A stretch of DNA of 64,000 bases from Microbacterium sp. Nx66 (GTDB taxonomy: Bacteria > Actinomycetota > Actinomycetes > Actinomycetales > Microbacteriaceae). The position numbers were made by a program, and so were the translations under genes. The notes beneath the pieces were generated by a model that made no database searches, had not been told where the DNA came from, and saw only the letters and a list, made by a program, of their open reading frames with translations. Below are positions 1 through 64,000 of the stretch, piece by piece. Position 1 is the first letter of the stretch; the number at the start of each line of letters is the position of its first letter. The stretch covers positions 434,001 through 498,000 of the forward strand of contig NZ_LR880474.1 in assembly GCF_904066215.1 (NCBI RefSeq), in the 5' to 3' direction.

Positions 1-144
1 GGCGAACAGCAGCGCGAACGGCGCCATGAACAGCCACCCGGTCAGTCCCTCTCTTCGGATCCGCGATCGACGGGTCGACGGGGCGACGGGACGGCGCGCG
101 GGAGGGAGCGGCGCCGCTGCCCTCGTCTCGGTCACTGTGGCCAT
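1..144 (-). CDS. Carbohydrate ABC transporter permease, N-terminal fragment
   Basis: The frame opens with ATG at 144 and leaves the window after 48 codons. It shows a basic, proline-rich cytoplasmic tail of about 35 residues and then the start of a first membrane segment (GWLFMAPFALLFA), the usual opening of MalF/UgpA-type sugar permeases. A GAGAGG ribosome site lies about 6 nt upstream. It follows the binding-protein gene on the same strand with 89 bp between them, so it should form the membrane channel for that lipoprotein. The EAA loop that contacts the ATPase is outside the window. Substrate unknown. Confidence 0.85.
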   Translation of the reverse strand, partial: MATVTETRAAAPLPPARRPVAPSTRRSRIRREGLTGWLFMAPFALLFA

Positions 145-165
145 GATGTGCCTCTCGCTCTCACG

Positions 166-207
166 ACGACGGCGGAGTGCACGATCGCCCGTGCACTCCG
201 CCGTCGT
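166..207 (-). promoter_or_regulatory. Intercistronic hairpin between binding protein and permease
   Basis: A perfect 18-bp inverted repeat (166-183 with 190-207) with a 6-nt loop lies between the stop of the binding-protein gene and the start of the permease. There is no T-run. Such hairpins in ABC operons often protect the upstream mRNA or reduce read-through, so that binding protein exceeds permease. That role is inferred here. Confidence 0.6.
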
Positions 208-233
208 TCATCCGATGATGCCGTCCGGTCCGG

Positions 234-1547
234 TCATTCCGCGACCGGGAGGCCGAGGTCCTTCAGCGACGCCACGGCCGTGTCCTGCGCCGTCGTGAAG
301 ATGTCCGCGACCGTGGCGGTGCCGGCGGCAGCCGCGGCGGCCGTCTCGTTCATGTTCGCCAGGGTCGAAAAGCCGGGGGCGTACGGGAAGTCGGGGTTGA
401 GGTTCTCGGTGGCCGTGCCGAGCTCGGCCAGCACGTCCTGGCCGCCGAACTGACGCAGCATCTTCTCCGGCGTCTCCACCTCGCCCTTCGCCGCGACGAC
501 GAGGCCCTGGGAAGCGAGGTCGTCGACCTGCGTGTTGAACCAGTCGTTGAACTCCATGGCGGCCGCGGGGTTCTCGCAGCCCTTCATGACCGAGACGCCG
601 GACCCGCCGTCGGGGCCGCTCATCGCCCCGGCGCCGAAGTCGGGGAGCTGGGCGACGCGCCACTGCCCCTCGGCCGGAGTGCCGTCCAGGGAGTCGAGGA
701 GGAAGCCGGCCTCCCAGGCCGCGCCGACGTGGCCGATGAGGCTGCCGTTGTTCAGCGCCGCCGTGAACCCTTCACCCCAGCGCTCGGTCGCGAGTGTCTG
801 CTTGCCGTCGAGCAGGCCCTGCCAGAAGGCGGCGACCCGCTCGGAGCCCGCACCCTCGGCATCCACCTTCCACTCCTCGCCCTCCGTGGAGAACCAGGTG
901 TCACCGGCGGCGGCAGCCTGTCCGGAGAGCCAGTTCTGCGCCTCGTCCGGTGTGAACGCCGTGACGAACTTGCCGGCGGCGGCGGCCGTGGCGGAGGCGG
1001 CGGTCAGGTCGTCGAGCGTCGCCGGGGCGTCGAGGCCGAGCGCCTCGAACTCGGCGGTGTTGTAGAAGTAGACGAGGGGTCCGGTGTCCTGCGGGAGGCC
1101 CACGATGGCGTCGCCGACCCGCATGCCGCTGAACGCTCCGGCCGAGTAGTGGTCCTCGTACTTCTCGGCCTCCGTGGCGACGTCCTCCAGCAGACCCTTC
1201 ACGTAGAGCTGGGGCACCTCGGAGTATCCGGTCTGCGCGAGGCACGGGCCGTTCCCGGCCTTGATGTCGGTCTCGAGCTTGAGGATCATGTCGCTGGCCT
1301 TGCCGTCGAACTTCGTGGCCTTGACCTGGATGTCGGGGTGCTCCTCGTTCCAGCGGTCGACGATCTCGGCGACCGTGGTCATGCCCTCGCCGTCGGGGAG
1401 GCGGTGCATGTACTCGATGGTGACGGGCTCTCCGCCGGCGTCGCCGCCCCCGGAGGCGGCCGGGGCGCAGGCCGCGAGTCCGAACGCCGACACCGCGCCG
1501 AGGGCGACGACCGCGGCGACGCGGGGGGTGCGTGAGGTGGGTGCCAT
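234..1547 (-). CDS. Sugar ABC transporter substrate-binding lipoprotein
   Basis: 437 residues. It has a basic N-terminus, a hydrophobic stretch and a lipobox (LAAC, Cys27), so it is exported and lipid-anchored outside the membrane. The mature part begins ITIEY-like and reads as an extracellular solute-binding protein of the family 1 (MalE/UgpB-like) type, with the RWNEEHPDIQV element these proteins share. The length is normal for the family. The start is ATG at 1547, preceded by an AGGAGA ribosome site. It is the first gene of an operon that continues into the permease at 144. Upstream lies a promoter overlapped by a LacI-type operator, so induction by the transported sugar is likely. The ligand cannot be told from sequence. 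Confidence 0.9.
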   Translation of the reverse strand: MAPTSRTPRVAAVVALGAVSAFGLAACAPAASGGGDAGGEPVTIEYMHRLPDGEGMTTVAEIVDRWNEEHPDIQVKATKFDGKASDMILKLETDIKAGNGPCLAQTGYSEVPQLYVKGLLEDVATEAEKYEDHYSAGAFSGMRVGDAIVGLPQDTGPLVYFYNTAEFEALGLDAPATLDDLTAASATAAAAGKFVTAFTPDEAQNWLSGQAAAAGDTWFSTEGEEWKVDAEGAGSERVAAFWQGLLDGKQTLATERWGEGFTAALNNGSLIGHVGAAWEAGFLLDSLDGTPAEGQWRVAQLPDFGAGAMSGPDGGSGVSVMKGCENPAAAMEFNDWFNTQVDDLASQGLVVAAKGEVETPEKMLRQFGGQDVLAELGTATENLNPDFPYAPGFSTLANMNETAAAAAAGTATVADIFTTAQDTAVASLKDLGLPVAE

Positions 1548-1629
1548 GCTGTTCTCCTCTTTGAGGTCATGTTCCTGCGAATCGCCCGAAGCCGGGACGC
1601 GGCGAGGGTGCGCCGTCGATCACATGCAC

Positions 1630-1658
1630 ATCAAATCAGAAAATGTTTGCGCTCACAA
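1630..1658 (-). promoter_or_regulatory. Promoter with overlapping LacI-type operator for the sugar ABC operon
   Basis: On the minus strand, TTGTGA (1658-1653) and TTTGAT (1635-1630) are 17 nt apart and fit -35 and -10 boxes. Over the -35 and spacer lies an imperfect palindrome centred on GCGC (1644-1657, TGTTTGCGCTCACA on the plus strand), close to the general LacI-family operator. The matching regulator gene is not in the window. Confidence 0.6.
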
Positions 1659-1795
1659 GACGCGGATCAGCGGAATTGCGTCGGATTATCCTGCCCTTGA
1701 GGGAGCGCTGACATCGCGGGGGCCTCCTCTTTCCGGCGGCAGGCCGCGCGGTCGGGACGAGCGACCGGGGCGTCGCATCGCCGCCCGGGAACGAC

Positions 1796-1826
1796 GAAAC
1801 ACCCGCACGAGCCGTGCGGGTGTTTC
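1796..1826 (-). terminator. Rho-independent terminator of the DUF3073 gene
   Basis: A perfect 14-bp stem (1796-1809 with 1813-1826) with a 3-nt loop. The arms begin GAAAC and end GTTTC, so an A/T-rich edge is present on both strands. It lies 11 bp beyond the DUF3073 stop and separates that gene from the sugar ABC operon. Confidence 0.8.
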
Positions 1827-1837
1827 GAACCGAGGGG

Positions 1838-2029
1838 CTATGCCTTCTCTAGTTCGTCTTCGTCCTCGTCCGCGTACTCGTCGGCCCACTTGTCGACGTA
1901 GGCGTCTTCGTCGGAGTCGCTCGAGTGCGCGAGCTCGCGCTCCAGCGCCGAGTAGTTCACCGACGGACTGTACGCCTTGAGTTCGCGGGCGATCTTTGTG
2001 TGCTTCGCCTTCTGACGGCCACGGCCCAT
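1838..2029 (-). CDS. DUF3073 family small protein
   Basis: 63 residues. It has a basic N-terminal third (MGRGRQKAKHTKIARELK) and a strongly acidic C-terminus (DEDAYVDKWADEYADEDEDE), the pattern of the DUF3073 family, which is widespread in Actinobacteria and has no known function. The length is normal. The ATG at 2029 is the only sensible start. It is monocistronic, ends in a strong terminator and is divergent from the universal stress protein gene. A function in nucleic-acid binding is only suggested by the charge pattern. Confidence 0.85.
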   Translation of the reverse strand: MGRGRQKAKHTKIARELKAYSPSVNYSALERELAHSSDSDEDAYVDKWADEYADEDEDELEKA

Positions 2030-2178
2030 GCCTGAGACCCCCTCACGAGTTAAGCTGCGGGCAGACAGGCGCCCGAGTCATTCACGACACCGGCTCGAGG
2101 CCGGTAAGAGTAGCATTCAGGATAGCACGCGGGGAACAGACCCTGGCCGCGGCCAGGCCGGCGAAGGGAGCGATCTCC

Positions 2179-2721
2179 ATGACCGACAGCACCTCCACTC
2201 CGTCCGACGAGGCCACGCAGAACGCCGCTCTGCAGAAGGCTGTCATCGTCGGGATGCAGCTCGACCAGGACCCGCACGTTCTCGATGAGGCCGTGCGGTT
2301 CGCCCGGCTGCTGAACGCTCCGCTCGTGGTCGCCCACGTCGACATCACGCGCTTCGTCACCTACGAGGATCCGGACGGCTACGTGCACTCCGCCCCCATC
2401 GACATCAACTTCGACGCGGGCGCCGCCGAGTTCGAGGCCGTCGAGGCCGCGGCTGCCACGATCCTCGCCGGGAAGGGGGTCACCTGGACGGCGCGACAGC
2501 TCGTCGGCGACCCGGCCCTGGCCATCAAGCAGCTCGCCAACAAGCTCGACGCCCAGCTCATCGTGGTCGGCACCCGCAAGCGCGGCATCGGCGAGTCGAT
2601 CCGGGAGTTCTTCACCGGCTCCGTGGCCGCCCGGCTGGCTCATCGCCAGCACCGTCCGGTGCTCGTCGTGCCCCTGGGGGAGTCGGTACCGGACGAGCAA
2701 AAGGAGATCTGGCCGGAGTGA
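2179..2721 (+). CDS. Universal stress protein (UspA family)
   Basis: 180 residues from ATG 2179, chosen over longer in-frame starts because a GAAGGGAG ribosome site lies just upstream and the protein then begins shortly before the Usp fold. The frame KAVIVGMQLDQDPHVLDEAVRFA matches the first strand and helix of UspA, although the usual early Asp pattern is altered. Near the C-terminus VVGTRKRGIGESIREFFTGS matches the ATP-binding G-x2-G-x9-G-S/T signature, so it probably binds ATP. It is a cytoplasmic single-domain protein. It is divergent from DUF3073 and ends at a bidirectional terminator shared with padR. Confidence 0.88.
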   Translation: MTDSTSTPSDEATQNAALQKAVIVGMQLDQDPHVLDEAVRFARLLNAPLVVAHVDITRFVTYEDPDGYVHSAPIDINFDAGAAEFEAVEAAAATILAGKGVTWTARQLVGDPALAIKQLANKLDAQLIVVGTRKRGIGESIREFFTGSVAARLAHRQHRPVLVVPLGESVPDEQKEIWPE

Positions 2722-2732
2722 CCCGGACGCGA

Positions 2733-2766
2733 CGAGGCCCCGCCGATGGATGTCGGCGGGGCCTCG
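2733..2766. terminator. Bidirectional terminator between usp and padR
   Basis: A perfect 14-bp stem (2733-2746 with 2753-2766) and 6-nt loop between convergent genes. The stem is GC-rich and lacks a clear T-run. Confidence 0.75.
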
Positions 2767-2783
2767 TGCTGTGTGATGGAGGC

Positions 2784-3410
2784 TCAGGAGTCCGGCTGGC
2801 TCAGCGCGACCGTCACGGTGCGGGCGGCCTGATCCAGCGCGTTCTCGAGGTCGGTGACCACCGACGCCGGGAGGACGCCGCCCTTCGCGACATGGGTGCG
2901 CAGGTCGGTGCGGACCCGTGCGCGGAAGGCGTTCACGACGGCGTCGGCGCGGTGCAGCTCCTCGCGGCTGGTCAGCCGCGCATCCTCGCTCGCGGTGCGG
3001 GGCCGCGACTTCGCCGCCGCCCGGTCATCCTTGGTGGCCGTCGCCAGATCGGCGCGGAGGCTCTTCATCGCCTCCTGTACGCTCTGGCGCACCTCGTTGG
3101 CGATGAGGCGGACGGTGTCGGTGATGCCCGCCTCGATGTCGGCGAGGTCGTTCTCGCGGGAGGCGAGCTCGGCGCGCCCGGCCTCGGTGATCGCGTAGAT
3201 CGTGGTGCGTCCGTCGACCGTCTTGGTGACGAGTCCCTCCTCCTCGAGCTTCGCGAGGCGCGGGTAGATCGTGCCGGCGCTCGGGGTGTACGTCCCGCCG
3301 GTGCGGTCCGTGAGGGACTGGATGATGCCGTAGCCGTGCTGCGGGGACTCCGCGAGCAGCGACAGCAGGTACAGGCGCAGATCGCCGTGGGAGAAGACCG
3401 CGGGACTCAT
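2784..3410 (-). CDS. PadR family transcriptional regulator
   Basis: 208 residues starting at ATG 3410. Residues about 5-85 form the PadR winged helix: LYLLSLLAESPQHGYGI, then TIYPRLAKLEEEGLV and the wing TVDGRTTIYAIT. The rest is helical and charged, suited to the dimerising C-terminal domain, and is longer than in minimal PadR proteins. The start overlaps the stop of the DUF4097 gene by 4 bp (ATGA), so the two are co-translated. The operator pair at 4273-4315 upstream of the operon is the kind bound by PadR proteins, so autorepression is expected. The inducer is unknown; membrane stress or a drug are common cases for the family. Confidence 0.9.
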   Translation of the reverse strand: MSPAVFSHGDLRLYLLSLLAESPQHGYGIIQSLTDRTGGTYTPSAGTIYPRLAKLEEEGLVTKTVDGRTTIYAITEAGRAELASRENDLADIEAGITDTVRLIANEVRQSVQEAMKSLRADLATATKDDRAAAKSRPRTASEDARLTSREELHRADAVVNAFRARVRTDLRTHVAKGGVLPASVVTDLENALDQAARTVTVALSQPDS

Positions 3411-4246
3411 GCTTCCCACTCCGGGTCGTTCTCGATCGTCTGCGGAGCGCGGCGGAGGACCGTCACCCCTCCGGAGACGGAGTTGGCGCGGAGGTCCACG
3501 AAGCGCCCGGCGAGCTCGCCGGACGTGCCGTTGTAGGTGCTCGGGCCGGAGGTGCTGCGCTCGACGCCGTCGATGAGGAGACGACCGCTGAGCGAGCGGA
3601 TCACGTAGTTCGCCGCGAGGGACTCGTCGAGCCGGACGGTCGTGCCGCCGGAGACCGAGTTCACGGTGATCGTGTTGACATCGCCTGCGGCGTCCACCAG
3701 CGTCGAGCCGGAGACGATGTCGACCGTCGCCTTGCGGATCGCTCCGGTGACGGCCACGTCGCCGGAGACGCTGTTGGCGTTGATCGAGCCGGTGAGGTTG
3801 CGCACCTGTACGTCGCCGGAGACGGAGTTCACGCTGAGGTCGCCGATGAGGGTGTCGACGATGATGTCGCCGGACACGGTGTTGAGCCGGGTGTCGTTGC
3901 GGATCCCCGACACGAGGGCGCCGGCGCTCACGACGCCCAGGGTCAGGGCGATGGAACGCGGGACGGCCACGCTCACCTCGGCGCGCGGGCCGCCGGAGCC
4001 GAAGTTCCGGAACACCTCGAGGAAGTTGTCCCAGCCCAGCTGCGGGTGGTCGATCTCGACCTCCCCGTCGCGGGATTCGATCCGGAGGTCCTTGGTGGTG
4101 ACGCCGTGCACCTCGATCCGGATGCCGGGTTCGTCGTGGGCGATGACGTCGACCTGTCCGCCGACGAGGCCCACCTTGAGCCGGGTCGCGGAGGCGATGT
4201 CGATGACGCGTTCCTCGCCGGGGGCGATGAGCCACTTCTCGGTCAT
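3407..4246 (-). CDS. DUF4097 beta-strand repeat protein
   Basis: 279 residues from ATG 4246, with an AGGAGA ribosome site 7 nt upstream. It has no signal peptide. From about residue 90 the chain repeats N-S-V-S-G-D/G units (NSVSGDVQV, NSVSGDVAV, NSVSGGTTV, NSVSGGVTV), which is the DUF4097 beta-strand repeat and probably forms a beta-helix or solenoid. The N-terminal 80 residues are a separate beta-rich region (WLIAPGEERVIDI). Proteins of this kind are often encoded with PadR or two-component regulators of envelope stress; no biochemical role is known. It is the first gene of the operon and overlaps padR by 4 bp. Confidence 0.88.
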   Translation of the reverse strand: MTEKWLIAPGEERVIDIASATRLKVGLVGGQVDVIAHDEPGIRIEVHGVTTKDLRIESRDGEVEIDHPQLGWDNFLEVFRNFGSGGPRAEVSVAVPRSIALTLGVVSAGALVSGIRNDTRLNTVSGDIIVDTLIGDLSVNSVSGDVQVRNLTGSINANSVSGDVAVTGAIRKATVDIVSGSTLVDAAGDVNTITVNSVSGGTTVRLDESLAANYVIRSLSGRLLIDGVERSTSGPSTYNGTSGELAGRFVDLRANSVSGGVTVLRRAPQTIENDPEWEA

Positions 4247-4272
4247 GTCTGCTTCTCCTGTGTCGAGGGATT

Positions 4273-4315
4273 CACGATATATCGTGTTGCCGTCACGATA
4301 ACACGATATATCTCG
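4273..4315 (-). promoter_or_regulatory. Double PadR-type operator upstream of the DUF4097-padR operon
   Basis: CACGATATATCGTG (4273-4286) is a perfect 14-bp palindrome. A second copy, CACGATATATCTCG (4302-4315), matches it at 12 of 14 positions. A third half-site TCACGATA lies between them at 4293-4300. CGATATATCG palindromes are typical targets of actinobacterial PadR proteins. The block sits 27-70 bp before the DUF4097 start. Confidence 0.75.
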
Positions 4316-4403
4316 ATTCCGACACCCCCCTCTCTCCTTCGAATCGCCTGATTGGCCCCATCTCCGCCGGAAATAGAGCCAATCACGCGATTCGGAGGCG
4401 GGG

Positions 4404-4434
4404 TTGACCTTGACGTAGCGGCAACTTCTACGGT
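4404..4434 (+). promoter_or_regulatory. MerR-type promoter with long spacer
   Basis: TTGACC (4404-4409) and TACGGT (4429-4434) are separated by 19 bp, the lengthened spacer that MerR proteins correct by DNA distortion. An inverted repeat, TTGACG-TAG-CGGCAA (4410-4424, one mismatch), lies inside the spacer. This supports autoactivation of the MerR gene at 4467. Confidence 0.65.
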
Positions 4435-4466
4435 GGGAGGAGACCTGACACGGAAGGGGAGGGCGG

Positions 4467-5384
4467 ATGGAATCGCGGGACTGGTCGATCCAGGAGATCG
4501 CGCGGCTGACGGGCACGACGAGCCGGACGCTGCGGCACTACGACGACATCGGGCTGCTGCCGCCGTCGCGCATCGCGGCCAACGGCTACCGGCACTATGA
4601 CGCGGCGGCGCTCGTGCGACTGCAGCGGATCCTCCTGCTGCGCGAGCTCGGGCTCGGGTTGCCGCAGATCGCGGAGGTGCTGGGCCCTTCGACAGGCTCA
4701 GGGACCCAGGGTGCGGGCTCAGGGACCCAGGGTGCGGGCTCAGGGACCCAGGGTGCGGGCTCAGGGACCCAGGGTGCGGGCTCAGGGAACCAGGGTGCGG
4801 GCTCAGGGAACCAGGCGGCGGCCGAGGCGTCGGCCCTGGAGACCCACCTCGCGCTGCTGCGCGAGGAGCAGACCCGGCTGGCGCGGCAGATCGCGTCGGT
4901 CGAATCCACCATCACGGCATTGAGAGGAGGTGAGAACCTCATGGCAGAGAACATGTTCGACGGCTTCGACCACACGCAGTACAAGCAGGAGGTCGAGGAC
5001 CGCTGGGGGACGAAGGCCTACGCCGACAGCGACCGCTGGTGGCGCGGGATGAGCGACGCCGAGCGCGCCGACTGGCAGCAGCGCGTGTCCGATCTCGGAC
5101 GCGACTGGATCGCCGCGGCGGAGAGCGGCATCGATCCCGCGTCCGCCGAGGCACAGGAGCTCGCGCGTCGTCACGTCGCCTGGCTCACGGGCATCCCCGG
5201 CACTCCGGCCGCCGCCCTCCGGAAGGGGCCGGATGCCGCAGCCAAGGCGTACGTCATCGGACTCGGCGAGATGTACGTCGCGGACCCGCGCTTCGGTGCG
5301 AACTACGCGACGTCCGCGGGCGGCACGCAGGGTGCGGAGTTCGTCCGCGACGCGCTCCGCATCTACGCGGACGCCGCCCTCTGA
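4467..5384 (+). CDS. MerR family regulator with TipAS-like ligand domain
   Basis: 305 residues from ATG 4467. Residues 1-70 are the MerR DNA-binding domain (WSIQEIARLTGTTSRTLRHY, then IGLLPPSR and GYRHYD). Residues about 72-118 are a low-complexity GSGTQGA repeat linker, followed by the coiled-coil helix (ALLREEQTRLARQIASVEST) and, from about 158, a TipAS-type drug-binding domain with MFDGFDHTQYKQEVEDRWG and SDRWWRGMS. In Streptomyces lividans, tipA makes full-length TipAL and ligand-domain-only TipAS from one gene. Here an excellent internal ribosome site and ATG at 4941 would give the same two products. The linker lies between the DNA-binding domain and the coiled coil and is derived from a dispersed genomic repeat. 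Confidence 0.9.
   Translation: MESRDWSIQEIARLTGTTSRTLRHYDDIGLLPPSRIAANGYRHYDAAALVRLQRILLLRELGLGLPQIAEVLGPSTGSGTQGAGSGTQGAGSGTQGAGSGTQGAGSGNQGAGSGNQAAAEASALETHLALLREEQTRLARQIASVESTITALRGGENLMAENMFDGFDHTQYKQEVEDRWGTKAYADSDRWWRGMSDAERADWQQRVSDLGRDWIAAAESGIDPASAEAQELARRHVAWLTGIPGTPAAALRKGPDAAAKAYVIGLGEMYVADPRFGANYATSAGGTQGAEFVRDALRIYADAAL
4685..4820 (+). repeat. REP-derived tandem repeat inside the MerR gene, six 21-bp units
   Basis: The stretch 4685-4706 is identical over 22 bp to the intergenic repeat at 36159. From 4695 its right part is reiterated as six 21-bp units to 4820. Units 5 and 6 carry AAC for ACC, and unit 6 has a diverged end. Because 21 is a multiple of 3 the frame is kept, and each unit encodes GSGTQGA or GSGNQGA. 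Confidence 0.9.
4925..4943 (+). promoter_or_regulatory. Internal ribosome site and start codon for a TipAS-like short product
   Basis: AGGAGGTGA (4925-4933) is a full anti-16S match, 7 nt before an in-frame ATG at 4941. Initiation here gives a 147-residue protein (4941-5384) that begins MAENMFDGFDHTQ and contains only the ligand-binding domain. The site is stronger than that of the full-length start. Confidence 0.75.
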
Positions 5385-5390
5385 TCCGTC

Positions 5391-5470
5391 GAGCGGCCCC
5401 TTTGCGTGCGACCCACCCCGGTGCGGTCGTACTCAAGGGGGCCGCTCGTACGCAAGGGGGTGGATCGGGG
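5391..5470. repeat. Imperfect palindromic intergenic element
   Basis: GAGCGGCCCC (5391-5400) pairs with GGGGCCGCTC (5438-5447), and GCGACCCACCCC (5408-5419) with the GGGGTGGATCG around 5457-5467. It may serve as a terminator for the MerR gene. The GACCCACCCC core recurs in the palindrome at 43646-43729. Confidence 0.5.
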
Positions 5471-5497
5471 GAGGAGGGGAGGGCGTAGGGTCGTGCC

Positions 5498-5881
5498 ATG
5501 ACGGGGCGACGGAAGCGCGAGCGCGACGACCGCCCCGCGTCCGGAGTCTTCGCGGCGGCGGCGACGGCCTATGCGGCGAACTGCGCCCTCGGGGCTGCGG
5601 TGGCGGGACGGCTCATCGACACGCGTCGTTTCCGCTGGGTGCACCACGCGCTCTACATCCTGACCTGCGCGACGACCGGACTCGCCGTCGTCGTCGGTCT
5701 GGCCACTCGCACGCCGCGCAGCCGCCGCGCCGCCCTGGCCCTCCTCCCCGCTGCCGTCCCGCTGGCCGCGATCCCCTACGCCGGGACGCACACCCGGCGG
5801 CACCCGCTCGTCGCCCTCACGGCAGCGCCCTTCGTCCTCGCGGGCCTCGTGGTCTCGCGCCTCCCCTCCGACCGGAAGTGA
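5498..5881 (+). CDS. Small integral membrane protein, unknown function
   Basis: 127 residues. A basic N-terminus ([13 protein letters not shown]) precedes about four hydrophobic segments (near 15-36, 45-66, 72-90 and 100-118), with Arg-rich connecting loops. I do not recognise a family. TAGGGT (5486-5491) ends exactly 6 nt before the ATG, which suggests a leaderless transcript; GAGGAG upstream is too far away to act on this start. The nitroreductase start follows its stop by 4 bp, so the two are probably co-transcribed. Confidence 0.7.
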
Positions 5882-5885
5882 CCGT

Positions 5886-6692
5886 ATGGAACTCCTCGAC
5901 GCCATCCGCCGCCGCAAGACCACGAACGGAGCGTTCCTCCCCGACCCGGTCTCCGAGGAGCACCAGCGCATCCTCCTGGAAGCCGCAGGTCGCGCACCGT
6001 CGCAGCTCAACAGTCAGCCGTGGCGCTTCGTCGTGATCGAGAACCGGGACACGATCGACGAGATCGCGCGCATCTCCGGCGAGAGCATGACCGAGGCGAT
6101 GTCGAACGGCACGTTCTTCGAGCGGTACAAGCCCTACTTCCGCTTCAGCCAGGAGGAGATGGAGGAGAAGCGCAGCGGCATGCTGTTCGACAAGCTCCCC
6201 GCGCCGCTGCGCCCCTTCACGTCGCAGGTGTTCACGAAGCGCGGCCAGACGCTGATGAACACGTTCGGGGTGCCGAAGACGCTGGGCGCGGAGAACCGCA
6301 AGCTCGTGGCCGGGTCGCCCCTCCTGCTCGGCGTCATGCTCGACCGCAGCGAGTACCGGCCGGGGCAGCTGTCGTCGTTCTACTCCGTGTTCAGCATGGG
6401 CGCGGCCATGGAGAACGTCTGGCTGACCACGGTCGAGCTGGGCATGGGCATCCAGTTCATCTCGTTCCCGATGGAGGTGCCGGGGCGCTGGGACGAGATC
6501 GTGCGGCTGCTGCGGGTGCCCGACGACCTGGAGCTCATGGCCGTCTACCGGCTGGGCTACCTGCCGCCGGAGCAGCGCCGCCCGGCGATCGACTGGTCCA
6601 GCAGCCAGCGCAAGCTCGTGTCGCAGTACGTGTTCCGTGAGGACTGCGACAGCCCGCAGCAGGGTTGGGACGCCCCGCCGACCCGGTCCTGA
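5886..6692 (+). CDS. Nitroreductase family protein
   Basis: 268 residues from ATG 5886; the GGAAGTGA at the end of the preceding gene serves as ribosome site. Residues 1-60 contain the FMN-binding start of the nitroreductase fold ([16 protein letters not shown], then [15 protein letters not shown]). A middle region of about 60 residues is longer than in minimal NfsB-like enzymes, and the end has [17 protein letters not shown] and [16 protein letters not shown]. It is probably an FMN-dependent NAD(P)H reductase of the cytoplasm; the substrate is unknown. It is convergent with the Rieske/FAD gene, with 1 bp between the stops. Confidence 0.87.
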
Positions 6693-6693
6693 G

Positions 6694-8223
6694 TCAGGAG
6701 CCGCCGGCCGTCCGCGGCATCTGCTCGAGGTCCTTCAGAGCAGGCCCCTCGATGCGGGTGCCGTCCGCGGCGAACCGCGACGCGTGCAGCGGGCAGTCCC
6801 ATGTGCACTCGGCGTCGTTCCAGTCGAGGACGCCGCCGAGGTGCGGGCACACCGCGCTGACCGCACGGGTCACGCCGTCGACGGTGGAGATGGCGACCGG
6901 GCGGCCGCCGCGGTTCGCCACCACGCCCTCGCCCTCCGCGGGCTGCGGCACCGGGACCGGCGTGGTCTCGGCCTCGACCCAGCCCTTCGTGGCCGCGGCG
7001 GCCACCTTCGCTCCCTCGACGGCGCCGCGCGCGAGGTCGGCGGGGACGGTCAGACGGGTGCCGAGGCGCAGCATCCAGGACGGACGCTCGCTGCGCTTCG
7101 TCCCGATGATCTCCTCGGTGAGCCGCAGGGCTGCGGCGGGCGCGTTCGACAGCCCCCACTTCGCGTACCCGGTGGCGATGCGGATGCGACCGAGGCCGCG
7201 CGGCAGAGCACCGACGAAGGGGATGAGGTTGTGCGACTGGTAGTCCTGCGCGGACCAGCGGTGCGTCTCCTCCGCGTCCGGGAAGTGCAGCCGCGTCCAG
7301 GCGACGAGATCGTCGATCGCGGCGGTCTCGCCGTCGGAGCGGCCGACCGGATGCCCGTTGCCGCCGACGACGAGCTGTGCCGTGGCCGCCGGACCGTCGG
7401 CAGCCGAGACCGGGCGGATCGACCGCGTGGGGCTGTCGGCGGAGATGAACGTCCCCTCCGGCACCCCGCCGGAGACCCGGAACGAGACGCAGTACGACCG
7501 CATCCCGGCGACCTTGGAGAAGTACAGACCGCGGTCGAGGATCGGGGTCCCCGTCGCGAGGACGATGTGCTCGGCGAACATCGGGCCGGCCGTGGTCTCG
7601 ACCCGAGGCTCCGGGAGGGCATGCGCCCCGGTCACGCGGACGTCGGTGTGCAGCGTGCCACCGCCCGCGAGGAACTCCTTCGCGAGCGCGTCGGCCACCG
7701 CGACCGGGTCGATCGTCACCTGGGAATCCAGTGCGACCGCGCCCGCGACGGGGAACGGCGTCGACAGCTCGCCCGCGGTGAGCAGACGCGTCGGCAGTCC
7801 CGCCTCCCGTGCGGCGGCGTGCTGGGCCCGCACCGATTCGTGCCCCTCAGGACCCTGGGCGTAGGTGTGGTCGGTGCGCTCGGTGTAGCTGAGGCCGGCG
7901 CTGTCCGCGAAACCCGTGAGCCACTCCATGCCGGCACGGTTGGCGTCGACGTACGCCTGGACGAGCGCGGCCGGATGGTGCCTGCGGATCGTGGCGAGCT
8001 GCTGCCCCTGGAGGAGGGAGAGCTTGCCCGTGTTGCCGCCCGTCGACAGCTCCGCCACATCGCCTGCATCGACGACGACGACGTCGAGTCCGGCGCGGGT
8101 CAGGAGCACCGCGGTCGAGAGTCCCGTGAGGCCTGCCCCCACGATGAGCACGTCGTGCTGCGCGCCGGGATCGAAGGGAGTGCCGTGGGGTGCGTCCTGG
8201 TCGACCTTCCAGAGTGGCTTCAT
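6694..8223 (-). CDS. FAD-dependent oxidoreductase with C-terminal Rieske domain
   Basis: 509 residues from ATG 8223. Residues about 20-55 carry the dinucleotide fold (DVLIVGAGLTGLSTAVLLTR, ending in VVVVDAGD), followed by a DAO-type FAD domain with an LATGTPI element. The last 90 residues are a Rieske [2Fe-2S] domain: CPHLGGV near residue 466 and CPLHASRF near 485 supply the Cys-His and Cys-His ligands. This fusion is a known family of unassigned oxidoreductases. A longer ATG start at 8289 is possible, but the added residues do not resemble the family. It is divergent from crcB. Confidence 0.88.
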   Translation of the reverse strand: MKPLWKVDQDAPHGTPFDPGAQHDVLIVGAGLTGLSTAVLLTRAGLDVVVVDAGDVAELSTGGNTGKLSLLQGQQLATIRRHHPAALVQAYVDANRAGMEWLTGFADSAGLSYTERTDHTYAQGPEGHESVRAQHAAAREAGLPTRLLTAGELSTPFPVAGAVALDSQVTIDPVAVADALAKEFLAGGGTLHTDVRVTGAHALPEPRVETTAGPMFAEHIVLATGTPILDRGLYFSKVAGMRSYCVSFRVSGGVPEGTFISADSPTRSIRPVSAADGPAATAQLVVGGNGHPVGRSDGETAAIDDLVAWTRLHFPDAEETHRWSAQDYQSHNLIPFVGALPRGLGRIRIATGYAKWGLSNAPAAALRLTEEIIGTKRSERPSWMLRLGTRLTVPADLARGAVEGAKVAAAATKGWVEAETTPVPVPQPAEGEGVVANRGGRPVAISTVDGVTRAVSAVCPHLGGVLDWNDAECTWDCPLHASRFAADGTRIEGPALKDLEQMPRTAGGS

Positions 8224-8300
8224 GCCGACAGTCAACGCCTGTCCCCGTCCCCGCCCCAACGCCTTGACATCCGACGGTCGCGCTGTCATGCGCGACTACA

Positions 8301-8684
8301 GTGGCCAGCGTGAGTCTCCGTCGTGTCCTGCTCGTCGCGCTCGGCGGCACGCTGGGGACGGCGGCGCGTCTGGGCCTCGGGCTCCTCCTCCCCGACCTCG
8401 GCGGGTTCCCCCTCGCGGTGCTACTGGCCAACGTGCTGGGCGCCCTGCTCATCGGCGTCGTGGCGGCGCGGCTCCCGGCCTCAGCGGAGCTGCGGCTGCT
8501 CCTGGGCACCGGGGTCCTCGGGGGGTTCACGACCTACAGCGCCTTCATGACCGGGACGCTGGCCCTGTGGGCGTCGGCACCGCTCCTCGCCGCCGCGTAT
8601 GCCGCGGTCAGCCTCGCCCTCGGCCTCCTCGCGGCGTCCGCGGGGCTCCGGCTGGGGCGCCCGCGCCGGGGAGGGGCGACGTGA
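8301..8684 (+). CDS. crcB: Fluoride efflux channel subunit CrcB/FluC, first copy
   Basis: 127 residues with GTG 8301; GTG at 8310 is an alternative, since TACAGT (8297-8302) lies 7 nt before it. Four membrane segments are visible. The family signatures are VALGGTLGTAARLGLG near the N-terminus, LLANVLGALLIG, and the polar track GTGVLGGFTTYSAFM. It acts as a passive channel exporting fluoride across the cytoplasmic membrane. It overlaps the second copy by 4 bp (GTGA), and the tandem pair suggests a heterodimeric channel, as in other Gram-positive bacteria with two adjacent genes. Confidence 0.92.
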   Translation: MASVSLRRVLLVALGGTLGTAARLGLGLLLPDLGGFPLAVLLANVLGALLIGVVAARLPASAELRLLLGTGVLGGFTTYSAFMTGTLALWASAPLLAAAYAAVSLALGLLAASAGLRLGRPRRGGAT

Positions 8685-9040
8685 GTCCACTGCTGTTCCT
8701 CGCCGCGGCGCTCGCCGGGGGCGTCGGCGCCGTCCTGCGCTATCTCCTCGACCTCGGTGTCGCCCGGCTCGTCGGCCGGCGGTTCCCGTGGGGGATCCTG
8801 GCCGTCAACCTCACCGGCTCCTTCGCGCTGGGGCTCGTGACGACGGCGCTGCCGGGGGCGGCGTTCGTGCTCGGCGCGGGCCTGCTCGGGGGCTACACGA
8901 CCTTCAGCACCGCGATGCTCGATGCGGTCGCGCTGTGGCGGGACGGTGAGCGCGGCGCCGCGGTGTTCGACGCGTTCGGCATGCTCCTGCTCGGTCTCCT
9001 CGCCGCGGGGCTGGGGCTGGCGCTGGGATCCGCGCTCTAG
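8681..9040 (+). CDS. crcB: Fluoride efflux channel subunit CrcB/FluC, second copy
   Basis: 119 residues from GTG 8681, which overlaps the first copy's stop by 4 bp. It has four membrane segments, GGVGAVLRYLLD, the conserved ILAVNLTGSFALGL and GGYTTFSTAMLDA. It is clearly paralogous to the upstream gene but diverged enough for the two to form an asymmetric dimer. No fluoride riboswitch was recognised in the short region before the pair. Confidence 0.92.
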   Translation: MSPLLFLAAALAGGVGAVLRYLLDLGVARLVGRRFPWGILAVNLTGSFALGLVTTALPGAAFVLGAGLLGGYTTFSTAMLDAVALWRDGERGAAVFDAFGMLLLGLLAAGLGLALGSAL

Positions 9041-9048
9041 ATCGGTGC

Positions 9049-9104
9049 TTGCGAAGAACGGACGCGGCGCGCTACTCTCACTGCTAATCGTTTAACGCTA
9101 AACG
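9049..9104 (+). promoter_or_regulatory. Promoter and LacI-type operator of the second sugar ABC operon
   Basis: TTGCGA (9049-9054) and TACTCT (9073-9078) are 18 nt apart. Just downstream, CGTTTAACGCTAAACG (9089-9104) is an imperfect palindrome with CGTTTA/TAAACG arms, placed to block transcription. The LacI-type protein encoded at 12269 in the same operon is the likely ligand-responsive repressor. Confidence 0.7.
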
Positions 9105-9152
9105 GTTAACATCGCGCACCGCCTTCTCGTGCACCCGTCAAAGGAGACCTCG

Positions 9153-10415
9153 ATGCCCCGCACCTCCCGCCGCGCCCTGGGCGCTCTCGCCGCCTCCGCG
9201 GCCGCCGTCCTGGCGCTCTCCGCCTGCTCCTCCTCCGCGACCGGGGAGTCCTCGGGCGGCGAGATCACCCTCAGCTACGCGATCTGGGACGAGAACCAGA
9301 AGCCCGCGATGGAGGACATCGCTGCCGCCTATACCGAGGAGCACCCGAACGTCACGATCGAGATCCAGGTCACGCCCTACAAGGAGTACTTCACCAAGCT
9401 CCAGACCGCGGTGACGGGAGGGTCGGCCGCCGACGTGTTCTGGATGAACGGGCCGAACTTCCAGCTCTACGCCTCGAACGGCCAGCTCGCGCCGCTCGAC
9501 GACGTGGACGCCTCCGACTACCCCCAGGGCCTCGTCGACCTCTACACCTACGACGACGCGCTCTACGGCGCCCCCAAGGACTTCGACACCGTCGCGCTCT
9601 GGTACAACAAGACGCTGTTCGACGCCGCCGGAGTGGAGTACCCCAGCGCCGGCTGGACCTGGGACGACTTCACCACCGCGGCCGCGAAGCTGACCGACCC
9701 CGCGAGCGGCCGGTTCGGCGTCGCCGCGAGCCAGTACGGCCAGGAGAACTTCTACAACTCGATCGCACAGGCCGGCGGCGAGGTCATCTCCGCGGACGGC
9801 ACTGAGAGCGGCTACGGCTCGCCCGAGGCTCTCGAGGGCGTCGAGCTGTGGACCGACCTCATCGCTGACGGCTCCTCGCCCACGGCGCAGCAGATGACGG
9901 ACACGAACCCGGAGGACTTCTTCCTGTCGGGCAAGGTCGCCATGTTCCAGAACGGCTCCTGGGCCGCCATCGCCTACGCGGACAACGCCGACATCGGCGA
10001 CAGCGTCGACGTGGCTCCGTTGCCCGCAGGCCCGGAGGGCAATCAGAGCGTGATCCACGGCGTCGGGAACGTCGCGAACGCCAAGAGCGCGCACGTGGAG
10101 GAGGCGAAGGACTTCGCCGCCTTCGCGAGCGGCGAGCAGGCGGCGAAGATCCAGGCCGAGACCGGGACCGTGATCCCGGCGTTCAACGGCACGCAGCAGG
10201 CCTGGGTGGATGCGCTCCCGCAGTACGACCTGCAGGTCTACATCGACGCGCTGGAGACGGCCGTCCCGTACCCGGTGTCGAAGAACACCTCCGCGTGGAC
10301 GAGCATCGAGAGCGAGGTGCTGTCCCAGGTCTGGTCCGGAGCGGTCTCCCCGAAGGAAGGCCTGCAGGATCTCGCCGCGCAGATGCAGACCGCGCTGGAC
10401 GCCGAGCAGGAGTGA
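9153..10415 (+). CDS. Sugar ABC transporter substrate-binding lipoprotein
   Basis: 420 residues from ATG 9153, with AAGGAG 6 nt upstream; an earlier ATG at 9129 lacks a ribosome site. Signal sequence and lipobox LSAC (Cys25). The mature protein is a family 1 solute-binding protein (ITLSYAIWDENQKPAMEDIA, then FWMNGPNFQLYASNGQL and NKTLFDAAGVEYP). It acts outside the membrane, feeding ligand to the two permeases that follow. No ATPase gene is present in the operon, so a shared MsiK-like ATPase elsewhere is expected. Confidence 0.92.
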   Translation: MPRTSRRALGALAASAAAVLALSACSSSATGESSGGEITLSYAIWDENQKPAMEDIAAAYTEEHPNVTIEIQVTPYKEYFTKLQTAVTGGSAADVFWMNGPNFQLYASNGQLAPLDDVDASDYPQGLVDLYTYDDALYGAPKDFDTVALWYNKTLFDAAGVEYPSAGWTWDDFTTAAAKLTDPASGRFGVAASQYGQENFYNSIAQAGGEVISADGTESGYGSPEALEGVELWTDLIADGSSPTAQQMTDTNPEDFFLSGKVAMFQNGSWAAIAYADNADIGDSVDVAPLPAGPEGNQSVIHGVGNVANAKSAHVEEAKDFAAFASGEQAAKIQAETGTVIPAFNGTQQAWVDALPQYDLQVYIDALETAVPYPVSKNTSAWTSIESEVLSQVWSGAVSPKEGLQDLAAQMQTALDAEQE

Positions 10416-10419
10416 CCGG

Positions 10420-11382
10420 ATGACCGTCCTCGCGCCTCGCGCGGTCGCCCCCGCCGCCGGGCGGGCACCGGAGGCCCCGTCCTCCGGTGTCCGGCGGCGG
10501 CGCCGGACACCCGGTGCCTCGCCGTGGTGGGCCCTCGTCTTCCTCGGGCCCACCGCCCTGGGGCTGGCCGTGTTCTACCTGTGGCCGACCGTGCGCACGC
10601 TCATCATCTCCTTCACGAAGTCCGGCCCGTTCGGCGGCTCCGAGTGGATCGGGTTCGAGAACTACGTGCGGCTGTTCCAGGACCCGGAGCTCCTCGGCGC
10701 TCTGCGCAACACCGCGGTCTACACGGTGATCGCGCTGATCGGCATCCCCCTCGCGGTCGGGATCGCCGCGCTGCTGAACACCACCGGCCTCACGGGCCGC
10801 AGCGCCTACCGCACCCTCTACTTCATCCCCGTCGTCACCATGCCCGCGGCGATCGCCCTCGTCTGGCGCATGATCTACAACGGCGACTACGGCGTCCTGA
10901 ACGCCGCCCTCGGCACGGTGGGCATCGACGGGCGGAGCTGGCTGACCGACCCGAACACCGCGTTGATCGCGATCGCCGTCGTCGGCATCTGGGCGGGACT
11001 GGGGACCAACATCGTCATCTTCCTCGCCGGACTCCAGGGCATCCCGGACACGATCATGGAGGCGGCCGACCTCGACGGGGCGGGCCCCGTGCGGAAGTTC
11101 TTCTCCATCACGATCCCGCTGCTGTCGCCGTCGATCTTCTTCGTCAGCGTCATCAGCGTCATCGGGGCTCTGCAGGTGTTCGACCTCATCTACATGATGC
11201 TCGGCCGCAGCAACCCCGCGATGCCGAACACCCGCACGGTCGTCTACCTGTTCTACGAAGCGGGTTTCCTCGACAACGACCGCGGGTACGCCGCCGCCGT
11301 CGCCTTCCTCCTGCTGCTGATCATCCTCGTGCTGACGATCGTGCAGTTCCGGCTGCAGAAGAAGTGGGTGCACTATGAGTGA
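10420..11382 (+). CDS. Sugar ABC transporter permease, MalF type
   Basis: 320 residues from ATG 10420, 4 bp after the binding-protein stop. A basic, Pro-rich tail of 33 residues leads into six membrane segments beginning WWALVFLGPTALGLAVFYLW. The EAA loop reads EAADLDGAGPVRKFFSITIP, near residue 212, and docks with the ATPase. It overlaps the next permease by 8 bp, consistent with paired synthesis of the two channel halves. Confidence 0.93.
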   Translation: MTVLAPRAVAPAAGRAPEAPSSGVRRRRRTPGASPWWALVFLGPTALGLAVFYLWPTVRTLIISFTKSGPFGGSEWIGFENYVRLFQDPELLGALRNTAVYTVIALIGIPLAVGIAALLNTTGLTGRSAYRTLYFIPVVTMPAAIALVWRMIYNGDYGVLNAALGTVGIDGRSWLTDPNTALIAIAVVGIWAGLGTNIVIFLAGLQGIPDTIMEAADLDGAGPVRKFFSITIPLLSPSIFFVSVISVIGALQVFDLIYMMLGRSNPAMPNTRTVVYLFYEAGFLDNDRGYAAAVAFLLLLIILVLTIVQFRLQKKWVHYE

Positions 11383-12265
11383 CGTCTCCCTCGACACCCG
11401 CGCGGTCGTCGGCGCCGCCCCCGCACTATCGCGGACGGCCGGCACGCCCCGGAACCGCGGACTGTGGATCGTGCACGTCGTGCTCATCGCCGGCGCCGCA
11501 CTCATGGTGTTCCCGTTCGTCTGGCAGCTGCTGACCTCGTTCAAGACGCTGTCCGACTCGGTGCAGGTGCCGCCGTCGTTCCTCCCGCGCGAATGGGTGT
11601 TCACGAACTTCGCCGAGGTCTTCGACTCGATGCCGTTCGGCCAGATGTTCCTGAACTCCGTGCTCCTCACCGTCGGCCGCACGGTCGGGCAGGTCGCCCT
11701 GTGCACCATGGCGGGCTACGCGTTCGCGCGCATCGCCTTCCCCGGCCGGAACGCCCTGTTCGTCGTGTTCCTCTCGGTGCTCATGGTGCCCTCGCAGCTC
11801 TACCTGCTGCCGCAGTACGAGATCATCCAGGCGCTCGGCTGGCTGAACACGTTGCAGGCGCTCATCGTGCCCGGCATCTTCAGCGCCTTCGGGACCTTCC
11901 TGATGCGCCAGTTCTTCCTCTCGATGCCGGCCGAGCTGGAGGAGGCGGCGCGGATCGACGGGGCGAATCCGTGGCAGACCTTCTGGCGGATCATGGTTCC
12001 ACTGGCGAAGCCTGGCATCATCGCACTTGTGGTGTTCACCGTGCTGTGGTCCTGGAACGATCTGCTGTGGCCGCTGATCGTGACGACCGACCCGGCGAAG
12101 ATGCCGCTGTCTGTCGGACTCTCGCAGCTCGTCGGCATCCACGGCACCGATTACCCGGTGCTCATGGCCGGCGCCCTGCTGGCGACCCTGCCCATGCTGG
12201 TGACGTTCATGATCCTGCAGCGGCAGTTCATCCAGGGCATCGCGTTCAGCGGGACGAAGGGATGA
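11375..12265 (+). CDS. Sugar ABC transporter permease, MalG type
   Basis: 296 residues from ATG 11375. It has six membrane segments and the EAA loop EEAARIDGANPWQTFWRIMV near residue 190. The end, MILQRQFIQGIAFSGTKG, is the characteristic MalG-family C-terminus. It forms the second half of the channel for the lipoprotein at 9153. The LacI gene starts 3 bp after its stop. Confidence 0.93.
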   Translation: MSDVSLDTRAVVGAAPALSRTAGTPRNRGLWIVHVVLIAGAALMVFPFVWQLLTSFKTLSDSVQVPPSFLPREWVFTNFAEVFDSMPFGQMFLNSVLLTVGRTVGQVALCTMAGYAFARIAFPGRNALFVVFLSVLMVPSQLYLLPQYEIIQALGWLNTLQALIVPGIFSAFGTFLMRQFFLSMPAELEEAARIDGANPWQTFWRIMVPLAKPGIIALVVFTVLWSWNDLLWPLIVTTDPAKMPLSVGLSQLVGIHGTDYPVLMAGALLATLPMLVTFMILQRQFIQGIAFSGTKG

Positions 12266-12268
12266 GAC

Positions 12269-13324
12269 ATGGCACAGCGTGAGCACGCCCCCAGCCGCCG
12301 ACCGACGCTGCGGATGGTGGCCGAACGTGCCGGGGTGTCGACCGCGACCGTGTCGTACGTCTTCTCCGGCCGCGCCGGTGCCAGCGGGGCCGGCGTGGCC
12401 GAAGCGACCGCGGCCAGGGTGCTCGCGGCCGCGGACGAGCTCAACTACCGTCCGAACACGGCGGCCAGGGCGATCCGCACCGGTCGCAGCGGCATGGTGC
12501 AGCTCTCCCTCCACATGCTGAGCGATCCGTGGTCGCTGGCGGTGGCCGACGCCGTGAACGCCGAGGCGAACAAGCACGGGCTCACGACGCTGATCCTCGC
12601 CGACGGCGACTGGCACGCGGCGCTCGACCGCGTCGAGAGCGACGTGGCATACCTCGACGGCGTCGGGCTGGACGAGGAGGACGCCCGACGGCTGGGCGAC
12701 CTCGTCAAGCGCGGCCAGCGGCTCGTGGTGTTCTCGGAGCATCTGGAGCCGGACGGGTTCGACGTCATCCGCTCGGACGCGATCCCGGGGTGCGAGCTCG
12801 CGATGGACCACCTGCTGGAGCGGCACGCGGCCATCGGCTGCATCGCCGCGGAGGGCGCCGTCCGCCTCGCGGCCACGCAGGTCACGCGGTACACGCCGTA
12901 TGTCGAGAAGCTCGCGGCGGCCGGCATCTCCCCGGACCCGGCATGGACCGTGACCTATGCCGAGACGCAGGCCAGCGCCTTCACCGCCGCGATCGAGCTG
13001 CTGTCGCAGGAGAACCGCCCGGACGCCGTGTACGCGACGACCGACTTCGCCGCGATCGCCGCGATCAACGCCGCCCACATGCTCGGGCTCCGCGTGCCTC
13101 ACGACGTCGCGGTGGTCGGCGTCGGGAACACCCCGGACGCCCGGCTCATCGCCCCCACCCTCACCACCGTCGGCCCGACGGACTTCTACGAGCGGCAGGC
13201 GCGGATCATCGTCGAGAAGGCGCTCGAGAGCGACCCCTCACCCGGTGCGCTGCACGAGTTCCCCTGGGCCCTCGTCCCCGGCGGCTCGACCGATCTCGAC
13301 GCCCCGGCAGCCCGCGGCCGCTGA
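12269..13324 (+). CDS. LacI family transcriptional regulator
   Basis: 351 residues from ATG 12269. Residues about 12-65 are the helix-turn-helix and hinge (TLRMVAERAGVSTATVSYVF, then LNYRPNTAARAIRTGRS). The rest is the periplasmic-binding-protein-like sensor with the C-terminal VAVVGVGNTPDARLIAPTLT element. It is encoded at the end of the transporter set and is probably the repressor acting at 9089-9104, released by the imported sugar or a breakdown product. Confidence 0.92.
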   Translation: MAQREHAPSRRPTLRMVAERAGVSTATVSYVFSGRAGASGAGVAEATAARVLAAADELNYRPNTAARAIRTGRSGMVQLSLHMLSDPWSLAVADAVNAEANKHGLTTLILADGDWHAALDRVESDVAYLDGVGLDEEDARRLGDLVKRGQRLVVFSEHLEPDGFDVIRSDAIPGCELAMDHLLERHAAIGCIAAEGAVRLAATQVTRYTPYVEKLAAAGISPDPAWTVTYAETQASAFTAAIELLSQENRPDAVYATTDFAAIAAINAAHMLGLRVPHDVAVVGVGNTPDARLIAPTLTTVGPTDFYERQARIIVEKALESDPSPGALHEFPWALVPGGSTDLDAPAARGR

Positions 13325-13363
13325 GCCGCCCCCTCTTCTTCCCCCTTTCACGAAGGACTTCTG

Positions 13364-14560
13364 TTGGACCTCCACATCGGCATCATCGGCTTCGGCGCGC
13401 GCTCCACCCTTCAGGAGGAGGTGCATCGGCCGGGCCACGGCTCCCGCATCACCGCCGTCTGCGACCTCGCCCCGCGTGCCCGCGAGGACGCCAGGGCGCT
13501 CGTCCCCGACGCCCTCATCACCGACTCCCTCGACGAGCTGCTCGCGTCCGGGGTCGACGCGGTCATGGTGCTGACGCCGGATGACACGCACGCCGCGCTG
13601 ACCATCCGGGCGCTGGAGGCCGGGGTGCCCGTCTTCTGCGAGAAGCCCCTCGCGATCGACCTCGCCGATGCCGACCGCATGCTGGAGACGGCGCGACGGA
13701 CCGGGACCCGCCTCTACATCGGCCACAACATGCGGCACATGCCCGTGATCACGCTCATGCGCGGGCTCATCCAGGCCGGGCGCATCGGGCAGGTGAAGGC
13801 CGTGTGGGTGCGGCACTTCGTGGGGCACGGCGGCGACTTCTACTTCAAGGACTGGCACGCCGACCGGAGCCGCACCACCGGACTCCTCCTGCAGAAGGGA
13901 GCGCACGACCTCGACATCATCCACTGGCTGGCGGGGGCGTACACCGAGCAGGTGGCGGCGATGGGCGGCCTCAGCGTCTACGGCGACATCACCGACCGGC
14001 GGGACCGCACGGGGGAGCGGATGCCCGACTGGTTCAGCATGGACAACTGGCCGCCGACCGCGCTCACCGGACTCCACCCCGTGGTCGACGTCGAGGACAT
14101 CTCGATGGTGAACCTTCGGCTCGAGGGCGGGATCTTCGCCTCGTACCAGCAGTGCCACTTCACCCCGGACTACTGGCGGAACTACACCGTGATCGGCACC
14201 GAGGGGCGCATCGAGAACTTCGGCGACGTGGCCGGCAGCGAGGTGAAGCTGTGGAACCGTCGGCATGCCGGGGCGGCCGACGCGGACGAGGTGTTCGTCG
14301 TGCCCGAGGTGCCCGACGCCGGACACGATGGAGCCGACGCGCTGCTCGTGGCCGAGTTCCTCCGGTTCGTGCGGCACGGGGGTCTCACGGCGACCTCTCC
14401 CGTCGCGGCGCGCGAGGCCGTGGCCGCCGGCATCCTCGCCACCGCGTCCCTCCGGGGTGACGGCTCCGCGATCGCCGTCCCCCCGCTCGACCCCGATCTC
14501 GTCGCCTACTTCGAGCGCGGCCAGACCCCCTCCTCCGCCCCGTCTTCCTCCGCCGCCTGA
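13364..14560 (+). CDS. Gfo/Idh/MocA family oxidoreductase
   Basis: 398 residues from TTG 13364, with GAAGGA 6 nt upstream. Residues 1-120 form the NAD(P)-binding Rossmann domain (IGIIGFGARS in place of the usual GxGxxG, then FCEKPLAID near residue 90 with the catalytic Lys of the EKP motif). The C-terminal substrate domain contains LLQKGAHDLDIIHWL, whose Asp and His line the active site. It follows lacI by 39 bp and probably belongs to the same operon, oxidising the sugar or inositol imported by the transporter. The tail ends in a Pro/Ser-rich stretch. Confidence 0.9.
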   Translation: MDLHIGIIGFGARSTLQEEVHRPGHGSRITAVCDLAPRAREDARALVPDALITDSLDELLASGVDAVMVLTPDDTHAALTIRALEAGVPVFCEKPLAIDLADADRMLETARRTGTRLYIGHNMRHMPVITLMRGLIQAGRIGQVKAVWVRHFVGHGGDFYFKDWHADRSRTTGLLLQKGAHDLDIIHWLAGAYTEQVAAMGGLSVYGDITDRRDRTGERMPDWFSMDNWPPTALTGLHPVVDVEDISMVNLRLEGGIFASYQQCHFTPDYWRNYTVIGTEGRIENFGDVAGSEVKLWNRRHAGAADADEVFVVPEVPDAGHDGADALLVAEFLRFVRHGGLTATSPVAAREAVAAGILATASLRGDGSAIAVPPLDPDLVAYFERGQTPSSAPSSSAA

Positions 14561-14734
14561 CCCCCTCCTCCGCCCCCCACCCCGGAACGTTTTCGATCAC
14601 GGGAGGAGATTCCCACCCGTGAGAGCGCGAAAAGGGACCGGGAACGGGGGTGCGGGGTGCGGAAGTGATCCGGCACGGCGGGGAGACAGGAAAGAAGCGG
14701 GCGGCCGTTCTCAGGGAGTTCACACCGGAGCGAA

Positions 14735-14754
14735 TGTACAAACGTACATGTACG
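14735..14754 (+). promoter_or_regulatory. Overlapping palindromes, probable TetR operator
   Basis: TGTAC-AAAC-GTACA (14735-14748) and the perfect palindrome CGTACATGTACG (14743-14754) overlap, 20 bp before the TetR start. The spacing suits autorepression and joint control of the downstream efflux gene. The preceding 170 bp hold a weak hairpin (TCACGGG with CCCGTGA near 14597-14622) and nothing else recognisable. Confidence 0.65.
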
Positions 14755-14773
14755 GGTGTCCAGGGGGTGAGCG

Positions 14774-15361
14774 ATGGTGGAGAGCGCGCGTCGGCGGCGT
14801 GACCCCGAAGCGCGTCGTCGGGAGATCGTCACCGCGACGGCCGAGCTGATCGTCGAGGTCGGGGCCGACGCCATCACGCATCGGATGGTGGCCGCCAGAG
14901 CCGGAGTGCCGCTCGGGGCGACCACCCAGTACTTCGACACCCTCGACGACCTGCGCACCGCCGCCTTCCGAGCGCTCGCGGACGAGATCGAATGCCGACT
15001 CGACGGAGTGCGGCAGACCCTCGCCGAACGGGGAGCCGGGGCCGACGTCATCGCGGCGCTCGTGTACGACAGCATCCACGACGGCCACGCGGTGCAGGCG
15101 GATCGAGCCGTGGTCACGGCAGCCGTGCACGATCCGCGTCTGCGCCAGCTCGCGCGCCACCTGTCCGACCGCCTCGTCGACCTCCTGGAGCCGACCTATG
15201 GCGCCGACCGGGCCCGAGCGGCGATGATCTTCATCGACGGCGTCATGTGGAGCACGCAGATCCGCGACGTCGAACTCGAACAGTCCTTCCTCGAATCCGC
15301 ACTGGCGCGGATCCTCGGAGTACCCCTCTCCCTCCCATCCGCAGCGACCGCCACCCCCTGA
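14774..15361 (+). CDS. TetR family transcriptional regulator
   Basis: 195 residues from ATG 14774. Residues about 10-60 are the TetR helix-turn-helix (REIVTATAELIVEVGADAIT, then VAARAGVPLGATTQYF). The rest is an all-helical ligand domain. The gene is 16 bp upstream of the RND pump gene on the same strand and behind a palindromic operator, so it is probably a drug- or metabolite-responsive repressor of its own operon. Confidence 0.92.
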   Translation: MVESARRRRDPEARRREIVTATAELIVEVGADAITHRMVAARAGVPLGATTQYFDTLDDLRTAAFRALADEIECRLDGVRQTLAERGAGADVIAALVYDSIHDGHAVQADRAVVTAAVHDPRLRQLARHLSDRLVDLLEPTYGADRARAAMIFIDGVMWSTQIRDVELEQSFLESALARILGVPLSLPSAATATP

Positions 15362-15377
15362 CACCGAGGAACCCGCC

Positions 15378-18300
15378 TTGTCGAAACTCGCCATCCTCAG
15401 CCTGAAGAACCGCGCCCTCATCGCGCTCGTGACGATCGTCGCCGCGGTGTTCGGCGGGCTCGCGCTGACCAACCTCAAGCAGGAGCTCATCCCGTCGCTC
15501 GAGCTGCCGGCGCTCGTGGTCATGACCACCTACCCCGGCGCCTCGCCCGAGGTGGTCGAGAACGACGTCTCGACGCCGATCGAGTCCGCCATCCAGGGCG
15601 TGCCCGACCTGGAGTCGACGACCGCGACGAGCACGACCAACGCCTCGATCGTGCAGGCGATGTTCTCGTACGGCACCAACCTCGCGACCGCGGAGCAGAA
15701 GATCCAGCAGGCGATCAACCGCATCTCCTCGCAGCTCCCGGAGGACGTCACGCCGCAGGTGCTCTCGGTGTCGATCGACGACTTCCCGGTGATCCAGGTC
15801 GCGGTCACGGGCTTCGAGGACGCGGACAACGCCCAGGCGCAGCTGGAGAGCGTCGCGATCCCCGATCTGGAGGACGTCGACGGGGTGAACGCGGCGGAGA
15901 TCGTCGGCGGCGTCGGACAGCGCATCACCATCACCCCCGACCTCGCGAAGCTCGCCGCGGCCGGTCAGAGCAGCGAGGCGATCAGCACCGCGCTGCAGCA
16001 GAACGGCACCCTCTTCCCCGGCGGTGAGATCACCGAGGACGGCGAGACCCTCACGGTGCAGACCGGCGCCAAGATCACCTCGGTCGACGAGATCGCCGCC
16101 TTGCCTCTCGTCGGTACCGCGGTGACCATCGGCGACGTCGCGACGGTGGCCCAGGTGTCGGACCCGGTGGCCTCGATCTCCCGGGTCGACGGCGAGGATG
16201 CCCTGTCGATCTCCATCACCAAGCTCCCCGCCGCCAACACGGTCGAGGTGTCGCAGGGGGTGCTGGCCGCGCTCGACGAGATCGGGGAAGCGCTCCCGGA
16301 CGCCGAGTTCACGGTCGTGTTCGACCAGGCGCCGTTCATCGTGCAGTCGATCGACACCCTCGCCACGGAGGGTCTGCTCGGCCTCGTGATGGCCGTGCTC
16401 GTGATCCTCGTGTTCCTGATGTCGGTGCGCTCGACGCTCGTCACCGCGATCTCCATCCCGACGTCCGTCCTCATCACCTTCATCGGGCTGCAGGCATTCG
16501 GCTACTCGCTGAACGTGCTGACCCTCGGGGCGCTCACGATCGCGATCGGCCGCGTGGTCGACGACTCCATCGTGGTGATCGAGAACATCAAGCGCCACTA
16601 CGTCGGCGACGCGGACAAGGGCGATGCGATCCGTCTCGCGGTGCGCGAGGTCGCCGCGGCCATCACCGCGTCGACCATCACGACCGTGGCGGTGTTCCTG
16701 CCGATCGTGTTCGTCGGCGACATGGTAGGCGAGCTGTTCCGTCCGTTCGCGATGACGGTCACGATCGCCATGGTCGCCTCGCTCTTCGTGGCTCTGACGA
16801 TCGTGCCGGTGCTGGCGTACTGGTTCCTCAAGCCCGGCAAGCCGCTCCTCGACGAGAGCGGGAACGCGATCGACCCGGAGGACCCGGCGGCCCCGCCGAC
16901 GCGGCTGCAGCGCGGCTACCGCCCCATCCTCGGCTGGACGCTGAAGCACTCGGGCATCACGGTGGCGCTCGCGGTGGTGGTCCTCGCCGGGACGCTCGCC
17001 GCCGCCCCGCTGATGAAGGTGAACTTCCTCAGCGACTCCGGTCAGAACACCATGACCGTGACGCAGGACCTCGGGCCGACCGCGAGCCTGCAGGCGAAGT
17101 CCGATGCCGCTGCCCCCGTCGAGGAGGCCCTTCTCGACATCGACGGCATCGAGCATGTGCAGGCCTCCATCGGGTCGAGCGGCTCCGCGCTGCGCGACGC
17201 GTTCTCCGGCGGCGCGGGGATCACCTACTCGGTCCTCACCGACGGCGACGCCGACCAGGAGAAGCTGCGTGCCGAGGTGCAGGATGCCATCGACGGCCTC
17301 GGCGACGAGGTCGGCGAGGTCAACGTCGCGGCGTCCGCCGGTTTCGGCTCCAGCGACATCGAGATCACCGTGACGGCGGCGAACGGCGACGACCTCGCCA
17401 CCGCGACCTCCGCCGTGGTGGAGGAGCTCGACGGCCGCGAGGGCATCGGGCAGGTCACGGACAACCTCGCCGAGGCCCTGCCGTACATCGCCGTGGTCGT
17501 GGACCGCGAGGCCGCCGCGCGGGTCGGACTGTCCGAGGTCGCCGTCGGGTCGATCGCGTCCAACACGATGCGTCCGCAGCAGATCGGATCGGTCGAGATC
17601 GACGACACCGCGCTGACGGTGTACCTCGTCAACCCGGAGCCGCCGACGACCGTCGCCGCGCTCCAGCAGCTCGCGATCCCCACCGCGGCGGGCATCGTGC
17701 CGCTGCAGGACATCGCGACCGTCGAGCAGCGCAACGGCCCCACCTCGATCACCACCGAGCAGGGACGCCGCACCGCGACCGTCACCGTGCCGCCCGCATC
17801 GGACAACCTCGCGGTCGCCACCCAGTCGGTCACCGAGGCGCTCGCCGCGGCGGACCTCCCGGACGGCGCCTCGGCCGAGGTCGGCGGCGTCGCCTCGCAG
17901 CAGGCCGATTCGTTCGCGCAGCTCGGCCTCGCGATGCTCGCCGCGATCCTCATCGTGTACGTGGTGATGGTGGCGACGTTCAAGTCGCTGCGGCAGCCGC
18001 TCCTGCTGCTGATCTCGGTGCCGTTCGCGGCGACCGGAGCCATCCTGCTGCAGATCGTCACGGGCGTGCCGCTGGGCGTGGCCTCGCTGATCGGCGTGCT
18101 GATGCTCATCGGCATCGTGGTGACGAACGCGATCGTGCTCGTCGACCTGGTCAACCAGTATCGGGAGAAGGGGCTGTCGACCGCGGATGCCGTGATGGCG
18201 GGTGGGGAGAAGCGTCTGCGCCCGATCCTCATGACAGCGCTCGCCACGATCCTCGCCCTCACCCCGATGGCGCTGGGGATCACGGGGCACGGCGGGTTCA

Positions 18301-18518
18301 TCTCCCAGCCGCTGGCCATCGTGGTGATCGGCGGACTCGTCTCCTCCACGGTGCTGACGCTCATCGTGCTGCCGACGCTGTACAACCTCGTCGAGGGGGC
18401 GCGGGAGCGCCGCCGGGCCCGCAAGGGCGAGCACCACGAGGATGCCGCCCCGGTTCCGGTCCATGCGGACGGCACACCGGTCAGCCGCCGAGAGCTGCGC
18501 GAGAACCACGGCGAGTAG
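15378..18518 (+). CDS. RND family efflux transporter permease (SwrC/AcrB-like)
   Basis: 1046 residues from TTG 15378, with GAGGA 7 nt upstream. It has the RND layout: TM1, a large extracytoplasmic loop (about 35-330), TM2-6, a loop, TM7, a second large loop and TM8-12. The proton-relay pair is kept in TM4 (GRVVDDSIVVIENI, Asp395-Asp396), and the TM10-11 region has GVLMLIGIVVTNAIVLVDL. The early TTYPGASPEVVENDVSTPIE matches the HAE type. It exports drugs, lipids or self-made amphiphiles by proton antiport. No membrane fusion protein gene is next to it, as is usual for monoderm SwrC-type pumps. It is co-transcribed with tetR. Confidence 0.92.
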   Translation: MSKLAILSLKNRALIALVTIVAAVFGGLALTNLKQELIPSLELPALVVMTTYPGASPEVVENDVSTPIESAIQGVPDLESTTATSTTNASIVQAMFSYGTNLATAEQKIQQAINRISSQLPEDVTPQVLSVSIDDFPVIQVAVTGFEDADNAQAQLESVAIPDLEDVDGVNAAEIVGGVGQRITITPDLAKLAAAGQSSEAISTALQQNGTLFPGGEITEDGETLTVQTGAKITSVDEIAALPLVGTAVTIGDVATVAQVSDPVASISRVDGEDALSISITKLPAANTVEVSQGVLAALDEIGEALPDAEFTVVFDQAPFIVQSIDTLATEGLLGLVMAVLVILVFLMSVRSTLVTAISIPTSVLITFIGLQAFGYSLNVLTLGALTIAIGRVVDDSIVVIENIKRHYVGDADKGDAIRLAVREVAAAITASTITTVAVFLPIVFVGDMVGELFRPFAMTVTIAMVASLFVALTIVPVLAYWFLKPGKPLLDESGNAIDPEDPAAPPTRLQRGYRPILGWTLKHSGITVALAVVVLAGTLAAAPLMKVNFLSDSGQNTMTVTQDLGPTASLQAKSDAAAPVEEALLDIDGIEHVQASIGSSGSALRDAFSGGAGITYSVLTDGDADQEKLRAEVQDAIDGLGDEVGEVNVAASAGFGSSDIEITVTAANGDDLATATSAVVEELDGREGIGQVTDNLAEALPYIAVVVDREAAARVGLSEVAVGSIASNTMRPQQIGSVEIDDTALTVYLVNPEPPTTVAALQQLAIPTAAGIVPLQDIATVEQRNGPTSITTEQGRRTATVTVPPASDNLAVATQSVTEALAAADLPDGASAEVGGVASQQADSFAQLGLAMLAAILIVYVVMVATFKSLRQPLLLLISVPFAATGAILLQIVTGVPLGVASLIGVLMLIGIVVTNAIVLVDLVNQYREKGLSTADAVMAGGEKRLRPILMTALATILALTPMALGITGHGGFISQPLAIVVIGGLVSSTVLTLIVLPTLYNLVEGARERRRARKGEHHEDAAPVPVHADGTPVSRRELRENHGE

Positions 18519-18524
18519 CCGAGC

Positions 18525-18609
18525 GTTCACAACTCAGGAGAAAGGCCCCGATTCCGTCGGTGAGACGAGGATCGGGGCCTTTCCGCGTGGGTTCTCCTGA
18601 GTTGTGAAC
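18525..18609. terminator. Nested inverted-repeat terminator between convergent genes
   Basis: The outer arms are 17-bp perfect (18525-18541 with 18593-18609). Inside them a 12-bp stem, AAAGGCCCCGAT with ATCGGGGCCTTT (18541-18552 and 18571-18582), has T or A edges on both strands and looks like a bidirectional terminator. The outer repeat is longer than termination needs. Confidence 0.8.
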
Positions 18610-18614
18610 CGCGG

Positions 18615-19511
18615 TCAAGCGAAGGAGAGGCCCCACTCCAGCGTCCAGGTCTCGCCAGAAGCCAGACGGCGCACCCCGAGGCCGCTGTTGAACGCGTCCG
18701 CCGGAGCGGTCATCGGCTCGATCGCGACGGCGAGCGGGGTTCCGGGGTAGTTCGTCGCGGTGTACACCTGCACGAAGTCGAAGCCCTCGCCCTGCCAGAG
18801 CGTGACGGTCCGGCCGTCGGGCGCGGTGAGGGTGTGCCGCACGCGGCCGTCGGGGTCGCGCACGAGGTCCGTGAACCCGGTGTCGAGCGAGACGTCGCCG
18901 ACTCGGACGCCCTCGCGCAGGTCGGGGTCGGCGGGACGGGTGCCGGTAGGGAGCATGCGGTCGTCCGTCTCGAACACGGTGTGGGCCGGGACGCGGAGGA
19001 CGAGGTCGTGCGGGTCGACGTCGCCGATCGTCGGGAACGGGTGCGTGCCGAGCGCGACCGGAGCCGCCGATTCGGACCAGTTGGTGAGCGTGTGCGTGAC
19101 CTCGATGCCGTCCGCGGTGAGGACGTAGGCGACGGACGTCTCGATCAGGTACGGGTAGCCGGTCTGCGGGAAGACGGTCGCGCGCAGGGTCGCGGCTCCC
19201 TCCGTCTGCTCGACCGCGTAGGCGGTGTAGCGCAGGAGCCCGTGGCTGGCGGTGGTGGTCTTCGGCTCGCTGATCGCGAGCTGACGGACGGTGCCCTCGT
19301 CGTCCCAGCGGCCGTCCCGCACCCGGTTGGGCCACGGCGTCAGCACGACTCCTGAGCATGATGGCGTCGGGACGTCGAGCGGGTAGGGCGAGACGAGGTC
19401 GACCTCGCCGATGCGCAGGCCACGGAGCGAGGCGCCGACCTGGGCGATCTGCGCGGTCACGTCGCCGAGGCGGAGGTGGACCTGGGTGCCGGTGGGAGAG
19501 ACGGAGTTCAC
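18615..19511 (-). CDS. Aldose 1-epimerase family protein
   Basis: 298 residues with GTG 19511. No ribosome site precedes it, but TACGAT (19523-19518 on the minus strand) ends 6 nt before the GTG, so a leaderless start fits. Family features in order: LTPWPNRVRDGRW with the substrate-binding Arg, ASHGLLRYTAY with the first catalytic His, GTHPFPTIG with the second, and a late AVAIEPMTAPADAFNSG with the catalytic Glu. It interconverts alpha and beta anomers of an aldose in the cytoplasm. It is convergent with the RND gene and divergent from the helicase. Confidence 0.88.
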   Translation of the reverse strand: MNSVSPTGTQVHLRLGDVTAQIAQVGASLRGLRIGEVDLVSPYPLDVPTPSCSGVVLTPWPNRVRDGRWDDEGTVRQLAISEPKTTTASHGLLRYTAYAVEQTEGAATLRATVFPQTGYPYLIETSVAYVLTADGIEVTHTLTNWSESAAPVALGTHPFPTIGDVDPHDLVLRVPAHTVFETDDRMLPTGTRPADPDLREGVRVGDVSLDTGFTDLVRDPDGRVRHTLTAPDGRTVTLWQGEGFDFVQVYTATNYPGTPLAVAIEPMTAPADAFNSGLGVRRLASGETWTLEWGLSFA

Positions 19512-19568
19512 CTCGACATCGTAGTGCCGCAGGCCGCCGGAGTGCGGGGGTCTCCCAGGGTCGCCGGG

Positions 19569-19784
19569 TAGACTGGGGCGGTCGGCTTCGGACACCCGCG
19601 CAGGGCGCGGACGTTTTTCAGTGTGTGAAGTGTGAGTCCAGGGGCCGATGGTGCGCGTCGATCGACGCGAATCAACCATCACAGGAATGGCCCCGGCCGC
19701 AGATCGTCCGGACTCCGCTGGATCGGAGTGCTCGCGCGTGCGCGCAGCGCTGTTCTCGTGCGAGAACGCAAGAAGGACACCCGA
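19569..19784 (+). promoter_or_regulatory. Long structured leader of the DEAD-box helicase gene
   Basis: TAGACT (19569-19574) is a probable -10, giving a leader of about 200 nt. It contains CCGCGC-AGG-GCGCGG (19596-19610) followed 3 nt later by five T, which resembles an intrinsic terminator or attenuator. Next come nested pairings: GGGGCC (19641-19646) with GGCCCC (19689-19694), ATGGT (19648-19652) with ACCAT (19675-19679), and a central 16-bp palindrome (19654-19669). Long structured leaders are common in cold-induced RNA helicase genes. No Rfam family is recognised. Confidence 0.6.
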
Positions 19785-21851
19785 ATGCCCAAGAACAAGA
19801 AGCCCCGCGGCGGTCGCGCCGCCGCGAACTTCGAGCCGCGCTACGGCGCCAAGAAGACCTCGTTCCACGACCGCCACCGACCGACCGGTGGTCGGGACAC
19901 GGCCCGCGACGAGCGTCCCGCTCGCGAGGACCGCGACTCCCGGGTGACCGGCGGGTACGACCGCCGCCCCGGCAGCCGCAGCCCCGGCCACCGCGGCTAT
20001 CGCCCGGAGGAGACCGAGTCCGGTGCGCCGAAGCGTCGGTGGAGCTCTCAGGAGCGCGCCGGCCGCGACGAGGCCCGCAGCATCCGCAACCGTGCGGAGT
20101 CCGGACGCCGCGAGGCCCCGCACCGCCGCGACGACCGCGCAGGCGCCGGCCGGTTCGACGACCGCTCCGAGCGTCCGCGGTACAACGACCGCGCAGGGGC
20201 CGGCCGCTTCGACGACCGTCCGCGGCGCGACGACCGCGGCGGCTCGCAGCGACAGGGCTTCCGCGACGGCGACCACCGCGACGGGGGCCGCCCGCGCTTC
20301 GACGATCGCCGGAACGAGCGTCCGCGCTTCGACCGCGACGACCGTCCGCGGCGCGATGACCGCGGGGGCGACCGCGCCCGCGGCAACGACCAGGGGGCCG
20401 ACCGCTCCTACGACGCCGCCCGTGCCCGCCGCGCCTTCGACCGCGACCGCACGCAGCGCTCCTTCGAGGGCGGGCGCGAGCGGCCGTCGACCGGCGGGGC
20501 CTACCGTACCGAGCGTCCGCGTCGGGACGAGCGCCCCCGCCGCGACGAGCGTCCGACCCGCAACGACTGGAACGCGAAGCCGAAGGCGGCGTTCGAGCAG
20601 GCCGACGACGTCGTCCACGAGCGCCTCGAGGCGCAGGCCGTGCAGGCCGTCGAGGTCGAGGGCATCACGTTCGCCGATCTCGGCCTCGGCTCGAACATCA
20701 CCGAGATCCTGAACGGCATGGGGGCCGCGACGCCGTTCCCGATCCAGGCGGCGAGCATCCCCGCCGTCCTCGAGGGGCGCGACGTGCTCGCCCGCGGCCG
20801 CACGGGCTCCGGCAAGACCATCGCCTTCGGCGCGCCGCTCGTCGAGCGGGTGCTGAAGTCGCAGGCGGGCAAGCGTCGCGAGTTCGGCCGCTCGCCGCGC
20901 GCGATCATCCTCGCCCCGACGCGCGAGCTCGCGCTGCAGATCGACCGGACCATCCAGCCGATCGCCCGGAGCGTGGGCCTGTTCACGACGCAGATCTACG
21001 GCGGTGTGCCGCAGGGTCGTCAGGTGGGCGCGCTGAAGAAGGGCGTCGACATCGTCATCGGCACCCCCGGCCGCGTCGAGGACCTGATGAACCAGGGCAA
21101 GCTCGACCTGTCGGACTGCCGGATCGCGGTGCTCGACGAGGCCGACCACATGTGCGAGCTCGGATTCGTCGAGCCCGTGCAGCGCATCCTCCGCCGCACG
21201 GCCGAGGGCAGCCAGAAGCTCCTGTTCTCCGCGACGCTCGACCGCGAGGTCGCGGCGCTCGTGGACGAGTTCCTCGTCGACCCCGCCGTGTTCGAGGTCG
21301 CGGGCGAAGACCAGGGCTCCAGCACGATCGAGCACCGGGTGCTCGTCATCGAGCACCGCGACAAGGCCGACATCCTCACCTCGCTCGTCGACCGCGAGGG
21401 CAAGACCCTGGTCTTCGCCCGCACCCGTGCCTACGCCGACATGCTGGCCGACCAGTTCGACGACGCGGGCATCCCCGCGGTCTCGCTGCACGGCGACCTC
21501 AACCAGGCCAAGCGCACGCGGAACCTGGAGAAGCTGACCTCGGGCCGGGTGAACGTCCTCGTGGCCACCGATGTGGCCGCGCGCGGCATCCACGTCGACG
21601 ACATCGACCTCGTGGTCCAGGCCGACGCGCCGGACGAGTACAAGACGTACCTGCACCGCTCGGGTCGCACCGGTCGCGCGGGGCGCTCGGGCCGGGTCGT
21701 CACGCTCATCACGCGGCAGCGCCAGCGTCGGATGACCGAGCTGCTCGGTCGCGCCGAGATCGAGGCGCCGTTCGAGCAGGCGCGCGTGGACGACGACGTG
21801 ATCGAGGAGATCGCGGGGCGCGTGCCGTCCGCCGCGGAACTCACCTCCTGA
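19785..21851 (+). CDS. DEAD-box RNA helicase with long disordered Arg-rich N-terminus
   Basis: 688 residues from ATG 19785, with AGAAGGA 7 nt upstream. Residues 1 to about 290 are low-complexity, rich in Arg, Asp and Gly (repeats such as FDDRPRRDDRGG and AGAGRFDDR). The helicase core, about 295-675, has all motifs: Q motif with FADLGL and PFPIQ, ARGRTGSGKT, PTREL, TPGR, DEAD, SAT, then VATDVAARGIHVDDIDLV and HRSGRTGR. It should unwind RNA in ribosome assembly or mRNA turnover. Such RGG-like tails usually sit C-terminally in bacterial DEAD-box proteins; here the tail is N-terminal. A strong terminator follows. Confidence 0.93.
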   Translation: MPKNKKPRGGRAAANFEPRYGAKKTSFHDRHRPTGGRDTARDERPAREDRDSRVTGGYDRRPGSRSPGHRGYRPEETESGAPKRRWSSQERAGRDEARSIRNRAESGRREAPHRRDDRAGAGRFDDRSERPRYNDRAGAGRFDDRPRRDDRGGSQRQGFRDGDHRDGGRPRFDDRRNERPRFDRDDRPRRDDRGGDRARGNDQGADRSYDAARARRAFDRDRTQRSFEGGRERPSTGGAYRTERPRRDERPRRDERPTRNDWNAKPKAAFEQADDVVHERLEAQAVQAVEVEGITFADLGLGSNITEILNGMGAATPFPIQAASIPAVLEGRDVLARGRTGSGKTIAFGAPLVERVLKSQAGKRREFGRSPRAIILAPTRELALQIDRTIQPIARSVGLFTTQIYGGVPQGRQVGALKKGVDIVIGTPGRVEDLMNQGKLDLSDCRIAVLDEADHMCELGFVEPVQRILRRTAEGSQKLLFSATLDREVAALVDEFLVDPAVFEVAGEDQGSSTIEHRVLVIEHRDKADILTSLVDREGKTLVFARTRAYADMLADQFDDAGIPAVSLHGDLNQAKRTRNLEKLTSGRVNVLVATDVAARGIHVDDIDLVVQADAPDEYKTYLHRSGRTGRAGRSGRVVTLITRQRQRRMTELLGRAEIEAPFEQARVDDDVIEEIAGRVPSAAELTS

Positions 21852-21866
21852 CGCGTTCGGGATCAG

Positions 21867-21901
21867 AAAGGCCCCGGAGACTTCGGTCTCCGGGGCCTTT
21901 T
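21867..21901. terminator. Strong UUCG-loop terminator
   Basis: A perfect 15-bp stem (21867-21881 with 21886-21900) capped by a TTCG tetraloop, with AAA and TTTT edges. It is bidirectional and serves the helicase gene and the convergent YaeQ gene. Confidence 0.92.
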
Positions 21902-21940
21902 CGCACTCCGCACCGGGAAGGTGCGCGGGCAGCCGGGGTG

Positions 21941-22480
21941 TCAGGGGAGGGTGTGCTCGTGGAGGGTGGTCGTCAGGGACGTGCCGTTGAGGTCGAGGTA
22001 GAGGACGCGCTCGGTGACCGTGAGGGTCAGGGTGTTCCGGCGGGCGAGGTGGGGCGTGGCGCTCTCGATGAAGCCGGGGTCGAAGCTGTACACCCGGATG
22101 TCCTCGGAACGATGGATGCGCTTGTCGGCCCACGGCGCCATGACCTTGGCCGGGTCGCGGTGCGTGTAGACCACTGTCCGGTCTGCGAGGCGGGAGGCGT
22201 GATGCAGCCGCGCGGCATCGGGAGCGCCCACCTCGATCCAGACGGTGACTCGGCCCGTGAGGTCGCGCACGAGCACCGCCGGCTCCTCCGTGTCGGAGAC
22301 GCTGCCGCCGAACGCGATGCCCTCCGCGAACTCGAGCCCGTAGGCGAGGACCCGGGTGAGCATGTACGCGTCGGTCTCGGACGGATGCCGGGCGGCCCGG
22401 AGCGAGACGTCTTCGTAGACCCCGCGATCGGTGTCGGCGAGCTGCATCTCGAACGTGTGGACTGTCGAACCGATCGCCAT
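21941..22480 (-). CDS. YaeQ family protein
   Basis: 179 residues from ATG 22480. It reads as the YaeQ family throughout: MAIGSTVHTFEMQLADTDRG at the start, RHPSETDAYMLTRVLAYGLE, then VWIEVGAPDAARLHHASR and a late YSFDPGFIESA. The fold resembles PD-(D/E)XK nucleases, and the Glu of WIEVG sits in the corresponding core; the biological role is not settled. TAGGCT lies 8 nt before the start, so the mRNA leader is very short. It ends opposite the helicase gene. Confidence 0.88.
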   Translation of the reverse strand: MAIGSTVHTFEMQLADTDRGVYEDVSLRAARHPSETDAYMLTRVLAYGLEFAEGIAFGGSVSDTEEPAVLVRDLTGRVTVWIEVGAPDAARLHHASRLADRTVVYTHRDPAKVMAPWADKRIHRSEDIRVYSFDPGFIESATPHLARRNTLTLTVTERVLYLDLNGTSLTTTLHEHTLP

Positions 22481-22523
22481 GATCCTCGAGCCTACGCGGA
22501 GCCGCGCCCTCCGGCCGACCGGG

Positions 22524-23615
22524 TCAGAACAGCATCGGCTGCGGCGGGGCGGCGGCCGCGCGGCCGCTCGGCGTGAACATGACCGGCCCGGCCGGCGGCG
22601 TGTCCGTCTGGACATGCCCTTGGCCCGGGCGGGACCCGCGCCGCGGATAGTCGTCTTCGTGCCGGCCGTCGAGCCCGTGCATCCGGATGAGGGGGCGAGC
22701 GCGCTTGGCGAGCCACTGCCGGTACGGCTTCGGTGCCTCGACGGAGGCCCCGGGATACAGCCCGCGATACGACGACACGAGATCGGGACGGTTCTCACCG
22801 AGCCACTGGAAGAACCACGGCTTGACTCCCGGACGCAGATGCAGGGCCCCGTAGATCACGCTCCGCGCTCCGGCGGCCTTGATACGGCGGAGGGCGTCGT
22901 CGATCGCGGGAAGGGAGTCGGTCAGATGCGGCATGATCGGCATGAGGAACACCGTGACGGGGAAGCCGGCGTCGGCGAGCGCGCGCACCGTGTCGAGGCG
23001 GGCCTGCGTGGTCGGGGCGCCCGGCTCGATCGCCTTCTGCAGCGCGTCGTCGTACATCGCGATCGACGTCTGCACGTCGACCGGCACACGCTGCGCCGCC
23101 TTCTTCAGCAGCGGGATGTCCCGACGGATCAGCGTGCCCTTCGTCAGGATCGACATCGGGGTGCCCGACGCCGCCAGCGCCTCGATGATGCCGGGCATGA
23201 GGGCATAGCGCCCCTCGGCCCGCTGGTACGGGTCGGTGTTCGTACCGAGGGCGACTGTCTCGTGCTGCCAGCTCCCGCGGCGCAGCTCCCGCTCGAGCAC
23301 CTCGACGACATTGACCTTGACGACGATCTGGGTGTCGAAGTCCGCGCCGCCGTCGAGGTCGAGGTACTCGTGCGTGCCCCGGGCGAAGCAGTAGGTGCAC
23401 GCATGGGAGCAGCCGCGATAGGGGTTGATGGTCCAGGCGAAGGGCATGCGCGACGCCCCGGGGACGTGGTTGAGCGCTGACTTCGACAGCACCTCGTGGA
23501 ACGTCATGCCGGCGAACTCCGGTGTGGTCACCGTGCGGAGGACGCTCGAACGGTTCTCGAGGCCCGGCAATGCCGCCTCGTCGCTGTCCGCGAGTTTCTG
23601 TCCCTGCCACCGCAT
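22524..23615 (-). CDS. Rv2578c family radical SAM protein (SPL-like)
   Basis: 363 residues from ATG 23615. The radical SAM cluster motif is CSHACTYC (Cys69, Cys73, Cys76), preceded by TINPYRGC, and the remainder follows the spore-photoproduct-lyase-like family (LGTNTDPYQRAEGRY, SILTKGTLIRRD). The C-terminal 60 residues are polar and Pro/Gly-rich. The family is common in Actinobacteria and of unknown substrate; a DNA-repair role is guessed from its distant SPL similarity. GGGAGG abuts the ATG, too close for a normal ribosome site. A LexA-like sequence lies just upstream. Confidence 0.88.
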   Translation of the reverse strand: MRWQGQKLADSDEAALPGLENRSSVLRTVTTPEFAGMTFHEVLSKSALNHVPGASRMPFAWTINPYRGCSHACTYCFARGTHEYLDLDGGADFDTQIVVKVNVVEVLERELRRGSWQHETVALGTNTDPYQRAEGRYALMPGIIEALAASGTPMSILTKGTLIRRDIPLLKKAAQRVPVDVQTSIAMYDDALQKAIEPGAPTTQARLDTVRALADAGFPVTVFLMPIMPHLTDSLPAIDDALRRIKAAGARSVIYGALHLRPGVKPWFFQWLGENRPDLVSSYRGLYPGASVEAPKPYRQWLAKRARPLIRMHGLDGRHEDDYPRRGSRPGQGHVQTDTPPAGPVMFTPSGRAAAAPPQPMLF

Positions 23616-23619
23616 CCTC

Positions 23620-23677
23620 CCATTCGAACAAAGAATCGAATCGGAGTCAAGTGAGTGTGGCACTGATGTTCGAATGG
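23620..23677. promoter_or_regulatory. Shared inverted repeat and LexA-like box in a divergent promoter
   Basis: CCATTCGAAC (23620-23629) and its exact complement GTTCGAATGG (23668-23677) flank the short gap between the radical SAM gene and the carboxypeptidase gene. The left arm is part of TCGAAC-AAAG-AATCGA (23624-23639), which matches the actinobacterial SOS box TCGAAC-N4-GTTCGA at 10 of 12 defined positions. Confidence 0.5.
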
Positions 23678-23689
23678 AAGAATGGGGGC

Positions 23690-24619
23690 ATGCCCTCCTC
23701 GCCGTACGCTCAGCATGCGGCGCCGCGCTCCCCGATCTTCGGACCCGCCCTGCCGGTCGGGCTGGCGGTGACCGCGATCGGCGTGGTGCTCTCGCTCACC
23801 GGGGCGGCCGCGACCCCCGTGGCATCCCCACCGCTCCCGCGCCCCGTCGCGGTGATGCAGGTACCGACCGTGCAGAACACGGCGACCCCTGCGGCGGACC
23901 CCTGCGCCGACCCCGTGGTGCAGGCTGCGATCGCGGCCGGGGACGACGCCGCCACCGTCGCGGGGTTCGGCGGTGGAGCGCGCTTCCGTGAGGCGGTGAT
24001 CGCCGGTAATGCACCCTGTGTCTCGCTCAGCGATCCCGCCCGGATCTGGGTCGTGGTCAACAAGGGGCGTCCGCTCGAACCCGCCGCCTACGAACCCGAA
24101 GGACTGAGCCAGGTGCCGCTGCAGATGACGACCCCGTCGGGCCGGGTGCGCGCGGAGGTCTCCGACGCCGCCGGGCGCATGGCGGACGCCGCCGCGGCGG
24201 CCGGGGTCGGACGCATCGGAGCGAACAACGGCTACCGTTCCTACGGCCTCCAGGTCGCGACATACGGTGCGCACGTGCGGGACCAGGGGCAGGCGGACGC
24301 GGATGCGGGCTCGGCGCGACCGGGTCACAGCGAGCATCAGACCGGTCTCGCCCTCGACGTCGTGGCCTGTGATGACGGCTGCGGCGGTCTGGACGGCTTC
24401 GGCGCGACGCGTCAGAGCGAGTGGGTGGCGGCGCATGCCTGGGAGTACGGGTTCATCGTGCGCTACGAACAGGTCGGCACGCCCGTCACCGGGTACGCCC
24501 CGGAGCCCTGGCACCTGCGCTACGTCGGCACGGAGCTCGCGGCGGCGTATCACGAAGGCGGCTATCACACGCTGGAGGAGTTCTTCGGGCTCCCGGCGGC
24601 GCCCGATTACGACCACTGA
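23690..24619 (+). CDS. D-alanyl-D-alanine carboxypeptidase, VanY/M15B family
   Basis: 309 residues from ATG 23690; an in-frame ATG at 23666 is possible. A single hydrophobic segment (residues 19-42) acts as signal or anchor, so the enzyme works at the cell wall. The M15 zinc site is complete: GHSEHQTGLALD gives His216 and Asp223, and EPWHLR gives catalytic Glu272 and His275. Cys72 to Cys110 and Cys227 to Cys231 could form disulfides. It trims the terminal D-Ala of peptidoglycan stems. It is divergent from the radical SAM gene across a 74-bp gap. Confidence 0.92.
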   Translation: MPSSPYAQHAAPRSPIFGPALPVGLAVTAIGVVLSLTGAAATPVASPPLPRPVAVMQVPTVQNTATPAADPCADPVVQAAIAAGDDAATVAGFGGGARFREAVIAGNAPCVSLSDPARIWVVVNKGRPLEPAAYEPEGLSQVPLQMTTPSGRVRAEVSDAAGRMADAAAAAGVGRIGANNGYRSYGLQVATYGAHVRDQGQADADAGSARPGHSEHQTGLALDVVACDDGCGGLDGFGATRQSEWVAAHAWEYGFIVRYEQVGTPVTGYAPEPWHLRYVGTELAAAYHEGGYHTLEEFFGLPAAPDYDH

Positions 24620-24782
24620 GTCGGCGGGGCAGGGGTGTGATCCGCTCGCACTGAGGCATTCCACAAAGGCGATACCCAGTCCCACCCACGATGGGATGCA
24701 TTCTCACAATCGCCTGCCCTGCCCCGTGTTCCCGCCGTAGACTCGCCGGAGCAACGACGCACGACACGTTCGGGAGGACGGC

Positions 24783-25946
24783 ATGGAACGCGACATCTAC
24801 GAAGAGGATCACGAGGCATTCCGCGACCTCGTCAAGGATTTCGTCAAGCGCCACGTCACGCACGAGGCGATCGAGAAGTGGGACGCCGCCGGCGAGGTGG
24901 ACCGCGCCACGATGCGCGCCGCGGGTGAGGCCGGCATCATCGGGCTCTCCGTGCCGGAGGAGTTCGGCGGCGCCGGAATGCTGCAGGACTACCGCTTCCG
25001 CGCGATCGTGAACGAAGAGGTCATCGCGGCCGGAGCGGGATCGCTCGCCGGGGCCTTCGGCATCCAGGACGACCTGGCCGTGCCGTACCTCGTGCACATG
25101 GGCACGCAGGAGCAGAAGGAGAAGTGGCTGCCCCGCATGGCCACCGGTGAGGTCGTCGGCGCGCTCGCCATGACCGAGCCCGGCGCCGGCTCCGACCTCC
25201 GCGGCATCAAGACCACGGCGAAGAAGACGGACGGCGGCTACATCGTCAACGGCGCGAAGACGTTCATCTCATCGGGCGCGACCGCCGACCTCGTCGTCAC
25301 GTTCGTGAAGACCGGCGAGGGCAACCGTCCCGACGCGTTCAGCCTCGTGCTCATCGAGAAGGGCATGGAGGGATTCGACAACGGCAAGAAGCTGTCCAAG
25401 ATGGGCTTCCACGGCCATGACACCGCCGAGCTGTCGTTCAGCGACGTGTTCGTGCCGGAGGAGAACCTCATCGGCGGCGTCGAGGGCAAGGGCTTCATCC
25501 AGCTCATGATGAACCTGCCGCTCGAGCGCCTCTCGATCGGCGTGGCCGGAGCCGCCGCCGCGCAGGCCGCGTTCGACTGGACCGTCGCGTACACCAAGGA
25601 CCGCGAGGCCTTCGGGGAGCGCATCATCGACTTCCAGAACAGCCGCTTCACCATCGCCGACATGTCCGCCACGGTCGACGCGCTGTGGGCCTTCATCGAC
25701 CGCGCGCTGCTGGCCTACAAGGACGGCAGGCTCTCGGCGGAAGAAGCCGCGAAGGTCAAGTTCTGGGCGACCGAGCGTGAGTGGGAGGTGCTCGACGCCG
25801 GCGTCCAGCTCCACGGCGGCTACGGCTACATCACCGAGTACCCCATCGCCCGGGCCTTCCTCGACGCCCGTGTGCACCGCATCTACGGCGGCACGAACGA
25901 GATCATGCGCGAGATCGTCGGGCGTCAGATCGCCGGCAAGCGCTGA
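24783..25946 (+). CDS. Acyl-CoA dehydrogenase
   Basis: 387 residues from ATG 24783, with GGGAGGA upstream and a TAGACT -10 at 24738. The helical N-domain, the beta domain with AMTEPGAGSDLRGIKT (FAD site) and the C-domain with TKDREAFGERI, QLHGGYGYITEYP and IYGGTNEIMREIVGR are all present, so it is full length. It oxidises acyl-CoA to enoyl-CoA, passing electrons to ETF. The final box is IYGGT, not IYEGT, so the catalytic base of the MCAD type is absent. LCAD-type enzymes share this and place their Glu on an earlier helix; here the matching stretch reads AAFDWTVAY. Confidence 0.92.
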   Translation: MERDIYEEDHEAFRDLVKDFVKRHVTHEAIEKWDAAGEVDRATMRAAGEAGIIGLSVPEEFGGAGMLQDYRFRAIVNEEVIAAGAGSLAGAFGIQDDLAVPYLVHMGTQEQKEKWLPRMATGEVVGALAMTEPGAGSDLRGIKTTAKKTDGGYIVNGAKTFISSGATADLVVTFVKTGEGNRPDAFSLVLIEKGMEGFDNGKKLSKMGFHGHDTAELSFSDVFVPEENLIGGVEGKGFIQLMMNLPLERLSIGVAGAAAAQAAFDWTVAYTKDREAFGERIIDFQNSRFTIADMSATVDALWAFIDRALLAYKDGRLSAEEAAKVKFWATEREWEVLDAGVQLHGGYGYITEYPIARAFLDARVHRIYGGTNEIMREIVGRQIAGKR

Positions 25947-25950
25947 CGTC

Positions 25951-26043
25951 CCCGGGCACAGCTTCGGAGATCCCCATCGACACGCCGGGGCGGCATCGTC
26001 CGCCCCGGCGTGTCGTGTCTTAGCTCCGAAGCTGTGCCCCGGG
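25951..26043. terminator. Nested inverted-repeat terminator between convergent genes
   Basis: The inner stem is 16 bp perfect (25978-25993 with 26000-26015), with a 6-nt loop. It is enclosed by an outer 16-bp perfect repeat (25954-25969 with 26024-26039) that extends through CCCGGG. The right arm ends directly before the stop codon of the next gene. The architecture is the same as at 18525-18609. Confidence 0.75.
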
Positions 26044-26044
26044 A

Positions 26045-26920
26045 TTACGTGCGGGGCTCCGCGGCGGCCTCGCGGGCGGCCTTCGAGGCGGGGGAGGCGG
26101 CACCGATCTTCCAGTAGCCGCAGAAGCTGACGGCGTTCCTGTCGACGCCGCGCTCGCCGACGAGTTGCTTGCGGACGCCGGACGCCAGCGCCTGCTCTCC
26201 CGCCGCGTAGGCATGGAACGGCGCGGCGGGCAGAGTGGTACGAGCGAGGGTGTCCAGAGCGAGGGCCCCGGGTGGGATCTCCTGAGGCCGCACGACCCAC
26301 ACCACCTCGAGCCCCGACGGGTGCGGGAACTCCAGGGCGTCTTCCGCGGACGGGACCTCGATGATCGCCGTGCCCGAGGCGTCGGTCGGCAGGGAGGCGC
26401 TGATCGACGCGATCGCGGGGAGGGCGGTCTCGTCGCCGACGAGCACCACCCGATCGGTGCCCCGCTCGGGGTTGAACGTCAGGCCCTCGTCGATGATGAG
26501 GACGTGCTCGCCGGGGGCGCACGTCTCCCCCCATCGGGACGCCGGACCGGCGGTGCCGTCGGCCGCCGAGCCGTGCAGGACGAAGTCGACGTCGAGCTCG
26601 GCGCCGATCTCGGCCGTGGCCGGGCGGTAGGCGCGCACGGTGTAGTTGCGCATCACGGGGCGCTCGCCGTCGGGGATGCGGAGGAACTTCAGGTACCCGA
26701 ACATCCGATTCGCCTTCGCGGGCACCCGCTCCAGCCCCGCCTCGCCGCCGATCGGCAGGAACAGCCGGAACCACTGGTCGTAGCCCATCGGGCGGAAGCG
26801 GTCGATCTCGCCGCCGCCCAGGGTCACCCGCACCCAGTGCGGCGCGAGCCGTTCGGTGCGGAGAACCGTGAGGTGCAGGAGCTCGGCCGTCTCCGGCTTG
26901 ACCATCTTGCTGAATGCCAT
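26045..26920 (-). CDS. Siderophore-interacting protein (FAD-dependent ferric-siderophore reductase)
   Basis: 291 residues from ATG 26920, with AAAGGTG 5 nt upstream. It is the SIP family of ViuB type: an FAD-binding barrel with PVMRNYTVRAYRP, then EHVLIIDEGLTF, the GDETALPAI nucleotide turn, and a C-terminal YAAGEQ, then RGVDRNAVSFCGYW. It reduces ferric siderophores or related chelates in the cytoplasm with NAD(P)H, releasing iron. It is the last gene behind an ECF transporter T subunit (10-bp gap), and an iron-box-like site precedes the operon, which links the transporter to iron. Confidence 0.92.
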   Translation of the reverse strand: MAFSKMVKPETAELLHLTVLRTERLAPHWVRVTLGGGEIDRFRPMGYDQWFRLFLPIGGEAGLERVPAKANRMFGYLKFLRIPDGERPVMRNYTVRAYRPATAEIGAELDVDFVLHGSAADGTAGPASRWGETCAPGEHVLIIDEGLTFNPERGTDRVVLVGDETALPAIASISASLPTDASGTAIIEVPSAEDALEFPHPSGLEVVWVVRPQEIPPGALALDTLARTTLPAAPFHAYAAGEQALASGVRKQLVGERGVDRNAVSFCGYWKIGAASPASKAAREAAAEPRT

Positions 26921-26930
26921 GGGGCACCTT

Positions 26931-27749
26931 TCAGGGGAGCTGCCAGGGGAAGAAGACGACGAAGATCGCGGCCGACACGGCGAGCGTGACCACGGTGAAG
27001 ACGGTGTCCCTCGTGCGGAACGCCACGAGGTGCCGCTCGGTCCGCGTCGGATGCGCGCCGAACGCTCGGGAGTCCATCGCGAGGGCGACGCGCTCCGCAT
27101 GCCGGATGGCGCCCGCGAGCAGCGGGACGATGTACCCCCAGCCGCGGGCGATCCGCGCGAAGGGGCCGCGGCCGCCGTGGTAACCGCGCACCCGGTGCGC
27201 GGCGCGGATGACGGCGAGCTCGTGCCCGAACCGGGGCACGAAGCGGAAGGCGGCCAGGGCCGTGTACCCGATGCGGTACGGCACGCGCAGCTGCTGCACG
27301 CTCGCACGCACGAGATCGGAGCCGCTGGTGGTGAGGCCGCCGACCAGCGCGAGCGCGACGATCGATCCGAGCCGGAGCGCCGTGGCGAAGCCGATGAGGA
27401 GGGCGCCTCCGTAGAGGGTCCAGTCGCCGATCGTCACGACGGGGGCTGTGTCGGCGACCAGGGCCGCGTCGACCCACAGCGAGAAGCCGACGCCGATCGC
27501 GAGCATGCCCGCGGGCAGACCGAGCAGGAGCAGCGCGAGGAGGCGGCCCGTCACCCGCGCCCCGACGAGGATGAGGACGTACGCGAGCACGAGGAAGGCG
27601 GCCGGGGTGGCCAGGTCGCGCACGAAGACGAGGAGCAGCATCGCGGGGGCGAAGCCGGCGACCTTCGCCAGCGGATTGAGGCCGTAGAGGAACTGCCGCC
27701 GCGAGGTGGCCACGAGCGGCGCATACGGATCGAGCGTGGACATCGTCAC
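26931..27749 (-). CDS. ECF transporter T (transmembrane coupling) component
   Basis: 272 residues from GTG 27749; GGGAGG 7 nt upstream and a 4-bp GTGA overlap with the ATPase gene favour it over ATG 27743. About five membrane segments are followed by the two coupling-helix motifs: a RAAHRVRGYHGG stretch and MDSRAFGAH, the Ala-Arg-Gly-type signatures of EcfT. It joins the ATPases to the substrate-binding S subunit. Gene order S, A-A fused, T matches the ykoE-ykoD-ykoC arrangement. Confidence 0.9.
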   Translation of the reverse strand: MTMSTLDPYAPLVATSRRQFLYGLNPLAKVAGFAPAMLLLVFVRDLATPAAFLVLAYVLILVGARVTGRLLALLLLGLPAGMLAIGVGFSLWVDAALVADTAPVVTIGDWTLYGGALLIGFATALRLGSIVALALVGGLTTSGSDLVRASVQQLRVPYRIGYTALAAFRFVPRFGHELAVIRAAHRVRGYHGGRGPFARIARGWGYIVPLLAGAIRHAERVALAMDSRAFGAHPTRTERHLVAFRTRDTVFTVVTLAVSAAIFVVFFPWQLP

Positions 27750-29413
27750 GGTGTCACCTCCCACCCGGCCTCGGCGAGCACCCGCTGCAGGGCGGGGACG
27801 CGCAACCCGGCGGAAGGGAGGATCGCGGGATCGGAGAACAGCGCCGCCGTGGGGCCCGCGGCGCGGACCCGCCCCTCGGCGAGGACGACCGTGTCGGTGG
27901 CGTGCTCCGCGACGAGCTGCAGATCGTGGGTGACGATGACGACGGTCGTGCCGTCCGCCCGGAGACTCTCCAGCAGGTCCAGGAGCTCGGCGGCCCTGGC
28001 GCGGTCCTGCCCGAAGGTGGGCTCGTCGAGGGCGAGGACGGGAGGACGGGTGATGAGGGCCGTGCCCACCGAGAGTCGTCGCTTCTCGCCGCCGGAGAGG
28101 AGGAACGGGTGCACGTCGGCCTTGTGCGTGAGCCCGAACCGCTCGAGCATCTCCGTCACGCGAGCGCTGACCTCGTCGTCCGCCACATGGCGCAGCCGGA
28201 GCCCGTGGGCGAGCTCGTCGAACACGGTGGCGGCGATGAACTGGTGCTCCGGGTTCTGGAACACGAAGCCGATCCGGGCCGCGAGATCCCGGGGGGAGGC
28301 GGTGCCCGGGTCGATGCCGTCGACGGAGACCCGGCCCTTCGGCGGGGGCACGACCCCCGCGAGGGCCTGGATCAGCGTGGTCTTGCCCGCGCCGTTCGCC
28401 CCGACGATCGCGGTGAGACTCCCCGCGGCGATGTCGAGGTCGACCCCGTGCAGGATCTCGGTGCGGCGCCGCGAGACGGTGAGGCCGCGCGCCCGGATGA
28501 TCGGCTCCCGGTCGACGGCGGGAGGAGCGTCGGCGAGGATCGAGGACGCGCGGGCCGGACCGGCAGGCAGGGCCGCGGCCAGTGCCTCGGGCGTCAGCGG
28601 CAGCGGGTCGAGGACGATCCCCCGGTCGCGGAGGCGGAGCGCAGCGAGCGTCGCGGCGGGCAGCCAGACCCCCATCGCCACGAGCTCGTCGGCATGCGCC
28701 CGGATGGTCTCGGCGGCCGGACCGTCGAAGACCACCCGGCCCTCGCGGTCGAGCACGACGGTGCGCGTGACGAAGCGCATCGCCGCATCGAGGTTGTGCT
28801 CGACGAGGAGGATCGCCCGGTCCCCGGCGGCCACGACCTCGGTCAGCGCCGCATACACGTCGTCGATCCCCTGCGGGTCGAGGTTCGCGGTCGGCTCGTC
28901 CAGCACGATGAGAGGGGAGCCCATCGCGAGGGCGCAGGCGATGGCGAGACGCTGTCGGCCGCCGCCGGACAGGTGGTCCGGGTTGTCGTCCCGGCGCTCC
29001 CACAGGCCCACCCGCCGCAGCGCATCCTCGACGCGGGCCCGCACGGTGCCGAGCGGGAGCAGGAGGTTCTCGGGGCCGAAAGCCACCTCGTCGTACACCG
29101 TCCCCGTGACGATCTGGGCGTCAGGGTCCTGGAAGACCATGGCGACGTGCGTGCTGAGCGTCGCGGTGTGCGCGGTGGTCGTGTCGACACTGCCGGCCTC
29201 GACGGAGCCGGACATGGTCGCGGGGAGCGCGTGCGGGATGAGGCCGTTGAGGGCGAGCGTGAGCGTCGACTTCCCGGAGCCGGACGGGCCGAGCAGCAGC
29301 ACGACCTCACCGGGGTCGATGTCGAAGGTCACGTCACGGGGCGACGGATGCGCGGCATCCGCGTGGGTGAGGGTGAGCTCGCGCACGCGGAGGAGAGGCG
29401 CGGATGGGCGCAC
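27746..29413 (-). CDS. ECF transporter ATP-binding protein, two fused ATPase domains
   Basis: 555 residues from GTG 29413. Two complete ABC domains are present. The first has GPSGSGKST, the Q-loop in FQDPDAQIV, HLSGGGRQRLAIA and LIVLDEPTANLD; the second has GANGAGKTT, FQNPEHQFIA, LLSGGEKRRL and LALDEPTFGQD. It powers uptake through the T and S subunits, on the cytoplasmic side. Fused EcfA-EcfA' proteins are typical of YkoD-type systems. A promoter with an iron-box-like site lies between this gene and the S gene, so it can be expressed separately from S. Confidence 0.93.
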   Translation of the reverse strand: MRPSAPLLRVRELTLTHADAAHPSPRDVTFDIDPGEVVLLLGPSGSGKSTLTLALNGLIPHALPATMSGSVEAGSVDTTTAHTATLSTHVAMVFQDPDAQIVTGTVYDEVAFGPENLLLPLGTVRARVEDALRRVGLWERRDDNPDHLSGGGRQRLAIACALAMGSPLIVLDEPTANLDPQGIDDVYAALTEVVAAGDRAILLVEHNLDAAMRFVTRTVVLDREGRVVFDGPAAETIRAHADELVAMGVWLPAATLAALRLRDRGIVLDPLPLTPEALAAALPAGPARASSILADAPPAVDREPIIRARGLTVSRRRTEILHGVDLDIAAGSLTAIVGANGAGKTTLIQALAGVVPPPKGRVSVDGIDPGTASPRDLAARIGFVFQNPEHQFIAATVFDELAHGLRLRHVADDEVSARVTEMLERFGLTHKADVHPFLLSGGEKRRLSVGTALITRPPVLALDEPTFGQDRARAAELLDLLESLRADGTTVVIVTHDLQLVAEHATDTVVLAEGRVRAAGPTAALFSDPAILPSAGLRVPALQRVLAEAGWEVTP

Positions 29414-29450
29414 GGCAGGTCCCGGGTTCGACGGAGGGTGTGCCTCTAAC

Positions 29451-29469
29451 TTAGCTGAGCCTTACCTGT
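29451..29469 (-). promoter_or_regulatory. DtxR/IdeR-like iron box before the ECF ATPase gene
   Basis: TTAGCTGAGCCTTACCTGT agrees with the consensus TWAGGTWAGSCTWACCTWA at 15 of 19 positions. On the minus strand it overlaps a possible CTGGCA -35 and TAAGTT -10. Repression under iron-replete conditions of the ATPase, T and siderophore-interacting genes would follow. Confidence 0.65.
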
Positions 29470-29493
29470 GTTGCCAGCAGGGCACCTCCGCGA

Positions 29494-30039
29494 TCAGCGG
29501 CGTGCGACGCCGGCGGTGCGCAGCGCCGAACCGATGGCGAGGCCGATCGCCGTCCAGGCCACCGGGCCGAGCACGGAGATCGTCAGGTACAGCAGCTGGG
29601 CCCAGAGCGGCAGGACCGCGAGGTTCGCCGCGAAGAACACCGCCACCGCCACGACGACGCCGATCACGACCGCCGAGACGAAGAACCGCCAGGCACCCCA
29701 GGAGCGATAGCGGGTGAGGGCGGCGACACCTTCCTGGATGAGGCCGAACAGCAGCGCCGTGCCGATGAACCGCAACGACCACGCCGGGTTGAAGGCGCTC
29801 GCGATGAGCGCGGCGAACACGTGCGTGATGAGTGCCACGAGCGGCAGCCGCAGCACCTCCTGCGCGATGATGCCCGGCAGCACGTGCGAGCCCAGCACGA
29901 GGCCGTAGAGGAACAGCAGCGGGCTGGCCAGGAGGAGGGGAGTGACCCATCCGGCGATGCCGCCGAGGATGCCCGTTGCCACACCGATCGCTGCGCAGAT
30001 CAGCAGCACTCTGGTCGACAGGACGGAGGTACGGGCCAC
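29494..30039 (-). CDS. ECF transporter S (substrate-specificity) component, YkoE-like
   Basis: 181 residues from GTG 30039. Six hydrophobic segments fill the whole chain (TRVLLICAAIGVATGILGGI at the start), as in S subunits. Resemblance to YkoE rests on size, hydrophobicity pattern and gene order S-AA'-T; B. subtilis YkoEDC is linked to thiamine or its precursor. The nearby siderophore reductase and iron box argue for an iron-related substrate instead, so specificity is open. TAGGCT ends 6 nt before the GTG, suggesting a leaderless transcript of its own. Confidence 0.82.
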   Translation of the reverse strand: MARTSVLSTRVLLICAAIGVATGILGGIAGWVTPLLLASPLLFLYGLVLGSHVLPGIIAQEVLRLPLVALITHVFAALIASAFNPAWSLRFIGTALLFGLIQEGVAALTRYRSWGAWRFFVSAVVIGVVVAVAVFFAANLAVLPLWAQLLYLTISVLGPVAWTAIGLAIGSALRTAGVARR

Positions 30040-30215
30040 GTCTCCAGCCTACTGGCGACATTCGGAGAGCCGGCCGTCGTCCACCCTGACCGATCGGCGC
30101 GATCGGGATTCGACCATCGTTCAGTTCTCGATCCGGCGCCGAGGAGCGGGTCTATCGTGAGCCGCGGTGCGGCAACGAGGCGGCATCGGGATCATCGGAT
30201 CATCAGGAGCGAGAT

Positions 30216-33200
30216 ATGGGTCGAACACCCCTTCGGATCGCAGCAGCCACCACCCTGGCGACGCTGTTCATCGCATCGACGGCAACCGCAGGCTACGCAG
30301 CGACCGGGGAGGTGACGCACCCCGTTCCGGTCGCGGGGACCCCCGGGCACTACATCGTGATCATGAAGGCCGATCCCCTCGCCAGCTACGAAGGCGACGT
30401 CAAGGGACTCAAGGCGACGAAGCCCGACGAAGGCGAGCAGCTCGAGACGCAGTCGCAGGACGCGCGGCGGTACGTCAAGCACCTCGAGTCCGAGCAGAAG
30501 AGCCTCATCAACGACGTCGGCGTCACGCCGGACACGACCTACCAGGTCGTGCTCAACGGGTTCAGCGCCGACCTCTCGGGTGAGCAGGTGGACCAGCTCC
30601 GTGCCTCGAAGGACGTCCTGGGGGTGTATCCCGACGAGATCCGTCACCCCGATGCGCAGACCTCCACGGACTACCTCGGCCTCGGCGACGACCGCAAGGG
30701 CCGTGGCGGGGTGTGGCAGCAGACCGGAGGCGTGAAGAAGGCGGGCGAGGGTGTCGTGGTCGGCGTGATCGACACCGGCATCGCTCCCGAGCACCCCTCG
30801 TTCGAGGGCAAGAAGCTCAAGCAGCAGAAGAAGCAGAACAGCCGCCACAAGGGCACGGATCCCTATACCGACGGCACCTACGTGTACTTCGACAAGTCCG
30901 ACGGCGGACAGTTCCGCGGCGCGATGGTCGACGGCCAGGACTGGGATGAGCGCGACTACTCCACGAAGCTCATCGGCGGGCAGTACTTCTTCGCGGGAGC
31001 GCAGGCCGCCGGGTTCGACTTCCAGTACGACTACCTCTCCCCACGCGACGGCGACGGCCACGGCTCGCACACCGCGAGCACCGCCGCGGGCGACTTCGGA
31101 GTGGAGGCCGCGGTCGAGGGCGTCGACTTCGGGACCATCTCGGGCGTCGCGCCCGCAGCGAAGGTCGCCGCGTACAAGGCCTGCTACGTCGGTCCGGACA
31201 CGACCGTGACCACCGATGACATCTGCGCGCTGAGCGACCTCGTCGCCGCGATCGATCAGGCCGTCGCCGACGGTGTCGACGTGATCAACTACTCGATCGG
31301 CGGCGGCGCCGCGAGCACCGTGATGGCGCCGGAGGACCTCGCGTTCCTCAACGCCGCGGCCGCCGGCGTCTTCGTCGCGACCAGCGCCGGCAACGACGGT
31401 CCCGATCCGGTCACCGCCGACCACGCCTCGCCGTGGTACACGACGGTCGCCGCCTCCACCATCCCCACGTGGGAAGGCACGGTGCAGTTCGACGGCTTCG
31501 AGGAGGCCGGGGCATCGGTGAGCGTGCCGTTCGGGGAGAGCGTCTCCGGGCCCTCCATCGCCGCCGTGGATGCCGCGGCGCCCGGTGCGGTGGATGCGCA
31601 GCTGTGCCTGCCGGGCACCCTCGACCCGACGAAGGTCGCGGGGCACATCGTGGTCTGCGACCGCGGCGGCAACGCGCGCGCGGAGAAGTCCCAGGTCGTG
31701 AAGGACGCCGGAGGCATCGGCATGGTGCTGGTGAACGTGCCCGGCGGCGCGGACTCGCTAGACAACGACTTCCACGCGGTGCCGACGGTGCACCTGAACG
31801 CCGTGCACCGCGCAGCCGTGCTCGCCTACGTGCAGGGCGGTGTCGATCGGCCGATCACCCTCGTCGGTGAGAACACCACCGGGGTGACCACCCCGACCCC
31901 GCAGATCGCCGGCTTCTCGAGCCGTGGGCCGGTCCTGGCCGACGGCACCGACGTCCTCAAGCCGGACATCGCCGCTCCCGGCGTCGCGATCCTCGCCGCC
32001 ACGCACAACGCGCCGGGCGAGGAGCCGACCTTCGGCATCCTCTCCGGGACCTCGATGGCCTCCCCGCACATCGCGGGCCTCGGGGCACTGTACCTCGGGG
32101 AGCACCCGAGAGCGACTCCGGCGGAGATCCGTTCGGCCATGATGACCACCGCGTACGACACGGTGCTGCCCGACGGCTCGAAGAACACGGACCCCTTCGA
32201 ACAGGGTGCGGGGCAGATCGACGCGAAGCGCTACCTGAACCCGGGCCTGCTGTACCTCAACGGCTTCAAGGACTGGGCGGCCTTCCTCGACGGGAAGGGG
32301 CTGTCGGACTTCCCCGGCATCGACCCCATCGACGGCAGCGACCTGAACCAGGCATCGATCTCCATCGGCTCCCTGGCCAGCGCGCAGACCGTCACCCGCT
32401 CGGTCACCTCGACCGAGAAGGGCGTGTTCACCGCGAAGGCCTCGGTCCCGGGCGTGAAGGTCACCGTCACTCCCTCTCAGCTCGCCTTCGACAAGCCGGG
32501 ACAGACGAAGACGTTCACGGTCACGTTCGACAGCACCACCGCTCCGGTCGAGCAGTGGGCCACCGGCTCCCTCACCTGGACGAGCAAGAAGAACACGGTG
32601 CGCTCGCCGATCGCGGTGTTCCCGGTCACGGCGGATGCCCCGGCCGAGGTCACCGGCAGCGGTGTCGACGGCAGCACGACGGTGGACATCATCCCCGGTC
32701 TCGACGGCGACCTGGCGCTGGGCGTCTCGGGTCTCACCCCGTTCCAGCTGCTCAGCGACCCGGACAACCCCGTCGAGGGGCACTCGGGGAACGAGAACTC
32801 GGGGGACGCGAACAAGGACGTGTCCTGGATCGTCGACGTGCCGGAGGGCGCCACGCTCTCCCGGTTCGATCTCGACTCGTCCGACGACGAGGGCAGTGAC
32901 CTGGACCTCACCGTCTACCGGGTGGTGAGCCCCGACGACCTGCGCTACTACGAGCGCTGGCAGTCGGCCACGGGCTCGGCCGACGAGCAGGTCACGATCC
33001 CCACGCCGACTGCGGGCACCTACCTGGTCGTGGCGAACGTGTACTCCACCACCGGGCCGATGACGTGGGACATGACCTACGCCACCGTGCTCCCGGACGG
33101 GGAGGGCTCGTTCACCGCGACGCCGAACCCGATCGCCGCGGTCCGCGGGCAGGAGACGAGCTACGAGCTGAGCTGGACCGGTCTGACCGCCGGGACCCGC

Positions 33201-33401
33201 TACCTCGGACTCGTCCAGTACGGGGACTCGGCCGTGCGCACCGTGGTGACGGTCACGACGCCCGCGGAGGTCGCGCCGACGCCGACCCCCGCGCCGAAGC
33301 CGTCGCCGACTCCGGAGCCGTCGCCGACCCCGGATCCGACTCCCGCGCCGGAGCCGACCCCGGAGCCGACCCCGCCCCCGGAGACCGACGCCCCCGGGTG
33401 A
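30216..33401 (+). CDS. Secreted subtilisin-like (S8) serine protease
   Basis: 1061 residues from ATG 30216, with AGGAGCGA upstream. Signal peptide 1-28 (cleavage near AYA-AT), inhibitor I9-type propeptide (about 43-145), and a catalytic domain with Asp186 (VVGVIDTGI), His282 (DGHGSHTAST), the oxyanion Asn in SAGNDGP, and Ser613 (SGTSMASPH). A PA domain is inserted between them (IVVCDRGGNARAEKS). Fn3-like and beta domains follow, and the end is a Pro-Thr-Glu repeat of about 45 residues without an LPXTG anchor. It is exported and degrades proteins outside the cell; the proline tail may span the wall. It is monocistronic. Confidence 0.93.
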   Translation: MGRTPLRIAAATTLATLFIASTATAGYAATGEVTHPVPVAGTPGHYIVIMKADPLASYEGDVKGLKATKPDEGEQLETQSQDARRYVKHLESEQKSLINDVGVTPDTTYQVVLNGFSADLSGEQVDQLRASKDVLGVYPDEIRHPDAQTSTDYLGLGDDRKGRGGVWQQTGGVKKAGEGVVVGVIDTGIAPEHPSFEGKKLKQQKKQNSRHKGTDPYTDGTYVYFDKSDGGQFRGAMVDGQDWDERDYSTKLIGGQYFFAGAQAAGFDFQYDYLSPRDGDGHGSHTASTAAGDFGVEAAVEGVDFGTISGVAPAAKVAAYKACYVGPDTTVTTDDICALSDLVAAIDQAVADGVDVINYSIGGGAASTVMAPEDLAFLNAAAAGVFVATSAGNDGPDPVTADHASPWYTTVAASTIPTWEGTVQFDGFEEAGASVSVPFGESVSGPSIAAVDAAAPGAVDAQLCLPGTLDPTKVAGHIVVCDRGGNARAEKSQVVKDAGGIGMVLVNVPGGADSLDNDFHAVPTVHLNAVHRAAVLAYVQGGVDRPITLVGENTTGVTTPTPQIAGFSSRGPVLADGTDVLKPDIAAPGVAILAATHNAPGEEPTFGILSGTSMASPHIAGLGALYLGEHPRATPAEIRSAMMTTAYDTVLPDGSKNTDPFEQGAGQIDAKRYLNPGLLYLNGFKDWAAFLDGKGLSDFPGIDPIDGSDLNQASISIGSLASAQTVTRSVTSTEKGVFTAKASVPGVKVTVTPSQLAFDKPGQTKTFTVTFDSTTAPVEQWATGSLTWTSKKNTVRSPIAVFPVTADAPAEVTGSGVDGSTTVDIIPGLDGDLALGVSGLTPFQLLSDPDNPVEGHSGNENSGDANKDVSWIVDVPEGATLSRFDLDSSDDEGSDLDLTVYRVVSPDDLRYYERWQSATGSADEQVTIPTPTAGTYLVVANVYSTTGPMTWDMTYATVLPDGEGSFTATPNPIAAVRGQETSYELSWTGLTAGTRYLGLVQYGDSAVRTVVTVTTPAEVAPTPTPAPKPSPTPEPSPTPDPTPAPEPTPEPTPPPETDAPG

Positions 33402-33424
33402 TCCGGGATCGTCTGCACGACTCA

Positions 33425-33463
33425 GGCACGGCCGCACGACGGAATCCGTCGGGCGGCCGTGCC
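33425..33463 (+). terminator. Terminator of the subtilase gene
   Basis: GGCACGGCCGC (33425-33435) pairs with GCGGCCGTGCC (33453-33463), and an inner GACGGA/TCCGTC extends the stem. There is no long T-run. Confidence 0.7.
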
Positions 33464-33548
33464 GTCGTCTCCGGGTCGTGCATCCGGTCGGGGCGGGGAC
33501 TGCCGGGCATCCGTTCGTCGCATGGCCGCCGCCGCTCGTCGCAGCGTG

Positions 33549-33588
33549 CCCGGATCCGGGTGCGACGGCGGGACGCACTCCCTACCGT
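33549..33588 (+). promoter_or_regulatory. Putative cstA promoter with palindrome
   Basis: A perfect 12-bp palindrome CCCGGATCCGGG (33549-33560) lies upstream of a probable -10 TACCGT (33583-33588), in the -35 to -40 region. It may be an operator for cstA. The rest of 33464-33625 shows nothing else recognisable. Confidence 0.4.
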
Positions 33589-33625
33589 GGGGAGACGCAA
33601 TGATGCGCCCCCAGAGGAGAACCCC

Positions 33626-35911
33626 ATGACCGCACCTTCGTCGCGCCGCCGCGACGGCGCCGGGCTCGTCGACGACGACCCCGTCATCGAGACCGACCCG
33701 AACCTCCCACCCGTCGCCCTCTCCGCGGAGCACGAGGCCAAGAGCCGCCGCTGGACCCTGCCGAAGATCCTGCTGTGGACGGCCATCGCCCTCCTCGGCG
33801 GCGTCGCCTGGGTGATGCTCGCCATCGTGCGCGGCGAGACCGTGAACGCGATCTGGTTCGTGTTCGCCGCCGTCTGCACCTACCTGATCGGCTACCGCTT
33901 CTACTCGAAGGTCATCGAGCGGTACATCACCCGCCCCGACGACCGCCGGGCCACGCCCGCCGAGGTGAAGCAGGACGGCAAGGACTACGTCCCCACCGAC
34001 CGCCGGGTGCTCTACGGCCACCACTTCGCCGCCATCGCCGGCGCCGGCCCGCTCGTCGGCCCCGTGCTCGCGGCGCAGATGGGCTACCTCCCCGGCACCA
34101 TCTGGATCATCGTGGGCGTCGTGCTCGCGGGAGCCGTGCAGGACTACACGGTGCTCTTCTTCTCGATGCGTCGCGGCGGCCGGACCATCGGCCAGATGGC
34201 GCGGCAGGAGCTCGGCAAGATCGGCGGCACCGCGGCGATCATCGCCTCGCTGCTCATCATGCTCATCATCGTGGCGATCCTCGCGCTCGTCGTCGTCAAT
34301 GCGCTCGGCGAGAGCCCGTGGGGCGTCTTCTCCGTCGCGATGACCATCCCGATCGCCCTCTTCATGGGCGTGTACCTGCGCTACCTGCGTCCCGGCAAGG
34401 TGACCGAGGTCTCGATCATCGGCTTCGTGCTGCTGATGGCCGCGATCATCGGCGGCGGCTGGGTCGCCGGCACCGAGTGGGGCCAGGCGATCTTCCACCT
34501 CGACCGCACCACGATCGCGTGGGGCATCATCATCTACGGGTTCATCGCCGCGGTGCTGCCGGTCTGGCTGCTGCTCGCGCCCCGCGATTACCTCTCCACG
34601 TTCATGAAGATCGGCGTCATCGTCATGCTCGCCGGCGCGATCATCCTCGTGCGGCCGGAGATCTCGGTCCCCGCGGTCAGCATCTTCGGCGAGAACGGCA
34701 TGGGACCGGTGTTCGCGGGTCCGCTCTTCCCCTTCCTGTTCGTGACGATCGCGTGCGGCGCGTTGTCCGGATTCCACGCGCTGATCGCGTCGGGCACCAC
34801 ACCGAAGCTCGTGGAGAAGGAGCGGCAGACCCGGTTCATCGGCTACGGCGGCATGCTCATGGAGTCGTTCGTCGCGATCATGGCCCTCGTCGCCGCGATC
34901 TCGATCGACCAGGGCATCTACTTCGCGATGAATGCCCCCGCCGCCGCGACCGGGGGCACCGTGGAGGGAGCGGTCGCCTTCGTGAACTCGCTCGGGTTGA
35001 CCGGGGTGAACCTCACTCCCGACATGCTCACGGGCACGGCTGCGGCGGTCGGCGAGGAATCGATCGTCTCGCGCACCGGTGGCGCTCCGACGCTCGCGCT
35101 CGGCCTCGCCCACATCATGCAGCAGGCCCTCGGCGGGCAGGCGCTCATGGCGTTCTGGTACCACTTCGCGATCATGTTCGAGGCGCTGTTCATCCTCACA
35201 GCGGTGGACGCCGGAACCCGAGTCGCGCGCTTCATGCTGCAGGACTCGATCGGCGCCTGGTTCCCGAAGTTCCGCGACGTCTCCTGGCGTCCCGGGGTGT
35301 GGATCTGCACCGCGATCATGGTCGCCGGCTGGGGAGCGATCCTCATCCTCGGCGTCACCGACCCGCTCGGCGGCATCAACACCTTCTTCCCGCTGTTCGG
35401 CATCGCGAACCAGCTGCTCGCGGCGATCGCGCTCGCCGTGGTGCTGGCCATCGTCGCCAAGCGCGGACGCAGCTACTTCCGGTGGCTGTGGATCATCGCG
35501 CTGCCGCTCGCTTTCACCGCGGTCGTCACCATCACGGCCTCGCTCTACAAGATCTTCTCGCCGGTGCCGGCGATCGGGTACTGGGCGAACCACTTCCGCT
35601 ACCTGGAGGCGCTGAACTCCGGTGACACCACGCTCGGCGCACCGGAGGTGCTGCAGGCCGTCATCCGCAACACCGCGGTGCAGGGCACGCTGTCGATCAT
35701 CTTCGTGGTGCTCGCGATCATCGTCATCGTCATGGCCGTCATCGCGACTGCGAAGGCGATCCGCAACGGCGGCGGCGAGAACACCGAGGACCCGCCCGTG
35801 CCGTCGCGCCGCTTCGCCCCGGCCGGGTTCCTCCCCGACGCGGAGGAGCGCGAGCTGGAGAAGCAGTGGGAGCCGATCCTCGCCGAAGAGCGCGCGGCGG
35901 CACGGCACTGA
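33626..35911 (+). CDS. cstA: CstA/BtsT family carbon starvation (pyruvate) transporter
   Basis: 761 residues from ATG 33626, with GAGGAGA 5 nt upstream. A polar N-terminus of 45 residues precedes about 16-18 membrane segments. Family signatures are RRVLYGHHFAAIAGAGPLVGP, GAVQDYTVLFFSMRRGGRT, ACGALSGFHALIASGTTPK and the late TDPLGGINTFFPLFGIANQ. E. coli CstA and BtsT take up pyruvate, and CstA also peptides. ybdD follows after 1 bp, as in E. coli cstA-ybdD and btsT-yjiX. A LytS/LytTR pair lies downstream, similar in type to the E. coli BtsS/BtsR pyruvate sensor. Confidence 0.94.
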   Translation: MTAPSSRRRDGAGLVDDDPVIETDPNLPPVALSAEHEAKSRRWTLPKILLWTAIALLGGVAWVMLAIVRGETVNAIWFVFAAVCTYLIGYRFYSKVIERYITRPDDRRATPAEVKQDGKDYVPTDRRVLYGHHFAAIAGAGPLVGPVLAAQMGYLPGTIWIIVGVVLAGAVQDYTVLFFSMRRGGRTIGQMARQELGKIGGTAAIIASLLIMLIIVAILALVVVNALGESPWGVFSVAMTIPIALFMGVYLRYLRPGKVTEVSIIGFVLLMAAIIGGGWVAGTEWGQAIFHLDRTTIAWGIIIYGFIAAVLPVWLLLAPRDYLSTFMKIGVIVMLAGAIILVRPEISVPAVSIFGENGMGPVFAGPLFPFLFVTIACGALSGFHALIASGTTPKLVEKERQTRFIGYGGMLMESFVAIMALVAAISIDQGIYFAMNAPAAATGGTVEGAVAFVNSLGLTGVNLTPDMLTGTAAAVGEESIVSRTGGAPTLALGLAHIMQQALGGQALMAFWYHFAIMFEALFILTAVDAGTRVARFMLQDSIGAWFPKFRDVSWRPGVWICTAIMVAGWGAILILGVTDPLGGINTFFPLFGIANQLLAAIALAVVLAIVAKRGRSYFRWLWIIALPLAFTAVVTITASLYKIFSPVPAIGYWANHFRYLEALNSGDTTLGAPEVLQAVIRNTAVQGTLSIIFVVLAIIVIVMAVIATAKAIRNGGGENTEDPPVPSRRFAPAGFLPDAEERELEKQWEPILAEERAAARH

Positions 35912-35912
35912 G

Positions 35913-36158
35913 ATGACTCACGCGATGGATCGGACGGATGCCGCGACCTCCCCGCTGCGGGCGCTGTGGAGCGCCCTCGGCCGGGTCGGCCGCGGCATCC
36001 GCTGGTACATGACGACGCTGATGGGCGACACCGCGTACGCCACGTACGTCGCCCATCACCGTCGGCATCATCCGGGCGAGGAGCCGCTGACGGAGCGGCA
36101 GTTCTGGCGTCAGCGCATGGACGACCAGGACCGCAATCCCGGTGCCCGCTGCTGCTGA
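35913..36158 (+). CDS. ybdD: YbdD/YjiX family small protein
   Basis: 81 residues from ATG 35913, 1 bp after the cstA stop. The conserved block is WYMTTLMGDTAYATYVAHH followed by HPGEEPLTERQFWRQR, typical of YbdD/YjiX, with an added N-terminus of about 15 residues and a C-terminal CC. Its partner genes in E. coli are cstA and btsT, where it is needed for transporter activity. It is translationally coupled to cstA. A REP cluster follows. Confidence 0.92.
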   Translation: MTHAMDRTDAATSPLRALWSALGRVGRGIRWYMTTLMGDTAYATYVAHHRRHHPGEEPLTERQFWRQRMDDQDRNPGARCC

Positions 36159-36242
36159 CCCTTCGACAGGCTCAGGGACCTTCGACAGGCTCAGGGACCC
36201 AAGGTGGGTCGCTGAGCCTGTCGAAGCGCGGGTCGCTGAGCC
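36159..36242. repeat. REP-like palindromic repeat cluster
   Basis: Two direct copies of the unit CTTCGACAGGCTCAGGGACC (36161-36180 and 36180-36199) are followed by an inverted copy (36206-36226) and a partial inverted copy (36230-36242), together able to form a long hairpin. The unit is identical to the sequence inside the MerR gene at 4687. Similar sequences are scattered in intergenic regions of related actinobacteria. Confidence 0.85.
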
Positions 36243-36268
36243 CGCCCGCACGTCCCTAGGCTGAGCGC

Positions 36269-37450
36269 ATGAACGACGTCGTCCTCGCCGCGGTCCTCGG
36301 CGCGCTCGGCGGCATCGCCCTCACGGCGCTGCTGCTGCTCGCCCGCCGGTTCGCCCGCGGGTCCGCCGACCTCGGCAGCGAGGCGGAGCAGGGGGCGCTG
36401 CGTGCGCTGCATCAGGCGAGCCTCGCCGCCCCGCATCTCCGCGGCGGACTGACCGGGCCGGATGCGGTCAAGGCCGCCCGGCACCTGCGGGCCCTGCTGG
36501 GCAGCGCTGCGGTCGCCATCGTCGGCGACGACGACACGGTCACGCTCGACGGCGCCGCGGACGGGCTCGAATCCGCCGCCGTGCGCATCGCCGCCCAGGT
36601 GCGCGCGTCCGGGCGACGGCAGGTGTTCCCCGCCCCGTCGCGGACGGACGACCTGGAGGCGGTCGGCGCGCCCATCCTCGTCGACGGGGTGCCGGTCGGG
36701 GTGGTCGTCGCCTTCGCGTCCCCGGTGCGCGCTGCGCTCGTGCGGGCGGCGGAGGAGGTCGCCGACTGGTGCGCGGCGCAGGTCGCGCTCGGCGGACTCG
36801 AGGCCTCGCGCACCCAGCTCGCCGAGGCGGAGCTCCGGGCTCTGCGCGCGCAGATCTCCCCGCACTTCATCTACAACGCCCTCACCGCGATCGCGTCGTT
36901 CATCACGACCGACCCGGACCGGGCCCGCGACCTCGTGCTCGAGTTCGCCGATTTCACCCGATACTCCTTCCGTCGCCAGGGGGAGTTCACCACGCTCGCG
37001 GAGGAGCTGGGCAGCATCCACTCGTACCTCGAACTGGAGCGCGCGCGATTCGGCGACCGCCTGCGGGTGACGCTGCAGATCGCACCGGAGACGCTCGCGA
37101 CGGTCATCCCGTTCCTCTCGGTGCAGCCGCTCGTCGAGAACGCCGTGCGGCATGGCCTGGAGCCGGGGGAGGGCGGCGGCGAGATCCGCATCACCTCCCG
37201 AGATGACGGCACGCACACCGAGATCCTCGTCGAGGACGACGGCGTGGGCATGGACCCTGACGGCCTGCGCGCGCTGCTGACCGCGCGGGAGGAGGGCAGT
37301 CACGTGGGTCTGCGGAACGTCGACACCCGGCTCCGTCAGGTCTATGGAAGCGGGGGAGGGCTGGTCGTGGAGACCAACGCCGGCGCGGGTACCCTGGTGC
37401 GCATGCGAGTCCCGAAATCGCAGCCCCTCCACGACCCGGATGACGACTGA
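36269..37450 (+). CDS. LytS-type sensor histidine kinase
   Basis: 393 residues from ATG 36269; TAGGCT (36257-36262) ends exactly 6 nt before it, so transcription is probably leaderless. One membrane segment (about 5-25), a GAF-like sensor region (about 60-175), a helix and the His_kinase domain with LRAQISPHFIYNAL (phospho-acceptor His199), then the HATPase domain (QPLVENAVRHGLEP, VEDDGVGMD, GSHVGLRNVDTRL). It lacks the five- or six-TM 5TM-5TMR sensor of BtsS and LytS, so the signal is probably cytoplasmic. The response regulator gene follows by 8 bp. Pyruvate or acetate availability is the inferred input. Confidence 0.9.
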   Translation: MNDVVLAAVLGALGGIALTALLLLARRFARGSADLGSEAEQGALRALHQASLAAPHLRGGLTGPDAVKAARHLRALLGSAAVAIVGDDDTVTLDGAADGLESAAVRIAAQVRASGRRQVFPAPSRTDDLEAVGAPILVDGVPVGVVVAFASPVRAALVRAAEEVADWCAAQVALGGLEASRTQLAEAELRALRAQISPHFIYNALTAIASFITTDPDRARDLVLEFADFTRYSFRRQGEFTTLAEELGSIHSYLELERARFGDRLRVTLQIAPETLATVIPFLSVQPLVENAVRHGLEPGEGGGEIRITSRDDGTHTEILVEDDGVGMDPDGLRALLTAREEGSHVGLRNVDTRLRQVYGSGGGLVVETNAGAGTLVRMRVPKSQPLHDPDDD

Positions 37451-37458
37451 GGAGCGGC

Positions 37459-38178
37459 ATGATCGACGTCCTCGTCGCCGACGACGAGCAGCCGGCCCTC
37501 GACGAGCTCGTGCATCTGCTGCGCGCCGACCCGCGCATCGGCGAGATCCTCACCGCGGGCAACGGCGCCGACGCGCTGCGTCAGCTCTCCGCGCGTGCGG
37601 TGCGGATCGCCTTCCTCGACATCCACATGCCGGGCCTTCTCGGCACGGAGCTCGCCCGCGCGCTCCTCGGTCTCGCGGAGCCGCCGGCGGTCGTGTTCGT
37701 CACCGCCGACGAGGCCCGCGCGGTCGAGGCATTCGAGCTGCGCGCCGCGGACTACCTCCTCAAGCCCGTCCGGCGGGAACGGCTGCGGAGTGCCGTGGAC
37801 AGGGTGGTCGCGCAGGAAGCCACGCCGCGCGGCGAGGACGAGGTGCTGCCGGTGACGGTGGGCGCGGCGGTGCGGTTCGTGCGGCGCAGCGACGTGCGCT
37901 GGGTGCAGGCGCAGGGCGACTACGCGCGCCTGCACACCGAGGACGACGGCCCCGGCCACCTCGTGCGCGTCCCCCTCTCCGAGCTCGAGACCCGATGGGC
38001 GCCCGTGGGGTTCCTCCGCATCCACCGTTCCACGCTCGTCCGGATCGCCGCGGTGACCGAGGCGCGGCTGTCGGGCGGGGAGCCCACGGTCGTCGTCGGC
38101 GCGGCCGTGTTGCCGGTGAGCAGGAGGCTCGTCCCCGCGGTGCGGGAGGCGCTCGTGCGGGGCGAGGGGACGGCATGA
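37459..38178 (+). CDS. LytTR family response regulator
   Basis: 239 residues from ATG 37459. Receiver domain 1-115 with acidic pair Asp8-Asp9, phospho-acceptor Asp54 (AFLDIHMPG), Thr near 82 (VFVTADE) and Lys near 102 (YLLKPV). LytTR DNA-binding domain about 135-235 (VRFVRRSDVRWVQAQGDYAR, FLRIHRSTLV). It is the partner of the kinase at 36269 and probably activates cstA, the symporter, or both; LytTR proteins bind direct repeats, which I could not pick out with confidence. Its stop overlaps the next start by 4 bp (ATGA). Confidence 0.93.
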   Translation: MIDVLVADDEQPALDELVHLLRADPRIGEILTAGNGADALRQLSARAVRIAFLDIHMPGLLGTELARALLGLAEPPAVVFVTADEARAVEAFELRAADYLLKPVRRERLRSAVDRVVAQEATPRGEDEVLPVTVGAAVRFVRRSDVRWVQAQGDYARLHTEDDGPGHLVRVPLSELETRWAPVGFLRIHRSTLVRIAAVTEARLSGGEPTVVVGAAVLPVSRRLVPAVREALVRGEGTA

Positions 38179-38549
38179 CCGAGGCGCCGAAGCGGGTGCG
38201 GGTCACCGCGGACACCCCGCCGCGCCGCTCCTCCGCCGCCACGCGGGGGATCGCGCTGCCCGGAGCCCCGGTCGCGGAGGCCGATGCCGTCTACGCGCGC
38301 GCCCTGATGCGCAGCCAGCTCCGGCTCGCCCTGGGCACCGTCGCCGGCTTCGTGGTTGTCGTCGTCGCTCTGGCGCTCGGGATCGCGCTCATCCCCGAAA
38401 TCGACGCCGTCGTCCTCGGCGGGCTGCCGCTGTCATGGCTTCTCCAGGCCTTCGCGTTCTACCCCGTGATCCTCGTCTTCGCGGTGCTGTACGTGCGCAC
38501 GGCGGTCCGCAACGAGCGGCGGTACCGCGCTCTGCGGGACCGCGAATGA
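38175..38549 (+). CDS. DUF485-like membrane protein
   Basis: 124 residues from ATG 38175, overlapping the regulator gene by 4 bp. A Pro/Arg-rich N-terminus of 40 residues is followed by an ARALMRSQLRLALGT helix and two membrane segments (FVVVVVALALGIALIPEID and LLQAFAFYPVILVFAVLYV). The arrangement matches DUF485 proteins (YjcH type), which are encoded next to ActP-type acetate symporters. It overlaps the symporter gene by 4 bp, so a role in that transporter is likely. Confidence 0.82.
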   Translation: MTEAPKRVRVTADTPPRRSSAATRGIALPGAPVAEADAVYARALMRSQLRLALGTVAGFVVVVVALALGIALIPEIDAVVLGGLPLSWLLQAFAFYPVILVFAVLYVRTAVRNERRYRALRDRE

Positions 38550-40003
38550 ACGCCGTGCTCGACCTCGTCGGCGTCGCCCTGGTCGTCATCGCCACCCTCC
38601 TCATCGGCGTCTACGGGCTGCGGGTGTCTCGCACGACGAGCGACTTCTTCGTGGCGTCGCGCACGGTGCGCCCGGTCTGGAACGCCTCGGCCATCAGCGG
38701 CGAGTACCTCTCCGCTGGCACCTTCCTCGGCCTCTCCGGGCTGGTGCTGCTGGACGGCGCCCGCGGGTTCTGGTTCCCCATCGGATACGCCGCGGGGTAT
38801 CTGCTCGTGCTCGTCTTCGTCGCCGCGCCCCTGCGCCGCAGCGGGGCGTACACGATCCCGGACTTCGTCGAGGCCCGGCTCGACTCGACGACCGCGCGCC
38901 GGGTCACCAGCCTCGCGGTGCTCATCATCGGCTGGCTCTACATCGTGCCGCAGCTGCACGGCGCGGGCATCACGCTCGTCGTGGTCGCCGGGTTGCCGGA
39001 GTGGGTCGGAGCCGTGACGATCGCGGTGCTCGTGGCGGCGGCGGTCGCCGCGGGCGGGATGCGCGCGATCACCTTCGTGCAGGCATTCCAGTACTGGCTC
39101 AAGCTCACGGCGCTCCTCGTGCCGGTGGTGTGCATCGCGTTCGCGCTGAGCGGCGGCCCGCACGATTTCGATCCCGCGCTCGTCTTCCCCGCGGAGGCCG
39201 GGCCGTCGGGCTTCGACGCCTACGAGACCGCGTCGCTGCTGCTCGCCCTGCTCCTCGGCACGATGGGTCTGCCGCACGTCCTGGTGCGGTTCTACACGAG
39301 CCCGACGGGGGCCTCCGCGCGGCGGACGACCGTGATCGTCATCGCCATGGTGAGCGCGTTCTACGCCGTGTCGAGCGCGATGGGGCTCCTGGCGCGGATC
39401 GCGGCCCCCGACCTCGCGCGGCCCGGGATCGCCGACACCGTGGTGCTGCAGCTCCCGTCGCGGGTGTTCCCCGGGCCGGCCGGCGAGCTGCTGACGGCGC
39501 TCATCGTCGCCGGGGCCTTCGCCGCGTTCCTGGCGACCTCGGCCGGACTCGTGGTCTCGCTCGCGGGGGTCATCAGCCAGGACGTCTTCTCCGGCTCCGT
39601 GCGCTCCTTCCGGCTGTCCGCGGTGGTGTGCGCGCTCGTGCCGCTGGGGGTCGCGCTGCTCACGGTCCCCGCGGGGCTCGTGTCGAGCGTGGGGGTGGTG
39701 TTCGTCGTGGCGGCGTCGACGCTCTCACCCGTGGTGCTGCTGGGCGTGTGGTGGCGGGGCCTCACCGCGCGTGGGGCGGTCGCGGGCATGGTGTGCGGCG
39801 GTCTCGCGACCGGGCTCGCCCTGCTCGTGCACGCCGCCGTGGACGGGGTCGGCGTCGCGGCGCCCTACCTCGCGCAGCCCGCCGCCTGGACGATCCCGCT
39901 GGCGACCGGGGTCACGGTCGCCGTGTCGCTGCTCGACCCTCGCGGACCCTCACCCCGCACGGACCGCTTCCTCGCGCGCGTGCACACCCCCGACCGCGCC
40001 TGA
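38546..40003 (+). CDS. Sodium:solute symporter family protein, ActP/MctC-like
   Basis: 485 residues from ATG 38546. About 13 membrane segments. SSS signatures include TTSDFFVASRTVRPVWNASA, ISGEYLSAGTFLG, the GSGGMRAITFVQAFQYWLK-type region and a GTMGLPHVLVRFYTSPT block. ActP of E. coli carries acetate, and MctC of Corynebacterium carries pyruvate, acetate and propionate. Position after DUF485 and in the two-component operon fits monocarboxylate uptake. It ends the operon. Confidence 0.9.
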   Translation: MNAVLDLVGVALVVIATLLIGVYGLRVSRTTSDFFVASRTVRPVWNASAISGEYLSAGTFLGLSGLVLLDGARGFWFPIGYAAGYLLVLVFVAAPLRRSGAYTIPDFVEARLDSTTARRVTSLAVLIIGWLYIVPQLHGAGITLVVVAGLPEWVGAVTIAVLVAAAVAAGGMRAITFVQAFQYWLKLTALLVPVVCIAFALSGGPHDFDPALVFPAEAGPSGFDAYETASLLLALLLGTMGLPHVLVRFYTSPTGASARRTTVIVIAMVSAFYAVSSAMGLLARIAAPDLARPGIADTVVLQLPSRVFPGPAGELLTALIVAGAFAAFLATSAGLVVSLAGVISQDVFSGSVRSFRLSAVVCALVPLGVALLTVPAGLVSSVGVVFVVAASTLSPVVLLGVWWRGLTARGAVAGMVCGGLATGLALLVHAAVDGVGVAAPYLAQPAAWTIPLATGVTVAVSLLDPRGPSPRTDRFLARVHTPDRA

Positions 40004-40170
40004 CCCTCCTTCTGCGTCCCGGAACAGGCGATCACGCGGGTTCAGGCAGGTGAAAGCCAATCGAGCCTGAGCCCGCGCGAGTGCCTGAAGAGCGGGGAGG
40101 GTCGGTGTGGTCGGGTCAGGAGGCTCCCGCGCGGGGGCAGGCACTGGCGTGAGAGCAGGCAGGGAGAGTC

Positions 40171-40225
40171 AAGAGTGCCTGTGTTGGCGGGAGTGCCTGA
40201 ATCAGCGGGAGTGCCTCAGCGGGAG
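40171..40225. repeat. Short degenerate tandem repeat in a gene-free stretch
   Basis: GAGTGCCTG-type units repeat three times in tandem with about 18-bp spacing (GGGAGTGCCTGAATCAGC and variants), and further CAGGCA/TGCCTG copies lie in 40030-40170. The whole gap 40004-40229 has no coding frame that I can support and no clear terminator. Confidence 0.55.
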
Positions 40226-40229
40226 GGGG

Positions 40230-41147
40230 TCAGAGGGTGCGGCTGCGCGGCATCAGGCGCACCGGAGGGAGCGGCGGCGCGGGGATGCGCTGGTCATGCC
40301 CCTCGACGACGCCGAACCGGGGGGACGCGGCCTCCCAGGCCTCGCGGGCGGCGACGATCTCGTCGTGGGAGCGCCCGGCGAAGTTCCACCACATGACGAT
40401 CTCGTCCTCGAACGGCTCACCCCCGAGGAGGAACAGCAAGCCGCCCTCACTGCTGGTCACCTCGACGCCGTCGCGGGAATCACCGAGATAGAGCATGTCG
40501 TTGCGGGTCATCGCGTGCTCCGGGACGGCGGCGTCGCCCTCGACGAGGAGCAGCGCGTGCTCCCACTCCGGCCGCAGCGGCAGGCGCACGGTGGTTCCGG
40601 CCGGCACGACGATCTCCGCCCCGACGATCGGTGTGTGCACGGTCGCCGGCGAGTGCACGCCCGCGAACTCGCCGAGCACGACCGTGGCCGTGGCGTCCGA
40701 TCCGGTCGCGGACGGCAGCGTCGTCGTCGGCAGATCGGTGTGCCGCTCGAAGCCGCCGTCGCCGTGGCGCGCGGACTCCGGGAGAACGACCCAGAACTGC
40801 AGCGCGTCGAGCGGGACGGGGCCGTCGCCGACGGAGTACTCCGAATGCGAGATGCCGTTGCCGGCGGTCATGAGGTTGAGCTGTCCGCGTCGGAGGTCGG
40901 CGTCGCTGCCCAGCGAATCGCGGTGCCGGATCTCGCCGACGAGCGGCCAGGTCACCGTCTGCAGACCGATGTGCGGGTGCGGCTCGACACGCATCCGGGT
41001 CTCGGCCGGGCCGAACCGGTCGAGGAAGCACCACGCGCCGATGGTGGGGAGGTTGCGATGCGGCAGCACCCGCAGCACCTCCATGCCGCGCACGCCGCCG
41101 AGCGGGACCGCCCGCGGCTCGAGGACGATCCGGCGCTGCCCGATCAT
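40230..41147 (-). CDS. Pirin family protein
   Basis: 305 residues from ATG 41147. The N-terminal cupin holds the pirin metal site: VEPHPHIGLQTVTWPLVGEI with two His, then RHRDSLGS, and LMTAGNGISHSEYS with a further His/Glu pair. The C-terminal pirin domain is also complete (LLFLLGGEPFEDEIVMWWNF). Pirins bind iron and act as quercetinases or redox-responsive cofactors; which one this is cannot be said. The ATG overlaps the GNAT stop by 4 bp. It comes last in the two-gene operon. Confidence 0.92.
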   Translation of the reverse strand: MIGQRRIVLEPRAVPLGGVRGMEVLRVLPHRNLPTIGAWCFLDRFGPAETRMRVEPHPHIGLQTVTWPLVGEIRHRDSLGSDADLRRGQLNLMTAGNGISHSEYSVGDGPVPLDALQFWVVLPESARHGDGGFERHTDLPTTTLPSATGSDATATVVLGEFAGVHSPATVHTPIVGAEIVVPAGTTVRLPLRPEWEHALLLVEGDAAVPEHAMTRNDMLYLGDSRDGVEVTSSEGGLLFLLGGEPFEDEIVMWWNFAGRSHDEIVAAREAWEAASPRFGVVEGHDQRIPAPPLPPVRLMPRSRTL

Positions 41148-41512
41148 TCCGCCCTGCCCGTGGGGTCCTCGTCCGCGCCGGTCGACTCCTCCTGCACCGG
41201 GGCGTCCGCCGTCGAGCCCGGGCGCTGCGGCCAGCGGATCTCGGCGCCGGGCACCTCGTGCGTCTGGAGGTACTTCGCGATGTACGGGCAGAGCGGCACG
41301 ATCGCGTCGCCCGTCGACGCCACGTCGGCCAGTGCCGCCGCGGCGAGCTTCCCGGCCAGGCCCTGGCCCTGGAAAGCGGGGTCGATCTCGGTGTGCAGGA
41401 ACCGGATCGCGCCGGGGCGGATGTCGAACTCGGCGAACCCGGCCAGCACGTCATCGGAACGGATCTCGTAGCGGGAGGCCTCGTCGTTGCGGGTCACGGT
41501 GATGTCGGTCAT
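41144..41512 (-). CDS. Small GNAT-type N-acetyltransferase (YjdJ-like)
   Basis: 122 residues from ATG 41512. It is the minimal GNAT fold of the YjdJ/Gtn5-like type: HTEIDPAFQGQGLAGKLAAA holds the acetyl-CoA pyrophosphate loop, and PLCPYIAKYLQTH is the conserved end. A Pro/Glu/Asp-rich tail of about 28 residues is extra. The acceptor substrate is unknown. It is co-transcribed with the pirin gene (4-bp overlap) and divergent from recQ. Confidence 0.88.
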   Translation of the reverse strand: MTDITVTRNDEASRYEIRSDDVLAGFAEFDIRPGAIRFLHTEIDPAFQGQGLAGKLAAAALADVASTGDAIVPLCPYIAKYLQTHEVPGAEIRWPQRPGSTADAPVQEESTGADEDPTGRAE

Positions 41513-41617
41513 CGGATGCTCCTTCCGGCGTCTGGAACCAACCTACGCCCGGGATCGGGGGTGCGGGCCTGTGGACGTCGCCGTGCCGCTGTCCGTCGGG
41601 GTGATTACGCTGGAGGG

Positions 41618-43645
<2,028 letters not shown>

Positions 43646-43729
43646 CGTCGACCCACCCCCTTCCGGTCGAGCCACCCCTTCGCGGACGCCCGCACGGGGC
43701 CGGGGCGCATGGAAGGGGGTGGGTCGACG
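43646..43729. repeat. Long perfect inverted repeat after recQ
   Basis: A 19-bp perfect inverted repeat (43646-43664 with 43711-43729; left arm CGTCGACCCACCCCCTTCC) encloses 46 bp. It may terminate recQ. The GACCCACCCC core also occurs in the element at 5391-5470. The remaining part of the gap before 43872 holds only a weak -10 (TACCAT, 43828-43833) for the next gene. Confidence 0.65.
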
Positions 43730-43871
43730 GGCCGAACCTGTCGCGAGCCGACAACGACGGGCGCGGACGGGGCGGCGGGGGGTTGGAGGATGCGGACAGG
43801 GGACTTCGTGTCGTTTTGTCGCACACCTACCATGAGAGGCATCCACCTTCGTCTCTCCGAGAGGAACGCTC

Positions 43872-45935
43872 ATGGTCGACGCCGCCGTCCGCCCTTCGAC
43901 GACACCTGACCCGCGCGAGAGCGCGACCGCCCCGCGGATCGATGTCGCCCGCCTGAACGACGCCCTGATGGGCACCTGGGGCGACGTGCGCCGCCAGGCC
44001 CGCGAGATGATCAAGGATTCCGCATTCTGGCGGAAGGACGAGCTCGGCAAGGACGACCACCGCGAGCGGGTGCTCAGCCAGCTCCACCTCCTCGTCGACA
44101 ACAAGGCCGTGCACCGCGCGTTCCCGAAGCGCTTCGGCGGCGAGGAGAACAACGGCGGCAACATCGCCGGATTCGAGGAGCTCGTGGCCGCCGACCCGAG
44201 CCTGCAGATCAAGTCGGGCGTGCAGTGGGGCCTCTTCGGCTCCGCGATCCTGCAGCTCGGCACGAAGGAGCACCACGACACCTGGCTCCCCGGCGTCATG
44301 GACCTGTCGATCCCCGGTGCGTTCGCGATGACCGAGATCGGGCACGGCTCCGACGTCGCCGCCGTCGGCACGACCGCGACGTACGACCCGGAGACGGAGG
44401 AGTTCGTCATCCACACGCCGTTCCGCGGCGCGACGAAGGAGTACCTCGGCAACGCCGCCCTGCACGGCATCGCCGCGACGGTCTTCGCCCAGCTCATCAC
44501 GAACGGCGTCAACCACGGCGTGCACTGCTTCTACGTGCCGCTGCGCGGCGAGGACGGCGTCGACCTCCCCGGCATCGGCCGCGAGGACGACGGCCTCAAG
44601 GGCGGACTCAATGGCATCGACAACGGCCGTCTCTCCTTCGACCAGGTGCGCATCCCGCGCACGAACCTGCTCAACCGCTACGGCGACGTCGCCGCGGACG
44701 GCACCTACTCCAGCGCGATCGACAGCCCCGGCCGCCGCTTCTTCACGATGCTCGGCACCCTCGTGCAGGGACGCGTCTCGCTCGACGGCGCCGCCTCCTG
44801 GGCCTCCGCGCTCGGTCTGCACATCGCGATCACCTACGCCACGCAGCGTCGCCAGTTCGACGGTGCGGACGGGCAGGAGGTCGTGCTTATGGACTACGGC
44901 AAGCACCAGCGCCGTCTGCTTCCGCGCCTGGCCACCACGTACGCGCAGATCTTCGCGCACGACGAGTTCCTGCAGAAGTTCGACGGCGTGTTCTCCGGTC
45001 GCACCGACACCCCGGACGACCGGGAGGACCTGGAGACGCTCGCGGCGGCGCTCAAGCCGCTGTCGACCTGGCACGCGCTCGACACCCTGCAGGAGGCCCG
45101 CGAGGCGTGCGGCGGCGCCGGCTTCATGTTCGAGAACCGGCTCGTCGGGCTCCGTGCCGACCTCGACATCTACGTCACGTTCGAGGGCGACAACAACGTC
45201 CTGCTCCAGCTCGTGGGCAAGCGGCTGCTGACCGACTATGCGAAGCAGTTCCAGGGCAAGGACGCCGCGGCGCTCGCGCGCTACGCCGTGGGGATGACCG
45301 CCGGCAAGGTGTTCCACGGCGCCGGTCTCCGTCAGCTCGGCCAGGCGGTGACCGACTTCGGTCAGGTCGCCCGGTCGGTGGAGCGCGGCCTGCGCGAGGA
45401 GCAGCAGCACGACCTCCTCGCGGGCCGCGTGCAGCAGATGGTCGCCGACATCGCGACCCGGCTGCGCGCCGCCGGCAAGGACAAGGTGCTCGGGGCGCGG
45501 CTGTTCAACGAGAACCAGGCCGAGCTCATCGAGGCGGCCAGGGCGCACGCCGAGCTCCTGCAGTGGGAGGCCTTCACCGACGCCGTCCACGCGATGGACG
45601 ACGCCGAGACGAAGAAGGTCATGACCTGGCTGCGCGACCTCTTCGGACTGCAGCTCATCGAGAAGCACCTCGCCTGGCACCTCATCCACGGACGGCTGTC
45701 CACCCAGCGGGCCGCGGCGGTGTCGAGCTACATCGATCGGCTGTGCGCGCGACTGCGTCCGTACGCGCTCGACCTCGTCGACGCGTTCGGATACGAGCCC
45801 GAGCACGTGCGGGCTCCCATCGCGAGCGGTGCGGAGAAGCAGCGGCAGGACGAGGCCCGTGCGTACTACGCCGACCTCGAGGCCACCGGTCAGGCGCCCG
45901 TCCTGGAGAAGACGCTCAAGCGGCAGAAGCGCTGA
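43872..45935 (+). CDS. Acyl-CoA oxidase / acyl-CoA dehydrogenase, long type
   Basis: 687 residues from ATG 43872. The chain has the acyl-CoA oxidase layout: an N-terminal helical domain, a beta domain with GAFAMTEIGHGSDVAAVGTT (FAD site), a helical domain with YATQRRQFDG, a C-terminal helical domain, and the active-site segment DIYVTFEGDNNVLLQLVGK with the catalytic Glu in FEGDN. It oxidises long-chain acyl-CoA, giving enoyl-CoA and, if a true oxidase, hydrogen peroxide. It is a single gene with its own weak promoter. Confidence 0.92.
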   Translation: MVDAAVRPSTTPDPRESATAPRIDVARLNDALMGTWGDVRRQAREMIKDSAFWRKDELGKDDHRERVLSQLHLLVDNKAVHRAFPKRFGGEENNGGNIAGFEELVAADPSLQIKSGVQWGLFGSAILQLGTKEHHDTWLPGVMDLSIPGAFAMTEIGHGSDVAAVGTTATYDPETEEFVIHTPFRGATKEYLGNAALHGIAATVFAQLITNGVNHGVHCFYVPLRGEDGVDLPGIGREDDGLKGGLNGIDNGRLSFDQVRIPRTNLLNRYGDVAADGTYSSAIDSPGRRFFTMLGTLVQGRVSLDGAASWASALGLHIAITYATQRRQFDGADGQEVVLMDYGKHQRRLLPRLATTYAQIFAHDEFLQKFDGVFSGRTDTPDDREDLETLAAALKPLSTWHALDTLQEAREACGGAGFMFENRLVGLRADLDIYVTFEGDNNVLLQLVGKRLLTDYAKQFQGKDAAALARYAVGMTAGKVFHGAGLRQLGQAVTDFGQVARSVERGLREEQQHDLLAGRVQQMVADIATRLRAAGKDKVLGARLFNENQAELIEAARAHAELLQWEAFTDAVHAMDDAETKKVMTWLRDLFGLQLIEKHLAWHLIHGRLSTQRAAAVSSYIDRLCARLRPYALDLVDAFGYEPEHVRAPIASGAEKQRQDEARAYYADLEATGQAPVLEKTLKRQKR

Positions 45936-45941
45936 GTGATC

Positions 45942-45971
45942 GGCCCGGGCCGTCCCCACACGGCCCGGGCC
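45942..45971 (+). terminator. Probable terminator after the acyl-CoA oxidase gene
   Basis: GGCCCGGGCCGT (45942-45953) pairs with ACGGCCCGGGCC (45960-45971), with a 6-nt loop. No T-run follows. Confidence 0.65.
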
Positions 45972-46035
45972 CTCCGGACAGCGGATTCATCGACGGAGGC
46001 GGATAGTCTCGGCGAGTACCGACCCGAGGAGCATC

Positions 46036-47082
46036 ATGTCGACCGTCACCGCCTACGCCGCCCCCGCCGAAGCCGCCCCGCTCGAGAAGACCGTCATCGA
46101 GCGTCGAGAGCTCGGCCCGCACGACATCCTCATCGACATCGCCTTCGCCGGCATCTGCCACTCCGACATCCACACCGTGCGCGGCGACTGGGGTCCGCAG
46201 CAGTACCCGCTCGCCCCGGGACACGAGATCACCGGAACGGTCGCCGCAGTGGGCGCCGAGGTCACGAAGCACGCGCTCGGCGACCGCGTCGGCGTCGGCT
46301 GCCTCGTGAACTCGTGCCGGGAGTGCGTGTACTGCCTCCGCGGCGACGAGCAGTTCTGCACGCAGGGCGCCGTCGGCACCTACGGGGCGGTCGACCGCGA
46401 CGGGACGATCACCCAGGGCGGCTACTCGCAGCAGGTCGTCGTCACCGAGGACTTCGTGCTGCGCATCCCGGACGCCCTGCCCCTGGACGCGGCGGCTCCG
46501 CTGCTGTGCGCGGGCATCACCACGTACTCGCCGCTGCGGCATTGGAAGGTCGGCCCCGGCACGCGCGTCGCGGTGGTCGGACTCGGCGGCCTCGGTCACA
46601 TGGGGGTTCAGATCGCACACGCCCTCGGCGCGGAGGTGACCGTGCTGTCGCAGACGCTCTCGAAGCAGGACGACGGCCTCCGCCTCGGCGCCGACCGCTA
46701 CTTCGCGACGAGCGACCGGGAGACCTTCCGTGACCTGCGCGGCTCCTTCGACGTGATCCTCAACACCGTGAGCGCCGTCATCGACCTCCGCTCCTACCTC
46801 GGGCTGCTCGACGTGGACGGCACCATCGTGTGCGTGGGTGCTCCGGCGGAGGCCCTCGCCCTGAACGCGGGGTCGCTGATCGCCGGACGACGCTCCATCG
46901 CCGGCTCGAACATCGGCGGCATCAGGGAGACCCAGGAGATGCTCGACTTCTGCGCGGAGCACGGCATCACCGCGCAGATCGAGGTCATTCCCGCGTCGGC
47001 GATCAATGAGGCGTACGAGCGGGTCCTCGCGTCCGACGTCCGCTACCGCTTCGTCATCGACGCCACCACCTTCGCCGACTGA
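46036..47082 (+). CDS. Zinc-dependent alcohol dehydrogenase, CAD/YahK-like
   Basis: 348 residues from ATG 46036, with GAGGAG 6 nt upstream and TAGTCT (46004-46009) as a possible -10. Catalytic zinc residues lie in GICHSDIHT and PGHEITG, and the structural zinc Cys set in [20 protein letters not shown]. The nucleotide site is [19 protein letters not shown], near residue 180. It reduces aldehydes to alcohols with NADPH, or the reverse. The [18 protein letters not shown] element is typical of YahK and cinnamyl alcohol dehydrogenases. A stand-alone gene. Confidence 0.92.
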
Positions 47083-47493
47083 CCCCGCCCGGTCCCGGGT
47101 CCGTCCGCTGACGGTCTCCGTCCGCTGCAGTACGGGATCAAAAGCGGGGCTCCGGCCCCTGCCTGAGGAGCGATTTCCGTCCCGCGACCGTCGAGTCCCT
47201 GGGGCGGGACGGAAAAGTCTCCGGATGAGGACCGCGCAGGTACAGTTCTGATCCCGCGCTGCTCTCGTGAGGGTCCCGCGCGCCCCCTGCGGAGAACTGC
47301 CTCCGCGCTCGGTGCGGGATGGGAAAGGTGCCGCGGGGTTGTTCCGGGAGGGCCTTTTCGATCCCGCGTTGGAGGAGGGCGTCGTGGCGGGATGGGGAAC
47401 GGGCCTGGGGAGGCGAGGGGAGGGGCGGAATTGAACTCGCACGAGGGGACGCGGGGCCGGGAGGGCGTCGGTGGGGGCGGATACGGTGAGGGG
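47083..47493. repeat. Gene-free 411-bp region with eight alternating GCGGGA motifs
   Basis: No frame here looks like a gene. The core GCGGGAY plus a purine/A-rich end occurs eight times in both orientations: 47133-47144 (+), 47174-47186 (-), 47204-47217 (+), 47246-47258 (-), 47274-47280 (-, core only), 47314-47328 (+), 47355-47368 (-) and 47387-47400 (+). Copies 2 and 3 form a 12-bp perfect inverted repeat. No direct spacer-repeat pattern as in CRISPR. Confidence 0.65.
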
Positions 47494-48063
47494 ATGACCT
47501 CCCTCCTCCTGGGGCCGGACTCCCGTGCGCGCTGCGCGTGGGTCGGCGACGACGCAGAATACCGCCGGTACCACGACGAGGAGTGGGGAACGCCGCTGCA
47601 CGGGGACCGGGCGCTGTTCGAGAAGATGGCGCTGGAGGGTTTCCAGGCGGGACTGTCGTGGATCACGATCCTCCGCAAGCGTCCGCGGTTCCGGGAGGTG
47701 TTCGCGGGCTTCGTGCCGGAGGCGGTGGCGGCGTTCGACGACGCCGACGTGGAACGGCTGATGGCCGACACCGGCATCATCCGCAATCGTGCCAAGATCC
47801 TCGCGACGATCGGCAACGCCCGGATCGTGCAGTCGATGGCCGACGGCGAGCTCGATGCGCTGATGTGGTCGTTCGCCCCGCCGGCGACCCGAACGCGGCC
47901 CCGGTCGTTCTCCGAGGTCCCCGCGGTCACACCGGAGTCGACCGCACTGAGCACGGAGCTGCGCCGGCGCGGGTTCCGCTTCGTCGGCCCGACGACGATG
48001 TACGCGCTCATGCAGTCGGCGGGCATGGTGGACGACCACATCGAGGGGTGCTGGAAGGCCTGA
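47494..48063 (+). CDS. tag: DNA-3-methyladenine glycosylase I
   Basis: 189 residues from ATG 47494; TACGGT (47482-47487) ends 6 nt before it, so a leaderless mRNA fits. Family features: CAWVGDDAEYRRYHDEEWG at the start, with Cys and His of the zinc snap and the catalytic Glu in HDEEWG; FEKMALEGFQAGLSWITILRK; and FRFVGPTTMYALMQSAGMVDDH with the second Cys/His group near HIEGC. It removes 3-methyladenine from DNA in base excision repair. Monocistronic and next to the phosphosignalling operon, with no obvious functional link. Confidence 0.94.
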   Translation: MTSLLLGPDSRARCAWVGDDAEYRRYHDEEWGTPLHGDRALFEKMALEGFQAGLSWITILRKRPRFREVFAGFVPEAVAAFDDADVERLMADTGIIRNRAKILATIGNARIVQSMADGELDALMWSFAPPATRTRPRSFSEVPAVTPESTALSTELRRRGFRFVGPTTMYALMQSAGMVDDHIEGCWKA

Positions 48064-48106
48064 CGTCCCGTCGGGAAAGAGAGCAGGGCCACGGTCCCTC
48101 GCCCGA

Positions 48107-48112
48107 TATACT
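48107..48112 (+). promoter_or_regulatory. -10 box of the kinase-Ig operon
   Basis: TATACT, the best -10 match in the region, lies 81 bp before the kinase start and gives a leader of about 75 nt that includes a CCCGGCGCACGACGCCGGG hairpin near 48131-48150. No clear -35 box. Confidence 0.6.
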
Positions 48113-48193
48113 CGGCACATCGGGGGATCTCCCGGCGCACGACGCCGGGTGGCTGCAGGCGCGCGGTCTCCCATCAGACCGTGAGGAGCAGGA

Positions 48194-49327
48194 GTGGCAA
48201 CGCGCATGGCCGCGACACCGCCGACGCTGGCGGGGTACAGCTACGTGCGTCCACTCGGGTCCGGCGGGTTCGCCGACGTGTTCCTCTACGAACAGGACAT
48301 GCCGCGCCGCGTCGTCGCCGTCAAGGTCCTGCTCGCGGATGCCGTGAACCCCGAGGTGCTGCAGACCTTCAACGTGGAAGCCGACATCTCGGCGCGACTG
48401 AGCGCCCACCCGTCGATCGTCACGATCTACCAGGCGTCCATCTCGGCGGACGGGCGGCCGTACTTCGCGATGGAGTACTGCCCCGACACGATGAGCGCGC
48501 GGTACAAGAAGGCCCCGCTCCCACTCGCCGAGGTGCTCGACATCGGCGTCCGCATGGCCGGCGCGCTGGAGACCGTGCACAGGGCCGGGCTGCTGCATCG
48601 CGACATCAAGCCGTCGAACGTGCTCATCAACTCCCTCGGCGCGCCAGTGCTGGCCGACTTCGGCATCGCGGCCGCCGTCATCGAGGAGGGCGAGGGCGAG
48701 ACCATCGCGATGTCGGTGCCCTGGAGCTCCCCCGAGGTCCTCCAGGAGCGCGTGTCCGGATCGATCCCCAGCGAGGTCTGGAGCCTCGGAGCGACGCTCT
48801 ACACGCTGCTCGCCGGCCGCAGTCCGTTCGAACGCGCCGACCGCGGCTCGAACTCGCGCGATCAGCTCACGGACCGCATCATCAAGGCGCGGTACACGGC
48901 CGTGCCCGTCCCCGGCATCCCGCCGATCATCGACGACCTCTTCGCGAGCGCCATGCATCGCGACCCGGCGAAGCGGCCGGCGAGCATGGCGGAGTTCGCG
49001 GAGAAGCTGCGCTGGGCGCAGTACGAGCTCGGCATCTCGCCGACGGCCTTCGAGGCGGCGTCGGCGGAGTGGGCGGCGGCTGCTCCGGTGAACTTCTCGG
49101 ACGCGACCGTCCGCGGTCCCGTCATCACCACGGTCGCGCCCGACTCCCGGAGGGCCGCGCGTGCGGCCCGTCCGCAGGTGGCACCCCGCGAGCGGGACGA
49201 CGTCCCGGCGAGCACGCGCGGCCGGACCCGGTCGCCCCTGGTCGTCGGCATCGTCGGCGCGGTGATCGGCGCGGCCGCCATCGCGGGGATCGGCACCGCG
49301 GCCCTGTTCCTCACGGGGATCCTCTGA
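48194..49327 (+). CDS. Transmembrane serine/threonine protein kinase
   Basis: 377 residues from GTG 48194, with AGGAG 5 nt upstream; ATG 48206 is a weaker option. The kinase domain is complete: Gly loop GSGGFADV (22-29), Lys44 (VAVKVL), HRDIKPSN with catalytic Asp137, DFG 155-157, and SVPWSSPEV at the end of the activation loop in place of the usual GTxxYMAPE. A polar juxtamembrane stretch follows with SDATVRGP (Thr305), then a single C-terminal membrane segment ending at the last residue. There is therefore no extracellular sensor. The stop overlaps the giant surface protein start (TGATG). It phosphorylates Ser/Thr of cytoplasmic targets; Bifidobacterium pkb2 is the likely counterpart. Confidence 0.93.
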   Translation: MATRMAATPPTLAGYSYVRPLGSGGFADVFLYEQDMPRRVVAVKVLLADAVNPEVLQTFNVEADISARLSAHPSIVTIYQASISADGRPYFAMEYCPDTMSARYKKAPLPLAEVLDIGVRMAGALETVHRAGLLHRDIKPSNVLINSLGAPVLADFGIAAAVIEEGEGETIAMSVPWSSPEVLQERVSGSIPSEVWSLGATLYTLLAGRSPFERADRGSNSRDQLTDRIIKARYTAVPVPGIPPIIDDLFASAMHRDPAKRPASMAEFAEKLRWAQYELGISPTAFEAASAEWAAAAPVNFSDATVRGPVITTVAPDSRRAARAARPQVAPRERDDVPASTRGRTRSPLVVGIVGAVIGAAAIAGIGTAALFLTGIL

Positions 49328-52300
49328 TGGCGGCAGGCAACCGCACCGGCGCCGATGCCACGACCCCACCCCGGGGCAGGCTGATCGCGCTGATCTCGGG
49401 GATCCTCGCGCTCGTGGTCGTCGTGGCACTCGCGGTGACGGCGCAGGGGTATCAGTCCCAGGAGGTGCCGCGCCTCGAGCCGGCCGTCTGGGTCATGCGC
49501 GACAGCGGACAGTACGCCCGCGTCAACACCGAGCTCGCCGAGATCGACACGGTCCGCGACGTCGACGACCCCGAGGCGGTGTGGCAGAGCGGCTCCAGTA
49601 CGGTGCTCTTCGCCCAGGGGAACCGGCAGCGGTGGGACGTCGATGCGGCCAGCCCCTCCGATCTGCTCGCCGACAGCTCGGAGGAGGGCACGCCGCTCGC
49701 CTCGCAGCCGACGCCCGCCGGGACGCGCGACGTGCTCTCCGCCGGGGTCTACGTGGCCTACCGGACCGACACCGGGCAGGTGTCCGTGTCGACCCTGGCC
49801 GCCGGGGCGGGGACAGCCCTCGTCGACCCGTTCGCGGAGGTCGAGGTCGAGGAGGGGGAGGACCCGCCGACCTACACCGCCGACGCGATCGGCCTCTCGC
49901 CGGACGGCCTGCTCGTCCTCTACTCCGCGGACGAGGGGGCTGTCCGCCGGTTCGACATCGACGAGCACCGCTTCCTCGGAGACGAGTCGCCGGTGGCCGA
50001 CGCGCCGGAGGCGGGCGAGGGTCTGGCGATCGCGGTCGTCGGCGAGCGCTGGGCGATGCTGCAGCCGGGGTCGGGGGAGCTGTGGCTCTCCGGACGCGAT
50101 GAGGTCGTCGCCCTGGACGTCGCCGAGGACGCACACCTGCAGCACGGGGCCGCCGAAGGCGATGCGGTGCTCGTCGCCGATTCCGACGGCCTCGTGTCCG
50201 TTGACCTCTCGTCCGGCGAGTCCGATCGCGTGGCGGAGGCGTCCGGCGTCCCCGCCGCACCGGTCTCCGTCCGCGGGGAGACCTACGCGGCCTGGCTCGA
50301 CAGCGGCGGCGGGACGCTCTGGAGCGCGGGGGAGACCACCCCGCTGCAGGTCCCTGACGAGACGCTCGACGCGGCCGCCATCGAGCCGGTCTTCCAGGGG
50401 AACGGCGACCGCGCGGTGCTCGTCGAGACCGGGACGGGGCTCATCTGGACCGCTCCGGACGGCGTGCTGATCCCGCTCGAGCAGTGGAAGATCGAGGACG
50501 ACACGGAGCAGCAGGAGGGCACCATCGTCGTCGAGGACGTGGCGGAGCAGCTGCCGCCGGTCGCGGTCGACGACGCGTTCGGCGTGCGCGCGGGGGAGCA
50601 GGTCATCCTGCCCGTCCTGCTGAACGATCACGATCCGAACAAGAAGGACGTCCTGACGATCGACCCCGAGTCGGTCTCGGCAGGACTCAGCGACCCTGCG
50701 TTCGGGGACCTCGCGCTCGTGGCGAACGGGCAGTCCCTGGTCGTCGATGTGAAGGCGGGCTCCGGCCAGGCGAGCTTCACCTACGCCGTGACGGACGGCG
50801 CGGCCGTCTCGCCGCCGGCGACCGTGACGCTGACGGTCGTCGATCCCGGCGTCAACTCGGCCCCGGTCTGGTGCGGCGTCGAGGCCTGCACGCAGGACTG
50901 GCCCGCGCCGCAGATCCTGGCCGGCGGCAGCACGATCGTCTCGGCGCTCTCCGGCTGGGTGGACCCCGAGGGCGATGCGTTCATCCTGAGCGACGCCTAC
51001 GAGACGGACTCCTCGGCGCCGGTGATGGTGGCGCCGACGGACGACGGCCGGGTCGCGATCCGGCACACCGATCCGAACGCCGCGGACGCCGTGATCCCGA
51101 TCACGGTCGTGGTGCAGGACGTGCACGGCGCGACCGCGGAGAAGACCCTCGAGGTCCAGGTCAGCGGCAGTCCCGCGCTCCAGGCATCGGCTGTCGCGGT
51201 GACCGCGCGCGTCGGCGAGCGGCAGTCCATCCGGATCTCCGATCACCTGTCCGGAGGCTCCGGGTCGTATCGCCTCCTGGACGCCGTCCAGACCGCCGCG
51301 ACCGCGCAGGGCTTCGAGGTCACCCCGAACGCGGCCGCGGGCACCGTGGAGCTGACCGCGGCGAAGCCGGGCCAGTACGTGGTGACCTACACCGTGCAGG
51401 ACGTCACGACCCAAGCCGAGCAGTCCGCCGTCATCCGCATCACGGCGGTCGACGGCTCCGCGGCGCTCGCCATGGCACCCCTGACCGCGTTCGTGCGCGA
51501 GGGTGAGGACACGACCGTCGATGTGCTCCGCGCCGTGCAGAACACCAGCGGACGCGTGCTGCTGCTGTCCGACGCCGTGAGCTCCACACCGCAGCTCAAC
51601 GTCCGCGTGGTCGGCAACGAGAGCCTGCGGGTGAACGGCACGACCGAGGACGGAGAGCCCGGTCTGATCGGCACGGCCACCGTCACGGTCGCGGATGGCG
51701 CGGGCGGGGCGGTGCAGGGCACGGTGAGCGTGTTCCTCACCCCGCCGTCCACCGTCACCCGCCCGATCGTCTTCCCGGACGCGGTGACGGTGCGCGCCGG
51801 TTCGCTCACGCGCATCGAGGTCGCCGCGAACGACGTCGCGCCACGCGGGGAGCCGCTCCTCGTGCTCCCGGAGGTGACGGGATCCGGCGAGCCGGACGAG
51901 CTCGTGTTCGCCGACCGCAACGCTCTGCGGTACCTGGCACCGAAGACGCCCGGCACCTACCGGCTGACGTATTCGGTCTCGCTCGAACGGAACCCGTCGC
52001 TGTCCGACGACGGCGTCGTGACGGTCACGGTCGTCCCGCCCGGAACCAACCGCGCTCCCACACCGATCATCCTCACCGGTCGCGTCCTCAGCGGCCAGAC
52101 GGTCACCGTCCCCGTGCCCACGACCGGGATGGACGGCGACGGGGACCGCGTGGTCCTCTCCGGCGTCGATCAGCCGAAGAAGGGCGGCGGCACGGCGACC
52201 ATCTCGGCGAACGGCGAGGCGATCGTGTACCGGGCGCCGGCCGGCGGAGTGGACGGCGGACAGGTGTCGTTCCGCTATACCGTGCGGGATCCGCAGGGCG

Positions 52301-55245
52301 AGGAGGGCAGCGGCGCTGTCCGCATCGGCGTCCTCGACGCGGATGTCGACGACGCCGCTCCGGTGACGTTCAGCGATTACGTCCGCGTCGAGGCAGGATC
52401 CCGCACACCGGTCGTGCTGGACCCGCGCTCGAACGACCTCGACCCTGCGCAGAGCGAGCTCGAGATCACCGCGCTCGTGCCGAACGCGCCCCCCGTCAAG
52501 GGCAATCCGCTGTACGAGCGGCTGAACGCGCTGATCGATTCGGACACCTCCCTGAAGGACGGCCGCGTCGTGCTGCGCGCCGGGGAGACGGCGGGGACGA
52601 ACTCGTACTTCTACACCGTGAGATCGACGCGGACCGGGAGCACGGCGCAGGGCCTCATCGTGTTGACCGTCACCGAGGGCACGGTCGCCGATCAGCCGGT
52701 CATCGCGGACACCGTGCTCACGGCGCGCGACCGTGACGATCTCGCGGACGGCGGTGTCGATGTCGTGACGGACCGGGTGCGGTGGCCGTCCGGCGACGTC
52801 TCGTCCCTGCGCCTGAGCCTGTGGGGTGAACAGTCCGGATACACGGTGCGGGGCAACCGGATCATCGGGGAGGCGCCGAAGGAGGGCGCGCTGGTCCCCT
52901 TCCAGCTCACCGGCACCGCCGCGGGCGGACGGGACGTGGCCGCCTACGGCTTCCTGCGGATCCCGGCGTTCGACGATATGCAGGTCCAGCTCGTCCCCGG
53001 CGCGACACCGGTCGTCGTCGACGAGGACGCGTCCGTGTCGTTCGCGGTGCAGGACTACCTCGATCTGCCGTCGTCGGATGCCGTGGAGATCGGCTCCGGC
53101 GCCTTCACCGCTCAGCGGGCCGCAGCGTCGTGCGCGGCCGACGGTCCGCGCAAGGCGGAGTACCGCGCCGGTCGTGAGGCGCCATGGTCGGACACCTGCC
53201 TGATCCCGGTGCGCCTGGAAGGTCAGAAGCGCTGGTCCTTCGTCGACGTGCCGGTCAGCATCCGTCCCTCGGAGCCCCAGCTGCTGCTCTCCTCGATCTC
53301 GCACACGATCGCCCCAGGGGCCACCGAGAGCGTCGACCTCTACGCCAACATGGCCGCCTGGGAAGGCGGACGCGAGGGCAACGCGGGCTCCCTCGAGTAC
53401 CGGATCGTGTACTCGGGGTCGGCGTTCGTCGTCACGCAGAGCGGGGCGAAGCTGACGATCGAGGCGCGCGCCGATGCACGACCCGGCAACACCGAGAACG
53501 TCAGCGTGACGGTGCCGCAGTATGGTCAGCCGTCGGCCTCCGTGCGCCTGGTCGTCGGCGCGGCCCCGCCCGACGCTCCACGGGGGGCCACCTTCACGAA
53601 GCAGTGCGTCGTCACCAGCGCCAACTGCTCGATCGACGTCGTCGACGTGGCCGGCGAGTACGACCCCTTCGACGGCAAGCCGGGCTCCGGCTTGCGGCTC
53701 ATGTCGCTCGGGGCAGGCGCGCGCTGCGACGTCGCCTCCATCTCGACGACCGGCACCAAGACGATCACGGCGAGCTGGCCCCGCGGCGGCCAGGCTCCGG
53801 GAGGACAGTGCGTGATCCCGTTCGTCGTGGCCGACGCCCAGGGGCGGACCGGCACGGGAACCCTCACGCTCGACCTGCAGGGCTTCCCGCAGGCGCCGGC
53901 GAGCGTGACCACCGTGGGCTTCACCCGCTCGACCGTCGTGCTGGAGGTGCCGCTCGGGGAGGCGCGGCGCGCCCACCCCGGGGTGTCCGGCGTGACCATC
54001 CTTCAGGACGGGGCCGCAGCCAACGCCTCCTGCAGTCCGGCCGGTGCCGTGTACCGCTGCACGGTCAGCGGTCTGACCAACGGCGCCCCGCACACCTTCA
54101 CGGCGGCCGCGGTCAACGCCGTCGGCACCTCGGCGTCCACCTCGCCGCACACGAGCTGGGCCTACGCGGCTCCGGTCGTCGCGAACGCGACGGCCACGCC
54201 GGAGTATCGACCGGGTGTCTCGGACCGCGGGCGCGGGGCGGTCAGGGTCTCGATCGACGCCGCCGACGACGCCGTCTCGTTCCGGATCGAGGAGACGGGC
54301 GAGGTCATCAACCGCACGGGGGCGACCACCACCGCCGACATCGCGCTGTCGCCGGGAGCGCAGACCCTCACGATCGTCCCGATCAGCCAGTTCCAGCCGC
54401 CGACCGGCGGCGGGAACGAGGGTGGTGGCTTCCGCACGTCCGTGACGGTCGCCGGCTCCGTGTACTTCGACCCGGCGGCGACACAGGCGACCGCGGTCTC
54501 CAACACGGCGGTGAACGTCTCCGGCATCGCCGCGCAGGCCAACGGCAGCGCCAAGGGCGTCCAGGTCACCTACGTGGCGTGGCGGTCGGGCAACGTCAGC
54601 TGCACCGCGAACGGGGACGGCTCGCTGTCGGTCTCCGGCGGAGAGGTGCGCTCCGAGTCCCCCTCTCTGCAGGGGTTGCGGCCGTACCAGCTGTACTACG
54701 TCAAGGCGTGCGCGTCGAACGGCTACGGTGTGGCGGAGTCGTCCCCCACGAGCGTCTTCACGTTCACGTTCGTCGACGGCCCCGGTGGCGACACCACCTA
54801 CACGGTCGCGAAGGACCCGCGGCGCGACGGGAACCGCTACGACTACGGCCTGGCCTCGGCGCCGCGCATCGACGTGGAGAACGGCTTCGTGCCGCAGTAC
54901 TACCTCTACGGGCAGTGGGTCGGCGACTTCGCGCTCACCCCGGATTCGTCCCCGGGTCAGGTCCGCGCACGCGCCTGCCATGCCACGCAGACCGGCTCCT
55001 GCTCCGGAGAGGTGAACATCACCGCGACGACCGCACCGACCGTCGTCAACGCCGTGTTCCAGCCCTGCATGCCCGTCGTCGAGGGTGATGTCGTGACGGT
55101 GTCCGGCGCGGCACGCGGCTCGTACATCCTCGAGGTGACGCCCCTGGTCGACACCCCCGGCACCTTCGACGTGAAGCTCACGTGGACCGGCGCCTACGAA
55201 ACCCTGACCCCCATCACGCATCGCGTCACGGGCCTGTGCCCCTGA
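49327..55245 (+). CDS. Giant membrane-anchored surface protein with Ig-like and FN3 domains
   Basis: 1972 residues from ATG 49327, coupled to the kinase. A short cytoplasmic N-terminus, one membrane segment (about 18-42), then about 360 residues of beta-rich repeats that resemble a propeller (YVAYRTDTGQVSVS, WLDSGGGTLWSAGE). From about 410 to 1515 come some ten Ig/cadherin-like domains starting PVAVDDAFGVRAGEQ or similar, and from about 1520 to 1815 FN3-type domains. No sorting signal at the C-terminus, so it is an N-anchored type II protein. Because the kinase lacks an outer domain, this protein may sense or bind outside. Compare fn3 of the Bifidobacterium PFNA cluster. The ligand is unknown. 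Confidence 0.88.
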   Translation: MAAGNRTGADATTPPRGRLIALISGILALVVVVALAVTAQGYQSQEVPRLEPAVWVMRDSGQYARVNTELAEIDTVRDVDDPEAVWQSGSSTVLFAQGNRQRWDVDAASPSDLLADSSEEGTPLASQPTPAGTRDVLSAGVYVAYRTDTGQVSVSTLAAGAGTALVDPFAEVEVEEGEDPPTYTADAIGLSPDGLLVLYSADEGAVRRFDIDEHRFLGDESPVADAPEAGEGLAIAVVGERWAMLQPGSGELWLSGRDEVVALDVAEDAHLQHGAAEGDAVLVADSDGLVSVDLSSGESDRVAEASGVPAAPVSVRGETYAAWLDSGGGTLWSAGETTPLQVPDETLDAAAIEPVFQGNGDRAVLVETGTGLIWTAPDGVLIPLEQWKIEDDTEQQEGTIVVEDVAEQLPPVAVDDAFGVRAGEQVILPVLLNDHDPNKKDVLTIDPESVSAGLSDPAFGDLALVANGQSLVVDVKAGSGQASFTYAVTDGAAVSPPATVTLTVVDPGVNSAPVWCGVEACTQDWPAPQILAGGSTIVSALSGWVDPEGDAFILSDAYETDSSAPVMVAPTDDGRVAIRHTDPNAADAVIPITVVVQDVHGATAEKTLEVQVSGSPALQASAVAVTARVGERQSIRISDHLSGGSGSYRLLDAVQTAATAQGFEVTPNAAAGTVELTAAKPGQYVVTYTVQDVTTQAEQSAVIRITAVDGSAALAMAPLTAFVREGEDTTVDVLRAVQNTSGRVLLLSDAVSSTPQLNVRVVGNESLRVNGTTEDGEPGLIGTATVTVADGAGGAVQGTVSVFLTPPSTVTRPIVFPDAVTVRAGSLTRIEVAANDVAPRGEPLLVLPEVTGSGEPDELVFADRNALRYLAPKTPGTYRLTYSVSLERNPSLSDDGVVTVTVVPPGTNRAPTPIILTGRVLSGQTVTVPVPTTGMDGDGDRVVLSGVDQPKKGGGTATISANGEAIVYRAPAGGVDGGQVSFRYTVRDPQGEEGSGAVRIGVLDADVDDAAPVTFSDYVRVEAGSRTPVVLDPRSNDLDPAQSELEITALVPNAPPVKGNPLYERLNALIDSDTSLKDGRVVLRAGETAGTNSYFYTVRSTRTGSTAQGLIVLTVTEGTVADQPVIADTVLTARDRDDLADGGVDVVTDRVRWPSGDVSSLRLSLWGEQSGYTVRGNRIIGEAPKEGALVPFQLTGTAAGGRDVAAYGFLRIPAFDDMQVQLVPGATPVVVDEDASVSFAVQDYLDLPSSDAVEIGSGAFTAQRAAASCAADGPRKAEYRAGREAPWSDTCLIPVRLEGQKRWSFVDVPVSIRPSEPQLLLSSISHTIAPGATESVDLYANMAAWEGGREGNAGSLEYRIVYSGSAFVVTQSGAKLTIEARADARPGNTENVSVTVPQYGQPSASVRLVVGAAPPDAPRGATFTKQCVVTSANCSIDVVDVAGEYDPFDGKPGSGLRLMSLGAGARCDVASISTTGTKTITASWPRGGQAPGGQCVIPFVVADAQGRTGTGTLTLDLQGFPQAPASVTTVGFTRSTVVLEVPLGEARRAHPGVSGVTILQDGAAANASCSPAGAVYRCTVSGLTNGAPHTFTAAAVNAVGTSASTSPHTSWAYAAPVVANATATPEYRPGVSDRGRGAVRVSIDAADDAVSFRIEETGEVINRTGATTTADIALSPGAQTLTIVPISQFQPPTGGGNEGGGFRTSVTVAGSVYFDPAATQATAVSNTAVNVSGIAAQANGSAKGVQVTYVAWRSGNVSCTANGDGSLSVSGGEVRSESPSLQGLRPYQLYYVKACASNGYGVAESSPTSVFTFTFVDGPGGDTTYTVAKDPRRDGNRYDYGLASAPRIDVENGFVPQYYLYGQWVGDFALTPDSSPGQVRARACHATQTGSCSGEVNITATTAPTVVNAVFQPCMPVVEGDVVTVSGAARGSYILEVTPLVDTPGTFDVKLTWTGAYETLTPITHRVTGLCP

Positions 55246-55267
55246 TCGCCGAGCACACCGACACGAA

Positions 55268-55273
55268 TACTCT
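55268..55273 (+). promoter_or_regulatory. Internal leaderless promoter before the MoxR gene
   Basis: TACTCT ends 6 nt before the MoxR ATG at 55280, and no ribosome site lies between. This would allow the MoxR to phosphatase part to be transcribed separately from the kinase and surface protein. Confidence 0.55.
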
Positions 55274-55279
55274 TTCCCT

Positions 55280-56269
55280 ATGCCAGCCACCGCAGCCGCC
55301 CCCGTCACCCTCGCCCCCGAACAGGCCTCCTGGTTCGCCGAGACGTTCTCGATCCTGACCGGCAACGTCGAGCAGGCGATCCTCGGCAAGCGCCACGTGG
55401 TCGAGCTCGTGCTCGCGACCGCCGTCAGCGGCGGCCACGTCCTCCTGGAGGACTATCCGGGGACGGGTAAGACGGCGCTCGCCCGCGCCGTCGCCCAGAC
55501 GGTCAACGGCACCAGCAGCCGCATCCAGTTCACGCCCGACCTCCTCCCGGGTGATGTGACCGGCATCACGGTGTACGACCAGAAGGAGGGCACGTTCGAG
55601 TTCCACGCGGGGCCCGTCTTCGCGAACATCGTGCTCGCCGACGAGATCAACCGGGCGAGTCCGAAGACCCAGTCCGCGCTGCTGGAGGTCATGGAGGAGG
55701 GCACGGTCACGGTCGACGGCGTCACCCGTGCGGTCGGCTCCCCGTTCCTCGTGATGGCGACGCAGAACCCCATCGAGCAGGGCGGCACCTACCGGCTCCC
55801 CGAGGCGCAGCTCGACCGCTTCATGATCAAGACCTCCATCGGATACCCGGACGAGGCGGCGACCATGCGCATCCTGCAGGGCGCCGGTCGCCCGAAGACG
55901 GTGCTCGACGGCATCGTGGACACCGACACGATCCTCACGATGGCGGAGATGTCGCGCGGCGTGTACGTGAACCCGCTGGTGTCGGATTACATCATGCGCA
56001 TCGTCGATGCCACGCGCCGGGCGTCCGAGGTCCGTCTCGGTGCCAGTGTGCGCGGCGCCCTCGCGCTGTCCCGCCTGGTGATGACGTGGGCGGCCAAGAA
56101 CGGACGCACGTTCGTCACCCCCGACGACGTGCGCGAACTCGCCGTCGTCGCCCTCGCGCACCGCCTGGTCCTCGAGCCGGAGGCCGAGTTCGACGGGGTG
56201 ACGGCCGTGGCCGTCGTCGGGCAGATCCTCCTCGACGTCGAACCCCCGCGCGAGAACGGCACTGCGTGA
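55280..56269 (+). CDS. MoxR family AAA+ ATPase
   Basis: 329 residues from ATG 55280. AAA+ motifs: Walker A EDYPGTGKTALARAV (near 58-72), Walker B VLADEINRASPKTQSALLEVMEEG (near 118), sensor 1 MATQNPIEQGGTYRLPEAQLDRF, and the C-terminal lid. MoxR ATPases act with DUF58/VWA proteins to remodel or activate protein complexes. The gap to the giant gene is 34 bp; its stop overlaps the DUF58 start by 4 bp (GTGA). Confidence 0.94.
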   Translation: MPATAAAPVTLAPEQASWFAETFSILTGNVEQAILGKRHVVELVLATAVSGGHVLLEDYPGTGKTALARAVAQTVNGTSSRIQFTPDLLPGDVTGITVYDQKEGTFEFHAGPVFANIVLADEINRASPKTQSALLEVMEEGTVTVDGVTRAVGSPFLVMATQNPIEQGGTYRLPEAQLDRFMIKTSIGYPDEAATMRILQGAGRPKTVLDGIVDTDTILTMAEMSRGVYVNPLVSDYIMRIVDATRRASEVRLGASVRGALALSRLVMTWAAKNGRTFVTPDDVRELAVVALAHRLVLEPEAEFDGVTAVAVVGQILLDVEPPRENGTA

Positions 56270-57636
56270 CCTTCAGCACCGAATCCCGCCTGACGCGGAC
56301 GACCGCGGGCACGAGCACGTCGACGCGGACGTCCACCGTCACGCGTTACGACCGCACGCGCCGCGGTCCCGTGCGCGGCGCGGTCTTCGGCGCGCGTCGC
56401 GTCGCCCGCTCCGTGGGCCGCGCGACCAGGGCCACCGTCGGCTGGGTCCGCGAGACGGTGACCACGGCGGGCATGCTCGTGGCCGTCGCGGTGGTGCTCG
56501 GTGTGCTCGCCGGGCTGCTGTTCGGCTGGGTGGAGGCCTGGGCGGTGGCCACGATCGCGCTCGTGCTGCTGGTGGCCTGCGTCCCGTTCATCCTCGGTGC
56601 CCATGACTACCGGATCGATCTCGTGCTCGATCGCGACCGCGTCGTCGCGGGCGCCGAGATCGGCGCGACCCTGGACGTCCGCAACAACGGCGAGCGCCTC
56701 TCGCTCCCCGGTGTCGTGGACGTGCCGGTGGGCGAGGGCCTCGTCGAGGCGCACGTCCCGCTGCTGCGGCCGGAGGCGCATCATCGGGAAGAGCTGACCA
56801 TCGCCGCGCACCGCCGCGGCGTCATCGACGTGGGCCCCATGACCATCACCCGCGGCGACCCGATCGGCATCCTCCGCCGCGAGCTCCGGTGGCCGGACGT
56901 CCAGCGCATCCACGTGCACCCGGTGACCGTGCGGCTCCCCAGCACCAGTGCGGGACTGATCCGCGACCTCGAGGGCACGCCGAGCACCACTCTGGTGGAC
57001 GCCGACCTCTCCTTCCACGCGGTGCGCGAGTACGTCGTCGGCGACTCGCCGCGCCACATCCACTGGAAGTCCACGGCGAAGACGGGCACCCTCATGGTGC
57101 GGCAGTACGAGGAGTCCCGGCACGCGCGCATCGCCGTCATCCTGGATCTCGACCCGGAGTCGTACGCCGACGACGACGAGTTCGAGAACACCGTCAGCGC
57201 GGCCGCCTCGCTGGCGCTGCAGGGTGTGCGGGACGGCAGGGACGTGCTGTTCTCGGTGAGCAACGAGATCCCGGAGCACGGCCGCGCCGAGGTGCTGTCG
57301 ATCCGTACGCTGCCCACGGTCACCCCCAAGGCTCTCCTCGACGCGACCTCCACGATCGATCAGACGGCGCGGGTGATGAGGCTCGAGGCCGTCACCGCTC
57401 TCACGGCGCAGTCGTACCCCGACCTCTCGATCGGGTTCCTGCTCACCGGGTCCGTCCTGCCGATCGAGCGTCTGCGTCACGCGGCGGTGAAGCTCCCGGC
57501 AGCCGTGGAGGCCGTCGCGGTGCGCAGTGAGCTCGGCGCGCAGCCGACGATGCGGACGGCCAGGGAGCTCGCGGTGATGACCCTCGGTGCGCTGGGCGAC
57601 CTCCCCCAGATGCTCGCCCGCGGAGCGCTGCGGTGA
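56266..57636 (+). CDS. DUF58 domain membrane protein
   Basis: 456 residues from GTG 56266. A Thr/Arg-rich N-terminus of about 65 residues, two membrane segments (about 66-110: MLVAVAVVLGVLAGLLFGWV and a following ATIALVLLVACVPFIL), then a beta-rich part and the DUF58 block REYVVGDSPRHIHWKSTAKT, near residue 260, followed by a von Willebrand A-like fold. DUF58 proteins are partners of MoxR ATPases. The C-terminal part faces the cytoplasm. It overlaps the next gene by 4 bp (GTGA at 57633). Confidence 0.92.
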   Translation: MTFSTESRLTRTTAGTSTSTRTSTVTRYDRTRRGPVRGAVFGARRVARSVGRATRATVGWVRETVTTAGMLVAVAVVLGVLAGLLFGWVEAWAVATIALVLLVACVPFILGAHDYRIDLVLDRDRVVAGAEIGATLDVRNNGERLSLPGVVDVPVGEGLVEAHVPLLRPEAHHREELTIAAHRRGVIDVGPMTITRGDPIGILRRELRWPDVQRIHVHPVTVRLPSTSAGLIRDLEGTPSTTLVDADLSFHAVREYVVGDSPRHIHWKSTAKTGTLMVRQYEESRHARIAVILDLDPESYADDDEFENTVSAAASLALQGVRDGRDVLFSVSNEIPEHGRAEVLSIRTLPTVTPKALLDATSTIDQTARVMRLEAVTALTAQSYPDLSIGFLLTGSVLPIERLRHAAVKLPAAVEAVAVRSELGAQPTMRTARELAVMTLGALGDLPQMLARGALR

Positions 57637-60182
57637 GCGCCGGCGGGCCGAAGCGCGGACGCGCGCGATCCGGACGGGGGTTCGTGCCGTCGGCGCTCCT
57701 GCTCTGGTCTCTGGGATACGTGCTGGCCGGTGTGCTCCTCGCCACGGCGGCCGCCTGGCCCGTCTACGAGTCGTCCCGAGCCCTCGCCGTCGGGATCATC
57801 GGCGGCCTCCTCGGCATCGCCGTCGCCGTCGTCGCGCGCGTCCTCCGCTGGGGAACGCTGCTCGCCGCGGTCGCCGCGGCCGGCGTGTACCTGCTCGTCG
57901 CGGTGCCCCTCGCGATCCCCTCCGCCCTGACCTCCGTGCCCGCGTTCCTCGGCGGTGTGCGGGATGCGGTGCTCGGGGTCGTGCTGGGCTGGAAGCAGAT
58001 GCTCACGCTGAATCCGCCGCTGGGGGAGTACCAGGCAGTCCTCATCCCCTTCCTCGTGGTGATGCTGTTCGGCTCATTCGTCGCCACGCTGCTCGTCTGG
58101 GGCGGGGGCAAGCGGGCGGCGGCGGCCGTCCCGGTGGTGGTGGCGATGAGCGTCTTCGGCATCGCCTTCGGTGTGAGCGGGACGTCCTCTCCCGTGACGG
58201 TGGCGGGAATCGAGCTCCCCGCGCCGCGCGAATGGCTGGTCGGGGTGGCGGTCTTCGTGGTGTCGCTGGTCTGGCTCGTCGGGCGCACGCGCCTGCAGCG
58301 CGCCGCCGCGCTGCGCAGCGTGGCGGCGGCGAACATCTCCCGTCGCGCGACCCCCGCCTGGCTCACCGTGCGCCGCCACCTCCTCTCGGCGGGGCTGGCC
58401 GTGGTCGCCCTGGCCGCGGGCTTCGCGATCGCCCCCGCCGCGGCCGGCTGGTCCGACCGCTCCGTGCTCCGCGACGAGATCGAACCCATGGTCGTGGTGC
58501 AGGAACAGCCGAGTCCGCTCAGCTCCTACCGGTCCTGGTTCTCCGGCGACACGCTGGACACGCCCGTGGCGCAGCTGGAGGGCGACCCCGGCGCCGTGGA
58601 CCGCCTCCGCCTGGTGACCCTCGACGCGTACGACGGCGAGGACTTCCACATCGACGCCGACGACCGCTTCAGTCGTCTGCCGCGCTCCGCCCTCCCGGGC
58701 TCCGGCCGGGTGACGCTGGAGGTGACGATCGGCGACGCCTACCGCGGGATCTGGGTGCCGGCACCCGCCGGACTCGCGGAGGCGCCCGGATTCTCCGGGG
58801 AGCGTGCCGATGCGCTCGCCGACGGCTTCCATGTGAACGCCGACGGCGACACCGCGATCACCGTCGCCGATGCGCCCGGTGGCGGGGAGGGCCTCGTGCC
58901 CGGTGACCGCTACTCCGTGCTGATCGATGCGCCGGAGAAGCCCGGCGACATCACGGCCCTCCAGGGCGGCCGGTCGACCCTCGACGCCGATCGATACCCC
59001 GCGCTCGTCGAGTGGGCGGAGATGCAGGAGCAGCCGCGCACCGGCGCCGGCTACCTCGAGCTGATCGATCGCCTCCGGTCGCGGGGCTACCTGAGCCACG
59101 CGCTGCTCGAGGACGCCTCCGCTGCGGGGTGGATCGCGGCGCTCCAGGCGTCTGAGGGATACGCGTTCGCGCCCAGCTACGCCGGACACTCGGCCGCGCG
59201 CATCGAGGAGCTGTTCACCGAGCTGACGGAGCAGGAGCGGCGGGCCGGTCCCGACGCCGACCCCGAGCTGCTCGTGTCGGCGGTCGGTGACGACGAGCAG
59301 TTCTCCGTGGCCGCGGCGCTCCTCGCGCAGCACTGGGGTCTCGAATCCCGTGTGGTGCTGGGCGCACGACTCGCGACGGCGGAGGAGGTCCCGGGGATCC
59401 CGGCCTGCACCGAGGTCTGCACCGGCGCGAACATGAGCGCCTGGGTCGAGGTGCGTGCGTCGGGCGACGAGTGGATCCCGGTCGATGCGACGCCGCAGTA
59501 CGCGATGCTGCCGAGCGCCATCACCGAGGGAGAGCAGCTGCCGGAGCACCCGACCGTTCCGGAGCAGCCGCGGTCCGAGGCACTGGACCCGCCGCAGGCG
59601 CAGAGCGACGCGAACAACGACGCGCCCCCGCTGGAGGAGCCGGGCTCGGAGGTCCTCGCCTTCCTGCTGCCGATCCTCAAGGGCGTCGGACTGGGGCTGC
59701 TCGCCCTGCTCCTGCTGGCCCTGCCGTTGCTCGTGCTCCTCGTCGCGAAGAGCCGACGTGCACACGCGCGCCGCACGGCCCCGGACCCCGAAGTCCGGCT
59801 CGCCGGCGCCTGGGAGGAGCTCGCCGACGTGTACGCCGACCACGACGTCCCCATGGTCGCGCACGGCACCCGGACGCAGCGCGCACAGTCGAGCGGTCGT
59901 GCGGCCGCGCAGCGGCTGGCCGCTCTCGTGGACCGCGCCGTCTTCGCCGAGCACCCGCCGACTCCCGACGACGCGACGGCCGCGTGGACGATCGTGGATG
60001 CGGAGCGGACGGAACTGGCGAAGGCGGGGACGCGGTGCCAGCGCCTGCGCACACGTGTGCGGCCGACGTCTTTCGTCGCGAGGGCGCGCTCTCTGCGCCT
60101 CCCCGGCTTCGGCGCGCGACCCACGCTCGGTACGCTCGGAGGGACCGGTTCACTGGATGACCGGAAGAAGGGGGACTCATGA
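57633..60182 (+). CDS. Transglutaminase-like (TgpA-type) membrane protein with altered active site
   Basis: 849 residues from GTG 57633. Multiple N-terminal membrane segments (about 20-270), an outer region (about 280-670), one membrane segment (about 680-705) and a cytoplasmic tail. This is the DUF3488/TgpA plan. In the transglutaminase core the usual GxCxxF reads GDDEQF (Asp554 in place of Cys) and the HAW site reads SAW (Ser602 in place of His); only Asp618 in IPVDATP remains. The domain is therefore probably non-catalytic, unless nearby Cys in PACTEVCTG act. It lies between the DUF58 and FHA genes, each with a 4-bp overlap. Counterpart of tgm in the PFNA cluster. Confidence 0.88.
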   Translation: MSAGGPKRGRARSGRGFVPSALLLWSLGYVLAGVLLATAAAWPVYESSRALAVGIIGGLLGIAVAVVARVLRWGTLLAAVAAAGVYLLVAVPLAIPSALTSVPAFLGGVRDAVLGVVLGWKQMLTLNPPLGEYQAVLIPFLVVMLFGSFVATLLVWGGGKRAAAAVPVVVAMSVFGIAFGVSGTSSPVTVAGIELPAPREWLVGVAVFVVSLVWLVGRTRLQRAAALRSVAAANISRRATPAWLTVRRHLLSAGLAVVALAAGFAIAPAAAGWSDRSVLRDEIEPMVVVQEQPSPLSSYRSWFSGDTLDTPVAQLEGDPGAVDRLRLVTLDAYDGEDFHIDADDRFSRLPRSALPGSGRVTLEVTIGDAYRGIWVPAPAGLAEAPGFSGERADALADGFHVNADGDTAITVADAPGGGEGLVPGDRYSVLIDAPEKPGDITALQGGRSTLDADRYPALVEWAEMQEQPRTGAGYLELIDRLRSRGYLSHALLEDASAAGWIAALQASEGYAFAPSYAGHSAARIEELFTELTEQERRAGPDADPELLVSAVGDDEQFSVAAALLAQHWGLESRVVLGARLATAEEVPGIPACTEVCTGANMSAWVEVRASGDEWIPVDATPQYAMLPSAITEGEQLPEHPTVPEQPRSEALDPPQAQSDANNDAPPLEEPGSEVLAFLLPILKGVGLGLLALLLLALPLLVLLVAKSRRAHARRTAPDPEVRLAGAWEELADVYADHDVPMVAHGTRTQRAQSSGRAAAQRLAALVDRAVFAEHPPTPDDATAAWTIVDAERTELAKAGTRCQRLRTRVRPTSFVARARSLRLPGFGARPTLGTLGGTGSLDDRKKGDS

Positions 60183-61780
60183 CCGCGCCCGCGGACTCCG
60201 GTCCGGCCACGATGCTCGCCATCATCGTCGGACTCGGCCTGCTCGTCGGCCTGGCCGTCTACGTCTGGTACGCCCTCGCCCTGTCGCGGCTGTTCCCCCG
60301 CATCGACGGGGAAGGGTGGAAGGGGTGGGTGCCCGTCCTCAACGAGGCCGAGATCCTCGCCCGCGGCGGAGTGCCGGCCTGGTCGGTGGTCTTCTACTTC
60401 ATCCCGCTCGTGCAGCTCTACGGGATCTATCTCAAGGTCGTCGCCACGCATCGCATCAACCGGCGGTTCGGGCGGGGCGCGGGGATGACGGTCCTCGCCA
60501 TCCTCCTGCCGCCCGTGTGGGCGACCATCCTCGCGTGGGGCCCGGCGCCCTATCCGGAGGGGGACCGACTCGCGGCGCTCCAGCCGGGTCCGCGCCGTAG
60601 TGCTCCGCCTTCCGCGGCTCCCGCGCGCGACGCTTCGGGGTACACGATCCCCTCCCTCGCTCCGGCGGGGAACGGATCGCCGGAGGCGCCGTCGCTGATC
60701 TTCCCGGACTACGCCGCGCCGCCCGCGGTCGCTCCGACCCCACCCCCGGGTGCCCCGCCGACCGCGGGTGCGCCGCAGGGCGAGCCCGCGGCACCGAGGT
60801 CGTTCGCGCCGCCGGTGTTCGCTCCGCCTGCCGCGCCGCCGGCTCCGTCGTCCTCGACGCCGTCTCCGTCGTTCGCACCACCGGCGCCGCCCGCGCCGTC
60901 GCCCGCGGCTGCTCCCGTTCCGCCGGCTGCGCCCGTTCCGCCGACTGCCTCGATTCCGCCTGCTGCCCCGGTTCCGCCGGCGGCGCCCGTGCTTCCGCCC
61001 GCGGTGGCTCCGACACCACCCTCCCCGGCCGCACAGCCGACGCCCTCCGCTCCCGCGCAGCCGACGACCGGCATCATGGCCGCGATGGGCGACGTACCGC
61101 CGGCCGCCCCGCAGCCCGCGCCGGCCCCTGCTCCCTCCGTGGACTCGCCGCCGAGCGAGGAGCCCGCTGCCCCCGCGCCGGCTCCGGAGGCGAACCGTGT
61201 CGTCCGACCCGTGCCGCCCTCGTTCCGCGACGGCGGTCAGCCCGAGGCCCCGCAGATGCCCACGATCCGCCCTGTTCCGTCGATGACGGCTGCGGCACCC
61301 GCGGCGGAGCAGAGCGCGCCGGCGCCTGCCCCCGCGACAGAGGCGCTCGCGGTCCCGGGCGGTCTGGTCCCCGACGTCGACAAGACCGTGGTGACACCGC
61401 GCCCGACCGACGACGACCTCGATGCCACGGTGGTGGTCGCCCGCAAGCGCGGCGTGCGGCGGGTCCTCGTGCTGGACGACGGTCGCCGGTTCTCGCTGTC
61501 CGGTGCGAGCGTCGTGATCGGCCGGAACCCCACAGGCGAGCCGGGCGAGCAGCGGCTGGCCATCCCGGACACCACGCGCACGCTGTCGAAGACCCACGCC
61601 CGCCTGGTGGTGCAGGAGGACGAGTGGCGACTGACCGACCTGCACGCCACCAACGGCGTCGTGGTGGTCGCGGACGACGGCTCGGAGACCCTCCTGGACG
61701 CCGGGGAGAGCGTGGTCGGCACCGGCCGGTTCATCCTGGGCGAAGTGGGCATGCACGTCGTCGCGGAGCGCGATTCGTGA
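60179..61780 (+). CDS. DUF5684-FHA fusion membrane protein
   Basis: 533 residues from ATG 60179. Residues 1-115 are a four-segment membrane region of DUF5684 type (FPRIDGEGWKGWVPVLNEAE, WSVVFYFIPLVQLYGIYLK). Residues about 130-395 are Pro/Ala-rich and disordered. An FHA domain covers about 430-530, with VIGRNP, TLSKTHARL and DLHATNG as the phosphothreonine-binding loop residues. Just before it lie DKTVVTP (Thr403) and DDLDATVVVA (Thr417), possible phosphosites that could bind the same FHA domain, as in GarA-type switches. It overlaps both neighbours by 4 bp. Confidence 0.9.
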   Translation: MTAPADSGPATMLAIIVGLGLLVGLAVYVWYALALSRLFPRIDGEGWKGWVPVLNEAEILARGGVPAWSVVFYFIPLVQLYGIYLKVVATHRINRRFGRGAGMTVLAILLPPVWATILAWGPAPYPEGDRLAALQPGPRRSAPPSAAPARDASGYTIPSLAPAGNGSPEAPSLIFPDYAAPPAVAPTPPPGAPPTAGAPQGEPAAPRSFAPPVFAPPAAPPAPSSSTPSPSFAPPAPPAPSPAAAPVPPAAPVPPTASIPPAAPVPPAAPVLPPAVAPTPPSPAAQPTPSAPAQPTTGIMAAMGDVPPAAPQPAPAPAPSVDSPPSEEPAAPAPAPEANRVVRPVPPSFRDGGQPEAPQMPTIRPVPSMTAAAPAAEQSAPAPAPATEALAVPGGLVPDVDKTVVTPRPTDDDLDATVVVARKRGVRRVLVLDDGRRFSLSGASVVIGRNPTGEPGEQRLAIPDTTRTLSKTHARLVVQEDEWRLTDLHATNGVVVVADDGSETLLDAGESVVGTGRFILGEVGMHVVAERDS

Positions 61781-62604
61781 CCGTGGAATCCGTCGTCCTC
61801 CGGGTCGCCGCGCTGACCGACACCGGGCTCACGCGGACGGCCAACGAGGATGCGGTGCTCGACGCACGCCCGGTCTTCCTGGTCGCCGACGGCATGGGCG
61901 GTCACGACGCCGGTGACCGCGCCAGTGCGGCCGTCGTCGCCGCCTTCGAGCCGTTGCGGGGGCGAGCGGTCGACGTCGGCGACATCAGCGACGCTCTGAG
62001 CCGTGCCACGGCCGTGGTCGAGGCGATCGCCGCCGCGCACAAGCGCGGCGCAGGCAGCACCGTGACGGGTGTGGCCCTCGTGGAGCACGAGCGCGCGCCG
62101 CACTGGCTCGTCTTCAACGTCGGGGACTCCCGGGTCTACCGGCACCACGGCACCGAGCTGGCGCAGCTCACGATCGACCACTCCCTCGGGCAGGAGCTCG
62201 TCGATGCCGGAGAGCTCCGCCCCGAGGACCTCGCCTCGTTCTCGCGCCGCAACGTCATCACGCGGGCGGTCGGCGCTCCGGACAGCACCGCGGACAGCTG
62301 GCTCCTCCCCGTCGTCGACGGTGAGCGGCTCCTGCTGTGCTCCGACGGGCTCACCGGCGAGGTCAGCGACGAAGCCATCCGTGCGACGCTGACCATGAAC
62401 GGCCGTCCGGAGACAGCGGCGGCGGCTCTGGTGCGCCGCGCGCTGCAGGGCGGCGGACGCGACAACGTCTCGGTCCTCGTGATCGACGTCATCTCCGGCG
62501 GCGCGCGGCCCCGTCCCGACGACGCGGCGGGCGGACGGGCCGCGGTGTCCGCGCTCACCGACTCGATGCTCGACGGCACGACGGTCCCGGTGCGAGCGCG
62601 ATGA
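61777..62604 (+). CDS. PP2C family Ser/Thr protein phosphatase
   Basis: 275 residues from GTG 61777. Metal-binding motifs are complete: TRTANEDAV (Asp25), VADGMGGHDAGDRAS (Asp38, Gly39), VFNVGDSRVYR, CSDGLTGEV and GGRDNVSVLV. The enzyme is cytoplasmic and has no membrane segment; a 25-residue tail ends GTTVPVRAR. It removes phosphate placed by the kinase at 48194, and is the counterpart of prpC in the PFNA cluster. It overlaps the FHA gene and the next gene by 4 bp each. Confidence 0.94.
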   Translation: MTVESVVLRVAALTDTGLTRTANEDAVLDARPVFLVADGMGGHDAGDRASAAVVAAFEPLRGRAVDVGDISDALSRATAVVEAIAAAHKRGAGSTVTGVALVEHERAPHWLVFNVGDSRVYRHHGTELAQLTIDHSLGQELVDAGELRPEDLASFSRRNVITRAVGAPDSTADSWLLPVVDGERLLLCSDGLTGEVSDEAIRATLTMNGRPETAAAALVRRALQGGGRDNVSVLVIDVISGGARPRPDDAAGGRAAVSALTDSMLDGTTVPVRAR

Positions 62605-63275
62605 GCGACGATGAGGTCGAGGAGACCGTCATCCTGACGCGGCGGGATCGCCGGCGGGCCGAAGCGGCCGTCGACCCGGTGCCCCCGGCGGCCGATGACA
62701 CCTCGTCCGCCGTCGACGAGGCGACCATCGTGGTGGATCGCGCGAAGACGGCTCCGGCTCCCGACCGGACCGACGATGCCGCAGTGGACGCGCCCGAAGG
62801 CACCGTCGCCGATGAGCCGGACGATGCCCGGCCCGAGGACGCCGCGGGCGAGGCCATCGACGACGCGACCGTGGTCGTCGATCGGTCCGCACCTCCGGCG
62901 GCCGACGCCCCCGAGGACGCCACCGTGGCGGTCGCGCGCCCGGCTCGACGCCTGCGGCGGAAGAAGGGTGCCGCCGCAGCAGGCGACGGCATCGCACCGA
63001 AGACCGCGGGGCCGCGGTTCACGGTCGATTCCTTCGCCGCCCCGGACGGCGCACCGGCCCCCGCGATCTACAAGCCCCGACCGGCACCCCGCACCCCCGT
63101 CGCCCCGCCCGTCGTCGTCGGGGCGGCCGCACCCACGCGGGTGGTGGAGCCCGGGCTGCCCTCCGTCGCCAAGCAGGCGCAGCGGTGGAGCGTCTTCACC
63201 CTCGCTGCGACCGTCGGCGCGAGCGTCGTGTCGGTGGCCGGTCTCGTGGTGCTGGGCTTCGTCGTCTTCGGCTGA
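62601..63275 (+). CDS. Membrane protein with repeated acidic-Ala-Thr-Val motifs
   Basis: 224 residues from ATG 62601, overlapping the phosphatase gene by 4 bp. No family recognised. Residues 1-180 are acidic, Ala/Pro-rich and disordered; one membrane segment closes the chain (VFTLAATVGASVVSVAGLVV). Short motifs recur: EETVILT (Thr9), DEATIVVDR (Thr42), DDATVVVDR (Thr90) and EDATVAVAR (Thr108), with a looser EGTVAD at Thr68. An acidic residue before and V/I three after the Thr suits kinase acceptance and FHA binding. Likely substrate or scaffold of the operon's kinase and FHA protein (inference). Confidence 0.85.
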   Translation: MSDDEVEETVILTRRDRRRAEAAVDPVPPAADDTSSAVDEATIVVDRAKTAPAPDRTDDAAVDAPEGTVADEPDDARPEDAAGEAIDDATVVVDRSAPPAADAPEDATVAVARPARRLRRKKGAAAAGDGIAPKTAGPRFTVDSFAAPDGAPAPAIYKPRPAPRTPVAPPVVVGAAAPTRVVEPGLPSVAKQAQRWSVFTLAATVGASVVSVAGLVVLGFVVFG

Positions 63276-63333
63276 GGAAGCAGGCGCCGTGCGGTCCTCG
63301 CTAGGGTGGGACGTCGGTGGAGGGGACGGACGG

Positions 63334-63795
63334 ATGGATCAGGGTGTGAAGCGGTCGGCGACGACGAGCAGCACGTCGCGCAGGCCACGTGTCGCCGGCG
63401 TGTTCGCCCTTGTGTTCGGTGCTCTGACGACGATCGTCGCGATTCCCTCGCTCGTCGCGGCGGGGACCGACCCGGGATTCCTCTTCGCGGGTCCGGTGGC
63501 TCTGGTCGTCGCAGCGGTGTCGTTCCTCTTCGCCGGCTTAGCCTTCCGGTTCGTCCGGGAGCCGTCGACGACGCTCACCGCGATGACCCCACTGCTCTGG
63601 CTCGTCGCGGCGGCGCTCTTCGTCGGTGTGCTGGGCAGCATGGGGGCCTTCGTCTACGGTCAGGTCGTTCAGAACCAGCAGAGCGCGGCCGTCGGGCTGC
63701 TCCTGCTCCCGTTGGCGGGAGGTGTCATGATCACCGGTGCGGTGCTCGTGGGGGCGGTCGTCAGGGCGCGACGGGCGGCAGCCGCCGGCCGGTGA
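63334..63795 (+). CDS. Small integral membrane protein, unknown function
   Basis: 153 residues from ATG 63334; GGAGGGGA lies about 8 nt upstream and TAGGGT (63302-63307) may be its -10. A Ser/Thr/Arg-rich N-terminus of 20 residues precedes four membrane segments (about 24-44, 50-70, 85-107 and 120-142) and a basic end. No family recognised. The 58-bp gap and own -10 suggest it is not part of the phosphosignalling operon. Confidence 0.7.
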   Translation: MDQGVKRSATTSSTSRRPRVAGVFALVFGALTTIVAIPSLVAAGTDPGFLFAGPVALVVAAVSFLFAGLAFRFVREPSTTLTAMTPLLWLVAAALFVGVLGSMGAFVYGQVVQNQQSAAVGLLLLPLAGGVMITGAVLVGAVVRARRAAAAGR

Positions 63796-63810
63796 GTCGG
63801 CCTCTGACTC

Positions 63811-64000
63811 TCAGACCTCGGGCTCGGGGCGGTCGAGGAGGCCGCCCTGTCGTTCGACGTCGGCCGCCGCGTCGGGCGGGGACTCCCGGCGTCGCCGGAG
63901 CACGATGAGGATGCCGAGGACCCCGAGCAGGGTCGCTCCGGCGATCGCGGCGATCAGCGCCACCTCGCGGGTGAGGATGAAGGGCGGCACGCCGTGGTCG
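63811..64000 (-). CDS. Membrane protein, C-terminal fragment
   Basis: The stop (TCA on the plus strand, 63811-63813) closes a frame that stays open to the window edge (62 codons). It shows an outside segment (HGVPPFILTREV), one membrane segment (ALIAAIAGATLLGVLGILIVL), a stop-transfer RRRR and a short acidic tail. This is the end of a type I-like membrane protein; the family cannot be told. It is convergent with the gene at 63334. Confidence 0.65.
   Translation of the reverse strand, partial: DHGVPPFILTREVALIAAIAGATLLGVLGILIVLRRRRESPPDAAADVERQGGLLDRPEPEV

Follow-up and report, generated by a model that had tools for sequence, protein, structure and literature searches.

Gene content and organization of the locus

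The window, a 64,000-nt stretch of the Microbacterium sp. Nx66 genome, carries eight stop-free, co-directional frames with a third-position GC content of 0.87–0.94 (Table 1). As the original prediction had it, the genes follow one another with short overlaps and a single gap, the junctions in gene order being an overlap of 1 bp, a gap of 34 bp and overlaps of 4, 4, 4, 4 and 4 bp; a scan for promoters and terminators found none. The gene order is identical in 18 named loci as far as each contig extends, so the set is not a chance assembly, and the neighbourhood comparison proposed at the outset as a check found the genes linked in relatives across an order. Extra DNA lies between the Tgm and FHA genes in three loci (L005, L012 and L015), and in L019 and L020 the array gene was missed by tblastn, the frame in its place being located by position. 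The DUF5684 part of the FHA protein, suggested as possibly lineage-specific, is indeed restricted, occurring in 39 of 135 loci.

Table 1. Features of the operon and its downstream neighbour (positions in the window)
Feature	Position	Strand	Evidence
Ser/Thr kinase, Hanks-type, pkb2-like; single TM at extreme C-terminus	48194..49327	+	Pfam Pkinase 1.9e-41
Giant envelope protein, 1972 aa: N-terminal TM, propeller-like region, Big_9 Ig domains, FN3	49327..55245	+	Pfam Big_9 1.7e-28, fn3 7e-6; TM by eye
MoxR AAA+ ATPase	55280..56269	+	Pfam AAA_3 1.5e-61, AAA_lid_2
DUF58 protein	56266..57636	+	Pfam DUF58 8.2e-11
Tgm: membrane protein, dead transglutaminase domain	57633..60182	+	Transglut_core 1.1e-8
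FHA protein: DUF5684 membrane domain, long Pro/Ala-rich linker, FHA domain	60179..61780	+	Pfam DUF5684 8.2e-12, FHA 7.5e-6
Acidic-Thr motif DATVVVAR, directly before FHA domain	61421..61443	+	genome pattern match
PP2C phosphatase, Stp1/IreP-like	61777..62604	+	Pfam PP2C_2 5.8e-9; NCBIfam Stp1 5e-51, under the model's cut-off
Tail-anchored array protein: acidic-Thr array (four clear), then C-terminal TM	62601..63275	+	without Pfam or NCBIfam family
Array motif EATIVVDR	62718..62740	+	genome pattern match
Array motif DATVVVDR	62862..62884	+	genome pattern match
ORF downstream of array gene	63372- to 63795		
Mycosin-like S8 protease, 3' end; first gene of convergent type VII secretion locus running past the window	63811..64000	-	

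A threonine motif shared by the array protein and the FHA protein

The array protein carries four clear copies of the acidic-Thr motif here, against roughly three to seven in its relatives from Microbacterium, and 102 proteins matched it at E ≤ 0.001. In 30 array proteins, selected on their TM tail without regard to the motif, [DE]xT[VI] was observed 112 times versus 8.8 expected in shuffles, while its Ser version was observed 7 times versus 7.9 expected; the motif is missing from 4 of the 30. Six of 36 loci gave no array candidate (L045, L049, L053, L057, L063 and L083, the last with its kinase probably beyond the sequence covered), and in L045 the PP2C frame itself bears motifs and a TM segment. 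The DNA pattern of the motif has 5 matches in the 3.46 Mb genome, 3 of them within the operon, and a reversed-pattern control has 2.

The array motif recurs in the linker of the FHA protein. The pThr-binding residues G, R, S, H, N and G are kept in all 30 FHA domains compared, and all 30 FHA proteins have a linker Thr at the motif column or at most 2 residues from it, with one linker (L020) lacking an acid within three residues of that Thr. [DE]xT is absent from 24 of 98 FHA linkers under a segment rule that had clipped some motifs. Within loci, the FHA and array motifs match each other to a degree that none of 20000 permutations reached in the first set of 11 loci, the corresponding counts in five further sets of 12 being 0, 33, 0, 85 and 1 of 20000, and four further proteins of the operon showed no excess match for their [DE]xT sites in the same test. 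The FHA protein shares with the GarA/OdhI switch a pThr-competent FHA domain directly preceded by a Thr motif, and both OdhI and GarA are among the 21 PDB matches of the FHA profile, neither being the best; it differs from them in being membrane-anchored and in that a second protein carries multiple copies of its motif. To judge from these sequences, the system seems to be a GarA-like switch whose target site has been multiplied into a second protein.

Two other accounts of the array were weighed. Slippage of low-complexity acidic DNA, leaving repeats devoid of function, would fit the differing repeat number between close relatives, but is highly improbable given that the Thr form is ~13-fold above chance with the Ser form at chance, on which ground chance or slippage was rejected as the origin of the array, and that the strict motif is almost confined to the operon genome-wide. 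The array might instead serve the kinase as a sink for phosphate or as an amplifier, with the FHA protein not reading it, as the motif also suits a kinase substrate site and the kinase and PP2C tails bear Thr-specific versions of it; we regard this as improbable, because array and FHA-linker motifs vary together, though one shared kinase could cause that.

Kinase, giant protein and transglutaminase

The kinase carries HRDIKPSN and DFG, and by eye its motifs and those of the PP2C phosphatase appear intact in the window. In 37 of 37 kinases encoded upstream of the giant (Mb, f1g1, f10 and f1g3 loci), 0–9 residues follow the TM segment. Since such kinases expose nothing outside the membrane, the giant could plausibly act as the sensor. 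A profile of 54 sequences covering residues 1–440 of the giant matches the sensor propeller of PknD (1rwi, E 1.1e-4) and also Pizza propellers (best 4.6e-7).

The transglutaminase domain was rightly called a pseudo-enzyme by the original prediction, with Cys replaced by Asp and His by Ser relative to an intact homologue in the same genome. Of 130 loci with a match, 126 were aligned, Tgm frames of <550 aa having been excluded; the catalytic Cys is retained in 0 and the His in 21 of the 126, and the Cys-His-Asp triad of active transglutaminases was not found in these aligned loci.

Linkage to type VII secretion genes

A type VII secretion locus begins ~0.5 kb past the array gene, its start occupying the window's final 190 bases. 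This neighbour has the arrangement S8-EccB-EccD and is ESX-type, with EccB (TIGR03919) scoring 170 bits against a cut-off of 154, and EccD (TIGR03920) 130 bits against 95. An ATPase matches FtsK_SpoIIIE at 5.4e-81, three WXG100 proteins score above cut-off, and the mycosin model scores 243 bits, under its cut-off of 279. For the TsdC-type ATPase (EssC-like, with N-terminal FHA), the genome falls outside the close class, its best FHA-FtsK match being 1.1e-59. S8-EccB follows the array gene in 10 of the 15 named loci with sequence past PP2C.

The giant is present in 158 of 297 genomes of the order. Among the matches listed, FHA-FtsK (EssC-like) ATPase genes lie ≤30 kb from the giant in 42 of 51 same-contig cases, all 42 on its strand, with the remaining 9 pairs far apart; the 30-kb limit and the 798-bit limit for FHA-FtsK were chosen post hoc, after the list had been seen, and exclude weaker FtsK matches. 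The near pairs span families f1, f3, f6, f8, f9, f10, f12, f13 and f18, although they include G205 (the query's own genome), and 11 come from the single family f12. The giant occurs in 70 of 85 genomes with a close FHA-FtsK versus 88 of 212 without, and EccB or a close FHA-FtsK is found in 101 of the 158 giant-bearing genomes; the genomes are related, so these are counts of non-independent events, with shared ancestry retained in every one. Genome-wide co-occurrence of EccB and the giant is not above chance (33 of 56, Fisher p 0.37). Where they share a contig, the two lie close together in 5 of 12 cases; extending the count from 30 EccB places to all of them contributed one of the far pairs, G133. 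ESX-type genes flank the cluster in G124 and in a further subset. In the Bifidobacteriaceae-like G082, a T7SSd-like locus close by contains a kinase and a giant of its own, implying that the PFNA-like cluster is not the T7SSd core there; the cluster's giant was rejected as TsdI in this genome, a separate large protein sitting in the T7SSd-like locus. Linkage to secretion is thus recurrent, not universal.

Relation to PFNA and other known systems

The five core genes of the PFNA cluster (pkb2, fn3, aaa-atp, duf58 and tgm) are found here in the same order and direction, and PP2C and FHA genes are likewise shared with the Bifidobacterium version (pkb2-fn3-aaa-duf58-tgm-prpC-hyp-fha). The operon differs in that the FHA gene, with its DUF5684 membrane part, precedes PP2C, the kinase lacks an outside domain, the array protein replaces an unrelated seventh gene and ESX-type genes flank the cluster. 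The bifidobacterial seventh gene was considered as an array homologue and rejected, no array being present in the loci read. The portions of the PFNA literature available to us describe the cluster as unique to bifidobacteria, a restriction that is refuted by its occurrence outside them, with Microbacterium among the named loci; kinship to PFNA is unaffected. A mycobacterial moxR operon has been likened to PFNA in the accessible part of PMC12067865.

The membrane kinase, PP2C and FHA protein adjoining a secretion machine also recall the threonine-phosphorylation pathway of type VI secretion (PpkA, PppA and Fha1), the machine being type VI there and type VII here. To our knowledge, that pathway has no counterpart of the array, the giant or the MoxR-DUF58-Tgm set. 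T7SSd and T7SSe (Garrett, Higginson and Palmer 2024, PMC11217815) are described, in the sections available, as clustering a kinase, a giant Ig-like protein, an FHA-bearing EssC-like ATPase and WXG100 proteins, as in the linked relatives here, and their TsdH and TseK as single-TM proteins with an unstructured inner part, like the array protein, whereas the neighbour in our genome is ESX-type with EccB and EccD. The main text of that paper contains 0 occurrences of MoxR, transglutaminase or fibronectin; its available sections mention kinase-FHA activation of type VI secretion and only suggest that phosphorylation controls FHA-bearing type VII systems.

A candidate phospho-threonine switch

The earlier reading of the genes as one signalling device is partly supported, by synteny, the FHA residues, the kinase and PP2C motifs and the plausible giant sensor, but had missed the array repeating the FHA motif, the death of Tgm in all loci aligned and the type VII secretion neighbour. 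With close to even confidence, we propose that the eight genes constitute a membrane-bound phospho-threonine switch together with an envelope part, and that this switch most likely serves the type VII secretion machine next to it. As the kinase has no outside domain, the signal would probably reach it through the giant, with the propeller-like region facing outside. The kinase would then phosphorylate the Thr of acidic-x-Thr-hydrophobic sites, of which the array protein has several, the FHA linker one or two and the PP2C tail probably a single one. In GarA fashion, the FHA protein would bind its own linker site, while the phosphorylated array, presenting many matching sites, would collect FHA proteins at the membrane until PP2C strips the phosphates off. 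MoxR, DUF58 and the dead transglutaminase may build or remodel the envelope part, and the output would be assembly or gating of the secretion machine, comparable to the role of kinase, phosphatase and FHA protein in type VI secretion.

Alternatively, the operon could signal envelope stress in general, with remodelling by MoxR-DUF58, and owe its secretion neighbours to history alone. This is unlikely, yet deserves weight, as 57 of the 158 giant-bearing genomes have neither secretion marker, EccB shows no association with the giant, and MoxR-DUF58 pairs and MoxR-DUF58-transglutaminase triples occur in other settings, according to the accessible parts of PMC12067865 and PMC6803598. The uniform strand of the near FHA-FtsK genes across nine families among the matches listed, the ESX-type flanks in G124 and another subset and the T7SSd-like locus in G082 argue against it. 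Far more doubtful is host communication as published for PFNA, with host cytokines bound by the giant and the signal passed on by the kinase: the shared core gene order, the binding of TNF-alpha by an FN3 fragment and the phosphorylation of MoxR by Pkb2, the latter two as given in the available portions of the PFNA papers, speak for it, but the cluster is order-wide, which rules out host sensing as the common function unless it arose as a late use.

A broader version of the secretion-linked switch, which we advance more tentatively than the switch itself, would make PFNA a module that is ancient in the Actinomycetales and controls type VII secretion. In one of its branches, a kinase without an outside domain and a tail-anchored pThr ladder co-evolving with its FHA reader would form a phosphorylation-driven membrane assembly. 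If true, the studied yet unexplained PFNA cluster would gain a concrete job, and two printed statements would be corrected, one confining it to bifidobacteria and the other presuming Tgm to be an active cysteine enzyme. FHA-bearing type VII secretion systems would gain a candidate phospho-threonine ligand, and the array would be a natural, countable multivalent phospho-scaffold, making the effect of site number testable.

Conservation of the gene cluster

The eight genes lie at the positions originally claimed: one junction overlaps by 1 bp, five overlap by 4 bp each, and one is a 34-bp gap. Their domain names agree with a Pfam check, and the genes keep together in relatives, as mapped in 135 loci (116 fetched stretches, 18 named loci and the window). 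The device of the original prediction, which read them as one phosphothreonine signalling machine, is real. Its mechanism we infer, on good grounds, from sequence, and the picture of its components and partners is more precise than first proposed: a site array, a predicted dead enzyme and a secretion neighbour.

The same gene order was found, up to each contig's end, in the 18 named loci, which were retrieved with the transglutaminase-like protein (Tgm) and 13 of which are titled Microbacterium; in L005, L012 and L015 additional DNA separates Tgm from the FHA gene. A profile of the first 900 residues of the giant Ig/FN3 protein (E ≤ 1e-10) matched 158 of 297 genomes sampled from the order and 7 of 296 sampled from the phylum, five within the order and two, weakly, outside it. 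Most of the 135 loci contain the run giant–MoxR–DUF58–Tgm, with MoxR absent from some (e.g. L059, L065, L073), and a few stretches, including L052, L070 and L106, carry the giant alone. The kinase is found upstream, as in the window, or else downstream, where FHA, PP2C and a second FHA gene often precede it. Tandem giant genes in the same direction occur in L067, L072, L074, L086, L095 and L100 (families f6 and f1).

A putative threonine site array and its matched FHA protein

The eighth protein has no match in Pfam or NCBIfam; a search gave 102 proteins at E ≤ 0.001 among 8000 candidates scored, and those with a name shown are all hypothetical or uncharacterized. In 36 loci with Tgm, FHA and PP2C and no kinase seen downstream, frames directly after PP2C with a C-terminal membrane helix were picked blind to motifs, and 30 loci had one. 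These 30 proteins contain 112 [DE]xT[VI] motifs versus 8.8 in per-protein shuffles, and 7 of the serine form, [DE]xS[VI], versus 7.9. At least one [DE]xT[VI] is present in 26; the remaining four have variants such as EDRTRVVDR. We take the consensus to be similar to the GarA/OdhI phosphosite. A DNA pattern for [DE]xT[VIM][VIM][VIM]xR has five matches in the 3.46-Mb Nx66 genome, three of them inside the operon (two in the array gene, one in the FHA linker), and the backward-read control has two. One PP2C frame (L045, family f10) carries a membrane helix and DDATVV repeats, resembling a fusion of phosphatase and array.

In 30/30 FHA proteins all six residues predicted to bind phospho-threonine are kept, and a Thr directly precedes the FHA domain; in 29 an acid lies within three residues of this Thr. 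Across all cluster types, [DE]xT[VIRLM] occurs 78 times in FHA linkers versus 13.5 expected (64 of 98 segments) and 35 times in PP2C tails versus 12.4 (32 of 74), with no enrichment of the Ser form (3 versus 10.7 and 3 versus 7.3, respectively). The Thr excess is smaller in kinase tails (108 versus 50.9; Ser form, 42 versus 45.4).

FHA and array motifs resemble each other more within a locus than across loci (score 12.4 versus 7.7; 0 of 20000 permutations) among 11 representatives with FHA identity under 60 per cent, and five other sets of 12 gave 0, 33, 0, 85 and 1 of 20000; the [DE]xT sites of the giant, Tgm, DUF58 and MoxR in the same loci showed no matching excess. Such matching is not what independent drift since an old duplication should yield; it would be expected if both motifs were recognised by FHA, or by a single kinase. 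Judged by its motifs, the array is a Thr-specific series of putative sites matched to the FHA protein of its own locus.

Elsewhere in the Nx66 genome, another FHA protein (L141) ends in DDDATRVFGALG and a kinase (L147) has GDDDATRMLT ahead of its membrane helix; the other kinase system of this genome may use this related motif.

The transglutaminase-like protein and possible sensing

Aligned to L138, an intact homologue in the Nx66 genome, the catalytic Cys is kept in 0/126 cluster Tgm proteins and the His in 21/126, and family f4 members have Ser at the Cys position in 16/16. The cluster Tgm is a predicted dead enzyme.

Kinases upstream of the giant end 0–9 residues after the membrane helix in 37/37 cases from Microbacterium-type, f1g1, f10 and f1g3 loci, and in 3/10 f1g2 and 1/5 f9 cases; their outside sensing part, if any, is therefore on another protein. 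Other upstream kinases extend 91–142 residues past the helix (one has 45), and downstream kinases 103–131 where the stretch is long enough. Giant residues 1–440 (54-sequence profile) match the PknD sensor 1rwi (1.1e-4) and Pizza propellers (best 4.6e-7), which were derived from PknD.

Relation to known systems

Family f4 is very likely Bifidobacteriaceae, because its genomes are small, L122 and L125 have the order kinase–giant–MoxR–DUF58–Tgm–PP2C–protein–FHA and in L134 the giant is fused to MoxR, a fusion published for bifidobacteria (PMC8430577, in part). In L122 and L125 the seventh gene encodes N- and C-terminal units that are alike. No Thr array was found in it.

Passages of PMC8430577 call the Bifidobacterium PFNA cluster (pkb2-fn3-aaa-duf58-tgm-prpC) unique to bifidobacteria and its Tgm product presumably a cysteine protease; PMC10688814, in part, has the cluster 'found only in bifidobacteria'. 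This restriction fails, with the giant in 158/297 genomes of the order. Excerpts of a review (PMC12067865) liken a mycobacterial moxR operon to PFNA, and part of PMC6803598 has the MoxR–DUF58–transglutaminase triple as already known in other bacteria.

Garrett and co-workers (PMC11217815, in part) describe the type VII secretion subtype T7SSd in Actinomycetota, including Bifidobacterium. In their account it comprises a kinase, a large Ig-like protein, a protein with a single helix, and an ATPase that bears FHA and has conserved phospho-threonine sites, and they suggest that phosphorylation may control it; MoxR, transglutaminase and fibronectin go unmentioned in the main text. Among the open-licence papers searched we found none joining PFNA and type VII secretion, no link of MoxR/DUF58 to WXG100 or type VII secretion (titles and abstracts), and no joint treatment of type VII secretion with FHA, PP2C, Microbacteriaceae and ESX-4.

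Type VII secretion genes beside the cluster

The cluster has a recurrent place beside predicted type VII secretion genes, in Nx66 as a locus running into the window's end (table). Among the 15 named loci with sequence past PP2C (three of the 18 end too early), S8-EccB follows the array gene, at up to ~4.5 kb, in 10, with EccD in nine and the other contig ending earlier; four have a second giant gene instead and one has nothing there.

Coordinates of features in and near the cluster (C1, contig NZ_LR880474.1)
Feature	Locus	Position	Remark
Eight-gene operon	window	48194..63275	+ strand
Window end	Nx66	C1:498000	
Mycosin-like S8 protease, EccB, EccD	Nx66	from C1:497811	first genes; convergent to cluster
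WXG100 proteins, two more S8 proteases, second EccD-like protein	Nx66		next
FHA protein with sub-threshold RDD match, FtsK/EccC-like ATPase	Nx66		further on
Cassette between Tgm and FHA gene	L005/L015 (Microbacterium)	12747-15242	403-aa and membrane-like proteins
Seventh gene	L122	14540-15340	cluster orientation
Seventh gene	L125	14550-15152	cluster orientation

Used as a query against these 297 genomes, an FHA-bearing, EssC-like ATPase (FHA-FtsK) ~2 kb after the FHA gene of genome G205 (FtsK_SpoIIIE 7.4e-62, FHA 3.1e-12; best NCBIfam match EssC, under the model cut-off) gave 85 matches scoring 798 bits or more. Among the giant places listed, 66 of the 85 share a genome with a giant and 51 a contig, and 42 of these 51 lie within 30 kb, on the same strand in 42/42. 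The giant is present in 70/85 genomes with an FHA-FtsK of this class versus 88/212 others (p 1e-10, ancestry ignored). EccB, present in 56/297 genomes, lies within 30 kb of the giant on 5 of 12 shared contigs among the giant places listed, and shows no genome-wide association with it (33/56, p 0.37; 297 genomes); 57 of the 158 giant-bearing genomes lack both EccB and an FHA-FtsK of this class.

For the larger protein of the L005/L015 cassette, one strain gives a marginal match to WXG100 (E 0.0094) and the other none; the cassette possibly encodes an exported protein and its partner.

Of two Bifidobacteriaceae-like genomes, G082 (family f4) has, judging from its open frames, a T7SSd-like locus at ~13 kb from the cluster that includes a kinase and a large protein of its own, and G124 has an ESX-type block at ~19 kb. 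The stretch near the cluster that bears these (L173–L175) has genes that are presumably dapA-, dapB- and RNase J-like.
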